This document shows, in pieces, positions 1-64,000 of a stretch of DNA of 64,000 nt. This DNA comes from Lachnospiraceae bacterium. Lineage in GTDB: Bacteria; Bacillota; Clostridia; Lachnospirales; Lachnospiraceae. The number at the start of each line of letters is the position of its first letter. The first letter of the stretch is position 1. The translations under genes were made by a program, and so were the position numbers. The stretch covers positions 62,001 through 126,000 of the forward strand of contig JAFQCK010000015.1 of NCBI GenBank assembly GCA_017416465.1, written 5' to 3'. A model generated the notes under the pieces. It was not told the origin of the DNA and did no database searches. It saw only the letters and a program-made list of their open reading frames with translations.

Positions 1-1342
1 TAACCTGCATGAGCCACAAGGTATAATAAGGCTGGCTTTAGAAGAAGCGAAAGCATTTTATGAATCTGACAAAACGTATTTTCTTGTAAATGGAAGTACT
101 TGTGGTTTATTATCAGCTATTTGTGGAGTTACATCAAAGAAAGATAAAGTAATTGTTGCAAGAAATTGTCATAAGTCAGTATACAATGCAATTTATTTAA
201 ATGAATTACGTCCCGTATACATTTATCCGGAAAATATTGAAGAATTTGGGATTAATGGTGGTATTTTACCTGAAACAGTTAATAAAGCGATAATAGAAAA
301 TACTGATGCGAAAGCTGTTATTATTACGTCACCAACGTATGAAGGAATTGTGTCGGATATTGATAAGCTTGCAGAGATTGTTCATAGAAATAATATGATA
401 TTAATAGTTGATGAAGCGCATGGCGCTCATTTTGGAATGCATATGAATTTACCAAAGAATGCACTCTCAAATGGAGCAGATATGGTAATTCAAAGTGTTC
501 ATAAGACTTTGCCGGCTTTAACACAGACTGCACTTTTACACATAAAGGGTGATAGAGTTAATAAAGATAGGGTGGAAAATTTTCTTAAAATTTATCAGAC
601 AAGTAGTCCGTCTTATGTTTTAATGTCTTCGATTACAGAGTGTATCAATAAGATAAAAAAAGATGGAATGTTTTTATTTGAACCTTATGTAAAAAGACTA
701 TTGGTTGTACACAAACATGCTAATGAACTTACACATATAAAGTTGATTGGCAGGGATATAGTAGGAAAAGATGGAGTATATGATTTTGACCTTTCTAAGT
801 TAGTATTTTCTGTTAAAGGTACAGGATATAGTGGAAAATGGTTGTATGAAAAGCTGCTTAATGATTATCATTTGCAATTAGAGATGGCATCAGGGGATTA
901 TGTAATAGCAATGACTTCTGTGATGGATGAAGAGGAAGGGTTGCTAAGGTTATTTAAGGCTCTTGCGGAGATAGATAGAGATATAAGAATAGAAAATTAT
1001 GGAATAGAAGATAAAAATGATTTGAATTATAGCTACATAGTTCCCAAAGCAATAGCAATACAAAGTGTGTATGATGCAATAAATTCAGATAAAGAATATA
1101 TTCCGTTTAATTTATCGGAAGGAAAGGTATCAGCAGAATATATATATTTGTACCCACCGGGAGTACCAATGTTGGCACCTGGGGAATTAATTACAGGTGA
1201 TATACTTGCACTTGTAAGCAGATATAAAAAAAGCGGTTTGAACGTTTATGGACTTAAAGATAGAGAATTTAAAAATATAGAGGTAGTAAAAGAGGGATTT
1301 AGGGCAGTTAATCTGGTAAGAGGATTTTATTCTCAAAAATGA
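1..1342 (+). CDS. Orn/Lys/Arg decarboxylase-family PLP enzyme, N-terminus missing
   Basis: The reading frame is open from base 2, so the gene begins upstream of the window and the first in-frame ATG (350) is internal. The visible protein shows the fold-type I PLP core of the Orn/Lys/Arg decarboxylase major domain: LVNGSTCG near the start, the cofactor-binding VDEAHGAHFG, and the Schiff-base lysine in SVHKTLP (about residue 168 of the visible part). The C-terminal decarboxylase domain follows, with the typical YPPGVPMLAPGE. Family members decarboxylate arginine, lysine or ornithine in polyamine synthesis or acid resistance; the substrate cannot be read here. It is the first visible gene of the yaaO-like operon, and its stop is one base before the next ORF. 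Confidence 0.9.
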   Translation, partial: NLHEPQGIIRLALEEAKAFYESDKTYFLVNGSTCGLLSAICGVTSKKDKVIVARNCHKSVYNAIYLNELRPVYIYPENIEEFGINGGILPETVNKAIIENTDAKAVIITSPTYEGIVSDIDKLAEIVHRNNMILIVDEAHGAHFGMHMNLPKNALSNGADMVIQSVHKTLPALTQTALLHIKGDRVNKDRVENFLKIYQTSSPSYVLMSSITECINKIKKDGMFLFEPYVKRLLVVHKHANELTHIKLIGRDIVGKDGVYDFDLSKLVFSVKGTGYSGKWLYEKLLNDYHLQLEMASGDYVIAMTSVMDEEEGLLRLFKALAEIDRDIRIENYGIEDKNDLNYSYIVPKAIAIQSVYDAINSDKEYIPFNLSEGKVSAEYIYLYPPGVPMLAPGELITGDILALVSRYKKSGLNVYGLKDREFKNIEVVKEGFRAVNLVRGFYSQK

Positions 1343-1343
1343 T

Positions 1344-1976
1344 ATGATGAAAGGAAATGCATTTTGTATAGGTAGAACAATGGGTAAGATTTTTTATGTT
1401 ATGGGAAAAAGTTCATCAGGAAAAGATACAATTTATAACCGACTTATAGCAGATAAGGATTTGAAACTTAAAACTTTGGTTGGCTATACAACGAGACCTA
1501 TGCGAGAAGGCGAAGTAAATGGGAGAGAATATTTTTTTACGGATGAAGAAGGACTCAAAAGCTTAGAAGAAGATAATAAGGTTATAGAAGTGAGAGGATA
1601 TGATACTGTTTGTGGGATGTGGTATTATTTTACCGTAGATGATGAACAGGTAGATTTAAACACAGAGAATTATTTGTTAATCGGAACTTTAGAATCATAT
1701 AAAAAAGTCAGGGAATATTATGGAAATGACACCGTAATTCCGATATATGTATATGTTGAAGATGGCGAGCGCTTAAGTAGGGCAATTAATAGAGAAAAAG
1801 AACAAAAGAATCCAAATTATGCGGAGATGTGCAGAAGATTTCTTGCAGATGGCATAGACTTTGAGGAAGAAAAGATTAATGCAGCTTGTATTTCGGTGCG
1901 TTATGAAAATGCTGATTTGGAAGAATGCTATGGCAGAATTAAAATGGATATAATAAGAAATTGTATGAGTGATTGA
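1344..1976 (+). CDS. guanylate kinase-like P-loop protein
   Basis: The P-loop GKSSSGKDT is followed by a guanylate-kinase GMP-binding signature, TTRPMREGEVNGREYFF. The size (about 200 residues) fits guanylate kinases. Start choice is uncertain: ATG 1344/1347 lie almost on the preceding stop without a clear ribosome site, and ATG 1380 (MGKIFYVMGKSS) would put the P-loop at a more usual distance from the N-terminus. In B. subtilis the same position between yaaO and yaaR is occupied by thymidylate kinase (tmk), so this looks like a family substitution. The C-terminal half is divergent, so activity on GMP is inferred and it may be a paralogue of the essential gmk. Confidence 0.75.
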   Translation: MMKGNAFCIGRTMGKIFYVMGKSSSGKDTIYNRLIADKDLKLKTLVGYTTRPMREGEVNGREYFFTDEEGLKSLEEDNKVIEVRGYDTVCGMWYYFTVDDEQVDLNTENYLLIGTLESYKKVREYYGNDTVIPIYVYVEDGERLSRAINREKEQKNPNYAEMCRRFLADGIDFEEEKINAACISVRYENADLEECYGRIKMDIIRNCMSD

Positions 1977-2020
1977 TTTGTGGTAAAATCAGATAAGGTC
2001 TTGGAGGTGAAACGATAAAC

Positions 2021-2461
2021 ATGGATATGAGAGTAAATGAAGTAAGTTCTGCAAGTCAGATTGTGCCACAGAGTCAGGTTAGTGAGTCTGACGGAAGTTT
2101 CAAATTTATACTTGCAAGCAACATAGCCGAAGCTGATTTACAGGCTAAAGTAAGTGCTTTGATGAGTGAGATTTCCGAGCAGGGAAAGAAATTGTCTAAG
2201 CATACGGATGTACGTGACATGAAGAGATACAGACAACTTATCAAAGAATTTATTAATGAAGTAGTTTATCGTTCGCATGAATTTTCCAGAGAGAATTTTT
2301 TGGACAGAAGAGGCCGACATAGAGTATATGGAATAGTAAGACTGGTAGATGAGAATCTTGATAAGTTAGCAGAAGCATTAATTGCTGATGAGAAAGATAA
2401 CTTACAGATTTTGAATTTGGTAGATGAAATAAGAGGCTTGTTATTAGACATAATTACGTAA
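2021..2461 (+). CDS. yaaR: YaaR-family protein (DUF327)
   Basis: A 146-residue cytoplasmic, largely helical protein with a charged central section (about residues 45-100) ending in LDIIT. Size, composition and position immediately before holB and ricT match YaaR/DUF327 of Firmicutes, whose molecular role is not well established. A strong ribosome site (GGAGGTG) lies about 12 bases before ATG 2021; the next methionine at residue 3 is a possible alternative. It sits inside the decarboxylase-to-rsmI operon and is separated from holB by 45 bases. Confidence 0.8.
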
Positions 2462-2506
2462 GCAATAAAGTTTATAGAAATAACTAACTTAGAAAGGAGT
2501 TGCAAT

Positions 2507-3499
2507 ATGGCAGGATTAAGTGATATTATCGGAAACACACATATAGTTGAGCATTTTACAAAAGCGATAAATAGTGACAAAATCTCCCACGCGTATATTA
2601 TTAATGGTGAAAAAGGTATGGGAAAGAAGACTGTTGCCAAAGCATTTGCAATGACCCTTTTATGTGAAAATGATGGTGAAAGACCTTGTATGAAATGTCG
2701 GTCATGTATACAGGCAATATCAGATAATAACCCGGATATTATATATATTAAACCGGATAAGCCGACAACTTTATCAATAGATCATATCAGAGAAACTTTG
2801 GTTGGAGACGTTTCAATTAAACCTTATAGTTATTCTCATAAAGTTTATATAGTTGATGATGCACAGTTAATGAATATTCAGGCGCAGAATGCTATTTTAA
2901 AGACGATTGAAGAACCACCTGAGTATGCAGTGATTTTGTTGCTTACAACTAATGTGGATGGATTTTTACAAACTGTGCGTTCAAGGTGTATAAATTTAGA
3001 TATGCAGCCTTTAAAGAAAAATGAGGTTAAGCATTATCTTATGAATAAATGTGAAGTTGTGGACTATCAGGCGGAAGTTTCAGCAAATATGTCAGGAGGA
3101 AATCTTGGTAAGGCAATCGAATTTGCTGTATCTTCTGAATTTTCAGATATGCTGTCAGAGGTTATATCTCTTTTAAAATATATTAAAGATATGCAGGCAT
3201 ACGAGGTTGTGTCAGCTGTAAAGCGAGCATCTGAATATAAATTCAGGGTAGAAGATTATCTGGACCTAATGATGTTGTGGTTTAGAGATGTTTTATTTTA
3301 CAAAGTTACACTGGATGCAAATAGATTAATTTTTAAAGATGAAATTTTGACAATTAAAAGACATGCAGAGAATTCATCATATAATGGAGTAGAAAGAATT
3401 CTTAAGGCTATTGAAAAAGCCAAAATAAGACTTAATGCAAATGTTAATTTTGATATAACAATTGAAATGATGTTTTTAACTATAAGGGAAAATATTTAG
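2507..3499 (+). CDS. holB: DNA polymerase III subunit delta'
   Basis: A clamp-loader AAA+ protein of 330 residues. It opens with the conserved DIIGNxxIVEHF and ISHAYIINGEKGMGKKT (Walker A-like loop), followed by a four-cysteine zinc module (CENDGERPCMKCRSC). The sensor/Walker B region reads KVYIVDDAQLMNIQAQNAILKTIEEPP, with the SRC motif in VRSRC. The delta' subunit is normally the stator of the clamp loader and does not itself need ATPase activity; here the P-loop still looks intact. AAAGGAG precedes ATG 2507. The gene is followed by ricT, as in B. subtilis holB-yaaT. Confidence 0.92.
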   Translation: MAGLSDIIGNTHIVEHFTKAINSDKISHAYIINGEKGMGKKTVAKAFAMTLLCENDGERPCMKCRSCIQAISDNNPDIIYIKPDKPTTLSIDHIRETLVGDVSIKPYSYSHKVYIVDDAQLMNIQAQNAILKTIEEPPEYAVILLLTTNVDGFLQTVRSRCINLDMQPLKKNEVKHYLMNKCEVVDYQAEVSANMSGGNLGKAIEFAVSSEFSDMLSEVISLLKYIKDMQAYEVVSAVKRASEYKFRVEDYLDLMMLWFRDVLFYKVTLDANRLIFKDEILTIKRHAENSSYNGVERILKAIEKAKIRLNANVNFDITIEMMFLTIRENI

Positions 3500-3523
3500 C
3501 AACAGAAATGGAGACATATTATA

Positions 3524-4426
3524 ATGATTAAAATAATAGGAGTAAGATTTAGGAAAACAGGTAAGATATATTATTTTTCTCCAGGAGAATTAGAGATTGA
3601 AAAAGGTCAACATGTTATTGTTGAAACTGTAAGAGGTATTGAATATGGCGCAGTAGTTCTAGGGATGCGCGAAGTACCTGAAGAAGAGATTACAACACCA
3701 TTAAAAGGTGTAATAAGAATTGCTACTGAAGAAGATGACAAAACAGAAGTAGAAAATCGTGTTAAGGAAAAAGAAGCATATAAAATTTGTCTTGAGAAAA
3801 TTGAAAAGCATAATCTTGATATGAAGTTGATTGATGCTGAATATACATTTGATAATAATAAAGTATTATTTTATTTTACCGCAGATGGAAGAATTGACTT
3901 TAGAGAATTAGTAAAAGATCTTGCAGCTGTATTTAAGACAAGAATAGAGTTAAGACAAATCGGTGTAAGAGATGAAACAAAAATTGTTGGCGGATATAGC
4001 ATATGTGGTAGACCGTTATGTTGTAGCACATACTTATCAGACTTTATTCCGGTATCAATTAAGATGGCTAAAGACCAGAATCTTTCACTTAATCCTACTA
4101 AGATATCGGGGGTATGTGGAAGACTTATGTGTTGTCTTAAGAATGAAGAAGAAACTTATGAGTATTTAAATAGCAGATTGCCTGAAGTGGGAGATATTGT
4201 AAATACTTCGGACGGCTTAAAGGGAGAAGTTCACAGCTTAAGTGTTCTTCGTCAGCTTGTAAAAGTAATAGTTGATATTAATGATGAAAAGGAAATCAGA
4301 GAATATAAAGTAGATGATTTGAAATTCAAAAAGAAGAAAAGAAATGAGTCAATGTACATTGATGATGAACTTAAGGCATTGGAAGCTCTTGAACGTAAGG
4401 AAGGAAAATCTAAGATAAATGACTGA
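3524..4426 (+). CDS. ricT: RicT/YaaT PSP1-domain protein
   Basis: A 300-residue PSP1-family protein with the hallmark duplicated cysteine motifs CGRPLCC and CGRLMCC. In B. subtilis RicT these residues help hold iron-sulfur clusters in the RicAFT (YmcA-YlbF-YaaT) complex, which assists RNase Y-dependent mRNA maturation and affects sporulation, competence and biofilm formation. The protein opens with KIIGVRFRKTGKIYYFSPG and has a lysine-rich C-terminal tail. Its stop lies 8 bases inside the following methyltransferase ORF, which suggests translational coupling. Partner proteins RicA and RicF are not in this window. Confidence 0.9.
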   Translation: MIKIIGVRFRKTGKIYYFSPGELEIEKGQHVIVETVRGIEYGAVVLGMREVPEEEITTPLKGVIRIATEEDDKTEVENRVKEKEAYKICLEKIEKHNLDMKLIDAEYTFDNNKVLFYFTADGRIDFRELVKDLAAVFKTRIELRQIGVRDETKIVGGYSICGRPLCCSTYLSDFIPVSIKMAKDQNLSLNPTKISGVCGRLMCCLKNEEETYEYLNSRLPEVGDIVNTSDGLKGEVHSLSVLRQLVKVIVDINDEKEIREYKVDDLKFKKKKRNESMYIDDELKALEALERKEGKSKIND

Positions 4427-5183
4427 TTTGCAAAACAATAATGAATTACCTTATTTGCTAAAAGAGGGAGAAAGAATCGATGATTTGGAGAGGAATGGAT
4501 ATAAGATAATTCAGCATAAAGATAAATTTTGTTTTGGGATGGATGCTGTATTATTAACTTTTTTTGCTAAAGTTGAAGAGGAAGAAGAAGTTCTTGATTT
4601 GGGAACCGGCACAGGAATTATACCAATTCTTCTGGAAGCAAAAACTAAGGGGAAGCATTTTACAGGTCTTGAGATTCAGCCTGAAAGTGTTGATATGGCA
4701 ATTAGAAGTGTCAGATTAAATAATTTAACAGATAAGATAGATATTGTACATGGTGATATAAAGGAAGCTGAAAATATTTTTAAAAAGGCTTCCTTTGATG
4801 TTGTTACATCAAATCCACCATATATGAATGACAATCATGGTATAAAAAATCCTGAATTACCAAAGGCAATTGCTCGTCATGAGATTTTATGTACTTTAGA
4901 AGATGTTGTAAAAGAAGCAACACTTATGTTAAAGCCGGGCGGAAGATTTTATATGGTGCATAGACCACATAGACTTATAGAGATTATAACATGTTTAAAA
5001 AAATATAAGATGGAGCCTAAGAGAATTCAGTTTGTACATCCTTTTATAGATAAAGATGCCAATATGGTGCTGGTAGAAGCTATAAGGGGAGGAAAAAGCA
5101 TGGTAAAAATAGAGAAACCTATAATTGTGTATGAAACCCCTGGAGTTTATACGCAACAAATACATGACATATATGGATTTTAA
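4419..5183 (+). CDS. trmN6: tRNA1(Val) adenine-37 N6-methyltransferase
   Basis: A class I SAM-dependent methyltransferase of 254 residues. The SAM-binding motif is DLGTGTGIIPILL and the catalytic amino-methylase motif NPPY lies at residues 132-135, as in TrmN6/YfiC and Bacillus YabB. The upstream KHKDKFCFGMDAVLL segment is typical of this family. The enzyme methylates N6 of adenosine 37 in tRNA1(Val); that substrate is inferred from family membership. The ATG overlaps the ricT stop and rsmI begins 15 bases after its stop, so the three are almost certainly co-transcribed. Confidence 0.88.
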   Translation: MTDLQNNNELPYLLKEGERIDDLERNGYKIIQHKDKFCFGMDAVLLTFFAKVEEEEEVLDLGTGTGIIPILLEAKTKGKHFTGLEIQPESVDMAIRSVRLNNLTDKIDIVHGDIKEAENIFKKASFDVVTSNPPYMNDNHGIKNPELPKAIARHEILCTLEDVVKEATLMLKPGGRFYMVHRPHRLIEIITCLKKYKMEPKRIQFVHPFIDKDANMVLVEAIRGGKSMVKIEKPIIVYETPGVYTQQIHDIYGF

Positions 5184-5197
5184 AAGAGGAAATAGAT

Positions 5198-6034
5198 ATG
5201 CAAGGAAAATTATTTTTGTGTGCAACGCCTATTGGTAATTTGGAAGATATTACATTTAGAGTTCTCAGAATATTAAAAGAAGTTGATATTATCGCGGCAG
5301 AGGATACAAGGCATAGTATTAAATTATTAAATCATTTTGAAATAAGTACACCTATGACCAGTTATCATGAATTTAATAAGGTTGAAAAAGCAGATGTATT
5401 AGTGGATATGATGAAAAACGGTAAGAATATTGCTTTGATTACTGATGCAGGAACACCGGGAATTTCAGACCCTGGTGAAGTATTGGTTGAAAAATGTTTT
5501 GAATATGGAATAGAAGTTAGTTCCGTTCCGGGACCTGCTGCCTGTATAACAGCTCTTACGATGTCCGGTTTACCGACAAGAAGATTTGCTTTTGAAGCTT
5601 TTTTGCCAAGAGATAAAAAGGAAAGACAAATTATTCTTGAGGAGCTAAAAGAAGAGACAAGAACTATGATTATATATGAAGCACCACATCATTTACTCGC
5701 CACGTTAAAAGAACTAAATAAAACTTTAGGTAATAGAAAGATAACTTTGTGTAGAGAGCTTACTAAAAAATATGAAGAAGCTAATAAAACTACATTGGAA
5801 GAATTGATATATAAGTATGAAAATGAAGAGGTAAAGGGTGAATGTGTTCTTGTAATTGATGGAAAATCTTTTAAAGAAAAAAGAGAAGAAGAGGTAAAAC
5901 AATGGGAAGAAATGACTATTGTTGACCATATGCAGATGTATCTGGATAAAGGAATAGATAAGAAAGAGGCTATGAAAATGGTAGCAAAGGATAGAGGGGT
6001 AAGCAAGAGAGAAATTTATAAAGAATTGTTATGA
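5198..6034 (+). CDS. rsmI: 16S rRNA (cytidine-1402-2'-O)-methyltransferase
   Basis: A 278-residue tetrapyrrole-methylase-fold protein. Its N-terminus, LFLCATPIGNLEDITFR, is diagnostic of RsmI, followed by AAEDTRHSIKLL, DAGTPGISDPGE and VPGPAACITAL. RsmI 2'-O-methylates C1402 in the 16S rRNA decoding centre together with RsmH. The C-terminal helical tail ends in VSKREIYKELL, the family's usual ending. AAAGAGGAAA precedes the ATG. It is the last gene of the operon, with a hairpin terminator beginning 17 bases after the stop. Confidence 0.95.
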   Translation: MQGKLFLCATPIGNLEDITFRVLRILKEVDIIAAEDTRHSIKLLNHFEISTPMTSYHEFNKVEKADVLVDMMKNGKNIALITDAGTPGISDPGEVLVEKCFEYGIEVSSVPGPAACITALTMSGLPTRRFAFEAFLPRDKKERQIILEELKEETRTMIIYEAPHHLLATLKELNKTLGNRKITLCRELTKKYEEANKTTLEELIYKYENEEVKGECVLVIDGKSFKEKREEEVKQWEEMTIVDHMQMYLDKGIDKKEAMKMVAKDRGVSKREIYKELL

Positions 6035-6050
6035 AATTATACATAGATAA

Positions 6051-6093
6051 ATAGCACAAGAACTTATCGAATGATAAACTCTTGTGCTATTTT
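6051..6093. terminator. hairpin terminator after rsmI
   Basis: An 11-bp perfect stem (6051-6061 with 6080-6090) encloses a second short stem (TTATC/GATAA) and is followed by a short T run. It separates convergent transcription of rsmI and the small minus-strand gene at 6109, and is probably used from both sides. Confidence 0.8.
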
Positions 6094-6108
6094 GAATAGA
6101 GGATATTC

Positions 6109-6276
6109 TTATAATCTGCCTTCGTTTTTCTTAATGTAGTCTTCGTATCTTTTCTGAGATGCACTCATCTCTTCAGACATATTAGAGTTAATAAAAGAAT
6201 TTGTAGAATCAGAAGAAATGCTGTTAAGTTCACTTAATGCTGATTCTAAATCGTCTAAACTGAAAAGTTCTTCCAC
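6109..6276 (-). CDS. small acidic protein, probable GTG start
   Basis: A 55-residue acidic, serine-rich protein (VEELFSLDDLESALSELNS at the start, KKNEGRL at the end) with no recognised domain. The ORF can be extended to ATG 6297, but that start has no ribosome site. An AGGAGG at 6289-6284 lies inside that extension, 7 bases before GTG 6276 (4 bases before GTG 6279), so a GTG start is preferred. An extended -10 (TGGTATAAT) lies about 60 bases upstream. It faces rsmI and sits downstream of, and co-directional with, the DUF885 lipoprotein. Function unknown. Confidence 0.6.
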   Translation of the reverse strand: MEELFSLDDLESALSELNSISSDSTNSFINSNMSEEMSASQKRYEDYIKKNEGRL

Positions 6277-6337
6277 CACAAAACCTCCTATCTGCATAAA
6301 ATAATGTTGTTTTCGTAAACTGTCATTCCTATAACCT

Positions 6338-6346
6338 ATTATACCA
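6338..6346 (-). promoter_or_regulatory. extended -10 promoter for the small protein
   Basis: On the minus strand the sequence TGGTATAAT is a perfect extended -10 element (TGn plus TATAAT). No good -35 is seen at the usual distance, which extended -10 promoters can tolerate. It precedes the AGGAGG/GTG start at 6289-6276. Confidence 0.5.
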
Positions 6347-6392
6347 TATATTTAATGGAAATTTCCACAATTATATTCTATAAATTTATATT

Positions 6393-8219
6393 TTAGAGTT
6401 TATTTTTCTGATTCTCGAGCCAGTCATCAAATCTGTCGTTTATAACTTCAAAAGGTGCCGGACCGATATCAAGAATAAATTTGTGGAAAGACTTTCTTGT
6501 GAATTTTTCTCCAAGTTTTTTTTCTGCGGTATTTCTCATTTCCATAATCTCAAGATATCCAACATAATATGTCAGATAAGAACAAGGATCTTCTATAAGT
6601 GCCTCGTATACCTCTTTTGCAGCCTCTTTAGAGTAACCTAAATCTACTATAAATTCAGTAGTATCATTTAAATTCCAACCTTCATAATTAATTCCAATGT
6701 CTGCAAGACAGTATATATCGTATGCTATGCAGGAGTTGAGACGATTAAATAGAGCTACATTGTCATTCATTCCTGCGAGCTCATAACTATATAATTCAGA
6801 ATACAACCCCCATCCTTCTAAATAACCTGAATAGAATAAAAGCGAACGGAGTTTATCGGGCTCGGAATTATTAAAATATGTGCATTGATACATATGTCCG
6901 GGAAATCCCTCGTGAGCAAGTAAAGATACCATATCCATCGTAGCATATTCTTCATACTTGTTAATGAATATTTTATTATCACTAGGATTATCCATAGCCG
7001 GAATGTAGTAATATGCCGGGCTTTGATGTTTTTCCAAAGCCTTTGGAACATCAATTAACTTGTAATTAGTTTCCTTGTTATCAGGAAAATCTTTTTTTGT
7101 TGCTTTAATCAAATGTTGTAAAATTATATCCGGACTAGAGGTGTCAATTGAATAATTTTCTATTTCATTAATAATATTTTCATCCTCATAAAAAAGAGAT
7201 AAATATTCCTCCAAATCTTTTTCAAGCTGATTATTTATCATGGTTTTTATTTCTTCCACACTTTTATCGGAGTTAGTACTTGTTTTTACTAAGATTTCAT
7301 AATATTCTTTTCCTGATTTATATTGGCAAAGTCCCCCGTCTATAGTGCATTTTCCTTTTAAAGAAGAAATACCTGTAATTAAATTTTCGTATGCAGGTAG
7401 TAATTGATTCTTAATAAGGTCTTCATTTTTGGCAATATAAATTTGTTTTTCTTCATCAGTAAGTTCTGAAACGGAGGCAATTTTATCATTAAAAGTAGTA
7501 ATAAGATAATGGTCATCTTTATCGGCAATAAATTCATTACATTGGTCGATGACATTATCTAACTGAAAGTCAGGTGTATAGATGCCCTGTTCGAATTTAT
7601 ATTGTTCATATTCCATCATACTTACATAATAATCAGGGATTAATTCCAAAATTTTTAAATAGTCAGTTACATCAAGTGCTGTGTTAAATGAAAACTGTCC
7701 TAAATATGATGGAAGAGAAGAAGGTACACCATTTAAAGAAGAAAGATTTGAATCAAATAAATAATAACTTTCTAATTCGATGGAATCTTCAAAATCCACC
7801 ATTAAAATGTCATATAAAAGTTGCTGTTCACTGTCAAGAAGTTCATAGTCAAAAGATTTTAATTCGTTGATGTAATCTTTTAATTGACTAATATTTTTTT
7901 CATTAGTTTCTTTAGAAAAATCTCCAAGTGTATATTCATATTCCGTTATTCCCATTTTTTTAGGATAATCTAAAACAGAATGAACAGTCATAACACTTTC
8001 TTCTAAGGTTTCATAAAATATTCTGTCTGTAAATTCCTTGAATTCTTTTCTTGCAAGTTCTATATCTTCATCGGATACATTCTGATTAGAAGTATTATTG
8101 TTAATATTGTTATCAGAAATGGAATTGTTGTCATTATCAGTTATGTTTTTTTTACAAGCAGTACCCATTAATATAACTAATAGTAAGGTTGATAATAGGC
8201 GGTATAGATTTTTCTTCAT
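6393..8219 (-). CDS. DUF885-family lipoprotein, putative metallopeptidase
   Basis: A 608-residue exported lipoprotein. The N-terminus has positive charges, a hydrophobic core and a lipobox with Cys at residue 22 (LMGTAC), followed by an Asn/Asp/Ser-rich linker to about residue 50. The body matches DUF885 proteins, and HEGFPGH (about residues 435-441) is the family's HExxxH-type putative zinc motif, with GWGLYSE downstream. Members are thought to be membrane-attached peptidases, but most are uncharacterised. It has its own sigma-A-like promoter divergent from the 8401 gene. The call to the family is firm; the substrate is unknown. Confidence 0.85.
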   Translation of the reverse strand: MKKNLYRLLSTLLLVILMGTACKKNITDNDNNSISDNNINNNTSNQNVSDEDIELARKEFKEFTDRIFYETLEESVMTVHSVLDYPKKMGITEYEYTLGDFSKETNEKNISQLKDYINELKSFDYELLDSEQQLLYDILMVDFEDSIELESYYLFDSNLSSLNGVPSSLPSYLGQFSFNTALDVTDYLKILELIPDYYVSMMEYEQYKFEQGIYTPDFQLDNVIDQCNEFIADKDDHYLITTFNDKIASVSELTDEEKQIYIAKNEDLIKNQLLPAYENLITGISSLKGKCTIDGGLCQYKSGKEYYEILVKTSTNSDKSVEEIKTMINNQLEKDLEEYLSLFYEDENIINEIENYSIDTSSPDIILQHLIKATKKDFPDNKETNYKLIDVPKALEKHQSPAYYYIPAMDNPSDNKIFINKYEEYATMDMVSLLAHEGFPGHMYQCTYFNNSEPDKLRSLLFYSGYLEGWGLYSELYSYELAGMNDNVALFNRLNSCIAYDIYCLADIGINYEGWNLNDTTEFIVDLGYSKEAAKEVYEALIEDPCSYLTYYVGYLEIMEMRNTAEKKLGEKFTRKSFHKFILDIGPAPFEVINDRFDDWLENQKNKL

Positions 8220-8266
8220 AATTTAAAGCCTTTCTAAAATTATTTATAATATATATTTATGATGAT

Positions 8267-8295
8267 AGTATAGTGCTTATTTGAAAAAAATTCAA
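8267..8295 (-). promoter_or_regulatory. promoter of the DUF885 lipoprotein gene
   Basis: On the minus strand TTGAAT (8295-8290) and TATACT (8272-8267) are separated by 17 bases. They lie about 50 bases upstream of the ATG at 8219 and are divergent from the promoter at 8303. Confidence 0.6.
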
Positions 8296-8302
8296 TTTGT
8301 TG

Positions 8303-8331
8303 TTGACAAAAGTAGGTGGGTTGAATATTAT
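8303..8331 (+). promoter_or_regulatory. promoter of the 8401 gene
   Basis: A consensus -35 TTGACA (8303-8308) and -10 TATTAT (8326-8331) with 17-base spacing. It lies 70 bases before the start codon of the secreted protein and back to back with the DUF885 promoter, so the two genes share a 180-base divergent control region. Confidence 0.7.
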
Positions 8332-8400
8332 TATATCACAAAGTATAAATGTTGCAACAATAAATAAAATATTTAATAAATCATAAATGGAGGGAGAAGT

Positions 8401-10335
8401 ATGAATCATATTATCGGAATAGAAAAAATATTTAAAGTAATGTTAGGGATATACATAATCATAAGTCTACTATTAGTAAATGATATTAAGGGATATTGTT
8501 ATACTGATAGTAATCTTTATGAGGAAAAATTGGTTTTTTTAGAGGATGGAACTCTTGTTATGACAACTCATGATAAAAAAGCTACAACTAATATAAGATA
8601 TCAGACAATAGGTTGGGTTATTAAAAGATATGATATGCCAAAAGATGCGGATGGACAACAGTATGTGGTAATACCGGCTCAGGAAGAAGTTGAATATAGA
8701 GATGACCCTAAGGACAACGGCTACGTTTATTGTTATTACTATGGGAATAAGGAAAATATTGCGAATTCTATTTATAATAAGTCATCTGAGTGGAAGAATT
8801 TATTATATAAGTATGGAGATTATGTGTATATTGACGAGATTATGACGGTGGTGGAAGGGGGAGTACGTTGCGGTGGGCTTAATACTAACGGTACAGCATA
8901 TGGTGAAGTATATTATGATTATGAGGGTATTTCTAATGCCAGAGCATGGGCAAGCAAGGAGAATTTAAAAACACATTTTGATAAAAACGTATATTTCCCA
9001 CAGCAAGTGACAGAGAAGAAATTTGGGTATGAATATAGTGTGTTAGGCAAGATTAACAGAACTCATAAACCAACTTACAGACTGGATTTAGGAGAGGGAA
9101 CAAAGTATAAGAGTACATATAATATTTCGGACGGTGTACCTACCGGTAAGAATTTGTATATTAATGGTTATGCAGAAAATATTTCATATAACATATCCTT
9201 TATTAAAGCAAACGTGAATTTAAGAATACCGATTAAGCTGGTTATAAGATATACACTTAAGTGGAAGGCATATGATGGAACTATTAAGACGGAAGTAAAA
9301 GATGTAATAAGTTGGTATTATGTCAATAGGCGGGCTACATATTATATAATTGATGAGATGGATATTGATTATTTAAGTAAGATTACGATTAAGAATTATG
9401 CATTTGCAAATAATATTATAGAGAAAGAAGTTACGGGCTGCAGGCCTAAGATAACGAAATATCATGCAAGCGAATACTATAATCATATAATTTCACCTGT
9501 ATATAAGGATGTATACTATGTTGATGGTGGAGAGATAACGCAATTTAATAAAAATGGCATTAAGCCAACTATACCTGACATAAACAGGCAATCGGTTGTT
9601 GAAAGCTTTGTAGGTGAATGTGAGGCTATGAATGATAGTCTTTCTATTGATGGAATGATAATACTGGATAATCAGCCTGTGGAAAAAGAAACAAAAGAAC
9701 CCGCAAGGTCAGTTTATAGCTCGATAAAAGGTATATATTATTCAGGAATTAAAATTCCGCATTCTAAAATTAATCAAGCAGATAATATTTCAACAGGTTA
9801 TTTGACATATAATGATTACTATACTAATAAGAGTACAAAATATAGTTGTGCAGGTTTAAAAAATATTTCTATACATACTCCTGTATGTATTTCAGCAAAA
9901 GAGATACAAATAGGAGAAAGAGAGTTTAAAGTTGATGTGGATATGAATGGGAAACATAAAGATATCAAAGGATATGGGTATAATGATTATTCAGATATGA
10001 GCGAAAAGATATATATAAAATTTTCAGAAGATATTGTTAAAGATGGTGAAAAGAGAGAAAAAAATGTGTGGTTTGAATGGAATGAGGGGGATATATATAG
10101 TGTTGGAGAGGAGGCGGATAGTAATGAAATAACAGCTTTGGTAGCAGTTACTTCTAAAAATAGTATAAATATTTCAAGTAATTTTGAAGAATATTTACAG
10201 AAAGATGCTAATTTGGATATTTCTAAATATGGGGCTTGTACTAATATTCAAATTGATTTAAAAGAGGTTGAGTATGAGGAAACGAGTACGACGGTAGATA
10301 TTACAGGAGAAAATAAGGTTGTTGGAACTCATTAA
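8401..10335 (+). CDS. secreted protein of unknown function
   Basis: A 644-residue protein with an N-terminal hydrophobic signal segment (about residues 12-26) and no lipobox or wall-anchor motif. The body is rich in Tyr, Lys, Asp and Asn and looks beta-rich. An early stretch (RYQTIGWVIKRY) and repeated Tyr-rich segments recall large exported Lachnospiraceae proteins annotated with DUF5704, but that match is from memory and tentative. GGAGGGAGAAGT gives a strong ribosome site before ATG 8401. It has its own consensus promoter and is followed by a separate metG promoter, so it appears to be a single-gene unit. Confidence 0.7.
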   Translation: MNHIIGIEKIFKVMLGIYIIISLLLVNDIKGYCYTDSNLYEEKLVFLEDGTLVMTTHDKKATTNIRYQTIGWVIKRYDMPKDADGQQYVVIPAQEEVEYRDDPKDNGYVYCYYYGNKENIANSIYNKSSEWKNLLYKYGDYVYIDEIMTVVEGGVRCGGLNTNGTAYGEVYYDYEGISNARAWASKENLKTHFDKNVYFPQQVTEKKFGYEYSVLGKINRTHKPTYRLDLGEGTKYKSTYNISDGVPTGKNLYINGYAENISYNISFIKANVNLRIPIKLVIRYTLKWKAYDGTIKTEVKDVISWYYVNRRATYYIIDEMDIDYLSKITIKNYAFANNIIEKEVTGCRPKITKYHASEYYNHIISPVYKDVYYVDGGEITQFNKNGIKPTIPDINRQSVVESFVGECEAMNDSLSIDGMIILDNQPVEKETKEPARSVYSSIKGIYYSGIKIPHSKINQADNISTGYLTYNDYYTNKSTKYSCAGLKNISIHTPVCISAKEIQIGEREFKVDVDMNGKHKDIKGYGYNDYSDMSEKIYIKFSEDIVKDGEKREKNVWFEWNEGDIYSVGEEADSNEITALVAVTSKNSINISSNFEEYLQKDANLDISKYGACTNIQIDLKEVEYEETSTTVDITGENKVVGTH

Positions 10336-10339
10336 TATC

Positions 10340-10368
10340 TTGCAAAAAATGGGATTTAAATGTATTAT
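10340..10368 (+). promoter_or_regulatory. metG promoter
   Basis: TTGCAA (10340-10345) and TATTAT (10363-10368) with a 17-base spacer, about 40 bases before the metG start. No T-box or other leader structure fits in the short untranslated region. Confidence 0.55.
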
Positions 10369-10410
10369 TATTTGATAGAGAAATCGCTTAAAAAACGGAG
10401 GACAGATTAA

Positions 10411-12363
10411 ATGTGTACAAACTGTAAAAATGAACCATATTATATTACAACTGCAATAGCATATACATCAGGAAAACCACATATAGGAAATACTTATGAG
10501 ATAGTTTTGGCTGATAGTATAGCAAGATATAAAAGAGCTGAAGGATATGATGTAAGATTTCAGACAGGAACAGATGAACATGGTCAGAAGATTGAATTAA
10601 AAGCAGCAGAGGCAGGTATAACACCGAAGGAGTTTGTTGATAATGTTGCAACACAGATTAAAGGAATCTGGGATTTGATGAATACTTCTTATGATAAGTT
10701 TATCAGAACAACAGATGATTATCATGAAGCTCAAGTTCAGAAGATTTTTAAGAAATTATATGACCAGGGTGATATTTATAAAGGATTTTATGAGGGAATG
10801 TACTGTACTCCATGTGAGTCATTCTTTACATCTTCACAGCTTGAAGATGGTAAATGTCCTGACTGTGGAAGAGAATGTCAGCCGGCTAAGGAAGAAGCAT
10901 ATTTCTTGAAATTATCCAAGTATACAGACAGATTGATTGAGCATATCAATACTCATCCTGAATTTATTCAGCCTGAATCAAGAAAGAATGAGATGATGAA
11001 CAACTTCCTTCTTGCAGGACTTCAGGATTTATGTGTATCAAGAACATCATTTAAGTGGGGAATTCCTGTATCTTTTGATGAAAAACATGTAACTTATGTT
11101 TGGATAGATGCGTTATCTAACTATATTACAGGTTTAGGATATGATGTAGATGGTAACAATGATGAATTATTTAATAAGTATTGGCCAGCTAATTTACATC
11201 TTATCGGGAAAGATATTTTAAGATTCCATACTATTTATTGGCCAATTATGTTGATGGCGCTTGATATACCATTACCTAAACAGATTTTTGGACATCCTTG
11301 GTTATTACAGGGTGATGGTAAGATGAGTAAATCTAAGGGGAATGTTATTTATGCTGATGATTTAGTAGAATTATTTGGTGTTGATGCAGTAAGATATTTC
11401 GTTCTTCATGAGATGCCGTTTGAAAATGATGGTGTTATTACATGGGAGCTTGTGGTTGAAAGACTTAACTCTGATTTGGCTAATACACTTGGTAATCTTG
11501 TTAATAGAACAATCTCTATGTCAAATAAATATTTTTGTGGAGAGGTTAAAAACACTAATGTAAATAATCAGGAATGTGATTCTGATTTAATGAGAGTTGC
11601 ACTTGAGACACCTGTAAAGGTTCAGGAAAAGATGGATAAGCTTCGTGTTGCAGATGCAATTACAGAGATTTTTAACTTATTTAAGAGATGTAACAAATAT
11701 ATTGATGAAACAATGCCTTGGGCTTTAGCTAAAGATGAAAGTCAGACTGACAGACTTAGTACAGTTCTCTTTAATCTTGTAGAGGGCATTACAATAGGTG
11801 CAAGTCTTCTTGAACCATTTATGCCTGAAACGTCAGCAAAGATTCTCACACAGCTTAATGCCACAAAGAGAGAACTTAGTGATATTAAAGAATTTGGTAA
11901 ATATGTATCAGGAACTAAAGTAACAGATGCACCAGAGATTTTATTTGCAAGACTTGATGTGAATGAAATTATGGAAAAGGTTGAAGCTATGAAAGAAGCA
12001 GCAGAAGGACCAAAGTATCCTGAAGTAGAGCCAAAGGAAGAAATAGAGATAGATGATTTTGATAAAGTTCAGCTTAGAGTTGGAGAAGTTATAGCTTGTG
12101 AAAAAGTAAAGAAGGCTAAGAAGCTTTTAGTTTCACAGATTAGAATTGGTAATGAAGTAAGACAGATTGTATCAGGTATAGCTCTTCATTATTCGCCGGA
12201 AGAGATGGTAGGAAAGAAAGTAGCAGTTATTACTAATCTCAAGCCTGCAAAGCTTTGTGGACTTGTGTCAGAAGGTATGATTCTTGCAGCAGGAGATGAT
12301 GAAGGAAATCTTTCGGTTCTTACTGTTGATAAAGATATTATCTGTGGTTCAGAAATTTGTTAG
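10411..12363 (+). CDS. metG: methionine--tRNA ligase
   Basis: A 650-residue class I aminoacyl-tRNA synthetase. The HIGH motif appears as HIGN near residue 26 and KMSKS at residues 304-308. A zinc knuckle lies between them (CTPCESFF, then CPDCGREC), as in the four-cysteine form of MetRS. From about residue 549 there is a C-terminal EMAP/Trbp111 tRNA-binding domain (DFDKVQLRVGEVI) that dimerises and boosts tRNA binding. The start is preceded by ACGGAGGAC. tatD and rsmA follow in the same direction, as in B. subtilis metS-yabD-ksgA. Confidence 0.97.
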   Translation: MCTNCKNEPYYITTAIAYTSGKPHIGNTYEIVLADSIARYKRAEGYDVRFQTGTDEHGQKIELKAAEAGITPKEFVDNVATQIKGIWDLMNTSYDKFIRTTDDYHEAQVQKIFKKLYDQGDIYKGFYEGMYCTPCESFFTSSQLEDGKCPDCGRECQPAKEEAYFLKLSKYTDRLIEHINTHPEFIQPESRKNEMMNNFLLAGLQDLCVSRTSFKWGIPVSFDEKHVTYVWIDALSNYITGLGYDVDGNNDELFNKYWPANLHLIGKDILRFHTIYWPIMLMALDIPLPKQIFGHPWLLQGDGKMSKSKGNVIYADDLVELFGVDAVRYFVLHEMPFENDGVITWELVVERLNSDLANTLGNLVNRTISMSNKYFCGEVKNTNVNNQECDSDLMRVALETPVKVQEKMDKLRVADAITEIFNLFKRCNKYIDETMPWALAKDESQTDRLSTVLFNLVEGITIGASLLEPFMPETSAKILTQLNATKRELSDIKEFGKYVSGTKVTDAPEILFARLDVNEIMEKVEAMKEAAEGPKYPEVEPKEEIEIDDFDKVQLRVGEVIACEKVKKAKKLLVSQIRIGNEVRQIVSGIALHYSPEEMVGKKVAVITNLKPAKLCGLVSEGMILAAGDDEGNLSVLTVDKDIICGSEIC

Positions 12364-12387
12364 AAAGATAAAGAAGGTAATGATGAA

Positions 12388-13158
12388 ATGATGATTTTTG
12401 ATAGTCATGCTCATTATGATGATGAAGCTTTTGATGAAGATAGAGATGAGTTGCTTGAGTCTTTAGAAAAAAGTGGAATAGGAAAAGTTGTTAATGTTGG
12501 TGCTTCAATGAATACTTCGATGGCATCTGTCGAATTGGCAAAAAAATATGATTATATATATGCGTCGATAGGTGTTCATCCAAGTGAAACTGAAGAATTG
12601 ACAGAAGAAAAAATAGATGAATTAAAAGAATATTCTAAATTAGATAAAGTAGTAGCAATTGGCGAGATAGGACTTGATTATTATTATCCTACTCCTGATA
12701 GGGATTTACAAAAAAAGTGGTTTTATAGACAACTTGATTTAGCAGTAGAAACAAAGCTTCCGATAATAATCCATAGTAGGGATGCAGCGAAAGAGACTAT
12801 GGATATATTAAAGGAGTATCAGGGAAAGATTAGTCACGGTGTAATTCACTGCTATTCCTATGGAGTAGAGATGGCTAAAGAATTTGTAAATATGGGATAT
12901 TATATTGGGATTGGTGGAGTGTTAACCTTTAATAATGCTAAAAAATTAAAGGAAGTAGCAAAAGAAATACCAATAGATAAGATTGTTATAGAAACAGACT
13001 GTCCGTATTTATCACCAGTACCTAATAGAGGAAAAAGAAACAGCTCCCTCAATTTAGAATATGTTGTTAAAGAATTAGCATTGATTAAAGGTATAAGCGA
13101 AGATGAAGTTAAAGAAATAACCTATAACAATGCAATGAAGTTATATGGCTTAGAATAA
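12388..13158 (+). CDS. tatD: TatD-family metal-dependent DNase
   Basis: A 256-residue TIM-barrel metallohydrolase. Metal ligands are visible in FDSHAHYDD (HxH), AIGEIGLDYY (Glu), PIIIHSRDA (His), HGVIHCYSY (His) and IETDCPYLSPVP (Asp). TatD enzymes have 3'-5' exonuclease activity and are linked to DNA repair and quality control. The adjacent start codons 12388 and 12391 are both possible. The gene lies 24 bases after metG and 37 bases before rsmA. Confidence 0.93.
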   Translation: MMIFDSHAHYDDEAFDEDRDELLESLEKSGIGKVVNVGASMNTSMASVELAKKYDYIYASIGVHPSETEELTEEKIDELKEYSKLDKVVAIGEIGLDYYYPTPDRDLQKKWFYRQLDLAVETKLPIIIHSRDAAKETMDILKEYQGKISHGVIHCYSYGVEMAKEFVNMGYYIGIGGVLTFNNAKKLKEVAKEIPIDKIVIETDCPYLSPVPNRGKRNSSLNLEYVVKELALIKGISEDEVKEITYNNAMKLYGLE

Positions 13159-13195
13159 ATTAGTTGATTAAGAAAATATATTATGGAGGAACTGA

Positions 13196-14059
13196 ATGGC
13201 AACTTTAGGTATACCTAAGAATACGATTGAAATATTACAGAAGTATAATTTTTCATTTCAAAAAAAGTTTGGTCAGAATTTTTTGATTGATACTCATGTA
13301 TTGGAAAGAATTATAAAAGAAGCTGAAATAACTAAAGATGATATGGTATTAGAGATTGGTCCGGGAATAGGAACAATGACACAGTATTTATGTGAGAATG
13401 CGAGAAAAGTTGTAGCAGTTGAAATTGATAATAATTTAATTCCAATTCTTAAAGACACATTAGGTTCATATGATAATGTTTGTGTAATTAATGAAGATAT
13501 ACTTAAGGTAGACATTAATAAGTTGGTTCTTGAAGAAAATGAAGGAAAACCTATTAAAGTAGTAGCGAATCTCCCATACTATATAACGACACCAATAATT
13601 ATGGGATTGTTTGAAAAAAAGGTAAATGTTGATAGTATCACAGTTATGGTTCAGAAGGAAGTTGCACTGAGAATGCAGGCGGGACCGGGGACAAAGGATT
13701 ATGGAGCATTATCTTTGGCGGTACAGTATTATTCAGAACCTGATATAGTGGCTAATGTTCCTCCTAATTGCTTTATGCCAAGACCTAATGTAAGTTCAGC
13801 GGTTATTAGAATGAAATTACACAAGCAACCAAAGGTTATTATAGAAAATGAAAGTCTTTTATTTAAGATAATCAGAGCATCATTTTCACAAAGAAGAAAA
13901 ACATTAGTAAACAGTATTAATAATTCTTCTGAACTGAGTATTTCGAAAGAACATGTTGCAGCTGCGTTAAATGAAATGGGATTATCTGAAAATATAAGAG
14001 GTGAAGCATTGACTCTTGAACAGTTTGGAGAATTGTCAGATATTTTGAATAAACAGTAA
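13196..14059 (+). CDS. rsmA: 16S rRNA (adenine-1518/1519-N6)-dimethyltransferase
   Basis: A 287-residue KsgA/RsmA protein. Diagnostic segments are KKFGQNFLIDTHVLERI, the SAM motif LEIGPGIGTMT, the catalytic NLPYYITTP and, at the C-terminus, the SFSQRRKTLVNS helix. It dimethylates two adjacent adenosines in helix 45 of 16S rRNA late in 30S assembly. GGAGGAACTGA precedes the ATG. The ribonuclease M5 gene that often precedes ksgA in Firmicutes is absent here. Confidence 0.96.
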   Translation: MATLGIPKNTIEILQKYNFSFQKKFGQNFLIDTHVLERIIKEAEITKDDMVLEIGPGIGTMTQYLCENARKVVAVEIDNNLIPILKDTLGSYDNVCVINEDILKVDINKLVLEENEGKPIKVVANLPYYITTPIIMGLFEKKVNVDSITVMVQKEVALRMQAGPGTKDYGALSLAVQYYSEPDIVANVPPNCFMPRPNVSSAVIRMKLHKQPKVIIENESLLFKIIRASFSQRRKTLVNSINNSSELSISKEHVAAALNEMGLSENIRGEALTLEQFGELSDILNKQ

Positions 14060-14127
14060 TAAAATAAAAACAACTTCATATATATATTAAGACGACGTTT
14101 ATTAAATAATGTATATGAGGAGGAATG

Positions 14128-15111
14128 ATGGGGGAATATAAAAGATTAATTTCATATATTTATTCATATGAAAAAGGAATTAAATCAAAAAATTCCGGGT
14201 TTGCAAAGATTGAATCAAGAAATGGGATGTGTAAGGTTAGTATATCTGTTAGAATTTCAGACATTTTGTTGAACGAAACCAAAGACAATATGCTCGATGT
14301 GTTTTTTTTCAGCAGAAAAAATGGTGAAATAAGAAAAATATTTATTGGACAGATAAAGATTGTAAATGGTTGTAGTAATTTTAAAACACAGATAAATTTT
14401 GTTAATGAAAAATTAAAGGATGTTAGCTTTTCTGATATTTCAGGGATATTTATTTGCAGTAAATCGTTTTTACATAAAAAAAATATTATAAATATAATAT
14501 ATGCATCAGAATGGGACGATATACCAATTGAGGTTTCTGATTTTACCGATGAGAATGAAAATCAAAAAGAATCAGCCAATATAGAAGAATCTCAAAAAAA
14601 ATCACATGATATTGAAGAGTTTGAAATTATAGAGTTTATAAAAGAGAATTCTGAAGAAAATAGTGTAAACAAAGAAGTAGTATATACTGTAGATAATGAA
14701 ATAGAAAATAAAGAAGAATGCGAGAAAGAATTAAAAGAAATTTTAATAGCAGCAGAAAATAAAACAAAAGAAAATGATTTTTTTGATGAATTAGCCAGTT
14801 GCTATTCTAAAATAAATGTAGAAGAAATGGAAGGTGAATGTGTAAAGATTTCACCAAAAGATATTTCGTATTTACCAAAGAAATATTGGCATTTATCTAA
14901 TAATAGCTTTCTTTTGCATAGCTTTTATAATTATAGATATATTTTGTTATGTAAAAATAACATAGAAGATAGAAATATTTATAAGATTTGTGTACCGGGA
15001 ATGTTTCATAATAAAGAGCAATCCATGGCAAAAATGTTTGGTTTTTCGGAATTTGAATGTAAAGGTCAAAAAGAAATTATGAAATTTGGATATTGGTGTA
15101 TAAACTTATAA
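14128..15111 (+). CDS. conserved hypothetical protein with acidic linker
   Basis: About 327 residues. An N-terminal domain (about 1-130, opening GEYKRLISYIYSYEKG) and a C-terminal domain (about 215-327, ending EIMKFGYWCINL) are joined by a very acidic linker rich in Glu, Asn and Lys. The two-domain layout recalls Lachnospiraceae proteins carrying DUF6128, a family of unknown role; I hold this only tentatively. No signal peptide or membrane segment is present. Adjacent ATGs lie at 14125 and 14128 right after AGGAGG; the second has the better spacing. The neighbouring downstream gene is the degenerate HD-GYP protein. Confidence 0.7.
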   Translation: MGEYKRLISYIYSYEKGIKSKNSGFAKIESRNGMCKVSISVRISDILLNETKDNMLDVFFFSRKNGEIRKIFIGQIKIVNGCSNFKTQINFVNEKLKDVSFSDISGIFICSKSFLHKKNIINIIYASEWDDIPIEVSDFTDENENQKESANIEESQKKSHDIEEFEIIEFIKENSEENSVNKEVVYTVDNEIENKEECEKELKEILIAAENKTKENDFFDELASCYSKINVEEMEGECVKISPKDISYLPKKYWHLSNNSFLLHSFYNYRYILLCKNNIEDRNIYKICVPGMFHNKEQSMAKMFGFSEFECKGQKEIMKFGYWCINL

Positions 15112-15184
15112 AATCAGATAGAAATACATTAAGACAAATGTAGGAAAGGAAGCCGAAAGAGTTTGGGCTATAGGATAAGAAGAT

Positions 15185-16294
15185 ATGAAGTTTATTGTAA
15201 TGAATGATTTGAAAAGAGGAATGAGACTTGGTCGTCCGGTATATAACAAAGAGGGGGTAATGCTCTATGATGTTAATACTAAGCTTAACAAGCAAGGTGT
15301 GAACAGTATAAAGAATTTCGGCCTTTTAGGAGTATATATATTGGAACCGACAGAACCTGAACCAGAGATAACAGAAGAAGAAAGAGAATTTGAAAGATTC
15401 CAGACTATGACACAATTTGAGCTAATGAAAGAGCTTGATATGTTAGTTATGGGAAGTGGAGAGAAACAATTACAAAAAATTGCAGATTCTGTAATAAAAC
15501 AGTATGGTGGTATAGATCACAAGATTAATTTCAATAAAACCTTGAGAAGTTCTGAAGATTACGCATATAAGCATTCTTTAAGTGTTGCGATATTGTGTGC
15601 ACTTATGTCGTCTACTCTTAATATGTCGTATATGGAACAGTTAAATATCGTCATGGCAGCTCTTGTTCATGAGATTGGAAGAACTATGGTGCCTTTGTCA
15701 ATTCTTAAAAAGGGAACAAATCTTAATGAAGAAGATTTAAAAACAATAGGTAAATATGAACTTGATGGAATTAATCTTGTTCAGAAAAATTTTGATATTC
15801 CTTCGCTTACAAGAATTATGGTGGCTCAGAATTATAAAGAGTTAACTGATTCGAATGCAGAAGATGTAAAACTTTTAGATGGAACTAAGATGCTTAGAGT
15901 TGCAGATATGTTTGACACAATGACAAGTATGAATATTGTTGGTGAACCAGCATCAGATGTAGTTGCTATAAGATATTTATTGGATGAGAAGAATAATTTT
16001 GATGAGCGTTCAGTTGGAGCGTTGCTAAAGAGTATTAATATTCTTGTACCTGGTGTATGTGTAGAGCTTACAAATAATGAAAAAGGTCTTGTAATCAAAG
16101 AGAATAAAGAGAATATTTTAAGACCTATAGTGTTAGGTTTTGATAATAACGAAGTTTATGATTTGAGCAATGATTACACGTATATGAAGGTTAGAATATA
16201 TGATGTTATGAAAACTATGGATAAACGAGTTCCAATATCAAAAGAAATAATAGACAAGTATATTGCTATGTACAATGCAGATATTAATATTTAA
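15185..16294 (+). CDS. degenerate HD-GYP-like protein
   Basis: A 369-residue protein whose overall plan is that of a cyclic-di-GMP phosphodiesterase of the HD-GYP class: a short N-terminal domain, HSLSVAILCALM for the first helix, and RVADMFDTMTS with a C-terminal LVPGVCVELTN segment. The catalytic motifs have decayed. The HD pair reads H162-E163 (VHEIGR), and the downstream HHExxDGxGYP stretch is replaced by AQNYKELTDSNAED. Metal ligands therefore appear lost, so it is more likely a binding or regulatory protein than an active enzyme. The stop codon shares a TTAA with the stop of the convergent GNAT gene. Confidence 0.8.
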   Translation: MKFIVMNDLKRGMRLGRPVYNKEGVMLYDVNTKLNKQGVNSIKNFGLLGVYILEPTEPEPEITEEEREFERFQTMTQFELMKELDMLVMGSGEKQLQKIADSVIKQYGGIDHKINFNKTLRSSEDYAYKHSLSVAILCALMSSTLNMSYMEQLNIVMAALVHEIGRTMVPLSILKKGTNLNEEDLKTIGKYELDGINLVQKNFDIPSLTRIMVAQNYKELTDSNAEDVKLLDGTKMLRVADMFDTMTSMNIVGEPASDVVAIRYLLDEKNNFDERSVGALLKSINILVPGVCVELTNNEKGLVIKENKENILRPIVLGFDNNEVYDLSNDYTYMKVRIYDVMKTMDKRVPISKEIIDKYIAMYNADINI

Positions 16295-16836
16295 TTTTTG
16301 ATAAGTGAAAAACGTAAGTGGTCTTCATATTTGCCACAAATACATATATTCTGATGGCAAAGACCTTCCTGCTCGAAACCTATTCGTTCAAGTAATTTGA
16401 TGGAGCTTGTGTTATTTGGCATAACATAAGCCTCTATTCTATGTAGGTCAAGGTCACGAAAAACTGCAAGAATTGCACAGGCAACAGCTTCTGTTGCATA
16501 ACCTAAGTGAAGATAATCTTTGTCAAATTTATAACCGATAGTTGCGCATGAAAAAGGATAAGATAAAATGTTGCTAAAGGAAATGGTACCGATTATATCG
16601 TTATCATTTCCTTTCTTAAATACAAAGAAACGTATATATTTAAGATTTTTAAAAGAATTAAATTCACCTTTTAAATTATCACGCTGATAAGCGAGCGTAT
16701 AGTAGGAGTTCGGTTTCTCTGCTTCGTAGGGTTCAAATCGATACCTGTTTCTATATAAAAATTGAAGAACATCTTCGGCTTTATCAGATGTAAGTATTTT
16801 TAAGATTAATCTTTTGGATTCGTAAATAAATTTCAT
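16291..16836 (-). CDS. GNAT family N-acetyltransferase (RimJ/RimL type)
   Basis: A 181-residue acetyltransferase. It starts with YESKRLILKIL and contains IGTISFSNI, the acetyl-CoA loop region GYKFDKDYLHLGYATEAV and the late IEAYVMPNNTSSIKLLERIGFEQEG signature typical of ribosomal-protein-type GNATs. It could acetylate a protein N-terminus or a small molecule; the substrate is not evident. A GGAG lies shortly before the ATG on the minus strand. It is a single minus-strand gene between two plus-strand units, with its stop overlapping that of the HD-GYP-like gene. Confidence 0.88.
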   Translation of the reverse strand: MKFIYESKRLILKILTSDKAEDVLQFLYRNRYRFEPYEAEKPNSYYTLAYQRDNLKGEFNSFKNLKYIRFFVFKKGNDNDIIGTISFSNILSYPFSCATIGYKFDKDYLHLGYATEAVACAILAVFRDLDLHRIEAYVMPNNTSSIKLLERIGFEQEGLCHQNICICGKYEDHLRFSLIKN

Positions 16837-16961
16837 ATGTGTACTCCGTAAGTTTTAAAAGTATATTTATATTATAAAACAAAACAGGGTAATAAGTATA
16901 GTATATTTAAAAAGCTTTTTAGATAATTACAATATATTGGATATATAAGGAGAAAATCTGT

Positions 16962-17453
16962 ATGATGGAATTGGATAGAATTAAAGAAAAGTATATGAGA
17001 GAAGCTTTGAAACAGGCGAAGAAAGCAGAAAAAATAGATGAAGTTCCAATTGGTTGTGTTATTGTGTATGAAGATAAAATAATTGCAAGAGGGTATAACA
17101 GGAGAAATACAGATAAAAATACATTATCACATGCAGAACTTATTGCTATTAGAAAAGCAAGCAAGAAGCTTGGAGATTGGCGTCTTGAAGGATGTGAAAT
17201 GTATGTTACTTTAGAACCTTGTCAGATGTGTTCCGGGGCTATTGTTCAATCAAGAATTGACAAGGTATATATTGGTTGTATGAATAGCAAGGCTGGCTGT
17301 GCCGGTTCTGTTTTGAATTTGCTACAGGTGGATAAGTTTAATCATCAAGTTGAAATAGAAAAAGGAATACTTGAAGATGAATGTAGCGCCATAATAAGTG
17401 AATTTTTTAGGAACTTAAGAGAAAGCAAAAAAGTTAAGTCTAAGACCAATTGA
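16962..17453 (+). CDS. tadA: tRNA-specific adenosine deaminase
   Basis: A 163-residue zinc deaminase. The catalytic HAE lies at residues 57-59 and the zinc cysteines in EPCQMC at residues 87 and 90, with VPIGCVIV upstream. TadA converts the wobble adenosine of tRNA-Arg(ACG) to inosine and is essential in most bacteria. AAGGAG lies about 10 bases before tandem ATGs (16962/16965). In many Clostridia tadA is followed by the SRP RNA and dnaX; I saw neither here. Confidence 0.94.
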   Translation: MMELDRIKEKYMREALKQAKKAEKIDEVPIGCVIVYEDKIIARGYNRRNTDKNTLSHAELIAIRKASKKLGDWRLEGCEMYVTLEPCQMCSGAIVQSRIDKVYIGCMNSKAGCAGSVLNLLQVDKFNHQVEIEKGILEDECSAIISEFFRNLRESKKVKSKTN

Positions 17454-17512
17454 TTAGAAGTTTAAAGTGTGTTAGAATTGCTTAGAAATGAATGAAAGGT
17501 TAGAAAGAGATT

Positions 17513-18442
17513 ATGATTTATAATAATGTATTAGATGCTATCGGGCATACTCCTATTATAAGATTAAATAGAATGAATGATGAAGATAGTGCAGAAGTAC
17601 TTGTTAAATTCGAAGGCTTAAACGTTGGTGGTTCAATTAAGACAAGAACTGCATATAATATGATTTGTGAGGCGGAGAAAGCGGGAAAAATTAATAAAGA
17701 TACTATAATTGTAGAGCCTACAAGTGGAAATCAGGGAATTGGACTTGCATTAATTGGAGCGGTTAAAGGGTATAAAACAATTATTATTATGCCGGATTCT
17801 GTAAGTGAAGAAAGAAGAAAGCTTGTTAAGCATTATGGTGCTGAAGTGATTCTAATTCATGATGCAGGAAATATTGGAGAGTGTATTGATGAATGTTTAA
17901 AAACAGCACTTGATATGGCAAAAGAAAATGAGAATGTATTTGTACCACAGCAGTTTGAAAATCCTGCAAATCCTATGGTACACAGACATCATACAGCATT
18001 GGAGATATTGGAACAGGTTGCAGGCAAAATTGATGGTTTTTGTTCCGGAATTGGTACAGGAGGAACCATTACAGGTATAGGTGAAGTGTTAAAAGCGCAG
18101 AATCCGGATATTAAAATTTGGGCGGTTGAACCTGAAAATGCAGCGATTTTAGCAGGTGGAGATATAGGTACTCATTTACAAATGGGAATTGGAGATGGTT
18201 TGATACCTGAGATTTTAAATCAGAAGATATATGATGATATTTGTGTTATTACAGATGAGGAAGCTATTAATACCGCAAAAGATCTTGCTTCAAAAGAAGG
18301 TATAATGTGTGGTATTTCAAGTGGAACTAATGTATGTGCAGCACTAAAAATGGCAAAACTTTTAGGAAAAGGTAAGACGGTTGTAACAGTGTTGCCGGAT
18401 ACAGCAGAAAGATATTTTTCAACACCGTTATTCGAGGATTAA
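17513..18442 (+). CDS. cysK: cysteine synthase (O-acetylserine sulfhydrylase family)
   Basis: A 309-residue fold-type II PLP enzyme. The Schiff-base lysine is K43 in NVGGSIKTR, followed by the substrate loop TSGNQGIGLA and the phosphate-binding GIGTGGTITGIG. Overall length and order match CysK, which makes cysteine from O-acetylserine and sulfide. The asparagine loop reads TSGNQ rather than the more usual TSGNT, a minor variant seen in some Clostridia, so a related beta-substitution reaction cannot be excluded. It stands alone, 13 bases upstream of the glucosidase gene. Confidence 0.88.
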   Translation: MIYNNVLDAIGHTPIIRLNRMNDEDSAEVLVKFEGLNVGGSIKTRTAYNMICEAEKAGKINKDTIIVEPTSGNQGIGLALIGAVKGYKTIIIMPDSVSEERRKLVKHYGAEVILIHDAGNIGECIDECLKTALDMAKENENVFVPQQFENPANPMVHRHHTALEILEQVAGKIDGFCSGIGTGGTITGIGEVLKAQNPDIKIWAVEPENAAILAGGDIGTHLQMGIGDGLIPEILNQKIYDDICVITDEEAINTAKDLASKEGIMCGISSGTNVCAALKMAKLLGKGKTVVTVLPDTAERYFSTPLFED

Positions 18443-18461
18443 TAAAGAAAGGAATTTGATT

Positions 18462-20456
18462 ATGGAATTTGGAAAAGGTTATTGGAAAACATTTGACGAG
18501 GGAGTTGAACGTGAATGGGTAATTACTAACGGAATTGGCGGATATTGTGGTGGAACAATTATTAATGCGAGAGCAAGAAAGCATCATGCATACCTTGTAG
18601 CAAGTCTTCATGCACCGGTAGAGAGATATGCAATTTTAAATAAAACAGATGAGATGTTAAAGATTGGAGACAAAGAATATTCATTTGCAACTAATCAAAG
18701 ACCAGGTGGTTGGAACGAAGAAGGTCAGAAGTATCTTCAAAGATTTGTTTATGATGAATTACCACATTTTGTATATCAGGCGGAAGGAACATTTGTAACT
18801 AAGACTTTAGCATTTGAATGGGAAAAGAATACAATTGCAATCGGTTATGATATTATGAATGGTTCTAAAGAAGCAGAATTTTATATAACACCATTTTTAA
18901 CATATAGAGATCATAATGTAAGAGTAGAGTGTGCAGGTCTTAAGTTTTCAGAGGAATTTGAAACAAAGAAGACCTTAAAGCTTGTTCCAAAGAAGAATAA
19001 AAAGCTTGCAATTAAATTATATGTAAGTGATGGAAAATACGAAAAAAATGATGTGAAATTTGATACGGATGCAGTTTTGCAGACAGAGATTAATACAGGT
19101 GGAGAGGCTATTGTAAACAGTTATACACCATATAAAATAAAAGTAAAATTAAAACCTTATGAGCACAAAAAGGTTTCTTTAGTATGCACAATTGAGAAAA
19201 AATTTGAAAAAGATGCATTCAAAACAATTGATGAAAGTGTAAAGAGAATTAAAGCAGTTAAAGAAAATTCGGGACTTACAGATGACTTTGCTTTATCATT
19301 AGTGCAGGCAGCTGACCAGTTTATAGTTAGAAGAGAGTCTACAGGATTAAAGACAATTATGGCAGGATATCCTTGGTTTACTGACTGGGGAAGAGATACT
19401 ATGATTGCATTACAGGGTCTTACACTTATAACTAAGAGATTTGAGGATACAAGAGATATTCTTAAGTCATTTGCTATGTATGTAAAAAAAGGACTTGTTC
19501 CAAATATGTTCCCGGATGAAGGATTAGACCCATTATATAATACTGCGGATGCTTCAATGTGGTATTTTTATTCAGTATATAAATATTTACAGTATACAGG
19601 AAATGATGAAGATTATGAATTTATCAAGAATGAAATCTATCCTAAATTAGAAGAAATTATACATTTTTACAGTACAAAGACAGATTTTTCAATTTATATG
19701 GATGAAGACGGATTGATTCATGCCGGAGGAGGATATGACCAGGTAACATGGATGGATGTAAGGGTTGGAACATGGGTTGTAACTCCTAGACACGGAAAAC
19801 CGGTAGAGATTAATGCATTATGGTATAACGCATTAAAGATTATGGAAATGTTATCAGGTATGTTTGGAAAGGTAACAGAATACGGAAAAACATCGAAAGA
19901 GTATGCTGAGATGGCTGAAAAAGCTAAGACATCATTTGTAGAAAAATTCTGGAATTCTGATAAAAAATGTTTGTATGATGTAGTAGATGATGAGGGTAAT
20001 GATGATAAAATCAGATGTAATCAGATATATGCAGTATCATTACCATATTCGATTTTAAGTGAGAAAAAGGAAAAGTGTGTAGTTGAGACTGTAATTAATG
20101 AATTATATGCAACCTACGGACTTAGAACACTCAACAGTGATGACCCTGAATATCAGCCATATTATAAGGGTAAATTGCATGACAGAGATGCAGCATATCA
20201 CCAGGGGACAGCTTGGGCATTTCCTTTAGGTGCACTTGTAACGGCATATGTAAAAGTTGCAGGAAAAAGTGAAGATGCTAAGGCGTATGCACTTCATCTA
20301 ATTGAGCCATTAAAAGACCATTTGAGAGATGGTTGTATAGGTTCAATTGCTGAAATATTTGATGGAAATGAGCCGAATGAATCAAGAGGAACATATGCGC
20401 AGGCTTGGAGTGTAGGAGAAATCTTAAGAGCTTACGCAGAAGACATTTTATGTTAA
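18462..20456 (+). CDS. glycogen debranching enzyme (amylo-alpha-1,6-glucosidase family)
   Basis: About 664 residues. The N-terminal beta domain contains NGIGGYCGGTI and ARKHHAYLVA, and the C-terminal (alpha/alpha)6 catalytic domain contains AGYPWFTDWGRDTMIAL, the family signature, plus WMDVRVGTWVVTPRHGKPVEINALWYNAL. Such enzymes release alpha-1,6-linked glucose from limit dextrins of glycogen or starch. There is no signal peptide, so it acts in the cytoplasm. The start is taken at ATG 18462, 9 bases after AAAGGA; a TTG at 18456 is less likely. It could process oligosaccharides released by the exported amylases at 48-62 kb. Confidence 0.92.
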   Translation: MEFGKGYWKTFDEGVEREWVITNGIGGYCGGTIINARARKHHAYLVASLHAPVERYAILNKTDEMLKIGDKEYSFATNQRPGGWNEEGQKYLQRFVYDELPHFVYQAEGTFVTKTLAFEWEKNTIAIGYDIMNGSKEAEFYITPFLTYRDHNVRVECAGLKFSEEFETKKTLKLVPKKNKKLAIKLYVSDGKYEKNDVKFDTDAVLQTEINTGGEAIVNSYTPYKIKVKLKPYEHKKVSLVCTIEKKFEKDAFKTIDESVKRIKAVKENSGLTDDFALSLVQAADQFIVRRESTGLKTIMAGYPWFTDWGRDTMIALQGLTLITKRFEDTRDILKSFAMYVKKGLVPNMFPDEGLDPLYNTADASMWYFYSVYKYLQYTGNDEDYEFIKNEIYPKLEEIIHFYSTKTDFSIYMDEDGLIHAGGGYDQVTWMDVRVGTWVVTPRHGKPVEINALWYNALKIMEMLSGMFGKVTEYGKTSKEYAEMAEKAKTSFVEKFWNSDKKCLYDVVDDEGNDDKIRCNQIYAVSLPYSILSEKKEKCVVETVINELYATYGLRTLNSDDPEYQPYYKGKLHDRDAAYHQGTAWAFPLGALVTAYVKVAGKSEDAKAYALHLIEPLKDHLRDGCIGSIAEIFDGNEPNESRGTYAQAWSVGEILRAYAEDILC

Positions 20457-20489
20457 ACCTAATAAAGTTTATTTGCGAGGATATAAACA

Positions 20490-21638
20490 ATGGAAGAGAA
20501 CATAAACTTACTTACAGAACTTAATAACTGTTTTGAAAATAATGTTTTAAGAATAATTATCAGTAATCCAAGAGTAAAAGATGGAATTGTAAAGATAAAA
20601 GTGCGTCCAGTGATGATTAATGGAGAACTTATGTATCAGGCAACTGAATATGTAGGAACGCAGGTATTTCATAGTAATTATGATGTTAAAGCTATAACGG
20701 CTTATATAAATAAAATGATTACTAACAGCTTTAAACAGTGCGAAATTGTTACTAATAATTTTAATTTAAATATTTTGGTAAGCAAAAAAGGTAAGATTAC
20801 AATTTCTAAGAAGAATAATTCTGTAGGTAAGATTGTGCCTTCTAATATGGAGCATAACAGAACCAAGAACTATATATTAAAAGAGGGAGTTGTTGTTCCT
20901 TTTTTGGTAGAGCTTGGTGTTATGAATAAGCAGGGAAATATTATAACTCAAAAATATGACAAGTTTAGGCAGATAAACAGATTTTTAGAATTTATAAAAG
21001 ATATAAAAGATGAACTTCCAAAAGACAGGGAGATATCAATTATAGATTTTGGATGTGGAAAAAGCTATCTTACATTTGCTATATATTACTATCTCCATGA
21101 GCTTTGTGGACTTGATGTGAAGATAACAGGTCTTGATTTGAAGAAAGATGTTATTGAAAAATGTAATCGTTTAAGTAATGAATATGGCTATGATAAATTG
21201 ACTTTTAAAATGGGAGATATTGCTGATTATACAGGAGCAAATCAGGTTGATATGGTTGTTACCTTGCATGCTTGCGATACAGCAACAGATTTGGCAATGT
21301 ATAAGGCTGTAAAATGGAATGCAAAGGTAATATTATCCGTACCATGTTGTCAGCATGAGCTTAATAAGCAGATTAAGAATGATTTACTTAATCCGGTTTT
21401 ATCATATGGAATATTAAAGGACAGAATGTCAGCAATATTTACAGATGCAATAAGGGCAGAGGTTCTTAAAACTAAAGGTTATAAGACTGAAATTCTGGAA
21501 TTTATTGATATGGAGCATACTCCTAAAAATCTGTTAATTCGAGCAGTTAAAGCGAATGAAAAAGGTGATAAAGAAGCAATTGATAAGTTGATAAAAGAAT
21601 TGAATGTAACACATAAGATTGTAGAATTGTTGATGTGA
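20490..21638 (+). CDS. SAM-dependent methyltransferase (Methyltransf_32 type)
   Basis: A 382-residue protein. The C-terminal half is a class I methyltransferase with IIDFGCGKSYLTF and the distinctive VVTLHACDTATDLAM followed by VPCCQHELN. These features place it in the family that also includes eukaryotic GSTCD/METTL25-like proteins (PF13679). The N-terminal 130 residues are a separate, unrecognised domain. The substrate is unknown; an RNA base is a reasonable guess. GAGGATATAAACA precedes the ATG. It lies 33 bases after the debranching enzyme, probably in one transcript. Confidence 0.85.
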   Translation: MEENINLLTELNNCFENNVLRIIISNPRVKDGIVKIKVRPVMINGELMYQATEYVGTQVFHSNYDVKAITAYINKMITNSFKQCEIVTNNFNLNILVSKKGKITISKKNNSVGKIVPSNMEHNRTKNYILKEGVVVPFLVELGVMNKQGNIITQKYDKFRQINRFLEFIKDIKDELPKDREISIIDFGCGKSYLTFAIYYYLHELCGLDVKITGLDLKKDVIEKCNRLSNEYGYDKLTFKMGDIADYTGANQVDMVVTLHACDTATDLAMYKAVKWNAKVILSVPCCQHELNKQIKNDLLNPVLSYGILKDRMSAIFTDAIRAEVLKTKGYKTEILEFIDMEHTPKNLLIRAVKANEKGDKEAIDKLIKELNVTHKIVELLM

Positions 21639-21700
21639 AAAATATAGTTTTTAACAAATAGAAATATTTATCATATAGAAGAAAGGAAGGAAAGTGTAGT

Positions 21701-24271
21701 ATGAAAAGTATAATAAATAAATTTTTAGTTTTATTTATAATTTTTGTTGCAATAATTGGTACATATTTATTTACCGGAAGAGATAAAAAAGTATCCCAAA
21801 ATATTGTTATGGGTAAGCCTACACTTCCTACAGTAACTCTTCTTGCGTCTTCGGGTGAAAATGGGGATAATTCTTTAGAGATTAATGAATTATTTGGTTA
21901 TACAAATCAAATGGAAACCAGATATATGAGAGACTCAATAACTCCAATAAGTTCAGCAAGGTCTATGACTGTAAAGGTAAAAGTATATGACAATGTTATA
22001 ATGGGGGCTGAGTTTGAAGTAAGGTCTTTGGATGGAGAAAGACTTATAGAAAAAACTTTGGTGTCTACAAATGATATTACAAATGAGGAAGAATATTCTT
22101 ATATAAAATTAAATTTTGATAATATGCTTGATGATAACACTGAGTATAATCTCACAGTTAGATTAAGCACTGACAGACATGAGAATATATATTATTATAC
22201 AAGAATGATTAAGCTTACGGAAAATTACTGTAAGTCGCAGATTGAATTTGCAGATGTGTTTTCTGATGCAACTTTTAGTGATTCAGCCAGAGAGAGTATA
22301 ATTGGATATTTAGAACCGGATTCCTCAGAAGATAATACAAATCTTGGACATGTATCAATACATTCAAGTTTTAATCAGATTACATGGGGAGATTTGGCGC
22401 CGGAAAAAGTGACAGAAGGCGTGGTTAAAATCAAAGAATTATTAGGAGATATTGGATGCTATGAATTAAATTATAAGATAAAAGCTTTAAATGAGTATGA
22501 AATATATGAGTACTATAATGTGACGGAATTTTTTAGAATAAAATGGACTAGTTCTGATATATATTTGTTAGATTATGACAGGACTATGGAGCAGATTTTT
22601 AATCCCACAACTCAGAGTGTATCTGCGGTAAGAATTAATCTTGGTATTACATCGAACAGTGAATGTGAATTTTTAGCAAGTGATAGCACAAAATATATCG
22701 CATTTGTAAAACAGAACAATCTGTGGCTTATGGATATAAGAAAAAATCAAATGTTTGCACTTTATGCGTTTAGAGATATTGAAGGTGCAGATATGCGTGA
22801 TGAAAATAGTTATAACAATATAAAGGTAATTTCTGTCGATGATGAAGGAAATACAGAGTTTGTTGTGTATGGCTACATGAATCGTGGTAAACATGAGGGA
22901 ATGGTTGGTGTAAGCTTATATAGTTATAATGCAAAGAAAAATATAGTTGAAGAAAAAGTTTTTATACCATTTACAAGACAATTTGGAATTCTTGAAGAAA
23001 CAATGGGAAAATTATGTTATGTAAATCAAGATAATATAATGTATATTATGCTTAATGACAGCTTGTATTCAATTGACCTTACAGGAAGTGAATATGTTGA
23101 AGTTATTTCAGATCTCACCGAGGATAATTATGCAGTGAATAAAAGCGGAAATGTAATTGCATGGGAAAAATCTGATGGAAAGAACGGAAGTAAAAGTATA
23201 AGTCTTTTTAATCTTGAAACAAAAGAAGAGAAGGAAATAAATGCAGAAGATAATTCGTTGTTAAAGATAATTGGGTTTGTAGAGGATGATTTTGCTTTTG
23301 GAATAGCAGGTGTTAATGATGTGGTTACTGATATAAATGGAAATGTAACTATGGCTATGAATAAATTAAATATTATTAATTTCCAAGGTGAAACGCTAAA
23401 AGAATACAGCAAAGATGGATATTATTTTGTTAATGCTAGTATTGAAGAGAATATGATAAATCTTAACAGAGTAATTAAATCAGAAGATGGATTGAATTTC
23501 GTAGATACAGACGAATATCAGATATTTGGAAATGAAGAAGAGGAAAAAAATATTGTTTCGTTGGGCACGATTACAACTGAAAAGAAGAAAAAAGAACAGG
23601 TTATTAATTTTGTAACAAAGGTGACAACATCTAATAAGTTAAAAAAGGTTAATCCAAAAGAAATAAGATTTAGCGAAACTAATTCGTTGACAATGAGAGA
23701 TTTAATTCCTAATGAAGATAAATATTATGTATATGGTAATGGAAAATTGTTAAATGTTACAGAAAAGATATCCGAAGCAATAGTAATGGCATATGATAAT
23801 GCAGGTGTTGTTATTTCGGAAAATGGAAGTTATATATGGGCGAGGGTAAGCAGACCTGTAAATTATAATATAACAGGAGTAACAACGAATAATTTAGCTT
23901 CAGATGATGTTAATTCTAAGTTGTCAGTTTGTTTATCTGCCATCCTTGCATATAACGGAATAAATAAAGATGTGTCAGGTGACATTTCTAATGGAAATAC
24001 TGCGATTAAGATACTTAGTAATGAAATTGCTGACAAAACTACGAGAGATTTGACCGGGTGTACTTTAGAACAGATGTTATATTATGTAAGTAAAGGTGAG
24101 CCTGTCTTAGCAATGAGTAATTCGAGCGATTATGTAGTTATCGTGGGATATGATTTTTATAATGTAGTATTGTTTAATCCTATAACGGGCGAAACGTATA
24201 AACAGGGACAGGAAGAGGCTGGAGAAATGTTTAAAAATGCCGGTAATAAGTTTATAGTTGCACACAAATAG
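21701..24271 (+). CDS. membrane-anchored protein with beta-propeller-like and degenerate C39-like domains
   Basis: An 856-residue protein with an N-terminal membrane anchor (about residues 7-26). A beta-rich section follows, and a long middle part (about 270-560) has repeated short strands such as IYLLDYDR, LWLMDIRK and LYSIDLTG that suggest a beta-propeller. The last 120 residues look like a C39-type peptidase: C744 in LSVCLSAILAYNG, then VVIVGYD and LFNPITGE. The position expected to hold the catalytic His before VVIVGYD carries Asp (SSDYVV), so proteolysis is doubtful. GAAAGGAAGGAAAG gives a strong ribosome site. Function unknown; an extracellular sensory or binding role is possible. Confidence 0.72.
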   Translation: MKSIINKFLVLFIIFVAIIGTYLFTGRDKKVSQNIVMGKPTLPTVTLLASSGENGDNSLEINELFGYTNQMETRYMRDSITPISSARSMTVKVKVYDNVIMGAEFEVRSLDGERLIEKTLVSTNDITNEEEYSYIKLNFDNMLDDNTEYNLTVRLSTDRHENIYYYTRMIKLTENYCKSQIEFADVFSDATFSDSARESIIGYLEPDSSEDNTNLGHVSIHSSFNQITWGDLAPEKVTEGVVKIKELLGDIGCYELNYKIKALNEYEIYEYYNVTEFFRIKWTSSDIYLLDYDRTMEQIFNPTTQSVSAVRINLGITSNSECEFLASDSTKYIAFVKQNNLWLMDIRKNQMFALYAFRDIEGADMRDENSYNNIKVISVDDEGNTEFVVYGYMNRGKHEGMVGVSLYSYNAKKNIVEEKVFIPFTRQFGILEETMGKLCYVNQDNIMYIMLNDSLYSIDLTGSEYVEVISDLTEDNYAVNKSGNVIAWEKSDGKNGSKSISLFNLETKEEKEINAEDNSLLKIIGFVEDDFAFGIAGVNDVVTDINGNVTMAMNKLNIINFQGETLKEYSKDGYYFVNASIEENMINLNRVIKSEDGLNFVDTDEYQIFGNEEEEKNIVSLGTITTEKKKKEQVINFVTKVTTSNKLKKVNPKEIRFSETNSLTMRDLIPNEDKYYVYGNGKLLNVTEKISEAIVMAYDNAGVVISENGSYIWARVSRPVNYNITGVTTNNLASDDVNSKLSVCLSAILAYNGINKDVSGDISNGNTAIKILSNEIADKTTRDLTGCTLEQMLYYVSKGEPVLAMSNSSDYVVIVGYDFYNVVLFNPITGETYKQGQEEAGEMFKNAGNKFIVAHK

Positions 24272-24317
24272 GAAACTTTGTACATCGTTTTTTAACATAA
24301 TTGTCATTTATGAATGA

Positions 24318-24346
24318 TTGATATTATAAAACGAATATGTTATCAT
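24318..24346 (+). promoter_or_regulatory. promoter of the TcaA-like/coiled-coil operon
   Basis: TTGATA (24318-24323) and TATCAT (24341-24346) are separated by 17 bases and lie about 50 bases before the start of the 24394 gene. Confidence 0.5.
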
Positions 24347-24393
24347 TACTAAAGGATTATTTCTAAAAAGAATTAATGACAGAAGGTATATAA

Positions 24394-25563
24394 ATGAAGA
24401 TATCAATAGAAAGTATTAAAGAGAGTTTAAAAAAGGATTTTAAGAAAAAACTACTTAATTTTATAGTAGAAGCAATCAAGATAATTTTTGTTCTGGCGAT
24501 ATGTGCGGGAATTGGTATATTTTATGCAGTTGGTGAAAGAGCAGGTTCTCCACAGAGGTATGCTGAACAGTATTTTTCTTATTTTGTAACAAATAATTAT
24601 GAGAAAATGTATGACATGGTAGACTGTAATGAATCTGAATTTATTAACAGAGAAAATTTTATTAATAAATGTGAAGGGGAAAAGGTGTATGGTTCTATTA
24701 CGGGATATAAGTTAAGTAAACCGGTAGAAGTTGGTGATAATATAACTTATGTAGTAACTTATTATATTGGAGCGGATAAGAAGCCTAACACTTATACAAT
24801 TACCCTTAACAGACAGATTGAAAAAACGCATATGTTTTTTGATACATGGAAGGTATCGCTGGAAAGATTTATGATACATGATTATTCTATAAGTGTTCCT
24901 GTAGGTACACGAGTATTGATGGATGGTGTTGATATTGAAAAGTATAAGAAGTCAACATCAGAAGATGGAACTTTGGATAATTATGTTGTGAATAGAATAT
25001 TTTCAGGAGATCATACAGTTTCAGTTCATCTGGATGCAACAGGAGAGATTACTAAGACACAGTATGTGACAGAAGAAACAGACTCCATACTTATTACAAC
25101 AAATGATTTTGCAATTAAACCGGATGTACAGCAGAAGTTGTTTGAATATTCGGCTTCGATAATAGAATTTATGTATCAATATTCTATGGATAAGACTAAG
25201 AATGCAGAAGATTTGGCTATTTTATATGCTCAGACACCGGAAGCGCAAGAGTCTGCAAAATCATCATTTAATACATTAGCTGCAGCGATAACAAAAGCTG
25301 ATGGTGCACAAATGAAAGAATTGGATATTAAAACATTATCACCGGAGGTTGTATCATTTACATATCCGGACAGGGTAACTGTTAAGGTGGATTATGATTA
25401 TACATTTAAGGCTGTAACGGGTACAACAGTACTTAGTGGTATTGTTGAAGAATATGAAGGCGCTGGAAATTCAACTGCGTATGTGTATTTGAATCTAATA
25501 GATAATGCATGGAAGGTTGTAAAAGTAGATTTAGAATGTGTGGATTATAGCAAGCAAAGCTAA
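24394..25563 (+). CDS. TcaA/MecA-N-like membrane-anchored protein
   Basis: A 389-residue protein with a short basic cytoplasmic N-terminus, one membrane segment (about residues 27-48) and a large external part. Residues of about 55-165 (SPQRYAEQYFSYFVTNNYEKMYDMV onward, with FINRENFINKC) resemble the NTF2-like MecA N-terminal domain. The next section (YSISVPVGTRVLMDGVDI) matches the second domain of TcaA-type proteins, and the C-terminus looks like another NTF2-like fold. TcaA proteins influence cell-wall antibiotic tolerance; no such role is shown here. The stop lies 12 bases before the coiled-coil gene, which begins after AAGGAGG. Confidence 0.7.
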   Translation: MKISIESIKESLKKDFKKKLLNFIVEAIKIIFVLAICAGIGIFYAVGERAGSPQRYAEQYFSYFVTNNYEKMYDMVDCNESEFINRENFINKCEGEKVYGSITGYKLSKPVEVGDNITYVVTYYIGADKKPNTYTITLNRQIEKTHMFFDTWKVSLERFMIHDYSISVPVGTRVLMDGVDIEKYKKSTSEDGTLDNYVVNRIFSGDHTVSVHLDATGEITKTQYVTEETDSILITTNDFAIKPDVQQKLFEYSASIIEFMYQYSMDKTKNAEDLAILYAQTPEAQESAKSSFNTLAAAITKADGAQMKELDIKTLSPEVVSFTYPDRVTVKVDYDYTFKAVTGTTVLSGIVEEYEGAGNSTAYVYLNLIDNAWKVVKVDLECVDYSKQS

Positions 25564-25575
25564 GGAGGAAAAGTT

Positions 25576-26664
25576 ATGGGATTGTTAAATACTGTAATCA
25601 AAAAATCTGAAAGTACAGGACTATCAAATAATGTATCGGCATCTGATGAGAAAAGAATATTATTAAATATTAATTCAAGAATTGAAGATTTAAAGATACA
25701 GAATATGGAAAATGCTAAGTTTCTTAGAGGTATTAGCAGAAAGATTGAGAGCGAACTTAATCAGATGCGCGAGGTTGAGGAGAATAAATCCATAGAAGTG
25801 TATGATGATAGTGCTCTTCTTGAGAGTATCGACAGAGTGGAAAAGTCCATTCAGGAGATGAATAATGACGAAATTCTTGAGGCTATAGAGAGAATTAATG
25901 CCATGGTTGGAGGTATTAATACGGATGAAATGCTTCAAGGGATTGATAAGATTAACCGGTCTATGAGTGAGATGAATTCTACGGATGTGGTAGAAGAGGT
26001 TAAGAAAATAAATGAATCTGTGCGCGGAATAAACTTTGATAATATTCTTACTGAATTGGGGAATATTAATGAAAAACTTGGTGCAATCAATGCAGATGTT
26101 ATTTTATTGGAAATTGATAAAGTAAACAAGGCGCTTAAGAATATTAATTCGGATTCTGTTCTGGATGAAGTTACAAAAGCGAATGCTAAGCTTGATGAAA
26201 TTAAGATATCTGATGTAATTAATGAAGTACATAGAGTAGAAGCTATTGTAAGTGAAATAAATGAAAAAGCAGTATTAGCAGAATTAGAAAATGTTAAAAA
26301 AATTATTAATCAGAAAAACAGTGCTCAGGTTATGGAAGCATTGGATGGTAAGATTAAAAAGCTTAATGCAAAGGATTATACAGATAAGCTATTGGAACTT
26401 GAAGATTTGATTAAAAAGAATGATTCGAAGATAGATGAACTTACCAAAAAAGTTGACAGAGTTGCAACAATGCCAACTATGGTTAAAACAGTTCTTGAAA
26501 AAAGTAATGAAGATAATCTGTTTAAAATTCAGGAAATGCTGGAAGAAATTAATCAAAGAGAGGCTAAAAAGACTAATAGTATGAAGATGGTTATGAATAT
26601 TAATCTTTGGGTTTCTCTTCTTACTGTTGCAGTTGTAATTGCAAGAATTCTTGGTGTGATATAA
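25576..26664 (+). CDS. tail-anchored protein with 19-residue tandem repeats
   Basis: A 362-residue helical protein. Residues 77-266 are ten consecutive 19-residue units of the approximate form NxDxVLxEIxKINxxLxxI with no insertions, followed by further coiled coil (267-330) and a C-terminal membrane segment (about 340-360). There is no signal peptide, so the repeat rod should be cytoplasmic and attached at its C-terminus. No family was recognised; the organisation suggests a scaffold or spacer at the membrane. It forms a two-gene operon with the TcaA-like gene and ends at a strong hairpin terminator. Confidence 0.75.
   Translation: MGLLNTVIKKSESTGLSNNVSASDEKRILLNINSRIEDLKIQNMENAKFLRGISRKIESELNQMREVEENKSIEVYDDSALLESIDRVEKSIQEMNNDEILEAIERINAMVGGINTDEMLQGIDKINRSMSEMNSTDVVEEVKKINESVRGINFDNILTELGNINEKLGAINADVILLEIDKVNKALKNINSDSVLDEVTKANAKLDEIKISDVINEVHRVEAIVSEINEKAVLAELENVKKIINQKNSAQVMEALDGKIKKLNAKDYTDKLLELEDLIKKNDSKIDELTKKVDRVATMPTMVKTVLEKSNEDNLFKIQEMLEEINQREAKKTNSMKMVMNINLWVSLLTVAVVIARILGVI
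25804..26373 (+). repeat. ten in-frame 57-bp/19-residue tandem repeats
   Basis: Ten units of exactly 57 bases (19 codons) without indels. Units begin with Asn or Asp and carry hydrophobic residues at fixed positions. DNA identity between units is modest, so the array is old and maintained at protein level. Confidence 0.85.
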
Positions 26665-26684
26665 GATTTTTATATTAAATATAT

Positions 26685-26716
26685 AAAGCGTGTGCATTAT
26701 TGTTTGCACACGCTTT
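26685..26716. terminator. bidirectional hairpin terminator
   Basis: A perfect 12-bp stem, AAAGCGTGTGCA (26685-26696) with TGCACACGCTTT (26705-26716), has A and T runs at its base. It lies between the convergent coiled-coil gene and the DUF4129-like operon and can serve both. Confidence 0.85.
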
Positions 26717-26733
26717 AATTATGATGACATATA

Positions 26734-27987
26734 TTACAGCTTGCCGGCTATCTCTATATCGGATTTAGTAATCTCTTTATTAGAATATCTTGCTTTCCTA
26801 TATAAATTTGTAAGAATATTAATGTTTTCTTTGCTTACAGAAGGTTCTTTAGAGACAGAAGAAGAAATTTCTTTGGTTGTAAAAGTATCTTTAACGATAA
26901 TTTCATGGTTAACGGCTAATATGTTATTGATTTTCTTCGTATAAATTTTTCTGAGTTTAATATCATTAGGAGTAAAGATAGATAATCTTTTTTTCTGTAC
27001 TTTTTTCTTTACAGTATTTTTCTTATCAACGTTTTCAACTTTTTCGATAATATCATCTGTTTTTCTGTTTCGATTAAGATAATGTTTGATAAATTTATAT
27101 AAGAGATAAATTATAGTACAGAAAAGTGCGATAAAAATAATATAAACAGCTATTTCAAATATCAAATCTATAATTGGAAAATCACGTTTTTCATCAACAT
27201 AAGGTGTTGTATCAATTTCAATTTCCTGTCCTTGAGTCGGTGGAGCAGTTGTTTCAGGCTCTACTTCTACAACTCCGTCACCATTCTTTGTAAAGAAAGA
27301 AAAAATAAATTTAAAGAATTTCTGTAAAATCTTTCCTAATTTATTTACAAGATTATCTGAATAAAAAATATACGATGCAGATATTACTATTACAATAATT
27401 GCATTAAGAAAGACAACTAATGAAAAATTAGTAGAGAATGTATTCAGTATTTCGTTCTTGTTATTCGTTGTATTAAGCGACATGGAACGAAATTTATCTA
27501 AATACTCTCTGATATAAAATAAGATGAAATAAGCTATTCCTGAAAGGTAAGCATACATGGTAAGACTTTCTGAAAAATAAAATGAACTATGTATGTATAC
27601 TAAAAGAAAAGCAATTATCAATCCTAAAGGTGTCTGAATGAGAGCGTTTTTTTCTTCGTTAAATTCTGTTTTCCAATAGGTAATCCCCATCAAGAGATAA
27701 GAAAATGCAATTGTGGCAAGTATACCTCTTGCAAAAATATTTATCGGTAAAATAAATGGAAAACATATCATTAATAAATGTATGAAAACAAATATAATTA
27801 AGTTAGTGATGTGCTTTCTTGATAAATAATTACATATTACAATAAAAGAAGCAGTTAAGATGCCGGCCAACCAAGTAGCTCTTGAATCTACAAAAACTTC
27901 ATTCAGATATGCAAAAATAAGAAAAGTCAGTAATATGCACATAATTAAATATATGGAAATACGAATTTTTTCAAATATATTTTTCAT
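26734..27987 (-). CDS. multi-pass membrane protein with DUF4129-like C-terminus
   Basis: A 417-residue protein with about seven N-terminal membrane segments (to roughly residue 210), a Thr/Pro-rich external linker (about 240-270), one more membrane segment (about 277-305) and a basic cytoplasmic tail. The tail ends in LTNLYRKARYSNKEITKSDIE, the pattern of DUF4129 as found at the end of TgpA-type transglutaminases. It is the last gene of a moxR-DUF58 operon, where a TgpA-like transglutaminase normally sits. The transglutaminase core that would lie in the external loop is missing. It is probably the membrane partner of the MoxR/DUF58 pair. Confidence 0.75.
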   Translation of the reverse strand: MKNIFEKIRISIYLIMCILLTFLIFAYLNEVFVDSRATWLAGILTASFIVICNYLSRKHITNLIIFVFIHLLMICFPFILPINIFARGILATIAFSYLLMGITYWKTEFNEEKNALIQTPLGLIIAFLLVYIHSSFYFSESLTMYAYLSGIAYFILFYIREYLDKFRSMSLNTTNNKNEILNTFSTNFSLVVFLNAIIVIVISASYIFYSDNLVNKLGKILQKFFKFIFSFFTKNGDGVVEVEPETTAPPTQGQEIEIDTTPYVDEKRDFPIIDLIFEIAVYIIFIALFCTIIYLLYKFIKHYLNRNRKTDDIIEKVENVDKKNTVKKKVQKKRLSIFTPNDIKLRKIYTKKINNILAVNHEIIVKDTFTTKEISSSVSKEPSVSKENINILTNLYRKARYSNKEITKSDIEIAGKL

Positions 27988-28026
27988 AGGAATCCTCTCT
28001 TAATATTGTAAATTAATTAAAAACAT

Positions 28027-29139
28027 TTATAGTTCAATATCCCACTTTATCATGTTAGAGATATTTTCAGTAACCTCTACATTTTTAAGTTCCGGCACAA
28101 TGAAAAAGCAGTCAGCACTAATATCCTGTAATTCTTCGTAAGGAGTAATAATTTCAGGTTTTCTATTGTTTGAAATTATGATATAGTATGTATTCTCTTT
28201 TGCATTTTTAAGTTCATTTGTCATAATTGAAGCAAAATCAAATAAATCTGCATAAGGATCAAGCCTTGCGAGGTCTTTATCAAGGACTAACATATGGTTA
28301 GAGCCGCTACCACTATGACGATGAATTTGTTCGTTTGTATAAATATCTCTACCATTTGTTGTTAATCCGACGGGTATTCCTGCATTTACAAAACGTTCTG
28401 CAAGAGAACTTGCAATGCTGATTATTTTCTCGATAAGTTTTTCGTTTTTAGAATAAAGCTGAGTATCGATGTTTAATAAAATTATAATGTTTTGTGAAGA
28501 GGTCATAAAAAAGTTATTTACCATTAATTCATTATTTTTGGCTGATGCTTTCCAGTTAATGCTTTTCATATTATCGAAAGGCTGGTAGTTTCTAATACCA
28601 CGAAATTCAAACGGATCTTCCACTAAAGTTTTATTTGTTACATAAGAACCCGTAATGGTTTTAAATGGAATATCAAATAGCCCGGTATCTATTTTTTTAG
28701 GATAAACATGAATGACGGCATTGTTTTTTCTTTTGTCAGTAAGAATTAATTGTAAAAACAAATCACTAGAAGTGATAGTTATGTCATTCATGTAAAAACA
28801 ACCTCTTTTGGTACATTTAAACTTTAATTTTCTGGTAACTGACTGATGACCTAAAACCGTAAAAACATCATCACGATAATAATAGTCAGTAACAGAAGAA
28901 TTATCTTCGTTTTCGAAAATAAAAGTTTTTGGTGTATCAAATTTAACATGAAAAACAGGAAGTGGTAATGACTTGTTGTTGGTAATTACTTCTACGAGTT
29001 CATTTTCTTCGCCTACGACGAGGTCAACATTTTTATAACTAATTTTAACATCTAAGTTATCATTCCAATGTTTTGAATAAAGTTGTCTTTGCAGCCACAT
29101 AAGTAGTAGCACACATATAAAAGCGACTAATAAAATCAT
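28027..29139 (-). CDS. DUF58 domain protein
   Basis: A 370-residue protein with one N-terminal hydrophobic segment (residues 1-15) and the DUF58 hallmark DPFEFRGIRNYQPFDNMKSINWKASAKNNELMV at about residues 177-209 (quoted here only as its key stretch FRGIRNYQPFD plus INWKASA). The C-terminal half resembles a von Willebrand A fold (IIILLNIDT). DUF58 proteins accompany MoxR ATPases and are thought to be substrates or partners in envelope-related assembly. ACGGAGG precedes the ATG. It lies 18 bases after moxR and 39 bases before the membrane protein gene. Confidence 0.9.
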   Translation of the reverse strand: MILLVAFICVLLLMWLQRQLYSKHWNDNLDVKISYKNVDLVVGEENELVEVITNNKSLPLPVFHVKFDTPKTFIFENEDNSSVTDYYYRDDVFTVLGHQSVTRKLKFKCTKRGCFYMNDITITSSDLFLQLILTDKRKNNAVIHVYPKKIDTGLFDIPFKTITGSYVTNKTLVEDPFEFRGIRNYQPFDNMKSINWKASAKNNELMVNNFFMTSSQNIIILLNIDTQLYSKNEKLIEKIISIASSLAERFVNAGIPVGLTTNGRDIYTNEQIHRHSGSGSNHMLVLDKDLARLDPYADLFDFASIMTNELKNAKENTYYIIISNNRKPEIITPYEELQDISADCFFIVPELKNVEVTENISNMIKWDIEL

Positions 29140-29157
29140 TAGTAATCCTCCGTAGGT

Positions 29158-30111
29158 TTATGATTTAAACACTTCTGTAGGTACAGGTATCTTAGCTACA
29201 ATTGATTCAATAATTGCAGATTTATTAGAGTTCTTCGCTAAATTAGAATAAGAAACAATTCTGTGAGAAAGAACCGGAACTGCTAAAGCTTTTACGTCCT
29301 CAGGGATAACGTAATCTCTGCCGTTTATTGCGGCATATATCTGAGATGTTTTTAAAAGTGCTAAAGTTCCACGAGGACTTACTCCGGCAGAAATGGATGA
29401 GTCTGTTCTGGTAGCTATAACAATATCTGCGATGTATTTGCGAACAGCTTCATGAACAAATACCTGCTTTGCAACCTCACCCATAATATATATATCATCT
29501 TTACTGCAGACAGGAGAAATCTCATTAATAGGATTATCAACAATAAACCTGTCCATAATAAGGAGTTCTTCATCAAAGGTTGGAAATCCCATTGATAACT
29601 GCATCATAAATCTGTCAAGCTGTGCTTCCGGAAGAGTAAAAGTTCCTGCTGTTTCAATAGGATTCTGTGTTGCTATTACTAAAAACGGACGATCAAGAAG
29701 CCTTGTTGTTCCATCAACTGTAACCTGTTTTTCTTCCATACATTCTAACAGACTTGATTGAGTTCTTGGAGTTGCACGGTTAATCTCATCTGCTAAAAGA
29801 ATGTTTGTAAATACAGGACCTTTTATAAATTCAAAAGAATGGGTATCCTGATTATAGATATTTAATCCTGTTATATCAGAAGGGAGTAAATCAGGTGTGA
29901 ACTGTATTCTTGAAAAATCACCATCAATAGATTTTGCGAGTGATTTAGCAAGAAGTGTTTTTCCTGTACCCGGAGTGTCTTCGAGAAGAACGTGACCTCC
30001 TGCAATAATTGAAGTAATAATAAAATCAATAGTTTCTGATTTACCAATAATTACTTTGCTGATATTATTCTTTATTTCTGCACTGATTTTTGCAATTTCT
30101 TTAATTTCCAT
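29158..30111 (-). CDS. MoxR-family AAA+ ATPase
   Basis: About 317 residues. Walker A is in LLEDTPGTGKTLLAK, Walker B in LLADEINRATPRTQSSLLE, sensor 1 in VIATQNPIE and the arginine finger region in LPEAQLDRFMM. The C-terminal lid has SPRGTLALLK, typical of MoxR/RavA-type proteins, which act as chaperone-like ATPases for VWA-domain partners. The ORF extends to 30150, but AAAGGAAC lies just upstream of ATG 30111 (MEIKEIAKI), which is the preferred start. It is the first gene of a three-gene operon with a promoter at 30142-30171. Confidence 0.93.
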   Translation of the reverse strand: MEIKEIAKISAEIKNNISKVIIGKSETIDFIITSIIAGGHVLLEDTPGTGKTLLAKSLAKSIDGDFSRIQFTPDLLPSDITGLNIYNQDTHSFEFIKGPVFTNILLADEINRATPRTQSSLLECMEEKQVTVDGTTRLLDRPFLVIATQNPIETAGTFTLPEAQLDRFMMQLSMGFPTFDEELLIMDRFIVDNPINEISPVCSKDDIYIMGEVAKQVFVHEAVRKYIADIVIATRTDSSISAGVSPRGTLALLKTSQIYAAINGRDYVIPEDVKALAVPVLSHRIVSYSNLAKNSNKSAIIESIVAKIPVPTEVFKS

Positions 30112-30141
30112 AGTAGTAGTTCCTTTCGTATGTTTGATAAA

Positions 30142-30171
30142 ATTATACAATATTTGAAAGCTAAATTACAA
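30142..30171 (-). promoter_or_regulatory. promoter of the moxR operon
   Basis: On the minus strand TTGTAA (30171-30166) and a perfect TATAAT (30147-30142) are separated by 18 bases, about 30 bases before ATG 30111. It is divergent from the promoter at 30218. Confidence 0.6.
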
Positions 30172-30217
30172 CAAAAATAAGGAAATAAAGTTAACTTAGA
30201 GTTTAATTTTTTTTTAC

Positions 30218-30246
30218 TTGTTATATAAACTGAATTACGATACAAT
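30218..30246 (+). promoter_or_regulatory. promoter of the 30285 membrane-protein gene
   Basis: TTGTTA (30218-30223) and TACAAT (30241-30246) with 17-base spacing, about 38 bases before ATG 30285. Confidence 0.5.
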
Positions 30247-30284
30247 AAAAGTTAAGTATATAAAATTTGAAAGGATTTATTAAA

Positions 30285-30767
30285 ATGAATTTATTTTCTG
30301 ATTATAACAGTCTTAGCGAAAAGGAGAAAAAATTATATGCACAGGCTGTGAAATTTTTATATATAACAATAGCAATAGCAATTTTGCTATTTTATGTTAT
30401 GCCGTTTGGTTTGGGATTTGGAGGGAAATTTGGATATGCTGTTTTAGAACTTTCGTATATCAGTGTGTATCCGGTATTTGTATTTGGTGCCGGCTTTTTT
30501 TACTGCAAAAAGTTTGGGTTTCATATAATTGTGCCTGTAGGGCTTGCAATTTTTTATTTACCGACAACATTCATCTTTTTTGGAGATTATAGAGGTTTGC
30601 CGTTTGTATTTGCCTTTATAGTGTTTGGGCTTTTTGGTGAACTTACAGCATATTTGTTTAATAGAAGAAAGAATAGTAAAAGACAACCATTTGGTCTTAA
30701 TCGCTTAGTAAAAAATGCAGAAGCGATGGAGAAAAAATCATCAAAAACAAACAAAAATAAGAAATAA
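30285..30767 (+). CDS. small integral membrane protein
   Basis: About 160 residues with four predicted membrane segments (roughly residues 22-42, 54-73, 82-100 and 104-124) between a charged N-terminus (SDYNSLSEKEKKLY) and a basic Lys/Asn-rich tail. No family recognised. The ORF can start at TTG 30267, but AAAGGA lies just after it, about 10 bases before ATG 30285, which is therefore preferred. The following genes are co-directional with short gaps, so it may lead the operon that includes the pyrophosphatase. Confidence 0.65.
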   Translation: MNLFSDYNSLSEKEKKLYAQAVKFLYITIAIAILLFYVMPFGLGFGGKFGYAVLELSYISVYPVFVFGAGFFYCKKFGFHIIVPVGLAIFYLPTTFIFFGDYRGLPFVFAFIVFGLFGELTAYLFNRRKNSKRQPFGLNRLVKNAEAMEKKSSKTNKNKK

Positions 30768-30797
30768 CTTAAAACAGAGAGGTTTAATAGATTAGAA

Positions 30798-31004
30798 ATG
30801 AAGAAAAATTCAAAATTTAAAAACTGGTTATTATTTAATAAAGGACCAATAATTATGGTTGGAATAACTGTAGCATATACATTAATTATGGTGGGAATTA
30901 TTTATGGACTGGGTGGAGATTTGTTTTCGTGTGCATCCGGTTCATTATCTGATACAACAAAAGAAACTATTGAGATAGAGACATCTATAAACAGACCTGA
31001 ATAA
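30798..31004 (+). CDS. small single-pass membrane protein
   Basis: A 68-residue protein with a basic N-terminus, one membrane segment (about residues 18-38) and an acidic, Thr-rich C-terminal tail. It has no lipobox at a plausible position. A purine-rich stretch precedes the ATG but no strong ribosome site is seen, so translation is likely but unproven. Its place between another small membrane protein and the pyrophosphatase gene, with short gaps, supports it being real. Confidence 0.55.
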   Translation: MKKNSKFKNWLLFNKGPIIMVGITVAYTLIMVGIIYGLGGDLFSCASGSLSDTTKETIEIETSINRPE

Positions 31005-31016
31005 AAGGAGTAAGCT

Positions 31017-32669
31017 ATGGCAATGCGAAATAATAAAATATATGTAATAGGCCATAAGAATCCTGATACTGATTCGATATGTTCAGCTATTGCATATGCA
31101 TATTATAAAAATCAGATTGACGATAATGATTATGTGGCAAAAAGAGCAGGACAGATTAATGAAGAAACTGAATTTGTTCTGAATTATTTTAAAAAGAAAG
31201 TTCCGGGATATATTAATGATATAGGAACTCGAGTTAAAGATATTGAGATTAGGGAAACGGAAGGCGTAAGTAGAGAGATTTCATTAAAAAGAGCATGGAA
31301 TCTTATGAAGGAGTTGGAAGTCGTTACACTTCCAATAACAAAGAATGGAAGACTTGAAGGAGTTATTACAACCGAAGATATAGCGGAAGCTTATATGGAT
31401 GTTCGAGACAGTAAGATACTTTCTACAGCACATACTAATTATAAGAATATTGTTGATACTCTGGACGGAGCAATGATTTGTGGAAATATTGATGCATATT
31501 ACACAAAAGGTAAAGTATTGATTGCAGCAGCTAATCCTGATTTGATGGAGAATTATATAGAAGAAGGAGATTTAGTTATTCTTGGAAACAGATATGAATC
31601 ACAACTTTGTGCTATACAGATGAATGCAGGCTGTATAGTTGTGTGTGACGGTGCAAAGGTTTCAATGACTATCGAAAAGATGGCACAGGAGCATGAATGT
31701 ACAATAATAAGTTCTCCGCACGATACTTATACGGTTGCACGTCTTATTAATCAAAGTATGCCGATAAGTTATTTCATGAGTAGAGAGAATATTATTTCAT
31801 TTAAAACAGATGCATTCACAGATGATATAAAAAGTATAATGGCAAAATATCGATATAGAGATTTTCCGGTTGAGGATAAAAAAGGTCGCTATATTGGTAT
31901 GATTTCAAGAAGAAATCTTTTAAATGCGGATAAAAATAAAGTTATTTTGGTAGACCATAATGAAAAAGGTCAGGCTGTAGACGGCCTTGAGAATGCACAG
32001 TTGCTTGAGATAATTGACCATCACAGACTCGGAGCACTAGAGACGATGTCACCGGTTTATTTTAGAAATCAGCCACTTGGTTGTACAGCAACTATTATTT
32101 ATCAGTTTTTTATGGAATCTAATGTTGATATTCCTAAGGATATTGCCGGATTATTGTGCGCGGCAATTTTATCTGATACTCTGATGTTTCGTTCGCCAAC
32201 ATGTACAATGGTTGATAAAATGGCGGCAGAAAGATTATCTGAAATTGCAGAGATAAATATTAAGGAATTTGGATTACAAATGTTTAGAGCAGGAAGTAAT
32301 CTTAAGAATAAGTCGCCTGAGGAGATATTTTATCATGATTATAAGAAATTTGTTCTTGGTGATATCAATTTAGGTGTTGGACAGATTACATCATTAGATG
32401 AAGACGAGCTTGTTAATATAAAAGAAAAATTAGTTACATATTTAGGTAAAGCATATAAAGAGCATGGAATGAATATAATTTGTTTTATGCTTACAAACAT
32501 TATTACAGAGAGTACGGAAGTTATTTTTGTGGGAAATGATGCTAAAGAATTAATAGAGGATGCATTTAATGTAACCAGTGAAAATAATTGTGCGGTACTT
32601 AAGGGTGTGGTTTCGCGAAAGAAACAATTTATTCCTGCAATTTTTGAAAGTATTAATGGAGGTAGATAA
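31017..32669 (+). CDS. ppaC: putative manganese-dependent inorganic pyrophosphatase with CBS and DRTGG-type insert
   Basis: A 550-residue family II pyrophosphatase. The DHH-type metal motifs are HKNPDTDSICSA at the N-terminus and DHHRLGALE in the middle, with a C-terminal DHHA2-like domain. Between them lies an insert of about 240 residues with two CBS halves (VVTLPITKNGRLEGVITTEDI and YRDFPVEDKKGRYIGMIS, each quoted as its core) and a DRTGG-like section. In this class, adenine nucleotides bind the CBS domains and control PPi hydrolysis. AAAAGGAG lies before ATG 31017. The stop TAA overlaps the ATG of the next gene by one base. Confidence 0.9.
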   Translation: MAMRNNKIYVIGHKNPDTDSICSAIAYAYYKNQIDDNDYVAKRAGQINEETEFVLNYFKKKVPGYINDIGTRVKDIEIRETEGVSREISLKRAWNLMKELEVVTLPITKNGRLEGVITTEDIAEAYMDVRDSKILSTAHTNYKNIVDTLDGAMICGNIDAYYTKGKVLIAAANPDLMENYIEEGDLVILGNRYESQLCAIQMNAGCIVVCDGAKVSMTIEKMAQEHECTIISSPHDTYTVARLINQSMPISYFMSRENIISFKTDAFTDDIKSIMAKYRYRDFPVEDKKGRYIGMISRRNLLNADKNKVILVDHNEKGQAVDGLENAQLLEIIDHHRLGALETMSPVYFRNQPLGCTATIIYQFFMESNVDIPKDIAGLLCAAILSDTLMFRSPTCTMVDKMAAERLSEIAEINIKEFGLQMFRAGSNLKNKSPEEIFYHDYKKFVLGDINLGVGQITSLDEDELVNIKEKLVTYLGKAYKEHGMNIICFMLTNIITESTEVIFVGNDAKELIEDAFNVTSENNCAVLKGVVSRKKQFIPAIFESINGGR

Positions 32670-33265
32670 TGGCAAGACAATATTGGAAACCGGGAAATAT
32701 GCTATATCCATTACCGGTAGCAATGGTTAGCTGTGCAGATAAAGACGGAAATTCAAATATAATCACAGTTGCGTGGGCTGGAACTATCTGTACAAATCCT
32801 GCGATGTTATCTATATCCGTAAGACCTGAAAGATATTCTTATAATGTGATAAAAGAAACAAAAGAATTTGTTGTGAACCTTGTTACAAAGGATTTGGTTT
32901 ATGCAGCAGATTTTTGTGGAGTGAAGTCCGGAAGAGATGTAGATAAATTTGAATTTTTAAAATTACATCAGTCAAATTCGGTTAATGTGAAGGCTCCGGG
33001 AATAGAGGAAAGTCCTGTGAATATTGAATGTAAAGTAAGAAAAATAGATGAACTCGGAAGCCATCATATGTTTATAGCTGATGTTGTGTCAGTGAATATA
33101 GATGACAAGTATATGGATAAAACAGGAAAGTTCAATTTAAATAAATCGGATTTGGCAGTATATTCGCATGGTGAGTATTTTGCGTTAGGTGAAAAACAGG
33201 GAAGCTTTGGATATTCAATATCAAAGAAGAAGGTATCAGGTAAATCGAAAAAAAGAAAGAGTTAG
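32669..33265 (+). CDS. flavin reductase-like FMN-binding protein
   Basis: A 198-residue split-barrel flavoprotein of the flavin reductase-like (DIM6/NTAB) group: PLPVAMVSCADKDG, NIITVAWAGTICTNPAMLSISVRP (core only) and FVVNLVTKDL are typical. Members bind FMN and may reduce it for partner enzymes; the physiological substrate is unknown. The start ATG overlaps the preceding TAA (TAATG), and GGAGG lies just upstream inside the pyrophosphatase gene, so translation is coupled. The C-terminus is a basic tail (KKKVSGKSKKRKS). Confidence 0.88.
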   Translation: MARQYWKPGNMLYPLPVAMVSCADKDGNSNIITVAWAGTICTNPAMLSISVRPERYSYNVIKETKEFVVNLVTKDLVYAADFCGVKSGRDVDKFEFLKLHQSNSVNVKAPGIEESPVNIECKVRKIDELGSHHMFIADVVSVNIDDKYMDKTGKFNLNKSDLAVYSHGEYFALGEKQGSFGYSISKKKVSGKSKKRKS

Positions 33266-33300
33266 TGCTTTGACTCTATAAGGAAGGGTGTGTCGAAACT

Positions 33301-35226
33301 ATGAAAATAAGTGCATTAACTATTGATAATTTTAAATCGGTAAGGCATTTGGAAATTGAGGAAATTGATAATGCTTGTATTTTGGTGGGTAAAAACAGTA
33401 CAGGTAAAACAGTGGTGCTGGATGCAATCAGGGCAGTTGCAGGCTTGTATCAGATAAAACCAGAGAATTTCGTTGAAAGCGGTAAAAATATTGAAATCGG
33501 AATTACGTTAGATATTGATGAAAATGATTTACATATGTTAAAAGAGCAGGGGATAATTTCAAAATACAGAAAATATGAAGTGTGGTATAAGGATTTTTGT
33601 AATAAACTGCCAACATATTCAAATGGAAAACTCAAGTTTACTTATATCGTAAATAAAGAAAAAGGTGGTCGATATTCTGATGGTGTTAAGAAAAATAATC
33701 CGTACATAAAAGATGTTTTTCCGAAAATTTATTTTATTGATAATCAGAGAAATATAGGAGAATATCAAAAAGACCTTATAAGACAGCAAGGAAATAAGGA
33801 TTTATTAACACTTGCGGAAGACAGATGTATGTTTGACAGAGGAAGAATATGTAATCAGTGTTTTGAATGTATTGGCAAGATACGTTACAAATCAGTTGAT
33901 GAGCTTACAGCATATGAAACTGCGAAGATGTTGGAATATAAATTATTTAACAATAATTTGGATAAATTTGCGAGTCAGGTTAACAAATATTTCTCGAAGA
34001 ATGGGGCAAACTCTCAATATGTAAAATTCATAGCAAAGTGTGATTACGATAAAATATTTGAAATTAAAACAATGCTTGGAAATAAAGACAGAGGAACGGC
34101 AAGCGATATAAGTGCGATGAGTGGCGGTATGAAAAGTATATATCTATTATCTCTTATTGAGGCTTATGTTGCAGAACAAAGCACAATGCCATGCATAATT
34201 ATGATAGAGGATCCTGAGATATATCTTCATCCCCAGTTGCAAAAATCTGCTAGTGAGATTTTGTATCGATTATCGAAAAAAAATCAGGTTATGTTTGCTA
34301 CGCACTCTCCTAATATGATATTTAATTTTTCAAGCAGACAGATAAAACAGGTGGTTTTAGATGAGGAATTTTACACAACAGTAAATGAAAATACAGATAT
34401 AGATGTAATCTTGGATGATTTAGGATATACTGCAAATGACTTGATGAATGTTAGCTTTGTATTTATTGTAGAAGGTAAACAGGATAGCAGCAGATTGCCT
34501 CTTCTTCTTGAAAAGTATTATTCAGAGATATATGATGAAGACGGAATGTTGCAGAGAATTTCAATTATAACTACTAACAGTTGTACTAATATTAAGACAT
34601 ATGCTAATCTTAAATATATTAATAAACTATATTTGAAAGACCAGTTCTTGATGATAAGAGATAGCGATGGAAAAAATCCTAAATATCTTGTGAAGCAGCT
34701 CTGCGGTTATTATGCACAGCGACAAAAGGAAGAAACAGAAAAGCTTCCAAGAGTAACACCTAAGAATGTATTGGTATTAAAATATTATTCGTTTGAGAAT
34801 TATTTTTTAGATCCAAAAGTAATGGCGAAAATTGGTGTTATAAAAAACGAAGAAGAATTTTATAATATTTTATGGCAAAAATATAGGGACTATCTTTATA
34901 AGCTTCCGAGTATGAAGAGAATGTGCAGAACATTGAATATAAGAATTAATAATAAGCAGGATATAAAGAATAATATGGAAAATATTCGTATTTATGTAAG
35001 AGGACATAATTTATATGATATTTTCTATGGTCGTTACAGGAATGATGCTGAAACGGAGATATTAAAGCGATATATTGATATTGCTCCAAGAGAAAATTTT
35101 GCTAATATCCTTGATGCGATTGACAGATTTGTATATTTTGAAAATCGTAAAAAAACTGATGATGACATAAGATACGAAGAAAGATACGAAGAAAGCTACG
35201 ATGAAGGAATGACAGATGAAGAATAA
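33301..35226 (+). CDS. OLD-family ATP-dependent nuclease (ABC ATPase plus TOPRIM)
   Basis: A 641-residue protein. The ABC-type ATPase has Walker A GKNSTGKT (about residues 30-37), signature SAMSGGMKS and Walker B IIMIEDPEIYLHP. A C-terminal TOPRIM domain begins with FIVEGKQDSSRL and continues to the acidic MIRDSDGKNP. These are the parts of Overcoming-Lysogenization-Defect nucleases, some of which act in phage defence. An unusual four-cysteine cluster (C176, C184, C187, C190) interrupts the ATPase and could bind zinc or iron-sulfur. No UvrD-like helicase (as in Gabija) is adjacent. The stop lies 11 bases inside the next gene. Confidence 0.85.
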   Translation: MKISALTIDNFKSVRHLEIEEIDNACILVGKNSTGKTVVLDAIRAVAGLYQIKPENFVESGKNIEIGITLDIDENDLHMLKEQGIISKYRKYEVWYKDFCNKLPTYSNGKLKFTYIVNKEKGGRYSDGVKKNNPYIKDVFPKIYFIDNQRNIGEYQKDLIRQQGNKDLLTLAEDRCMFDRGRICNQCFECIGKIRYKSVDELTAYETAKMLEYKLFNNNLDKFASQVNKYFSKNGANSQYVKFIAKCDYDKIFEIKTMLGNKDRGTASDISAMSGGMKSIYLLSLIEAYVAEQSTMPCIIMIEDPEIYLHPQLQKSASEILYRLSKKNQVMFATHSPNMIFNFSSRQIKQVVLDEEFYTTVNENTDIDVILDDLGYTANDLMNVSFVFIVEGKQDSSRLPLLLEKYYSEIYDEDGMLQRISIITTNSCTNIKTYANLKYINKLYLKDQFLMIRDSDGKNPKYLVKQLCGYYAQRQKEETEKLPRVTPKNVLVLKYYSFENYFLDPKVMAKIGVIKNEEEFYNILWQKYRDYLYKLPSMKRMCRTLNIRINNKQDIKNNMENIRIYVRGHNLYDIFYGRYRNDAETEILKRYIDIAPRENFANILDAIDRFVYFENRKKTDDDIRYEERYEESYDEGMTDEE

Positions 35227-35710
35227 TATAGTATTAATCGGTATGCCCGGAGTTGGAAAAAGTACAGTAGGAGTTGTACTTGCGAAGATTCTTGGATATC
35301 AGTTTATAGATGCTGATATAGTTATTCAGCAGGAAACTAAAAAGCTATTAAAAGATATAATTAGTGAAGAAGGGGTTGAAGGTTTTATTGAGATAGAGAA
35401 TAGAATAAATGCATCCATCAATGTGGCGAACGCTGTAATTGCTACAGGTGGAAGTGCTGTATATGGTAAGGAAGCGATGGAACACTATAAAGAGATAGGG
35501 ACTATTGTATATCTTAGATTAGGATATGAGGAGATAAATAAAAGACTTAGTGATATTAAGAATCGTGGAGTGGTGTTAAAAAAAGGTCAGAATCTTTTTG
35601 ATATTTATGAAGAAAGATGTGTTTTATATGAAAAATACGCAGATATAATAATTGATGAAGCCGGATTAGATGTAGAAGAGACGATAGAAAGAATAGTTTC
35701 TTCCATATAG
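35216..35710 (+). CDS. divergent shikimate kinase-like P-loop protein
   Basis: A 164-residue protein. It has the P-loop GMPGVGKST, acidic D32 and D34 in FIDAD, ATGGS at residues 77-80, and an arginine (R134) in the YEERCVLYEKYAD segment that corresponds to the lid/substrate region of shikimate kinase. Several consensus positions differ: FR reads FI (57-58), GGG reads GGS, and the RPLL stretch reads RGVV. Shikimate binding is therefore uncertain. It overlaps the OLD nuclease gene by 11 bases and no other aro gene is nearby. It is either aroK with drift or a different small-molecule kinase. Confidence 0.72.
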   Translation: MKNNIVLIGMPGVGKSTVGVVLAKILGYQFIDADIVIQQETKKLLKDIISEEGVEGFIEIENRINASINVANAVIATGGSAVYGKEAMEHYKEIGTIVYLRLGYEEINKRLSDIKNRGVVLKKGQNLFDIYEERCVLYEKYADIIIDEAGLDVEETIERIVSSI

Positions 35711-35762
35711 GATAAGTAAAAATGGAAAATTGTTACAAAAATAATAATATTTAAAAAAATAA

Positions 35763-35790
35763 TTTACAAATATAATCTTTGTGCTATAAT
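35763..35790 (+). promoter_or_regulatory. murA promoter
   Basis: TTTACA (35763-35768) and a perfect TATAAT (35785-35790) with 16-base spacing, 50 bases before the murA start. Confidence 0.6.
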
Positions 35791-35840
35791 CTGTTTAATT
35801 GACTAAAAAACCAAGTTGAATTTAAGGAGCATGTATATAG

Positions 35841-37133
35841 ATGGAACAATATATTATAAAAGGAGGAACTCCTCTTAACGGTGAAGTTGAGATAAGCGGT
35901 GCGAAGAATGCAGCGTTGGCAATTCTTGCGGCAGCTATTATGACTGATGAGACAGTTACTATAGATAATCTTCCGGATGTAAGAGACATCAACGTATTGT
36001 TGAAGGCTATTGAGGAAATTGGTGCTGTAGTAAATCGAGTTGACAGACATTGTGTTAAGATAAATGGTGGAACTATTAATTCGGTAGTAGTGGATTATGA
36101 ACATATAAAGAAAATTAGAGCTTCTTATTATTTGCTTGGAGCGCTTCTTGGCAGATTTAAGAAGGCAGAGGTTGCCCTTCCGGGTGGTTGTGAAATAGGA
36201 ACAAGACCTATTGACCAACATATTAAAGGATTTAAGGCATTAGGTGCTGATGTATTGATTGAGCATGGAATGATTAAAACTAATGCAGATGAATTAGAAG
36301 GCAATCATATATATATGGATGTGGTTTCTGTTGGAGCTACGATTAATGTGATGCTTGCAGCGACATTGGCGACAGGAAAGACAATTATTGAAAATGCAGC
36401 GAAAGAACCTCATATCGTTGATGTGGCTAACATGTTAAACAGTATGGGTGCTAATATAAAAGGTGCGGGAACTGATGTGATTAGGATTAGAGGTGTTGAG
36501 AAACTTCATAAGACAGAGTATTCAGTTATTCCGGATCAGATAGAGGCGGGAACATTTATGTTTGCAGCAGCCGCAACAAATGGAAATGTTTTGGTTAAGA
36601 ATGTAATACCTAAGCATTTGGAGGCTATTACAGCTAAACTTCTTGAGATAGGATGTGCTATTGAAGAATATGATGATGCGGTAAGAGTAATTGGAGTAGA
36701 GAAACTTAATAATACTCAGGTTAAGACTCTTCCATATCCGGGATATCCTACAGATATGCAACCACAGATAGTTGTGACATTAGCAATTGCTACAGGAACA
36801 AGTATTGTAACTGAAAGTATTTTTGAAAACAGATTTAAATATGTTGCAGAGTTGGCAAGAATGGGTGCAAATATTAAGGTTGAAGGAAATACAGCGATAA
36901 TTGATGGTGTTAATCAGCTTACGGGTGCACAGATTAGTGCTCCGGATTTAAGAGCCGGTGCAGCACTTGTAATAGCAGGTCTTGTAGCCAAAGGATTTAC
37001 AACAATTGATGACATAAAATATATTCACAGAGGTTATGAGAACTTCGAAGTGAAGTTAAGAGCGTTAGGCGCTAATATAGAAAAAGTAAATTCTGAAAAA
37101 GAAGCTATGACTTTTAAATTAAAAATTGGTTAA
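35841..37133 (+). CDS. murA: UDP-N-acetylglucosamine 1-carboxyvinyltransferase
   Basis: A 430-residue EPSP-synthase-fold enzyme. It has [13 protein letters not shown] near the N-terminus, the catalytic cysteine C117 in [15 protein letters not shown], and [15 protein letters not shown] near the C-terminus. MurA transfers enolpyruvate from PEP to UDP-GlcNAc, the first committed step of peptidoglycan synthesis. The cysteine present at this site is the residue alkylated by fosfomycin. It has its own promoter. Many Firmicutes carry two MurA paralogues; which one this is cannot be told. Confidence 0.96.
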
Positions 37134-37139
37134 AATATA

Positions 37140-37168
37140 TTGACTTATTAAATAAATTTTGTTATTGT
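37140..37168 (+). promoter_or_regulatory. candidate metK promoter
   Basis: TTGACT (37140-37145) and TATTGT (37163-37168) with 17-base spacing, immediately after murA. If used, the metK leader would be about 420 bases and include the inverted-repeat element. A promoter inside that element is an alternative. Confidence 0.4.
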
Positions 37169-37196
37169 AAGTCGTGATAAAATTTAATATATATTC

Positions 37197-37346
37197 TTGT
37201 AACTGTTCAGAGCCAAGCTCGAAAACACTATGTGTTTCCTCGCTGTGGCGTATTCGCCAAATAGATTTGAATTAAAAAGTATTTATGAATACTTATATTC
37301 ATGAATATTTTTTAATTCAAATCTGCGTGGCTCTGAACAGTTACAA
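37197..37346. repeat. 150-bp nested inverted-repeat element
   Basis: Perfect 19-bp terminal inverted repeats (37197-37215, TTGTAACTGTTCAGAGCCA, with 37328-37346) enclose a second large imperfect stem of about 28 bp (37263-37290 with 37297-37324) and two mini-hairpins (AAACAC/GTGTTT at 37223-37237 and GGCG/CGCC at 37247-37258). No ORF is encoded. The organisation suggests a miniature inverted-repeat or REP-like mobile element inserted between murA and the metK riboswitch. No second copy was seen in this window. Confidence 0.75.
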
Positions 37347-37350
37347 ATTC

Positions 37351-37446
37351 TCTTATTAAGAGTGGTGGAGATACAAGGGTCTATGAAGCCACAGCAACCC
37401 CCTATATGAGGAAGGTGCTTTCCTAAGCGAGAAATCGAACAATAAG
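37351..37446 (+). promoter_or_regulatory. SAM-I (S-box) riboswitch upstream of metK
   Basis: The leader shows the S-box core: a P1 helix (CTTATT 37352-37357 with AATAAG 37441-37446), AAGAGTGGTGGAGAT, then CTATGAAGCCACAGCAACC, a hairpin with GGAAGGTGCTTTCC, and the 3' segment. SAM binding stabilises this fold and favours the terminator that follows, shutting off metK when SAM is plentiful. The segment GAGTGG (about 37360-37365) can pair with CCACTC of the terminator, giving a plausible antiterminator. Confidence 0.93.
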
Positions 37447-37467
37447 CGGAAATGATTTTGAAATTTA

Positions 37468-37497
37468 GTCCACTCCGTTTATGGAGTGGGCTTTTTT
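37468..37497 (+). terminator. SAM-responsive intrinsic terminator
   Basis: A 9-bp stem (GTCCACTCC 37468-37476 with GGAGTGGGC 37483-37491, one G-T pair) is followed directly by six T residues. It is the expression platform of the SAM-I riboswitch, about 95 bases before the metK ATG. Confidence 0.9.
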
Positions 37498-37591
37498 GAT
37501 GCAAAAGCCCGACAAGCGAAAGAGTGGTAAAAGTTGTTGTTAAGCGGGAGTTATAATCAATTATATTGTATAAAAAGAAAGGAAAATACAA

Positions 37592-38779
37592 ATGGAAAAA
37601 TTATTATTTACTTCAGAATCAGTTACAGAAGGTCATCCTGATAAAATCTGTGACCAAATATCAGACGCCGTATTAGATGCATTACTAGCGCAGGACCCAA
37701 TGAGTCGTGTTGCTTGTGAAACAGCTATTACAACAGGTTTAGTACTTGTTATGGGCGAAATTACAACAAAAGCAGAAATCAATATTCAGAAAATTGTAAG
37801 AGATACGATTAGAGAAATTGGTTATGATGATTCTAAAAAAGGATTTGATGCAAATACTTGTGGTGTAATTGTTGCTTTAGATGAACAGTCAGCTGATATT
37901 GCTATGGGTGTTGATAAGGCACTTGAAGCTAAAGAAAACACTATGACAGATGAGCAGATTGAAGCAATCGGTGCAGGAGATCAGGGTATGATGTTTGGTT
38001 TCGCTTCTAATGAAACAGAAGAATTAATGCCATATCCAATAGCACTTGCTCATAAGCTTTCAAGAAGACTTACAGAGGTTCGTAAGAATGGAACTCTTAA
38101 CTATTTAAGAGCAGATGGAAAGACACAGGTAACAGTTGAATATGATGAAAATGGAAAGCCTGTACATCTTGATGCGGTTGTATTATCTACACAGCATGAT
38201 GAAGAAGTTACTCAGGAGCAGATTCATGCAGATATTAAGAAACATGTATTTGAGCCGATTCTTCCAACTGAGTTAATTGATGAGAATACAAAGTTCTTTA
38301 TCAATCCTACAGGAAGATTTGTTATCGGTGGACCAAATGGTGACAGTGGTGTAACAGGAAGAAAGATTATTGTTGATACTTATGGCGGATATGCTCGTCA
38401 TGGTGGTGGCGCATTCTCAGGTAAGGATTGCACAAAGGTAGACCGTTCAGCAGCTTACGCTGCAAGATACGTTGCAAAGAATATTGTAGCAGCAGGACTT
38501 GCAGATAAATGTGAAATCCAGCTTTCATATGCAATCGGTGTTGCACATCCAACATCTGTTATGGTGGATACATTTGGAACAGGTAAATTATCTGATGAAA
38601 AGATTGTAGAAATTATCAGAGAAAACTTTGATTTACGTCCTGCGGGAATTATTAAGATGCTTGATTTACGTCGTCCTATTTACAAACAGACAGCAGCATA
38701 TGGTCATTTTGGTAGAAATGATTTAGATTTACCATGGGAAAAGACTGATAAGGCAGAAGAACTTAAGAAATATTTATAA
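37592..38779 (+). CDS. metK: S-adenosylmethionine synthase
   Basis: A 395-residue MetK. Signatures include [20 protein letters not shown] at the N-terminus, [12 protein letters not shown] and the phosphate-binding GGGAFSGKD. The enzyme makes SAM from methionine and ATP. Codon use is more optimised than in the neighbours, as expected for a highly expressed gene. AAAGGAAA precedes the ATG. Expression is controlled by the SAM-I riboswitch just upstream, and a strong terminator follows. Confidence 0.98.
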
Positions 38780-38814
38780 TATTGATGACAGTAAAGTGAT
38801 TTAAAAAATTATAA

Positions 38815-38857
38815 AAATACAGACAGAAATTTATAAAAGTTTTGTCTGTATTTTTTT
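38815..38857 (+). terminator. metK terminator
   Basis: An 11-bp stem, AAATACAGACA (38815-38825) with TGTCTGTATTT (38843-38853), ends in a T run. It lies 35 bases after the metK stop. Confidence 0.85.
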
Positions 38858-38972
38858 GTCTGAGTATATATTTTTATTAAAAGTTTATAATTAAAATTAA
38901 TTCTTTATTAGTATAAGTTATGTCAGTGTGATAAAATGATAGAATGAAAATGTAAAGGATTGGATTTTAGTT

Positions 38973-40499
38973 ATGAAATTTAAGACAAAAATTAAAATAT
39001 CTTTTGCAATAATTGCAATTTGCCCAATTGTGATAATGTTATTGCTATTTATATCAGTTTTTATGCTTCAGGTTAAAAGAGTTGAATGGCAGTATGATAT
39101 TGATGATGTTGGAATTGATGCAATTGTTAATCAGACAAAGTTTTATAATAAATTAACGAATGAGTTTTATGATGAGCTTATGAGGGTTGCAGGTAATGAG
39201 CCCGATAGATTTAAGGATACGGATTATCTGAAAAAAGTTAATCAAAAATTACAGGACAGACATTCTTTTATTTTAGTCGAAATAAATTCTCAGATGCAAT
39301 TTGACGGTTCAAGTAAAGAGAATAAAGAGTTTTTGGAAACTCTTCCAAGTTATAGAGGGGAAAATGAACATATAGTATATTATGATGGTAATTCGTATAT
39401 ATATGGCGATTATAAATATCTTATAAAGGAAATTGGATTTGAACTTTCTGATAATAAAAGTGGTTGTGTTTATATAGTAACTGCAATGGAGAAAGTTATA
39501 CTGCAAGTAAGAGAAATGGTTTTGGAAATGTTTATTTCGATTATTATAGTCGTTATTCTAACTTGTATTGTTTTGGGAATTTGGATTCAACGCAGTGTAA
39601 TGAGACCGGTTACCAGATTGACTGATGCGACTAAAAAAATTGCAGAAGGAGATTTGGACTTTGTATTAGAACGTACAAGTAAAGATGAATTTGGGGATTT
39701 ATGTGAAGATTTCGAATATATGAGAAAAAGATTAAAAGAATCAGCTGAAGAAAATATACGTAATGAAGAAGAAAGTAAGGAACTTATAAGTAATATTTCG
39801 CATGATTTAAAAACACCAATAACAGCAATTAAAGGATATGTTGAAGGAATTATGGATGGAGTTGCTGATACTCCTGAAAAGAAGGATAAGTATATAAGAA
39901 CTATTTATAATAAAGCTAATGATATGGATAAGCTTATAGGGGAACTTACATTGTATTCTAAGATTGATACGAACAGGATACCATACAATTTCAATAAAGT
40001 TAATGTGGACGAATATTTTTCGGATTGCGTAGAAGAAATTGTGGTAGAGCTTGAAGCGAAAAATATAACACTAAACTATTTTAATTATGTAGATAAGGAT
40101 ACATTGATTATTGCAGATCCTGAACAGTTAAAGAGAGTTATTAATAATATAATTAGTAATTCTGTTAAATATATTGGTAATAAAAAAGGGGCTGTTAATA
40201 TCAGGGTTAATGATGAAGCAGATTTTATTCATGTTGAGATTGAAGATAATGGTAAGGGAATAAGCCAAAAAGATTTACCATATATTTTTGACAGATTTTA
40301 TAGGACAGATATCTCAAGAAATTCTAATCAGGGTGGAAGTGGCATAGGACTTGCGATTGTTAAAAAGATTATTGAAGTACATGGTGGAAGAATCTGGGCA
40401 AACAGTAAAGAAAATACTGGAACTATAATGCATTTTATATTAAGAAAATATTATGAACCGGAGGTTAATGCGGATTATGAGCAAAATATTGATAATTGA
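38973..40499 (+). CDS. sensor histidine kinase
   Basis: A 508-residue membrane kinase with two membrane segments (about residues 8-31 and 183-206) flanking an extracellular sensor domain. A HAMP domain follows (RPVTRLTDATKKIAEGDLDF, core only), then the HisKA box with phospho-accepting H277 in ISHDLKTPITAIKGY. The HATPase domain has the N box NNIISNSVKY, G1 DNGKGI and G2 GGSGIGLAIVKKI. The ligand is unknown. The gene overlaps the cognate response regulator by 23 bases. Confidence 0.93.
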   Translation: MKFKTKIKISFAIIAICPIVIMLLLFISVFMLQVKRVEWQYDIDDVGIDAIVNQTKFYNKLTNEFYDELMRVAGNEPDRFKDTDYLKKVNQKLQDRHSFILVEINSQMQFDGSSKENKEFLETLPSYRGENEHIVYYDGNSYIYGDYKYLIKEIGFELSDNKSGCVYIVTAMEKVILQVREMVLEMFISIIIVVILTCIVLGIWIQRSVMRPVTRLTDATKKIAEGDLDFVLERTSKDEFGDLCEDFEYMRKRLKESAEENIRNEEESKELISNISHDLKTPITAIKGYVEGIMDGVADTPEKKDKYIRTIYNKANDMDKLIGELTLYSKIDTNRIPYNFNKVNVDEYFSDCVEEIVVELEAKNITLNYFNYVDKDTLIIADPEQLKRVINNIISNSVKYIGNKKGAVNIRVNDEADFIHVEIEDNGKGISQKDLPYIFDRFYRTDISRNSNQGGSGIGLAIVKKIIEVHGGRIWANSKENTGTIMHFILRKYYEPEVNADYEQNIDN

Positions 40500-41166
40500 A
40501 GATGAAGAAAGTATAGCAGAATTAGAAAAAGATTATCTTGAGATTAACGGATATGAGGTAGTTATTGAAAATTCAGGAAAAGATGGGCTTGATAATGCTT
40601 TGGAAAATGACTATGACTTGATTTTGTTAGATATAATGTTGCCGGAAATAGATGGATTTGAAATATGTCGTCAGGTAAGAAATAAGAAGAATACGCCTAT
40701 ACTACTTGTATCTGCAAAAAAAGATGATATTGATAAGATAAGAGGATTGGGACTTGGTGCTGATGATTATATAACAAAACCGTTTAGTCCGAGTGAACTT
40801 GTTGCAAGAGTTAAAGCACACATGGCAAGATATGAAAGATTAATCGGAGCAGGAGTAAGTGAAAATGAGATAATAGAAATTCGTGGATTAAAAATTGATA
40901 AAACTGCAAGAAGAGTATTTATTAATGATGAGGAAAAGATATTTACTACGAAGGAATTTGACTTGCTCACATTTCTTGCACAGAATCCTAACAGAGTATT
41001 TTCTAAGGAAGAATTATTTAATAAGATTTGGGATATGGAATCTGTAGGCGAAATTGCGACAGTTACGGTTCATATCAAAAAAATAAGGGAAAAGATTGAG
41101 TTTTCAACATCTAAGCCACAATATATAGAGACTATTTGGGGTGTAGGATACCGCTTTAAGATGTAA
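40477..41166 (+). CDS. OmpR-family response regulator
   Basis: A 229-residue regulator. The receiver domain has the acidic pair in IIEDEES, phospho-acceptor D52 in LILLDIMLPEIDG, and the conserved Lys in DDYITKPFSP. The C-terminal winged helix ends in IETIWGVGYRFKM. The ORF reaches back to 40453, but GGAGG at 40461-40465 lies 11 bases before ATG 40477 (MSKILIIEDEE), the natural start. It overlaps the kinase stop, so the pair is translationally coupled. Targets are unknown; the following permease is the nearest candidate. Confidence 0.93.
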   Translation: MSKILIIEDEESIAELEKDYLEINGYEVVIENSGKDGLDNALENDYDLILLDIMLPEIDGFEICRQVRNKKNTPILLVSAKKDDIDKIRGLGLGADDYITKPFSPSELVARVKAHMARYERLIGAGVSENEIIEIRGLKIDKTARRVFINDEEKIFTTKEFDLLTFLAQNPNRVFSKEELFNKIWDMESVGEIATVTVHIKKIREKIEFSTSKPQYIETIWGVGYRFKM

Positions 41167-41290
41167 AAATTTAATTGAATTTAAAATGATAATATGTTAT
41201 TCATTTGCAGGAAAAGGTTTGTATGGATTGTTGTATAAATTTTTATAAACTGAACATAATATTTCCATAAAATATAAAGTGAGGGATATA

Positions 41291-42370
41291 ATGGAAACAA
41301 CAAACAATGACAAGGGAAAATATCTTCTTAAGTTGGTATTAGTAATAACAGCAGTATACATAGGTGCAAAGTATCTGCTGTTTATTTTTTTACCATTTTT
41401 GATTGCATATATTTTAAAACTAATACTTAAGCCTATCGTTGATTATTGTGAAAATAGATTTAAGATTAATAGAAAAATATTCTCAATATTTTTGCTTATA
41501 GTTATTCTTGCTGTTTTGATTACGGTGTTTGTGTTGGGTATAGGTATTCTTACGAAACAGGTAAGGAAGCTTGTTACGAATAGTGGTTATTATGTGGAAA
41601 AGGTGGAAAATATTACTGACAAATGCTGTAGGACTGTGGAAAAGTATTCAGGAATAGAAAGTAGAGATGTGAAATTATATATAGAAAAAGGTCGGGATGA
41701 ATTAATACAAAAAACAAAAGAATCAGGTATTGCATATACAGTTATGAACAAATCAGTAAATATAATAATAATTATTATTAACGGAGGAATTGCCATATTC
41801 ACTTCTGTTTTAGCGGCTTATTATATGATTAATAAGCATAAAAAGGATATGTATAATGATGTTAGTGTTAATGAAAAAAATAATGATAAGAATAATGATA
41901 ATAAGCAGGCATTGTTAACAGATGCAAGAAAAATAGTAAAAAAAGTTACGAAGGTATGTGTGGCTTATCTCAAAACGGAGTTAATAATAATGTTTGTAAC
42001 TTTTTTGATATGCTTTATAGCATTTCATATAATAAAAAATGAATATTCATTTTTATTTGCAGTAATTGTTGGTATATTAGATTCATTACCGTTAATTGGA
42101 GTTGGAACTGTTCTTATTCCATATGCTTTAATTAAACTGCTTATGGAAGAATATTTAAGTGCACTTATAATTGTTTTTACATTCATATTATGCTATGTGT
42201 TTAGAGAAATAACAGAACCAAAACTTATGGGAGCAGGCGTAGGAATATCACCACTGGCAACAATAGTATCAATATACACAGGACTTAAAGTATTCGGAAT
42301 AATCGGTGTGCTGCTAGGACCGGTATTCTATATAGTTGTAATAGAAATAATGGATATGATAAAAACATAA
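41291..42370 (+). CDS. AI-2E family transporter (PerM-like)
   Basis: About 359 residues with roughly eight membrane segments, including IIIIIINGGIAIFTSVLAAYYM and the C-terminal pattern LMGAGVGISPLATIVSIYTGLKVFG (core), which is typical of the AI-2E/PerM family. Some members are implicated in autoinducer-2 or ion movement; the substrate here is unknown. An Asn/Lys/Asp low-complexity insert (NEKNNDKNNDNK) lies in a cytoplasmic loop. GAGGG precedes ATG 41291; the upstream start at 41279 overlaps that ribosome site and is rejected. Confidence 0.88.
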   Translation: METTNNDKGKYLLKLVLVITAVYIGAKYLLFIFLPFLIAYILKLILKPIVDYCENRFKINRKIFSIFLLIVILAVLITVFVLGIGILTKQVRKLVTNSGYYVEKVENITDKCCRTVEKYSGIESRDVKLYIEKGRDELIQKTKESGIAYTVMNKSVNIIIIIINGGIAIFTSVLAAYYMINKHKKDMYNDVSVNEKNNDKNNDNKQALLTDARKIVKKVTKVCVAYLKTELIIMFVTFLICFIAFHIIKNEYSFLFAVIVGILDSLPLIGVGTVLIPYALIKLLMEEYLSALIIVFTFILCYVFREITEPKLMGAGVGISPLATIVSIYTGLKVFGIIGVLLGPVFYIVVIEIMDMIKT

Positions 42371-42433
42371 TAAAGACGATTGAGAAAATTTATGCTATAC
42401 TTCTAATAGTATTTAGAACTTATGGAGGCAACA

Positions 42434-43666
42434 ATGCTTAAAATAAATGTACCTAAGAATGTAAAACTTATTATTAATATATTAGAAAAAAACGGATATG
42501 AAGCCTATGCTGTTGGTGGTTGTGTAAGAGATGCAATTCTTTTAAAAGAGCCTAACGATTGGGATATAACCACATCTGCTATGCCGGAAGATGTAAAGAA
42601 TATATTTAACAAAACTATTGATACCGGCATTAAGCATGGAACTGTAACTGTTTTGATAGAGAGAACAGGATATGAAGTTACAACTTATCGAATTGATGGG
42701 GAATACGAAGATGGAAGGCATCCGAAATCTGTTGAGTTTACATCTAATCTTATAGAGGACCTTAAAAGAAGGGATTTTACAATCAATGCGATGGCGTATT
42801 CAGATAAGAAAGGTATTGTAGACGCATTTGACGGTATTGGCGATTTGGAGAGAAAGGTTATTAAGTGTGTAGGTAATCCGGAGGACAGATTTAATGAAGA
42901 TGCTCTTAGAATTTTAAGAGCTGTAAGATTTTCAGCAGTGCTTGATTTTGATATAGAGGAAAATACAAAAAAGGCAATAATAAAATTAGCAGAAAATCTT
43001 AATAAAATCAGTAAAGAAAGAATACAGGTAGAATTAGAAAAGTTATTAATGTCGAATCACCCTGAAAAGTTAAAGACAGCATATGAAACAGGAATTACAA
43101 AGGTAATCTTAGACGAGGTTGATAAGATAAATAGCCTTGGGAAATTAGATGAAACTTTAAATTTAATTAGAAAAATGCCTGTTAATCATTATTTGCGGTG
43201 GTCTGCACTTCTTAATCATTGTGATAAATCTACAGTTGCAAATATTCTTAGGGGACTTAAGTTTGATAATAAAACAATTAATATTGTTTCGAGAATTGTG
43301 GATGCGACAAATAATGAGCTTCCGCATGATAGGGCAGGAGTAAGAAAATTAATTTATCTGATAGGAGAAGATATTTTTAGGGAATATATTGAGTTTATGG
43401 AGATATATATTTCGTATATACACAAGGAAAATTTGGAAATTCAAAAGCTGATTACTTTTGTTAAGAATGAATATTTTGATATTTTGGACAAGAAAGAATG
43501 TATATCACTTAAAATGTTAGCTATAAATGGAAGAGATTTGATTGAACTGGGTGCAGGCAGAGGGGCAGAAGTTGGGGAAGGTCTGAATATGCTTCTTAAT
43601 AAGGTTCTTGAAGACAGTTCATTAAATACAAAGGAAAAACTAATAGACATTTATAAAAACAGATAA
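42434..43666 (+). CDS. cca: CCA tRNA nucleotidyltransferase
   Basis: About 410 residues. The nucleotidyltransferase head has AVGGCVRDAIL and NDWDITTSA (two catalytic carboxylates), then RRDFTINAMAY and the nucleotide-selecting RFNEDALRILRAVRF. The enzyme adds or repairs the 3' CCA of tRNAs. An upstream in-frame ATG at 42422 overlaps GGAGG, which is the ribosome site for ATG 42434, so the latter is chosen. A C-terminal HD domain as in enterobacterial enzymes is not evident. Confidence 0.93.
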   Translation: MLKINVPKNVKLIINILEKNGYEAYAVGGCVRDAILLKEPNDWDITTSAMPEDVKNIFNKTIDTGIKHGTVTVLIERTGYEVTTYRIDGEYEDGRHPKSVEFTSNLIEDLKRRDFTINAMAYSDKKGIVDAFDGIGDLERKVIKCVGNPEDRFNEDALRILRAVRFSAVLDFDIEENTKKAIIKLAENLNKISKERIQVELEKLLMSNHPEKLKTAYETGITKVILDEVDKINSLGKLDETLNLIRKMPVNHYLRWSALLNHCDKSTVANILRGLKFDNKTINIVSRIVDATNNELPHDRAGVRKLIYLIGEDIFREYIEFMEIYISYIHKENLEIQKLITFVKNEYFDILDKKECISLKMLAINGRDLIELGAGRGAEVGEGLNMLLNKVLEDSSLNTKEKLIDIYKNR

Positions 43667-43752
43667 GATTTTGATGCTTATATAATTTTGATTATGTCGT
43701 ACAAACATATTTATCCAATGTTTCTCATAAGATAAGCATATGGAGGTGGAGT

Positions 43753-44763
43753 ATGTTTGAAAAAGAAAATGAAATCATAAACAGATATAGTTTAAAAGTA
43801 GTGTCAATAGGAAGATGCAAAGGTGCAATGATGATATTTACAGGTAGTGAGTACTATCTTCTGAAAGAATATAACGGCACGGTTAAACATTTAGAATTTG
43901 AAGAAAATTTGTTGAATAGTATTTCTGATGCAGGCGGGATAAGTGTAGATAATATATTAAGAGATGTTGATGGAAATATTATAAATGAAGATGAGACTGG
44001 AAAAAAATACATTCTTAGGAAATGGTATGATGCAAGAGATTGTGATTCTAAAAATGATGTGCAGATAATTGATTCGGTAAAAGAACTTGCAAAATTGCAT
44101 AATATAATGAATAAAATTTCATATAGTAATATCTATTTAAATGAACATTTTGATTTAAAAAAAATTGGAGAGAATATTTATAAAGAATTTGATAAACATA
44201 ATAAAGAACTTAAAAGGACAAGAAATTTTATAAGAAAGAAAAGAAATAAAAATGAATTTGAACTTTTGGTGTTATCTGAATTTGACAGATATTATGAAGA
44301 TGGAATTAATGTAAATACGATGGCATCTGAACAGAAATTTATGAATTTTATTAAATCGGCAGTTGAAAGTGGAAGATTGGTACATGGAGCTTTTAATTAT
44401 CATAATGTAATGTTTGATAAAAACAATTGTATTATAACAAATTTTGAAAAGACAAAATGTGGTATTCAGATAAGGGATTTATATGATTTTATGAGAAAGG
44501 TTTTGGAAAAACATAGTTTCAATATTTGTTTGGGAAGTAAAATGATAGAGGCATATGATAAGATAAGACCAATTAGTGAAGAAGAAAGAAAATATCTTAT
44601 GCTTAAATTCAAATATCCTGAAAAATATTGGAAGCTTCTTAATCACTATAATAATAACAATAAAGCATGGATTCCGGATAAGGATATTAATAAGCTTAAA
44701 AATATTACCAAACAGTACGAAGAACAAGTGAATTTTGTTAAAAGTATGTTAAATTTTAACTAA
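43753..44763 (+). CDS. CotS-like kinase-fold protein, probably inactive
   Basis: A 336-residue protein with the outline of CotS/aminoglycoside phosphotransferase-type kinases: an N-lobe lysine region (YYLLKEY), then HGAFNYHNVMF and TNFEKTKCG in the positions of HGDxxxxN and the DFD metal motif. The catalytic Asp after HG is Ala (H211-G-A213) and the metal-binding Asp reads Asn (N230-F-E232). It is therefore probably a pseudokinase. CotS relatives are spore-coat proteins in Bacillus, but some are carried by non-sporulating Clostridia too. GGAGGTGGAGT precedes the ATG. Confidence 0.7.
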   Translation: MFEKENEIINRYSLKVVSIGRCKGAMMIFTGSEYYLLKEYNGTVKHLEFEENLLNSISDAGGISVDNILRDVDGNIINEDETGKKYILRKWYDARDCDSKNDVQIIDSVKELAKLHNIMNKISYSNIYLNEHFDLKKIGENIYKEFDKHNKELKRTRNFIRKKRNKNEFELLVLSEFDRYYEDGINVNTMASEQKFMNFIKSAVESGRLVHGAFNYHNVMFDKNNCIITNFEKTKCGIQIRDLYDFMRKVLEKHSFNICLGSKMIEAYDKIRPISEEERKYLMLKFKYPEKYWKLLNHYNNNNKAWIPDKDINKLKNITKQYEEQVNFVKSMLNFN

Positions 44764-44777
44764 AAAAACAGAACGTT

Positions 44778-44806
44778 TTGACTTTGTTGGATTATTATTA
44801 TATAAT
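44778..44806 (+). promoter_or_regulatory. promoter of the PEGA lipoprotein gene
   Basis: TTGACT (44778-44783) and a perfect TATAAT (44801-44806) with 17-base spacing, 50 bases before ATG 44857. Confidence 0.7.
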
Positions 44807-44856
44807 AGAATCGATTATTGTTGTTTTTTGAAAAAAGCTAAGGAATGAGGTATACG

Positions 44857-46059
44857 ATGAAACAAATTACTATACTGTTATGTACTATATGTATAGCTGT
44901 TATTCTGATTTCCTGTGCGGGAGAAGATAACAGTAATAAATCTTCGATTTCTAATGGAGTGGATGTTCCTGTTATGCCTAATAAGGATAAGACTGAAAAT
45001 GAGACGTCTGAGGAGTATTCTGATACTGTATTTAAGGCAGTTGTTTTAGAAATAAATCTTGAAGATAAGACAATGATATTTCAGAGAACTTCTTCTACAA
45101 ACAGAGTGAAGTATTCGTATACCGGTGGAACAGATATTACGAACAGATATGGTGAGATAATGTCTGCAGAGCAATTAAGTCCGGGAGAAATTGTTGAGGT
45201 TGAAGTATCATCTGAAAATGGTAAGATTACATATGTTAACATATGTAAAGAAAATTTTGACTATCCGGGAGTTACTAATTTTAAAGTAGATAAAGAAAAA
45301 AAGATAATCTGGGTTGGAAGTGAAAAGTACATTTATACTGATAATACAGTATTTATTAATGCAGGAAAGATAATCACACCGGATAACCTTGAAGATATAG
45401 ACGTTATTACTTTGAAAGGGTATGACAGGCAGGTTGAGTCTGTTGTTGTAACGAATGGTCACGGCTATTTAAGACTGGATACAACAGAGTTTTTCTTAGG
45501 AGGCTATGTTGAAATTGGTGATAAGATTGTGGAATCGATTACAGAAAATATGGTATTAGCAGTTCCGATAGGACAATATACAATGACTGTAACAAAGGAT
45601 AAAACACAGGGGTCAAAGGATATTATTATTAATAGTAATGAAGAGGTAAGAGTCAATCTTATAGAATTTCAAAATGAGGCTGTAAGACTTGGAACGTTAT
45701 CATTTAAGATAAATCCGAGTGGGGCAAAGCTTACTATTGATGGAGTAGAAAAAGATTATTCGAAGATAATAGATGTTGCTTTTGGAACACATAAAGTAGT
45801 AGTGACTATGAAAGGTTATGAACCTTATGCACAGATGATTACGGTTGAGGATATTTTTAAGGAGTATACGATTGAACTTAAAGAGTCTGTAGCTGAGAGT
45901 TCGGGTGATGAAACAACTACTAAAGATAAAGAGAAAGAAGCAGAGAATAAAGAAACAGAAACAACGACTAAAGAAGTTGTTACGACTAAAAAGGAAAAGG
46001 AAACAACGACTGCACAGACGATTGATTATGCAGGATTGATAGGTTCTTTATTTGAATAA
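44857..46059 (+). CDS. PEGA-domain lipoprotein
   Basis: About 400 residues with a lipoprotein signal (lipobox LISC, Cys about residue 20), a Ser/Asn/Glu-rich linker and a beta-rich middle. A PEGA domain lies near residues 280-345 (GTLSFKINPSGAKLTIDG, ending YTIEL). The last 55 residues are a Thr/Glu/Lys-rich low-complexity tail. PEGA domains occur on bacterial surface proteins and are thought to bind wall or protein partners. The start ATG 44857 follows GAATGAGG; the upstream ATG at 44845 overlaps that site and is not preferred. Confidence 0.82.
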   Translation: MKQITILLCTICIAVILISCAGEDNSNKSSISNGVDVPVMPNKDKTENETSEEYSDTVFKAVVLEINLEDKTMIFQRTSSTNRVKYSYTGGTDITNRYGEIMSAEQLSPGEIVEVEVSSENGKITYVNICKENFDYPGVTNFKVDKEKKIIWVGSEKYIYTDNTVFINAGKIITPDNLEDIDVITLKGYDRQVESVVVTNGHGYLRLDTTEFFLGGYVEIGDKIVESITENMVLAVPIGQYTMTVTKDKTQGSKDIIINSNEEVRVNLIEFQNEAVRLGTLSFKINPSGAKLTIDGVEKDYSKIIDVAFGTHKVVVTMKGYEPYAQMITVEDIFKEYTIELKESVAESSGDETTTKDKEKEAENKETETTTKEVVTTKKEKETTTAQTIDYAGLIGSLFE

Positions 46060-46129
46060 GTGTGTATAATGCTAAATGCATTTTAAAATATTTATAAAAA
46101 ATATCCATTTATTTACAGGAGGTAAAAGG

Positions 46130-47866
46130 ATGAGCTACAAAAAACTTTACGAGGAATGGATTACAAATCCTTGTTTTGATGAGGAGACAAAAGCGGAGCT
46201 TAAGTCTATCAGTGAGGATGAAAAAGAGATTAAAGAAAGATTCTATAAAGAATTGGAATTTGGGACAGCAGGTCTTAGAGGTGTTATAGGAGCAGGAATT
46301 AACAGAATGAATATTTATACTGTTCGTAAGGCTACACAGGGACTTGCAAACTATATATTAAAAGTAGGTGGAGCAGAGAAAGGTGTTGTAATTGCTTTTG
46401 ATTCAAGAAGAATGTCACCTGAATTTGCTGATGTTGCAGCATTATGTCTTGCAGCTAACGGGATTAAAGCATATAGATTTGAATCATTAAGACCAACACC
46501 TGAGCTTTCATTTGCTGTGAGAGAATTAGGATGTATAGCAGGTATTAATATAACAGCAAGTCATAATCCGCCTGAATATAATGGATATAAGGTATACTGG
46601 GAAGATGGTGCTCAGATTACACCACCTCATGATACAGGAATAATGGCAGAAGTAAAGGCAGTAACAGATTTTGCTACACTTAAGACAATGGATATGGATG
46701 AAGCAAAAGCTAAAGGCTTATATGTTGTTATAGGTTCAGAAGTTGATGACAGATATATGGAAGAGCTTAAAAAACAGGTTAAGCGTCAGGATGCAATTGA
46801 TAAAGTTAAGAGTGAGCTTAAGATTGTGTATACACCTCTTCATGGAACAGGTAATATTCCAGCGAGAAGAATTCTTAACGAACTTGGTTTTGAGAATGTA
46901 TATGTTGTAAAAGAACAGGAGCTTCCTGATGGAGAATTCCCAACAGTAAGTTATCCTAATCCTGAAGCAGAGGAAGCATTTGAACTTGCACTTAAGCTTG
47001 CTAAAGAAAAAGATGCTGACCTTGTGTTAGCTACTGACCCTGATGCAGACAGACTTGGTGTGTATGTAAAAGATTCTAAGACAGGAGAATATATTACTCT
47101 TACAGGTAATATGTCAGGATGTCTTCTTGCAGATTATGAGATTAGTCAGATTAAAGAGTTAAATGGCGAGCTTCCAAGTGATGGAGCGCTTATTAAAACT
47201 ATTGTTTCAACTAATATGGCTGATGCAATTGCAAAATATTACGGAATAGAACTTATTGAGGTTCTTACAGGATTTAAATATATCGGACAGCAGATACTTG
47301 GATTTGAACAAAAAGGTAAAGGTTCATATTTGTTTGGATTTGAAGAAAGCTATGGATGTCTTATAGGTACACATGCAAGAGATAAAGATGCTATTGTTGC
47401 TACAATGGCACTTTGTGAGGCAGCTGCTTATTATAAGACTAAGAATATGACACTTTGGGACGCAATGGTAGCTATGTATGATAAATATGGCTATTATAAA
47501 GATGGAATTACATCTATTACATTAAAGGGTATTGAAGGGCTTGATAAGATTCAGGAGATACTTAATACACTTAGAGATAATACACCTGAAAAAATAGGCA
47601 AATATAAAGTAGTATCAGCTAGAGACTACAAATTAGATACAATTAAGGACATGGCTAGCGGCGAGGTTAAACCTACAGGTCTTCCAAGTTCCAATGTATT
47701 GTATTATGACCTTGAAGATGATGCATGGATTTGTGTAAGACCATCAGGAACAGAGCCAAAGGTTAAGTTCTATTACGGAGTGAAAGGTTCTTCATTAGAA
47801 GATGCAAATGAATTATCTGATGAACTTGGTAAAGAAGTAATGGATATGATTAACGGCATGTTATAA
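46130..47866 (+). CDS. pgcA: phospho-sugar mutase (phosphoglucomutase)
   Basis: About 578 residues of the alpha-D-phosphohexomutase family. The phosphoserine is S144 in TASHNPPEYNGYK, the metal loop is DPDADRLG, the sugar-binding loop FGFEESYG and the phosphate-binding loop RPSGTEPKVK. Such enzymes interconvert glucose 1-phosphate and glucose 6-phosphate, linking glycogen/starch breakdown to glycolysis and cell-envelope sugars. The ORF reaches 46076, but GGAGGTAAAAGG directly precedes ATG 46130, the true start. The small PH-domain gene follows after 26 bases. Confidence 0.94.
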   Translation: MSYKKLYEEWITNPCFDEETKAELKSISEDEKEIKERFYKELEFGTAGLRGVIGAGINRMNIYTVRKATQGLANYILKVGGAEKGVVIAFDSRRMSPEFADVAALCLAANGIKAYRFESLRPTPELSFAVRELGCIAGINITASHNPPEYNGYKVYWEDGAQITPPHDTGIMAEVKAVTDFATLKTMDMDEAKAKGLYVVIGSEVDDRYMEELKKQVKRQDAIDKVKSELKIVYTPLHGTGNIPARRILNELGFENVYVVKEQELPDGEFPTVSYPNPEAEEAFELALKLAKEKDADLVLATDPDADRLGVYVKDSKTGEYITLTGNMSGCLLADYEISQIKELNGELPSDGALIKTIVSTNMADAIAKYYGIELIEVLTGFKYIGQQILGFEQKGKGSYLFGFEESYGCLIGTHARDKDAIVATMALCEAAAYYKTKNMTLWDAMVAMYDKYGYYKDGITSITLKGIEGLDKIQEILNTLRDNTPEKIGKYKVVSARDYKLDTIKDMASGEVKPTGLPSSNVLYYDLEDDAWICVRPSGTEPKVKFYYGVKGSSLEDANELSDELGKEVMDMINGML

Positions 47867-47892
47867 TACTTAATATCAAGGAGAGATTTATT

Positions 47893-48276
47893 ATGGCTGA
47901 ATCAAAGATAATATGGCAGGATAGGAAGAGGATAATTTTTGGATTACCTTGGACTTTCACTAAGTATAAATTGTATGAAGATAAAATACAGATATGTACA
48001 GGGTTTCTTAATAAAAAAGAAGAAGAAATAAGATTGTACAGGATAATGGATACTACACTTGAAAAACCATTAGGACAAAGAATTTTTGGACTTGGAAGTA
48101 TTAAAGTTAATTCGGCGGACAAAACAACACCGCAGTTTTATATACTCAGAGTTAAGAATTCAGATAAGGTTAGAGATATGCTTTCTGAGCAGGTTGAGAG
48201 TGAAAGAGAGAGAAGAAGAGTATCCGGAAGAGAATTCATGAATAGTGATTATGATGATGAGATGGATATAGAGTAA
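47893..48276 (+). CDS. bacterial PH-domain protein
   Basis: A 127-residue protein with the pattern of bacterial Pleckstrin-homology domains (bPH_2/YdbT-like): FGLPWTFTKYKLYEDKIQIC, quoted as its core, then EEEIRLYRIMDTTLEKPLGQRIFG. There is no membrane segment, which is unusual since many bPH_2 proteins are membrane-linked. The C-terminal tail is Arg/Glu/Asp-rich. CAAGGAGAG precedes the ATG. A strong terminator lies 30 bases after the stop. Role unknown. Confidence 0.8.
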   Translation: MAESKIIWQDRKRIIFGLPWTFTKYKLYEDKIQICTGFLNKKEEEIRLYRIMDTTLEKPLGQRIFGLGSIKVNSADKTTPQFYILRVKNSDKVRDMLSEQVESERERRRVSGREFMNSDYDDEMDIE

Positions 48277-48306
48277 AGAGAAGATACTTGTGAGATTTTA
48301 GAAAAG

Positions 48307-48357
48307 AAAGATGCCTTTTGTGATTAAGTTAATCTGATTACAAAAGGCATCTTTTTT
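48307..48357 (+). terminator. strong terminator ahead of the amylase locus
   Basis: A long stem (AAAGATGCCTTTTGT, 48307-48321, with ACAAAAGGCATCTTT from 48340) with an 18-base loop ends in a T run. It isolates the starch locus from upstream transcription. Confidence 0.88.
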
Positions 48358-48417
48358 GTACAATTAGAAAAAATATATAGTGTAATAATAAGTATATTTA
48401 AAGTGAAAGAAATTTGG

Positions 48418-48434
48418 TTGTGCATAATGCACAA
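48418..48434. promoter_or_regulatory. 17-base palindrome, candidate operator
   Basis: TTGTGCATAATGCACAA is a perfect 8-bp inverted repeat around one central base. It lies 16 bases upstream of a possible -35 (48450) and about 112 bases upstream of the consensus promoter at 48547. Its position in front of the first amylase gene makes it a candidate site for a starch-responsive regulator; no regulator gene is in the window. Confidence 0.5.
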
Positions 48435-48449
48435 AAACATATTCTGAAA

Positions 48450-48478
48450 TTGTTAAAATATCACAAAATCGCTATTAA
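48450..48478 (+). promoter_or_regulatory. possible distal amylase promoter
   Basis: TTGTTA (48450-48455) and TATTAA (48473-48478) are spaced by 17 bases, just downstream of the palindrome. It is weaker than the promoter at 48547. Confidence 0.35.
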
Positions 48479-48546
48479 GATTATAAAAAGGAGAAAAATA
48501 GGCAAAAAAGTAAATAATAAAATATTAAAAAAATATTAAATGATTG

Positions 48547-48575
48547 TTGAAATTAATTAAAATATACTATATAAT
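48547..48575 (+). promoter_or_regulatory. main promoter of the first amylase gene
   Basis: TTGAAA (48547-48552) and a perfect TATAAT (48570-48575) with 17-base spacing. The 80-base leader includes a small GC hairpin (CGCCC about 48587 with GGGTGCG) and ends in AAAGGAGG before ATG 48658. The stretch from 48358 to 48657 otherwise holds only the palindrome and the distal promoter. Confidence 0.75.
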
Positions 48576-48657
48576 ACAATTAACTCTCGCCCATTAAAAG
48601 TAAAAGGGTGCGTGTGAAGCAACTATAAGCTATATAAAATAAAAGGAGGTAGAAAAA

Positions 48658-51600
48658 ATGAATTTCAACAAAAAACTGAGAAAAGTACTCAGTATGTTTT
48701 TGGCGTTTTTAATGTTTTGTTCTGTGACATTAACAGATATGGCATTAATGACATCAAAGACTAAGGCTGAAGCTGCAATGAACCAATATGGTTTATTGGA
48801 TAAAGCATGTGACGGCCTTATACTTCACTGCTGGAATTGGTCATATTCTAATATTAAGAGTAGTATGGCTGATATTGCAGCAGCAGGATACACATCTTTA
48901 CAGACATCGCCTGTACAGATGCCAAAAGACGCAGGTAATGACACACAGGGAAATTGGTGGAAGGTATATCAGCCTACAACACTTAGTATGGTTGAGAATC
49001 ATCCATGGTTTGGATCAAAAGCTGAATTTAAGGCTATGTGTGATGAAGCAGAGAAATATGGAATTAAAGTTATCGTAGATATTGTAGCTAACCATATGGC
49101 TAACAATACAGGTTCTCAAGGAAACTGTAGAGGAGATATCTGCAGTCAGAACGATGCTACATTCAGAGATGATGATTCATGTTGGCATTTAAATGGTTCT
49201 ACGTATATTGATTATGGTAATCAGCATCGTAATGGAGATACAACAAGTTTAACACATGGATTTGGTGGTTGGCCTGATCTTAATACAGGAAATACAAAGG
49301 TTCAGAACGCAATTATTTCTTTATTAAAAGAATGTGTTGACCTTGGAGCAGATGGTTTCAGATTTGATGCTGCTAAGCATATCGAACTTCCAACTGATCC
49401 GGGTGGAGCTTCAGACTTCTGGCCAAATGTTACAAGTGCAATCCGAGCATACAAGTCAGATGTATACCTTTATGGAGAAATTCTTGATGATTCAGCAACA
49501 AGTATCTCTAACTATACAAAATATCTTGCGGTAACTGATAACAGAGCAGGTAACTCAACAAGATATGGTGTAAGAGAAAATAATATTGGTAAAGCAGCTA
49601 ATTCTGCATTAACATATGATGGACAGCTTGGAGATAATATTGTTCTTTGGTCTGAATCGCATGATACATATGCAAATGATAACTTTACAGGTGAGTCAGC
49701 TAAATTTTCACAGGATCAGATTAACAGAGCATGGTGTATCATAGCAGCACGTGATTTTGCAGCACTTTATTATATTCGTCCGGGCAGTACAAGTGCAGCA
49801 ATGGGTTCTAAGAGTACAAATACAGCATGGAAAGATACAGAAATAGTAGCTGTTAATAAATTCCACAATTACTTCAATGGAACATCTGAATATATGTCAT
49901 CTTGTGATAATTCAGTAGTTCTTGTTGAGAGAGGTTCTAAGACAGCAACTGGTGGTGTAGTACTTGTTAATATTGGTGGAGGCTCTAAATCAGTAAGTGG
50001 AGCAACTACACATTTATTAGCAGATGGTACATACAAAGATCAGGTATCAGGTAGTACATTTACTGTATCAGGCGGAAAGATTTCTGGACAGATTGGAAAC
50101 ACAGGTGTTGCAGTTGTTTATAATGCAGAGCCTATCGTGTTAACACCAACACCAACTATTTCTAAAGAAGGTGGAGAATTCTCTACTGATACATTGTCAT
50201 TAACAATCGGATTATCTAATGCTACAAGTGGTACATATAAGATTGGTAGTGGTTCAGCTACAACATATACATCATCTAAATCAATTACTATTGGTTCAGA
50301 TATGTCAATTGGTGATAGTGTAACTATTACACTTACAGCTACAGATGGTTCAAAGACAACAACAAAGACATATACATTTACAAAGACAGAGTACATAGAA
50401 CCAGAGGGAAATATTGCATATCTTAAACTTCCTTCAGGATGGTCAACACCTGTTAAATGTTATGCATATGATTCTGCTACAGAAACAGTTAACAACGGAG
50501 TATGGCCAGGTCAGGAAATGACATTGGATTCAGAAACAGGATACTATAAGTATGAGGTTCCTTCAAGTATTGAAAAACCAAGAGTAATTTTCTATAGCTC
50601 AGATGTAAACAGATATCCTGCAGATATGGAAAAAGGTTTATTGTTTGAAGAAGAATGCCCATATCTTTATAAAGATGGAAGTTGGTCAAAATATAGCCCA
50701 ACACCAACAACAGGTACAGTTGTAGTTAAGTATGTAGATGGGTCAAATAATGAAATCGCTACATCTAAGACTACAAAGGGAACAATTGGTTCGTCTTATA
50801 CAACAACAGCAGCAACTGTTGATGGATATACACTTAAGACGACACCGTCTAATGCAACAGGTAAATATACAGCTGGAACAATTACTGTTACATATGTATA
50901 TGAAGAAATACCGGACACAGATCCTAAAGTTACAACTTCTCTTGCTTCAGGATCAACATTTAAAACAGAAACACAGACAATTACACTTACTTTAGCAAAT
51001 GCTACAAGTGGTACATATTCAGTTGATGATGGTCCTGTTAAAACATTTACAAGCACAGCAAGTGTTGTACTTGGACAGGGTAAAGTGGCAGATTCAACAG
51101 TAACAGTTAAAGCAACAGCTAAAGGAACAGACGGAACAACAAAGAGCTTTACATTTACTTATAATAAACAGTTCAATGGAACAATTAATGAAGAAACAAG
51201 TGTTTCAACAGCTAGTTTAGCAACAGCTAAAGCGTCGTCATTAGCATCATACTATTCAACAAATGAAAATGGTGTTGGTGTTAAGAAGACAATTACAGTT
51301 GACGGTAGCTTATCAGATTGGGATAGCTCAATGTTAATTGCACAGGGTACAGCTAATGATGACCCACGTGTATATCGTCCAAACTCAATGTACGAGGTAC
51401 CAATTGATTTATATGCACTTTATGGAGCGTATGATGATAGTAACCTTTATCTCATGTGGGAAATGACAAATGTTCAGGACGTAGTTGCACCAAATGATGA
51501 TTATCCATTATCACAGGGTGTACTTTATCAGACAATGAACGTACCATTCTTTATTGCAATTGATACAAAAGATTCTAAAACTGCAATTGGTAATAAAGGA

Positions 51601-53406
51601 CAGCTTCAAACAACTGGAACAATTTGGGATTCAGGAATTACATTCGAAAATAGCTTTAACAGATTAATTGCTATTTCTACAAATGGTGCAAACGGACCAT
51701 TCTTATATGAAGGAGATAGCACAGGACTTAATCCTGTGGAAATTGCAGCAAGAGCAGAAACAGGAATTGAATTCGATTATGGTCTAGGAATTCTTAGCAA
51801 AAATGTATACGGTATTGATAAAGCTTATGGTGAATACAATAACCGTGTTGTTGGAGATATGTGTAATGAAAATGCAGCTTGGGTAGACTTTAATACAAAG
51901 GGACATAGCAGTTCAACAATGGACTTCCATTATGAAATGGCAATTCCATTTGAATCATTAGGCGTAAGTGCAAGTGATGTAGCAAGTAATGGATTAGGTG
52001 TATTACTTATAGCTACAATGGGTAAATCAGGTATGGACTGCTTACCATATGACTTATCTATGAACGATCAGGCTGATTTAGATGATGCAGCAGGTTCGCA
52101 GGAATTCAACAGTTTTGAAAAGAGTGATGAAGATCACATTACAACAGCATTTGCAGGTGTTGGTAAAATAGGTGAAATTGTACCTCCAACTCCGGATGAG
52201 TTAGAACTTAACTTTGGTGCAGATAAGTCTTCACCACAGGCTACAGGAACAGCTCTTACATTAAATGGTATTGCAGAAGGTGGAACAGCACCTTACACAT
52301 ATAAATACTATGTAAATGGTTCATTAGTAGGTACAAAATCAGGAAGTGGTGAAACATCAGTAGCATGGACACCATCTACAAGTGGCAAATACTTAATTAA
52401 GTGTATCGTTACAGATGCAGATGGTAACAGTAAAACAAGTGCTAAGTATTACAATATTGAAGGAAACTCAGGGTATGATGATGGCTGGGTAAAAGTAAGT
52501 AACAATTGGTATTATTATGTCAATGGAAAGAAAGCAACAGGTTGGAAATTAATTAATACTAAATATTACTATTTTGATGCATCAGGTGTAATGCAGGCAT
52601 CTAAGTGGGTTGGTAACTACTATTTGAAATCTGATGGTGTTATGGCAACATCAGAATTCGTAGGAGATTACTACGTAGATGAAAATGGTGTTTGGGTAAC
52701 AGGTTCTAAATGGTTACAGATTGATGGTAAGTATTATTATCTTGCAAAAGGTGTTGTACAGAAATCAAAATGGGCAAAAGTAGGTTCATACTATTATTAC
52801 TTCGATGCATCAGGTGTAATGCAGGCAAATAAGTGGATTAGTAATAAATACTATGTAAAATCTAATGGTGTTATGGCAACATCAGAGTTTGTAGGAAATT
52901 ACTATGTAGATGCAAATGGTGTTTGGGTAACAGGAACAAAATGGGTTAAGGTAGGAGATGACTACTATTATCTTGTAAAAGGTGTTGCACAGAAATCAAA
53001 ATGGGTAAAAGTAGGAACAAAATACTATTACTTCGATGCATCAGGTGTAATGCAGGCAAATAAATGGATTTCTAACAAATATTATGTAAAAGCTGACGGT
53101 TCAATGGCAACATCAGAATTTGTAGGCAACTACTATGTGAATGCAAGTGGTGCTTGGGTAACAGGTACACAGTGGGCTAAGGTAGGAGATGACTACTATT
53201 ATCTTGTAAAAGGTGTTGTGCAGAAGTCAAAATGGGTAAAAGTAGGAACAAAATACTATTACTTTAACGAAACTGGTGTAATGCAGTCATCTAAGTGGAT
53301 AGGAAACTATTATGTAAAAGCAGATGGCTCTATGGCAGTATCAGAATGGGTTGATAATGGTAAATATTATGTAGGTGCTGATGGACTATGGGTAAAGAAT
53401 CCATAA
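48658..53406 (+). CDS. exported multimodular alpha-amylase with wall-binding repeats (amylase 1)
   Basis: A 1582-residue exported enzyme. A signal peptide (cleavage probably after about residue 40, near KAEA) precedes a GH13 catalytic domain very like B. subtilis AmyE (subfamily 28): GLILHCWNWS, IVANHMA, nucleophile D237 in DGFRFDAAKH, acid/base E274 in YGEILD, and D336 in SESHD. Then come paired Ig-like domains (about 500-580 and 757-840) flanking CBM26 (about 585-680, VWPGQEM) and MucBP (686-755), a roughly 300-residue module (about 850-1175) resembling CBM74, an Ig-like domain (1181-1275) and cell-wall-binding repeats (1276-1582). It should degrade granular starch at the cell surface. Confidence 0.92.
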   Translation: MNFNKKLRKVLSMFLAFLMFCSVTLTDMALMTSKTKAEAAMNQYGLLDKACDGLILHCWNWSYSNIKSSMADIAAAGYTSLQTSPVQMPKDAGNDTQGNWWKVYQPTTLSMVENHPWFGSKAEFKAMCDEAEKYGIKVIVDIVANHMANNTGSQGNCRGDICSQNDATFRDDDSCWHLNGSTYIDYGNQHRNGDTTSLTHGFGGWPDLNTGNTKVQNAIISLLKECVDLGADGFRFDAAKHIELPTDPGGASDFWPNVTSAIRAYKSDVYLYGEILDDSATSISNYTKYLAVTDNRAGNSTRYGVRENNIGKAANSALTYDGQLGDNIVLWSESHDTYANDNFTGESAKFSQDQINRAWCIIAARDFAALYYIRPGSTSAAMGSKSTNTAWKDTEIVAVNKFHNYFNGTSEYMSSCDNSVVLVERGSKTATGGVVLVNIGGGSKSVSGATTHLLADGTYKDQVSGSTFTVSGGKISGQIGNTGVAVVYNAEPIVLTPTPTISKEGGEFSTDTLSLTIGLSNATSGTYKIGSGSATTYTSSKSITIGSDMSIGDSVTITLTATDGSKTTTKTYTFTKTEYIEPEGNIAYLKLPSGWSTPVKCYAYDSATETVNNGVWPGQEMTLDSETGYYKYEVPSSIEKPRVIFYSSDVNRYPADMEKGLLFEEECPYLYKDGSWSKYSPTPTTGTVVVKYVDGSNNEIATSKTTKGTIGSSYTTTAATVDGYTLKTTPSNATGKYTAGTITVTYVYEEIPDTDPKVTTSLASGSTFKTETQTITLTLANATSGTYSVDDGPVKTFTSTASVVLGQGKVADSTVTVKATAKGTDGTTKSFTFTYNKQFNGTINEETSVSTASLATAKASSLASYYSTNENGVGVKKTITVDGSLSDWDSSMLIAQGTANDDPRVYRPNSMYEVPIDLYALYGAYDDSNLYLMWEMTNVQDVVAPNDDYPLSQGVLYQTMNVPFFIAIDTKDSKTAIGNKGQLQTTGTIWDSGITFENSFNRLIAISTNGANGPFLYEGDSTGLNPVEIAARAETGIEFDYGLGILSKNVYGIDKAYGEYNNRVVGDMCNENAAWVDFNTKGHSSSTMDFHYEMAIPFESLGVSASDVASNGLGVLLIATMGKSGMDCLPYDLSMNDQADLDDAAGSQEFNSFEKSDEDHITTAFAGVGKIGEIVPPTPDELELNFGADKSSPQATGTALTLNGIAEGGTAPYTYKYYVNGSLVGTKSGSGETSVAWTPSTSGKYLIKCIVTDADGNSKTSAKYYNIEGNSGYDDGWVKVSNNWYYYVNGKKATGWKLINTKYYYFDASGVMQASKWVGNYYLKSDGVMATSEFVGDYYVDENGVWVTGSKWLQIDGKYYYLAKGVVQKSKWAKVGSYYYYFDASGVMQANKWISNKYYVKSNGVMATSEFVGNYYVDANGVWVTGTKWVKVGDDYYYLVKGVAQKSKWVKVGTKYYYFDASGVMQANKWISNKYYVKADGSMATSEFVGNYYVNASGAWVTGTQWAKVGDDYYYLVKGVVQKSKWVKVGTKYYYFNETGVMQSSKWIGNYYVKADGSMAVSEWVDNGKYYVGADGLWVKNP
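52483..53403 (+). repeat. cell-wall-binding repeat array of amylase 1
   Basis: Tandem units of about 20 residues rich in Trp, Tyr and Gly (for example WVKVGTKYYYFDASGVMQ and WISNKYYVKSNG) match the CW_binding/glucan-binding YG repeat family. They attach proteins non-covalently to wall polymers or glucans. No sortase motif is present. Confidence 0.88.
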
Positions 53407-53452
53407 GAAGTTACTAAATATATATTGAATTATTAACTAAAAAATATAAAAG

Positions 53453-53523
53453 GTTGTACAAATCAACAGGCTATTAATGTATATGATTAAATATAGAGAC
53501 ATAGTTTTGTTGGTTTGTACAAC
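53453..53523. repeat. 16-bp inverted repeat downstream of amylase 1
   Basis: GTTGTACAAATCAACA (53453-53468) pairs with 53508-53523 over 16 bp with one G-T pair and a 39-base loop. No T run follows, so it is not a standard terminator; an mRNA-stabilising or processing hairpin is possible. Confidence 0.6.
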
Positions 53524-53593
53524 ATAAATAAAATACTATTAATACAACTTAAGTAGAATAGTAGCTTAAAATAAATATATGATGCAATAAGTT

Positions 53594-53622
53594 CAGTACA
53601 TATCAGAGTGTGCTGTTTTTTT
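53594..53622 (+). terminator. short terminator between amylases 1 and 2
   Basis: A 7-bp stem (CAGTACA 53594-53600 with TGTGCTG 53609-53615, one G-T pair) is followed by seven T residues. It is weak-to-moderate and may allow read-through into amylase 2. Nothing else with a clear promoter pattern was found in 53407-53695. Confidence 0.6.
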
Positions 53623-53695
53623 CTAGAATGAAGGAATTGTATTTATATATTTATTATTTGTTTATGAGAAAAATAAATATGAAAGGAATGTAAAA

Positions 53696-56600
53696 ATGAA
53701 AGCAAGAAAAAAGTTTTTTATGTTAGGTAAAAAAACTTTAGCTACAGTTTTGGCAATGACTACAGTTGCTGTAGGTGCGTTTAGCGGAATGACATTCGCA
53801 CAAAAAGAAACAGAAGTAACTGTTCAGGCTTCAAGCTCAATTTTGTCTAATGAAGACAGAGGCGTAATTTATGCTAATTCGCGTACGGATTTCCGAGATG
53901 AGACAATTTATTTTGTAATTACTACAAGATTCTTTGACGGAGATTCAAGTAACAACACTAAAACATCAGAGGATACAAAAGCACAGAACCCTGATAGTGA
54001 CCCATCATGGAGAGGTGATTTTGCGGGACTTATTGAAAAGCTTGATTATATCAAGGCTTTAGGTTTTACAGCTATTTGGATTACACCGGTAGTTGAGAAT
54101 GATTCAGGATATGATTACCATGGTTATCATGCATATAATTTTAGTGCAGTTGATACAAGATATGAATCTAATGGTATTACATATCAGGATTTAATTAATG
54201 CAGTTCATGAAAAGGGAATGAAGATAATTCAGGACGTGGTTTTGAATCATACATGTAACTGGGGTGAAGAAAATCTTCTTCAGATTACAAGTGATGTATA
54301 TTCTACAAGAAATCAGGTAGTTATGAATGGTACAGGTGACCCTGATAATATTTATCATCACAATGGTTTCTGTGGCGGTGGTGACTGGGATAACTACGAA
54401 GCACAGAGAAAGACAATCGCAGATGACTGTTTCGACTTAGAGACGGAGAATCCAACTGTTTACAATTATCTTGTAGATTGTTATACAGATTATATCGAAA
54501 TGGGTGTAGACGGTTTCCGTATTGATACAGTTAAGCATATTTCAAGACTTACATTTAACACAGTATTCCTTCCTGCATTTAAAAAAGCAGGTGGAGATGA
54601 TTTCTACATGTTTGGCGAGGTTTGTACAAAGGGACATGATGTATGGTATCGTGGAGCACCACCTATCTCAACATGTTTCTATACATGGGCAGATTCCTCA
54701 ACATGGACTTCAAAATGGAGTACAGATACTGCATCTAACGAAGCATTAGTAGAAGCTCATTACAATGCTAATATGGATTGTGGTAGTCAGCCAACAAGTG
54801 ATAATGCTTTCCTTAAAGGAAATGAGTATCATACACCTGACTATAGTCAGAAATCAGGAATGGACGTTATTGACTTCCAGATGCATTGGAGTTTCAATGA
54901 TGCAAACAGTGCATTTAATACAGCAAAAGGTGAAGACCAGTATTTTAATGATTCAACATGGAACGTTGTATATGTAGATTCGCATGACTATGCTCCGGAT
55001 CAGTGTCAGACACAGAGATATACAGGTGGTACAACTAAGTGGGCAGAAAATCTTTCACTTATGTTTACTTTTAGAGGAATTCCTTGTCTCTACTATGGTA
55101 GTGAAATTGAGTTCCAGGCAGGAAAACCTATTGACGTAGGTCCTAACTCGCCATTATCACAGACAGGTAGAGCATACTTTGGTGACCATATAGAAGGAAC
55201 TGTAGAAGCAACAGGATTTACAGTATTTGATAACCTAAGTGGTGAAGTAGAGAATACTCTTGATTCTACACTTTCACAGCATATTATGAGACTTAACAGA
55301 ATTCGTCAGGCAATACCTGCTCTTAGAAAAGGTCAGTATTCAACAGACGGATGTAACGGAAATATCGCATTCAAGAGAAGATATACAGATGCTACAACAG
55401 ACAGTTTTGCTTTAGTAGCAATCTCAGGTGGTGCTACATTCTCAGGTATTCCGAATGGAAAATATGTGGATGCAGTAACAGGTGATGTTCAGAATGTAAC
55501 AAATGGAACACTTACAGCTTCTGTATCAGGACAGGCGAATATGAAAGTATATGTTCTTGATACAGCTAAAACACCGGCTCCGGGAAGAGTAATTCCAAAT
55601 GGTGATTACCTTACAGATGGTGGTTCAGCAACTTTAATTAAGAATGAAAGAGTTGATGATAATACTGTTAAACCAACAAGCATAACAGTAAGTCCTACAT
55701 CAGTTTCTGTTTTAGAAGGAAATACAACTACAGTAACAGCAACAGTTTTACCAACAGATGCGTCAAACAAAAAAGTAACATGGACATCAAGTAATGATTC
55801 TGTTGCAACAGTTTCAGGTGGAACAATTACAGGTGTTTCAGTAGGTACAGCAACGATTACAGCGAAGACAAGTAATGGATTGACAGCAACAGTTTCAGTA
55901 ACAGTAAAAGAAAATCCTAATATAGTTAAGCCAACAGGTGTAACAGTAAGTCCTACAACACTTACATTAACAGAAGGAGATGCCAGCAAAGTAACAGCAA
56001 CAGTTGCACCTTCAAATGCAACAAATAAGACAGTTACATGGACATCGGCTGATACATCAGTAGCAACAGTAGATAGTACAGGTCTTGTAACCGCTGTAGG
56101 AGAAGGTTCGACAACAATTACAGCAAAAACAAGTAATGGATTGACAGCAACAGTTTCAGTAACAGTTGAGGGTAAAACGTTTACTACCTTAGAAAATGGT
56201 GTATATTTTGAAAAACCATCAAGTTGGGGCTCAGACGTATATGTATATATGTGGAAAAAGAGCAATAGCGAAAAGTTAACGGGTGAATGGCCTGGTACAA
56301 AGATTCAAAACTTAGAAGACAATATCTATGGATTCTCATGTAATGTAGATACATCAGATGCGATGATTATATTTAATGCAGGTTTGAATCAGCCTCAGAC
56401 AGATGACCTTACATTCGAAGGCTTAGGGCTTTATGATACCTCAGGATGGGTAAAAGAGATAACAGAAAAAGGTAAAGTTTCAATTCAATATGTAGATGAA
56501 GATGGAAATGTTCTATCTACAAAGTCAATGTCAGGAGATGTAGGTGCATCTTATTCTACAGTAGCAATTACAATTGACGGATATAAATTAAAAACAACAC

Positions 56601-57730
56601 CATCTAATGCAAATGGTACATATACTGCAGGAACAACAACAGTAACTTATGTATATGAAAAAGAGATAATTGATGACATTTTAAATGGATGGAATGAGAT
56701 TAATGGTAAGTGGTATTATTATGAAGCTGGTGTAATGCAGACATCTAAGTGGATAGATAATAGATATTATGTGAAAGCAGATGGTTCAAGAGCTGAATCT
56801 GAATTTGTATCAAATGGTAATTACTATATTGGTTCAGATGGTGTATGGGTAACAGGTTCCAAATGGTTACAGGTAAGTGGAAAATACTACTACTTAAAAT
56901 CGGGTACAGTTCAGAAATCAAAATGGGTAAAAGTAGGAACAAAATACTATTACTTCGATGCGTCAGGTGTAATGCAGTCTTCTAAGTGGATTGGTAATTA
57001 TTATGTAAAAGCAGATGGTTCAATGGCGGTATCAGAATTTGTTGGAAGTTATTATGTGGATGCAAATGGCGCATGGGTAACAGGAACAAAATGGGTACAG
57101 TCAAATAATAATTATTATTACCTTGTATCAGGTGTTGCTCAGAAGAACAAATGGGTAAAAGTAGGAACAAAATACTATTACTTTAATGCATCAGGAGTAA
57201 TGCAGGCAAATAAATGGATTTCTAACAAATATTATGTAAAAGCTGACGGCTCAATGGCAGCAAATGAATTTGTAGGAAATTACTATGTAGATGCAAGCGG
57301 TGCATGGGTAACAGGAACAAAATGGGTACAGACAGACGGTAAGTACTACTATCTTGTAAAAGGTGTTGCTCAGAAAGCTAAATGGGTGAAAGTAGGTTCG
57401 TACTACTTTTATTTCGATGCATCAGGAGTAATGCAGGCAAATAAATGGATTAGTAATAAGTATTATGTAAAATCTAACGGTGCTATGGCAGCAAATGAAT
57501 TTGTATGTGACGGTAAATACTACGTAGACGCAAATGGTGTTTGGGTAACTACAACAGGATGGAAAAAGGTAGGAGATAAATGGTACTACTTAGTAAAAGG
57601 TGTAGTTCAGATGAATAAGTGGATTAATAATGTTTACTATGTAAAAGCAGATGGCTCAATGGCAGTAAACGAATGGATTGGTGGAAAATATTATTTTGAT
57701 TCTGACGGAAAATGGGTACAGGATAAATAA
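53696..57730 (+). CDS. exported multimodular GH13 amylase with wall-binding repeats (amylase 2)
   Basis: A 1344-residue exported GH13 enzyme. After a signal peptide (to about residue 35-45) the catalytic domain shows FTAIWITPVVEN, VVLNHT, nucleophile D277 in DGFRIDTVKH, acid/base E308 in FGEVC and D431 in VDSHDYAPD. Next are two bacterial Ig-like group 2 domains (about 658-740 and 742-828), CBM26 (833-920, GEWPGTKI), a MucBP-like domain (926-990) and a wall-binding repeat array (998-1344). It is closely related to amylase 3 and clearly different from amylase 1. The likely substrate is starch or malto-oligosaccharides; exact product pattern unknown. AAAGGAATG precedes the ATG. Confidence 0.9.
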   Translation: MKARKKFFMLGKKTLATVLAMTTVAVGAFSGMTFAQKETEVTVQASSSILSNEDRGVIYANSRTDFRDETIYFVITTRFFDGDSSNNTKTSEDTKAQNPDSDPSWRGDFAGLIEKLDYIKALGFTAIWITPVVENDSGYDYHGYHAYNFSAVDTRYESNGITYQDLINAVHEKGMKIIQDVVLNHTCNWGEENLLQITSDVYSTRNQVVMNGTGDPDNIYHHNGFCGGGDWDNYEAQRKTIADDCFDLETENPTVYNYLVDCYTDYIEMGVDGFRIDTVKHISRLTFNTVFLPAFKKAGGDDFYMFGEVCTKGHDVWYRGAPPISTCFYTWADSSTWTSKWSTDTASNEALVEAHYNANMDCGSQPTSDNAFLKGNEYHTPDYSQKSGMDVIDFQMHWSFNDANSAFNTAKGEDQYFNDSTWNVVYVDSHDYAPDQCQTQRYTGGTTKWAENLSLMFTFRGIPCLYYGSEIEFQAGKPIDVGPNSPLSQTGRAYFGDHIEGTVEATGFTVFDNLSGEVENTLDSTLSQHIMRLNRIRQAIPALRKGQYSTDGCNGNIAFKRRYTDATTDSFALVAISGGATFSGIPNGKYVDAVTGDVQNVTNGTLTASVSGQANMKVYVLDTAKTPAPGRVIPNGDYLTDGGSATLIKNERVDDNTVKPTSITVSPTSVSVLEGNTTTVTATVLPTDASNKKVTWTSSNDSVATVSGGTITGVSVGTATITAKTSNGLTATVSVTVKENPNIVKPTGVTVSPTTLTLTEGDASKVTATVAPSNATNKTVTWTSADTSVATVDSTGLVTAVGEGSTTITAKTSNGLTATVSVTVEGKTFTTLENGVYFEKPSSWGSDVYVYMWKKSNSEKLTGEWPGTKIQNLEDNIYGFSCNVDTSDAMIIFNAGLNQPQTDDLTFEGLGLYDTSGWVKEITEKGKVSIQYVDEDGNVLSTKSMSGDVGASYSTVAITIDGYKLKTTPSNANGTYTAGTTTVTYVYEKEIIDDILNGWNEINGKWYYYEAGVMQTSKWIDNRYYVKADGSRAESEFVSNGNYYIGSDGVWVTGSKWLQVSGKYYYLKSGTVQKSKWVKVGTKYYYFDASGVMQSSKWIGNYYVKADGSMAVSEFVGSYYVDANGAWVTGTKWVQSNNNYYYLVSGVAQKNKWVKVGTKYYYFNASGVMQANKWISNKYYVKADGSMAANEFVGNYYVDASGAWVTGTKWVQTDGKYYYLVKGVAQKAKWVKVGSYYFYFDASGVMQANKWISNKYYVKSNGAMAANEFVCDGKYYVDANGVWVTTTGWKKVGDKWYYLVKGVVQMNKWINNVYYVKADGSMAVNEWIGGKYYFDSDGKWVQDK
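56687..57727 (+). repeat. cell-wall-binding repeat array of amylase 2
   Basis: Trp/Tyr-rich tandem units like those of amylases 1 and 3. One stretch of about 105 bases (near 57150) is almost identical in DNA to part of amylase 1 (near 53002), suggesting recombination or gene conversion. Confidence 0.88.
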
Positions 57731-57756
57731 TATTAGAACTACATAGGTAAAAATGT

Positions 57757-57809
57757 AAAAGGGGTTGTTAATAATATTAAATAATAATATTTGCAAACAG
57801 CCTCTTTTT
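57757..57809 (+). terminator. hairpin terminator between amylases 2 and 3
   Basis: A 13-bp stem (57757-57769 with 57796-57808, two G-T pairs) ends in a T run, 27 bases after the amylase 2 stop. It overlaps the N-terminal extension of the amylase 3 ORF, which supports the later start at 57890. Confidence 0.75.
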
Positions 57810-57889
57810 ATGTTATAGTCAAATGGGTGTTAAGCATAAACAAATTTATTGATTACGCTAATCAACAAAAAAGAAAAGGAGAAGGAAAA

Positions 57890-60800
57890 ATGAAGAAAAA
57901 CAGAGTTTTGCGTACTGCAAAGAAATGTTTAGCTCTCACACTTGCCACATTTACGATGGTAGTAGGAGCAATGGGTGGGATGACATTTTCTAATGTTACA
58001 AAAGAAGTTGAAGCAGAAGCAGCAACTTCAGTTCTTTCAGGTGAAGACAGAAATGTAATCTTTGCTAATAGTAGAACAGACTTTAGAGATGAATCAATCT
58101 ACTTTGTAATGGTCACAAGATATTACAATGGTGATGAGAGTAATGACGTACAGTGCTGGGATGGAACACAGTATAATTTGAATGACCCGGCATGGAGAGG
58201 TGATTTTAAGGGATTAATTGAGAAACTTGATTATATCAAGGCATTAGGATTTACTGCAATCTGGATTACACCGGTTGTAGAAAACTGTAGTGGTTATGAT
58301 TATCATGGCTACCATGCAAAAGACTTTACTGAAGTTGATGAAAGATATGAATCAGATGACTGTACATATCAGGATTTAATTGATGCAGTTCATGCTAAAG
58401 ATATGAAGATTATTCAGGACGTAGTTTATAATCATACAGGTAACTTTGGTGAAGATAATTTAATGCCAATGTTTGATAAGGTAGGAGATTTAAGTTCGCC
58501 GGATTGCTTGCAGCTTTCAGAAGGAACAGAACTTCCTTCAAACTATTTTGATTTATTACCGGCAGCTCAGTATCAGGCAAGACTTGCTCTTATGAAAAAT
58601 ACTGATGGTGTAAATCATGATGTTAATAATTTATATCATCACTATGGAAACTTTAACTGGGATGATTATACATGTCAGATTGCACAGATTGCAGGTGACT
58701 GTGTAGATTTAAATACAGAGAATCCATTAGTATATAATTATTTAGTAGATGCTTATACTAAATATATTGATATGGGTGTAGATGGTTTCCGTGTGGATAC
58801 AGTTAGACATATCAGTCGTTTAACACTTAACAAAGTATTTAATCAGGCTTTTAAAGAGGCTGGAAAGAAAAATGGAAAAGACTTCTTCATGTTCGGTGAA
58901 GTTTGTACAAGAGATAATGGAAATTATTGGTACCGACAGTCTCCATCAATGTCAACACCTTTCTATACATGGAAAGAGTCAGTTGATTATCCATGGAGTG
59001 ATACAGATTGGGAAGTAAACTATGACTCTGCTATTCAATGTACACTTGATAATGCGGATGCAAGTACAATCGCTAACCAACCAACAAGTACTAATGCACA
59101 CCTCAATGGTAATGAATATCACACTCCTGATTACAGTGAGTTCTCAGGATTAAATGTTATTGACTTCCCAATGCATTGGTCATTTAAGACAGCAGAAAAT
59201 GCATTTAATGTAGCTAAAAATGGTGATAAATACTATAATGATGCTACATGGAATGTAACATATGTAGATTCACATGACTATGCTCCTGATGGTGCTCCTG
59301 AAGGAGAAAGATTTAATCAGGATCAGAGTGTATGGGCTGAAAACCTTTCTTTAATGTTCACATTTAGAGGAATTCCATGTATTTACTATGGTTCTGAAAC
59401 AGAATTCCAGAAAGGTGCTGTAATTGATAAAGGTCCAAACATCGCACTTGCAGAAACAGGTCGTGCATATTATGGTGATAATATTGAAGGAACAATTACT
59501 GCAGTTGATTTTGGTGAATATGGTAATGTAAGCGGAGCTGTTGGAGAAACACTTAAACATCAGTTATCTCAGCACATTCAGAGACTTAACAGACTTCGTC
59601 AGGCAATTCCTGCACTTAGAAAAGGTCAGTACTCTACAGAAGGTGTATCAGGAAATCTTGCATTCAAGAGACGTTATACAGATGCTAATACAGATAGCTT
59701 TGTATGTGTATCTATCTCAGGAAATGCTACATTTACAGGTATTCCAAATGGAACATATGTAGATGCAGTAACAGGTGATACTAAGACAGTAACAAATGGT
59801 ACACTTTCAGTTTCAGTTTCAGGAAAAGGTAACTTAAAAGCGTATGTATTAAATACAACAAAGACACCTGCTCCTGGTAGAGTAATTACAAATGGTCTTT
59901 ACTTAACAGATGGTGGTGCAATTCAGGATATCGAGCCAATCGAAATTGAAGAAGTAGCAGTAACAGGTATTTCATTAGATAAATCTTCAGTATCTGTATT
60001 AGAAGGAGAAAATATTAAAGTAACAGCTACAATTACACCATCAGATGCAACATATAAAACAATAAAATGGACATCAAGTAATACATCAGTTGCTACAGTT
60101 GCAGGCGGAAATATTACAGGTATAGCTCCTGGAACCGCAACAATTACGGCGACTACAAAAAATGGTAAGACAGCAACTGTTAAAGTGACAGTTTCTACTA
60201 ATCCAAATATTATTAAGCCAATGGGTGTAAGTTTAAGCCCTTCAACATTAACTATTACAGTAGGAAATACAGGTAAGCTTACAGCAACAGTATCACCTGA
60301 AAATACAACAGATAAATCACTTACATGGACATCAAGTGATACATCAGTTGCTACAGTAAATAAGAGTGGTGTTGTAACAGCAGTTGCAGAAGGAACAGCA
60401 ACAATAACCGCAACAACATTCAATGGATATAAGGCAACAGCAACGGTAACAGTAGAACCTAAAGAAGTTCCAACCTTAGAAAATGGTGTATACTTTGAAA
60501 AACCTTCAGGTTGGGGCGACACAATTAATGTATATATGTGGTCTGATAGTACAGGTCAAAAATATATGGGTGCATGGCCTGGAACAGCGATTGAAAACTT
60601 AGGAGATAATCTTTACGGATTCTCATATAAGTCAGATGTTAGCGATATGAAGATTATCTTTAATGATGGTAGTAATCAGACAGCAAATTTAGAATTTGTT
60701 AATAATGGTTATTATAATCAGAGTGGTTTGGTATATGTAGTCGACACAACTGATAGTGGAAAAGTAATTGTAAAATATGTTGATGAATCAGGAAATGTTC

Positions 60801-61861
60801 TTTCAAGTAAAACACTTAGTGGTACAGTAGGTTCAGCATATACTACAGAGGCGATTACAATTGATGGATATACATTAAAGACTAGTCCTTCAAATGCGAC
60901 AGGAACATATACATCATCAAGTATTACAGTAACATATGTATACAAAAAAATTAAAATTGACGACGGCGGAGACGAAACACAAAATCAAGGTTGGGTACAG
61001 CAGAATGGTAAGTGGTATTATTATGATAACAGTGGTGTAATGCAGACATCTAAGTGGATTGATAATAAATACTATGTAAAGGCTGACGGTTCAATGGCTG
61101 TATCAGAATTTGTAGGAAATTATTATCTGGATGAAAATGGTGTATGGGTAACAGGCTCTAAGTGGCTAAACCTTAATGGAACATATTACTACATTAAATC
61201 AGGAATTGTACAGAAGTCAAAATGGGTAAAAGTAGGTTCGTATTATTATTACTTTAATGCGAGTGGTGTAATGCAGGCAAATAAGTGGATAAATAATACA
61301 TACTATGTAAAATCTAATGGTGTTATGGCAACATCTGAGTTTGTAGGCAATTACTACGTAGACGAAAATGGTGTATGGATAACAGGAACAAAATGGGTTA
61401 AGGTAGGAAGTGACTACTATTATCTCGTAAAAGGTGTTGCTCAAAAATCGAAATGGTTAAAAGTAGGTTCATATTACTATTACTTTAATGCAAACGGAGT
61501 AATGCAGGCAAACAAATGGATTAATAATAAATATTATGTAAAATCCAGTGGTGCGATGGCAGTAAATGAATTTGTAGGAAATTACTACGTGGATGCAAAT
61601 GGTGCATGGGTAACAGGTTCGCAATGGTTAAAAGTAAATGACGAATGGTATTACATAAAATCAGGAATTGTACAGAAATCAAAATGGGTAAAAGTAGGTT
61701 CATACTATTATTACTTTGATGCATCAGGCGTAATGCAGACTTCTAAATGGATTAATGGTACTTACTACGTAAAAGCTAATGGTGCAATGGCAGTATCAGA
61801 GTGGGTAGATGGTGGAAAGTATTATGTAGATGCAAACGGAAAATGGGTTAAAAATCCATAA
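57890..61861 (+). CDS. exported multimodular GH13 amylase with wall-binding repeats (amylase 3)
   Basis: A 1323-residue exported GH13 enzyme, a tandem paralogue of amylase 2. The ORF reaches 57791, but AAAGGAGAAGG lies just before ATG 57890 (MKKNRVLRTAKK), followed by a normal signal peptide. Catalytic residues are D303 in DGFRVDTVRH, E337 in FGEVC and D463 in VDSHDYAPD. A longer loop (around residues 190-260) distinguishes it from amylase 2. It then has two Ig-like group 2 domains (about 690-772 and 774-860), CBM26 (864-948), MucBP-like (958-1022) and wall-binding repeats (1034-1323). A strong terminator follows. Confidence 0.9.
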   Translation: MKKNRVLRTAKKCLALTLATFTMVVGAMGGMTFSNVTKEVEAEAATSVLSGEDRNVIFANSRTDFRDESIYFVMVTRYYNGDESNDVQCWDGTQYNLNDPAWRGDFKGLIEKLDYIKALGFTAIWITPVVENCSGYDYHGYHAKDFTEVDERYESDDCTYQDLIDAVHAKDMKIIQDVVYNHTGNFGEDNLMPMFDKVGDLSSPDCLQLSEGTELPSNYFDLLPAAQYQARLALMKNTDGVNHDVNNLYHHYGNFNWDDYTCQIAQIAGDCVDLNTENPLVYNYLVDAYTKYIDMGVDGFRVDTVRHISRLTLNKVFNQAFKEAGKKNGKDFFMFGEVCTRDNGNYWYRQSPSMSTPFYTWKESVDYPWSDTDWEVNYDSAIQCTLDNADASTIANQPTSTNAHLNGNEYHTPDYSEFSGLNVIDFPMHWSFKTAENAFNVAKNGDKYYNDATWNVTYVDSHDYAPDGAPEGERFNQDQSVWAENLSLMFTFRGIPCIYYGSETEFQKGAVIDKGPNIALAETGRAYYGDNIEGTITAVDFGEYGNVSGAVGETLKHQLSQHIQRLNRLRQAIPALRKGQYSTEGVSGNLAFKRRYTDANTDSFVCVSISGNATFTGIPNGTYVDAVTGDTKTVTNGTLSVSVSGKGNLKAYVLNTTKTPAPGRVITNGLYLTDGGAIQDIEPIEIEEVAVTGISLDKSSVSVLEGENIKVTATITPSDATYKTIKWTSSNTSVATVAGGNITGIAPGTATITATTKNGKTATVKVTVSTNPNIIKPMGVSLSPSTLTITVGNTGKLTATVSPENTTDKSLTWTSSDTSVATVNKSGVVTAVAEGTATITATTFNGYKATATVTVEPKEVPTLENGVYFEKPSGWGDTINVYMWSDSTGQKYMGAWPGTAIENLGDNLYGFSYKSDVSDMKIIFNDGSNQTANLEFVNNGYYNQSGLVYVVDTTDSGKVIVKYVDESGNVLSSKTLSGTVGSAYTTEAITIDGYTLKTSPSNATGTYTSSSITVTYVYKKIKIDDGGDETQNQGWVQQNGKWYYYDNSGVMQTSKWIDNKYYVKADGSMAVSEFVGNYYLDENGVWVTGSKWLNLNGTYYYIKSGIVQKSKWVKVGSYYYYFNASGVMQANKWINNTYYVKSNGVMATSEFVGNYYVDENGVWITGTKWVKVGSDYYYLVKGVAQKSKWLKVGSYYYYFNANGVMQANKWINNKYYVKSSGAMAVNEFVGNYYVDANGAWVTGSQWLKVNDEWYYIKSGIVQKSKWVKVGSYYYYFDASGVMQTSKWINGTYYVKANGAMAVSEWVDGGKYYVDANGKWVKNP
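60989..61858 (+). repeat. cell-wall-binding repeat array of amylase 3
   Basis: Trp/Tyr/Gly-rich tandem units of about 20 residues (WVKVGSYYYYFNASGVMQ and similar). They serve the same inferred wall-attachment role as in amylases 1 and 2. Confidence 0.88.
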
Positions 61862-61907
61862 TATACTTATTTATCTATAATTAATACAAAAGATAAAAAT
61901 TAATATT

Positions 61908-61957
61908 AAAGACTTTCGTAAGTTGGAATTTGTATCCAACTTATGGAAGTCTTTTTT
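61908..61957 (+). terminator. strong terminator after amylase 3
   Basis: A long stem (about 20 bp with a few mismatches; AAAGACTTTCGTAAGTTGGA from 61908 with its partner ending in AAGTCTTT) is followed by T7. Confidence 0.9.
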
Positions 61958-62008
61958 TAAATATATTTATTTTATTTACATAAATTTTGTGGAAAATGCT
62001 ATAATTTA

Positions 62009-62038
62009 TTGAATCTAAAATACAAACTATGGTATAAT
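62009..62038 (+). promoter_or_regulatory. promoter of the CBM25 protease gene
   Basis: TTGAAT (62009-62014) and a perfect TATAAT (62033-62038) with 18-base spacing, about 90 bases before ATG 62129. A second possible pair (TTTACA 61975, TATAAT 62000, 19-base spacer) lies just upstream. Confidence 0.6.
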
Positions 62039-62128
62039 ATTACAAATATTGTCGATATATGAATTATAATAATGGGGAAAAGTGTACAAAATATTTATTA
62101 ATTTATAAATTTAAGGAGAATGAACTCT

Positions 62129-64000
62129 ATGAAAAAGAATATGAAAAGAGTAGTTTCAGGAATAACATCTTTGGCAATGTGTTTTTCTGTATTATCAGGT
62201 TTGAATTTCAATATATATGCATCGTATCAGGTGTCGGACAGACCATATGATGTAGGCAAAGTTTTGGAGGATAATCAGGACTTAACAGAGGGAATGATTG
62301 ATACAAAAGAGTTTGATTATCTGGCATTGAATGAGAGTATAGAGAAAGAGGCAAATAATCAGCAATTAGATACAATCGGACTTTTTGAAGCAGATAAGGT
62401 GTTAAATACAAGTGATACTGAAGAGAAAGCAAACTTGCCGTCAAGTATAGATATAAGTGAAAGTGAATATTTTCCGGAAGTAGGAGATCAGGGCTCATCA
62501 GGCAGTTGTTGGCATTATGGAACATCATATGCATGCCTTACTTATGCCAATAATAAAGCAAGAGGTATAAAAACTACACCTGAGAATACGATTAATCCGA
62601 TGTTTTGCTATAACTATGCAGCAGGGACTAAAAATTCTTCATTAGAAGGTCTTTTAATGCAAATTGGTTATCCGTCAGTTGGTGTTCTTCCGATTGATAC
62701 AAAGAATACAGTATCATTATATCCTATAAAAGAAGTATGGGAAAGTGCAGTGAGAAATCGTGGTGGACAGTATATTTCATACAAATGTTTTGGAGATGAA
62801 GATGAGGTCGTAACATCACCGGATGATTCAAGTATATATATGTTAAAGAAGAACTTAAGTGAAGGTAAACCGGCTGCGCTTGGTTCTCTTGCATATAACT
62901 GGAATTTTTCTGTTGTGGCCTCAGGTGAACATAAAGGTGAAGTTGCTATTGACAGATGTGATTTGAATAAAACCGGTGGACACATAATTGCTTTTGTAGG
63001 ATATGATGATAATATATGGATTGATATAAATTATGATGGTAAAGTTCAGGAAGCTGAGATGGGAGCTTTTAAGATGATAAATTCATGGGGAAAAGATTGG
63101 GGAAATGATGGTTATGTATGGGTTGCATATGATTCACTTAACAAAACCTCGCAGATTCTTACAACAGAAGAAGCGACAAGAATTAATAACGCAATTAATG
63201 CAGGAACAATTAAAGCGAATAAAGTAAATAATAGTGTACGTAAGTCATTTTTTATGTTTGAAACATATAGTAACCCTGTTGTAAGAGATAGAATATCATC
63301 GGAATGTCTTGTATATATGACTGTTAATACAGGTTCAAGAAGAGAAATGACAATGTCAGTTACAGCTACTAATAAAAAAGATGGTACGGTTACAGAATAT
63401 GTAATGCCTAACTATGCAGGAGAGGCAGGAGGTAAGAATCTTGCGTGGGATGGAACAGCATTTTCAAAAGATGCAACAATGGTGTTTGACTTAGATAATG
63501 TAATATTTGATATTACGCCAGAGACCATGGAAGATTATGATTGGGAAGTTATATTTGATGACAATACTTTAGACGAATATTCAATTACAGTAAAAGATGT
63601 ATATTTTACTGTGGAAGGCGTAAAAAAATATACAACAGGTATATCAAAGCTTCCATTAAACGGAACATCTAAAACATATAAGATGACACTTGGTGGTGGA
63701 ACAGATGCTTCTATTACAGAAGAAAATAATAAAAATGTAATTATCTACTATAACAATTCCGGTTATAGTGATGTAAATATCCATTACAAAGATGGAAGCG
63801 GAACATGGACTACTGCACCGGGGATGCAGATGAATGTAAGTGATACACAGGACGGATATCGATTTAGATATGTAATTAATATGGGAAGTGCTTCATCGGT
63901 TACAATGTGTTTTAATGACAGAGATGGTTCGTGGGATAATAATGGAGAGAAAAACTATGTAATTACTAAACCGGGATGTTATGGAATAAAGAGCGGTGCC
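62129..64000 (+). CDS. exported papain-family cysteine protease with CBM25 starch-binding module, C-terminus off window
   Basis: The frame is open from ATG 62129 (after AAGGAG) to the window edge, 624 codons. A signal peptide is evident at residues 1-32. The C1-type protease core has catalytic C127 in DQGSSGSCWHYG, H285 in TGGHIIAFVGYDD and N318 in MINSWGKDWGNDGY. A beta-rich domain follows (about 370-520). From about residue 534 there is a CBM25 module: IIYYNNSGYSDVNIHYKDG, WTTAPGMQM, then the FNDRDGSWDNNGEKNY signature and PGCYGI. The protein is thus a starch-targeted protease beside three surface amylases. More modules may lie beyond 64000. Confidence 0.9.
   Translation, partial: MKKNMKRVVSGITSLAMCFSVLSGLNFNIYASYQVSDRPYDVGKVLEDNQDLTEGMIDTKEFDYLALNESIEKEANNQQLDTIGLFEADKVLNTSDTEEKANLPSSIDISESEYFPEVGDQGSSGSCWHYGTSYACLTYANNKARGIKTTPENTINPMFCYNYAAGTKNSSLEGLLMQIGYPSVGVLPIDTKNTVSLYPIKEVWESAVRNRGGQYISYKCFGDEDEVVTSPDDSSIYMLKKNLSEGKPAALGSLAYNWNFSVVASGEHKGEVAIDRCDLNKTGGHIIAFVGYDDNIWIDINYDGKVQEAEMGAFKMINSWGKDWGNDGYVWVAYDSLNKTSQILTTEEATRINNAINAGTIKANKVNNSVRKSFFMFETYSNPVVRDRISSECLVYMTVNTGSRREMTMSVTATNKKDGTVTEYVMPNYAGEAGGKNLAWDGTAFSKDATMVFDLDNVIFDITPETMEDYDWEVIFDDNTLDEYSITVKDVYFTVEGVKKYTTGISKLPLNGTSKTYKMTLGGGTDASITEENNKNVIIYYNNSGYSDVNIHYKDGSGTWTTAPGMQMNVSDTQDGYRFRYVINMGSASSVTMCFNDRDGSWDNNGEKNYVITKPGCYGIKSGA

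Follow-up and report, generated by a model that had tools for sequence, protein, structure and literature searches.

A predicted starch-binding, surface-displayed papain-type peptidase encoded among starch-degradation genes of a Lachnospiraceae bacterium

Background

Papain-type cysteine peptidases of family C1A (PF00112) are the closest described relatives, by catalytic domain, of a protein that we analysed in a Lachnospiraceae genome. It shares with them the profile match, the Gln-Cys-His-Asn active site and predicted secretion, and differs in its divergent sequence and in what follows the catalytic domain, namely a conserved extension and carbohydrate-binding modules. Those accessory modules are otherwise the ones found on GH13 amylases of gut Clostridia, which bear CBM26 or CBM25; those of the genome analysed also end in the surface tail of the protein. 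The catalytic domain of the protein described here, however, is a peptidase. The sequence analysed, hereafter the window, is a stretch of 64,000 nucleotides (contig JAFQCK010000015.1, positions 62,001 to 126,000) that holds the first part of the gene.

Peptidases or peptidase-like domains have been noted before in polysaccharide-degrading complexes. In the amylosome of Ruminococcus bromii, Amy16 has the order SP GH13 CBM26 Doc CBM26, and Doc14 (SP PEP A-S Doc) is listed as a peptidase that eluted with the amylosome, according to the tabulated components (PMC9112005). The Doc-CBM26 end of Amy16, as it is given there, recurs in homologues of the window protease from Ruminococcus-type metagenome-assembled genomes (MAGs), and Doc14 itself may be a relative of the protease family described below. 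The dockerin protein RflaF_05439 of R. flavefaciens has a papain-like module and was described as a putative cysteine peptidase on a polysaccharide-degrading complex (PMC3573020). Unlike the window protease, it is of NlpC/P60 type and consists of two modules and an X-dockerin, and the passages that describe it mention no starch module (PMC3573020). A scaffoldin of Acetivibrio mesophilus contains an S8-peptidase-like domain whose function within the cellulosome protein was reported as unknown (PMC11557425); compared with the window protease this domain is S8-like and borne on a scaffoldin, and the account of it names no starch module (PMC11557425).

Starch-binding modules have also been considered as targeting devices. 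The tandem CBM25 of a Microbacterium aurum amylase was discussed as a means of directing other proteins to starch granules (PMC5715617). Such targeting is engineered, as the source presents it (PMC5715617), whereas the CBM25 of the window protease is a natural fusion to a peptidase. The relation between protein and starch access is familiar from animal nutrition: ruminal starch digestion is described as limited by the protein matrix of the endosperm (PMC5902705), and grain silage to which protease was added was reported to have a higher starch digestibility in situ (PMC10162983).

Each module of the window protease is known; the combination of a C1 peptidase with starch modules is new. Among the matches listed in literature searches we found no description of C1-CBM25/CBM26 proteins, and no laboratory test of any such relative was found in the literature.

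Results

The open reading frame of the protease (P0002) begins at an ATG with AAGGAG about 10 nt upstream and remains open through the window end. In the source genome (G000, which is the window's own genome; 3.7 Mb, 89.5% complete, 5.0% contaminated) the stop lies at contig position 127704, 1704 bp past the window end, and the complete protein has 1191 residues. As shown in Table 1 for the part within the window, the modules are arranged as signal peptide, C1 peptidase, conserved extension, CBM25, two Big_2 domains, CBM26 (residues 812-888), MucBP (904-968) and choline-binding-type repeats that run to the C-terminus. Everything from the Big_2 domains onward, and also a pullulanase gene and a second C1-CBM25 protease gene downstream, lay beyond the view of the preliminary description of this locus. 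The extension was present in 78 of 78 proteins (the best 75 of 496 homologues and three of G000), as judged by a profile iterated on this same set, and a domain-level Pfam scan assigned it to no family above its cut-off.

Table 1. Features of the locus (window positions unless marked L005)
Feature	Position	Strand	Basis or remark
GH13 amylase 1: CBM26, MucBP, choline-binding-type repeats	48658..53406	+	Pfam scan
GH13 amylase 2: GH13 - Big_2 x2 - CBM26 - MucBP - repeats	53696..57730	+	Pfam scan
GH13 amylase 3: GH13 - Big_2 x2 - CBM26 - MucBP - repeats	57890..61861	+	Pfam scan
Predicted intrinsic terminator after amylase 3 gene	61908..61954 (L005:409-455)	+	20-pair stem and T-run
Promoter-like site TTGAAT-18-TATAAT, TG before second hexamer	62009..62038	+	10/12 consensus matches; upstream of protease
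Starch-binding C1 peptidase gene (predicted; P0002)	62129..64000	+	first 624 of 1191 codons; extends to window-equivalent 65704, beyond window
Putative signal peptide, residues 1 to about 31	62129..62221	+	by eye from sequence
C1 papain-type peptidase domain, residues 102-343	62432..63157	+	PF00112, 39.8 bits
Q121, oxyanion-hole glutamine	62489..62491	+	invariant, 73 rows
C127, nucleophile	62507..62509	+	invariant, 73 rows
H285, catalytic	62981..62983	+	invariant, 73 rows
N318, catalytic	63080..63082	+	invariant, 73 rows
Conserved extension, residues 355-521, C-terminal to peptidase	63191..63691	+	own iterated profile
CBM25, residues 534-621	63728..63991	+	PF03423, 56.3 bits
P0003, second C1-CBM25 protease	L005:8933-12430		downstream of pullulanase

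Assignment of the catalytic domain to family C1 was borne out by profile search. The isolated domain matched Peptidase_C1 over the curated cut-off (20.7 bits), and a scan of the whole 1191-residue protein did not list the family at E<=0.01; we therefore regard the match as real but divergent. Likewise, PF00112 was found at E<=0.001 in only 22 of 75 full-length homologues (best 75 of 496), which again marks a divergent C1 domain. No Pfam propeptide-inhibitor family was listed for the whole protease at E<=0.01. Among PDB chains, a profile of the family matched 3ois (2.3e-11), Lpg2622 (6.7e-7) and cathepsins (about 1e-4), and also the solved cell-surface cysteine proteases 4ci7 and 4d59, both of which we take to be clostridial in origin.

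The Cys/His/Asn triad named in the preliminary description proved correct, and Q121 completes the set. All four residues were invariant in 73 aligned sequences with 24-63% identity to the window protease, drawn from 70 of the best 75 loci (of 496; L038, L043, L069, L072 and L089 were excluded) and the three proteases of G000. They were invariant also in an 8-row alignment; both alignments include the window protease.

The CBM25 reported earlier was likewise found over the curated cut-off for PF03423 (27.3 bits), and it aligned with the solved CBM25 modules 2lab (1.1e-12), 2laa (2.7e-12) and 2c3v (5.6e-9). Residues H552, W560 and W602 of the protease align with H26, W34 and W74 of chain 2c3v, which are presumably its sugar contacts. 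After exclusion of domains that contained X, were shorter than 70 residues or were identical to another, the three residues were retained in 144, 143 and 136 of the 167 CBM25 modules carried by C1 proteases; among 28 modules carried by GH13 proteins, which all came from one genome, the counts were 24, 27 and 25. Other residues occupy these positions in the remaining modules.

The CBM26 of the protease scored 58.2 bits, over its cut-off of 28.1. By its C-terminal array of PF01473/PF19085/PF19127 repeats (PF19085, 132.8 bits, three stretches), the protease is a surface protein of the choline-binding type, and would be expected to bind the cell wall. From Big_2 onward the order of its tail is that of amylases 2 and 3, to which it is 60 and 57% identical in the CBM26 and 58 and 56% in the Big_2 pair. 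Across G000 there were 11 CBM26 matches: three on C1 proteases, four distributed over the pullulanase and the three amylases, and four located elsewhere, one of these below cut-off; its three CBM25 matches all fell on the three C1 proteases. The genome also encodes a protein cut by a contig end (L134:2680-4647, contig C99; 655 residues), which has surface repeats like those of the protease and two CBM26 modules. By eye, the available part showed no catalytic domain, and the neighbouring genes resembled capsule-type kinase and phosphatase genes.

The three amylases reported directly upstream are indeed GH13 proteins with choline-binding-type repeats. A terminator is predicted between the last of them and the protease gene; terminator-like sites in window positions 47800-62200 were not clearly in excess (7, compared with 4.4, sd 2.4, in shuffled sequences), so this prediction rests on its long stem and its position. 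The promoter-like site that follows also rests on its position, since such sites were no more common than in shuffles, either in the amylase-protease region (62 and 73.6) or around the protease-pullulanase locus (67 and 64.9). The pullulanase gene begins 29 nt past the protease stop, outside the window, and is preceded by AAGGAGG. Because the gap is this short and no terminator was predicted within it, co-transcription is predicted, and from this arrangement protease and pullulanase probably form a two-gene transcript with the protease first. On the protease strand the next predicted intergenic terminator follows the pullulanase (L005:8732-8777), inside whose gene there is one weak terminator-like site of 6 pairs; a promoter-like site (L005, 8841-8869) and then P0003 come next. 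Terminator-like rows at L005 numbered 8, compared with 2.8 in shuffles, an excess smaller than it looks because three of the eight are one site (8731-8778). A common upstream operator was not apparent: no 10-, 12- or 14-mer occurred in three or more of six upstream regions.

Besides P0002 and P0003, G000 has a third C1-CBM25 protease, P0004, on contig C90, and Q, C, H and N are retained in all three. At the cysteine P0003 has GNCGYW where the window protease has GSCWHY, which makes the activity of P0003 less certain. Between P0002 and P0003 the identity is 55% in the part from peptidase to CBM25, rises to 84% in the two Big_2 domains and reaches 91% in CBM26. The more similar tail was therefore copied, or homogenised, at a later time than the catalytic portion. 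Compared with the R. bromii amylosome the window protease has no dockerin; none was listed for P0002, P0003 or P0004 in the Pfam scan, so that none of the three can be counted among amylosome components on this ground.

C1-CBM25 proteins were found in three of nine genomes of the genus (G000, G002 and G004); in G006 the sole match was to C1, over 57 residues, and in G001 nothing but CBM25 was matched. Identical match coordinates show G002 to be Lachnospiraceae bacterium RM5 and G004 to be RUG091. The nine genomes together gave 20 CBM25 matches, in four of them. Fifteen were on C1 proteases, two of these on a frame without the start of the C1 domain; of the other five, three were on a single G001 protein, one was on a CotH-type protein and one fell in a short frame of 156 residues broken by a stop. 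The preliminary description had taken CBM25 to be normally part of amylases. This expectation failed for the genus. In another genome, G325 (MAG RUI290; about 3 Mb), CBM25 was matched 74 times, and the stretches examined there had it on 11 GH13 ORFs and on C1 proteases alike. The nearest module to a GH13-borne CBM25 of G325 was on another GH13 protein in 19 of 28 cases and on a C1 protein in 9 of 28, and this showed no clear exchange of CBM25 between amylases and proteases.

To place the protease among its relatives we scanned a species-genome collection, which returned 496 relatives, of which the best-scoring 75 loci were kept. At E<=0.001, which is not the curated cut-off, Pfam listed CBM_25 in 55 of these 75 homologues, CBM26 in 24 and Dockerin_1 in 15. 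The figure of 55 overstates the frequency of CBM25, because most query rows included it and so favoured its retrieval, and the CBM26 count includes CBM25 cross-matches (for example L024, 25.0 against a cut-off of 28.1 bits). Our own profiles, fitted to the set and thus more sensitive and less strict, detected CBM25 in 63 of the best 75 homologues and a dockerin in 17. In six of the 75, one of them cut by a contig end, none of the modules sought was found.

C1 proteases built in this way are found repeatedly in other gut Clostridia; many of the records refer to samples from the gut of sheep, goat, roe deer or dairy cattle. The earlier suggestion that the fusion is uncommon was thus not sustained, yet the core exceeded 300 bits in just 4 of 299 genomes of a family-level sample. 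A loose count there (109 of 299 at E<=0.001) was dominated by short hits that involved a different C1 peptidase or nothing more than CBM25. In a class-level draw, 14 of 391 genomes, G000 included, had the core at E<=1e-30. Ten class-level proteins, from 15 stretches with L119 and L130-L133 left out, were scanned, giving dockerin in 7 of 10 and CBM25 in 0 of 10. To judge from the lengths of its contig and protein, L119 is probably identical with L031, one of the homologues labelled as having CBM25.

When ten homologues of the dockerin group were scanned singly, eight ended in a CBM26 with a dockerin before it, and both modules scored over cut-off; in L034 the dockerin was below cut-off and there was no CBM26, and L047 had CBM26 with no dockerin listed. 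For CBM25, two of the ten (L027 and L070) passed the cut-off, L034 fell short of it, and the other seven had no listed match. As CBM25 is weak there, the sure targeting modules of this group are CBM26 and dockerin. Cohesin matches were present in 33 of the 45 genomes behind the loci, 29 over cut-off, and in 1 of 14 in the control rings. Clostridium bornimense has the core with CBM3. Judged from these sequences, the targeting module changes (CBM25/CBM26, dockerin or CBM3) while the core stays. On a tree of 86 cores, from which L069 and L089 were excluded for their short C1 domains, nine module labels required 14 changes, compared with a mean of 35.4 when shuffled, and the three G000 proteases formed one clade.

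If C1-CBM25 fusions generally stood beside GH13 genes, a point on which the preliminary description had proposed a survey of other genomes, amylases should be common at these loci. A GH13-like ORF was found at 3 of the best 75 of 496 (L030, L079 and L086), in 991,723 bases searched with a profile from ten sequences, and adjacency to amylases was rejected as a general rule. G000 has 27 PF00128 matches, grouped into 19 ORFs, in its 3.7 Mb; at this density about five GH13 loci would be expected, provided that the other genomes are alike and our profile is as sensitive as PF00128.

Other carriers of CBM25 were surveyed in loci L024-L118, which had been chosen for C1 or CBM25. Of 124 CBM25 ORFs, 96 also had C1 or the extension, 11 had GH13 and 17 had neither; nine of the 17 were scanned and comprised one subtilase, three CotH-type proteins and five without a catalytic family. 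The subtilase (L116:533-5413, MAG RUG14116) belongs to family S8, with 118.7 bits to PF00082 and three CBM25, and is unrelated to the C1 family. A second peptidase family with CBM25 would be expected if proteolysis on starch is useful, and this one case is of that kind. The CotH-kinase-type proteins with CBM25 are L083:5298-8285, L115:255-4313 and L117:4492-8751; one of the three has ChW repeats, and L115 has a clear CBM26. As CBM25 occurs on CotH-type proteins too, the module alone does not prove a role in starch digestion.

Discussion

The window protein is probably, in our estimation and from its sequence, a secreted and surface-displayed papain-type (C1) endopeptidase that would be held on starch and cut proteins on and around the granules. 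Its CBM25 and CBM26 would hold it on the granule, and its choline-binding-type repeats would hold it on the cell wall, alongside amylases with the same tail. It would then cut granule proteins, in the gut mainly those of the cereal endosperm matrix and those associated with the granules. Such proteolysis would yield peptides for the cell and uncover starch for the amylases and the pullulanase. The amylase-type tail, the predicted co-transcription with the pullulanase and the relatives with dockerin and CBM26 are the reasons to assign the protease to the starch machinery. Cleavage of granule proteins draws further support from the invariant Q, C, H and N, the conserved CBM25 contact positions and the placing of the pullulanase gene. 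It is weakened by the lack of conserved GH13 adjacency, the weak CBM25 of the dockerin group, the homologues without modules, the CBM25 borne on CotH-type proteins, the divergence of the C1 domain and the cysteine motif of P0003. Of the action at starch granules first suggested for this protein, what stands is a predicted starch-targeted, surface-displayed C1 peptidase within the starch machinery, for which stripping or digestion of granule proteins appears to be the best fit.

The protease may instead be a general surface protease that scavenges nitrogen, with starch modules that only park the cell and the enzyme on feed particles and granule proteins no special target. We consider this unlikely, although it deserves to be weighed. 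Its core also occurs with dockerin or CBM3, a link with plant material that goes beyond starch, and at 25 of the 75 loci (best 75 of 496) more than one ORF matched the C1 profile, some of which may be split genes. On the other side, both CBM families of the window protease are starch families, its tail is of the amylase type and its gene is arranged with a pullulanase gene.

Processing or shedding of the bacterium's own surface proteins, amylases included, is a very improbable function. A tail common to protease and amylases and the resemblance of the family to the cell-surface proteases 4ci7 and 4d59 would suit it, but the amylase neighbourhood is not conserved and two starch modules would be needless for such a task. 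No support was found here for the related idea, raised at the outset, that the protease matures or releases the amylases.

It is very improbable that the modules bind a non-dietary alpha-glucan (bacterial or host glycogen, or exopolysaccharide) and that the targets of the protease are microbes or host protein. The CBM25 on CotH-type proteins of relatives and the abundance of CBM25 in G325 lend themselves to this reading; against it, CBM26 is common to the protease, the GH13 amylases and the pullulanase, the CBM25 contact positions are conserved, and in that same CBM25-rich genome the module is found on GH13 proteins. Least probable of all is an inactive peptidase serving as an adhesin, which would accord with the divergent Pfam score and the unusual motif of P0003 but is opposed by four catalytic positions that do not vary across such diverse sequences.

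Returning to a peptidase that acts on granule proteins, we think the chances about even that it represents a recurrent clostridial family, so far undescribed, of papain-type peptidases targeted to polysaccharides. In such a family the core, a C1 domain with its extension of about 170 residues, would be combined with CBM25/CBM26 and surface repeats, with CBM26 and dockerin, with CBM3 or with dockerin alone, and at least one S8 subtilase would have arrived independently at a like design.

If the proposed function is true, proteolysis would be a built-in arm of starch degradation in the gut, directed against the protein coat by which starch access is restricted. Limitation of starch access by the matrix is, as these reports put it, a recognised constraint on grain digestion in ruminants that is relieved by proteolysis (PMC5902705, PMC10162983). 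A starch-binding protease in the surface kit of the amylases would make these genes plausible candidates for removal of the protein matrix, and it suggests that complexes of the amylosome type may include a proteolytic member.
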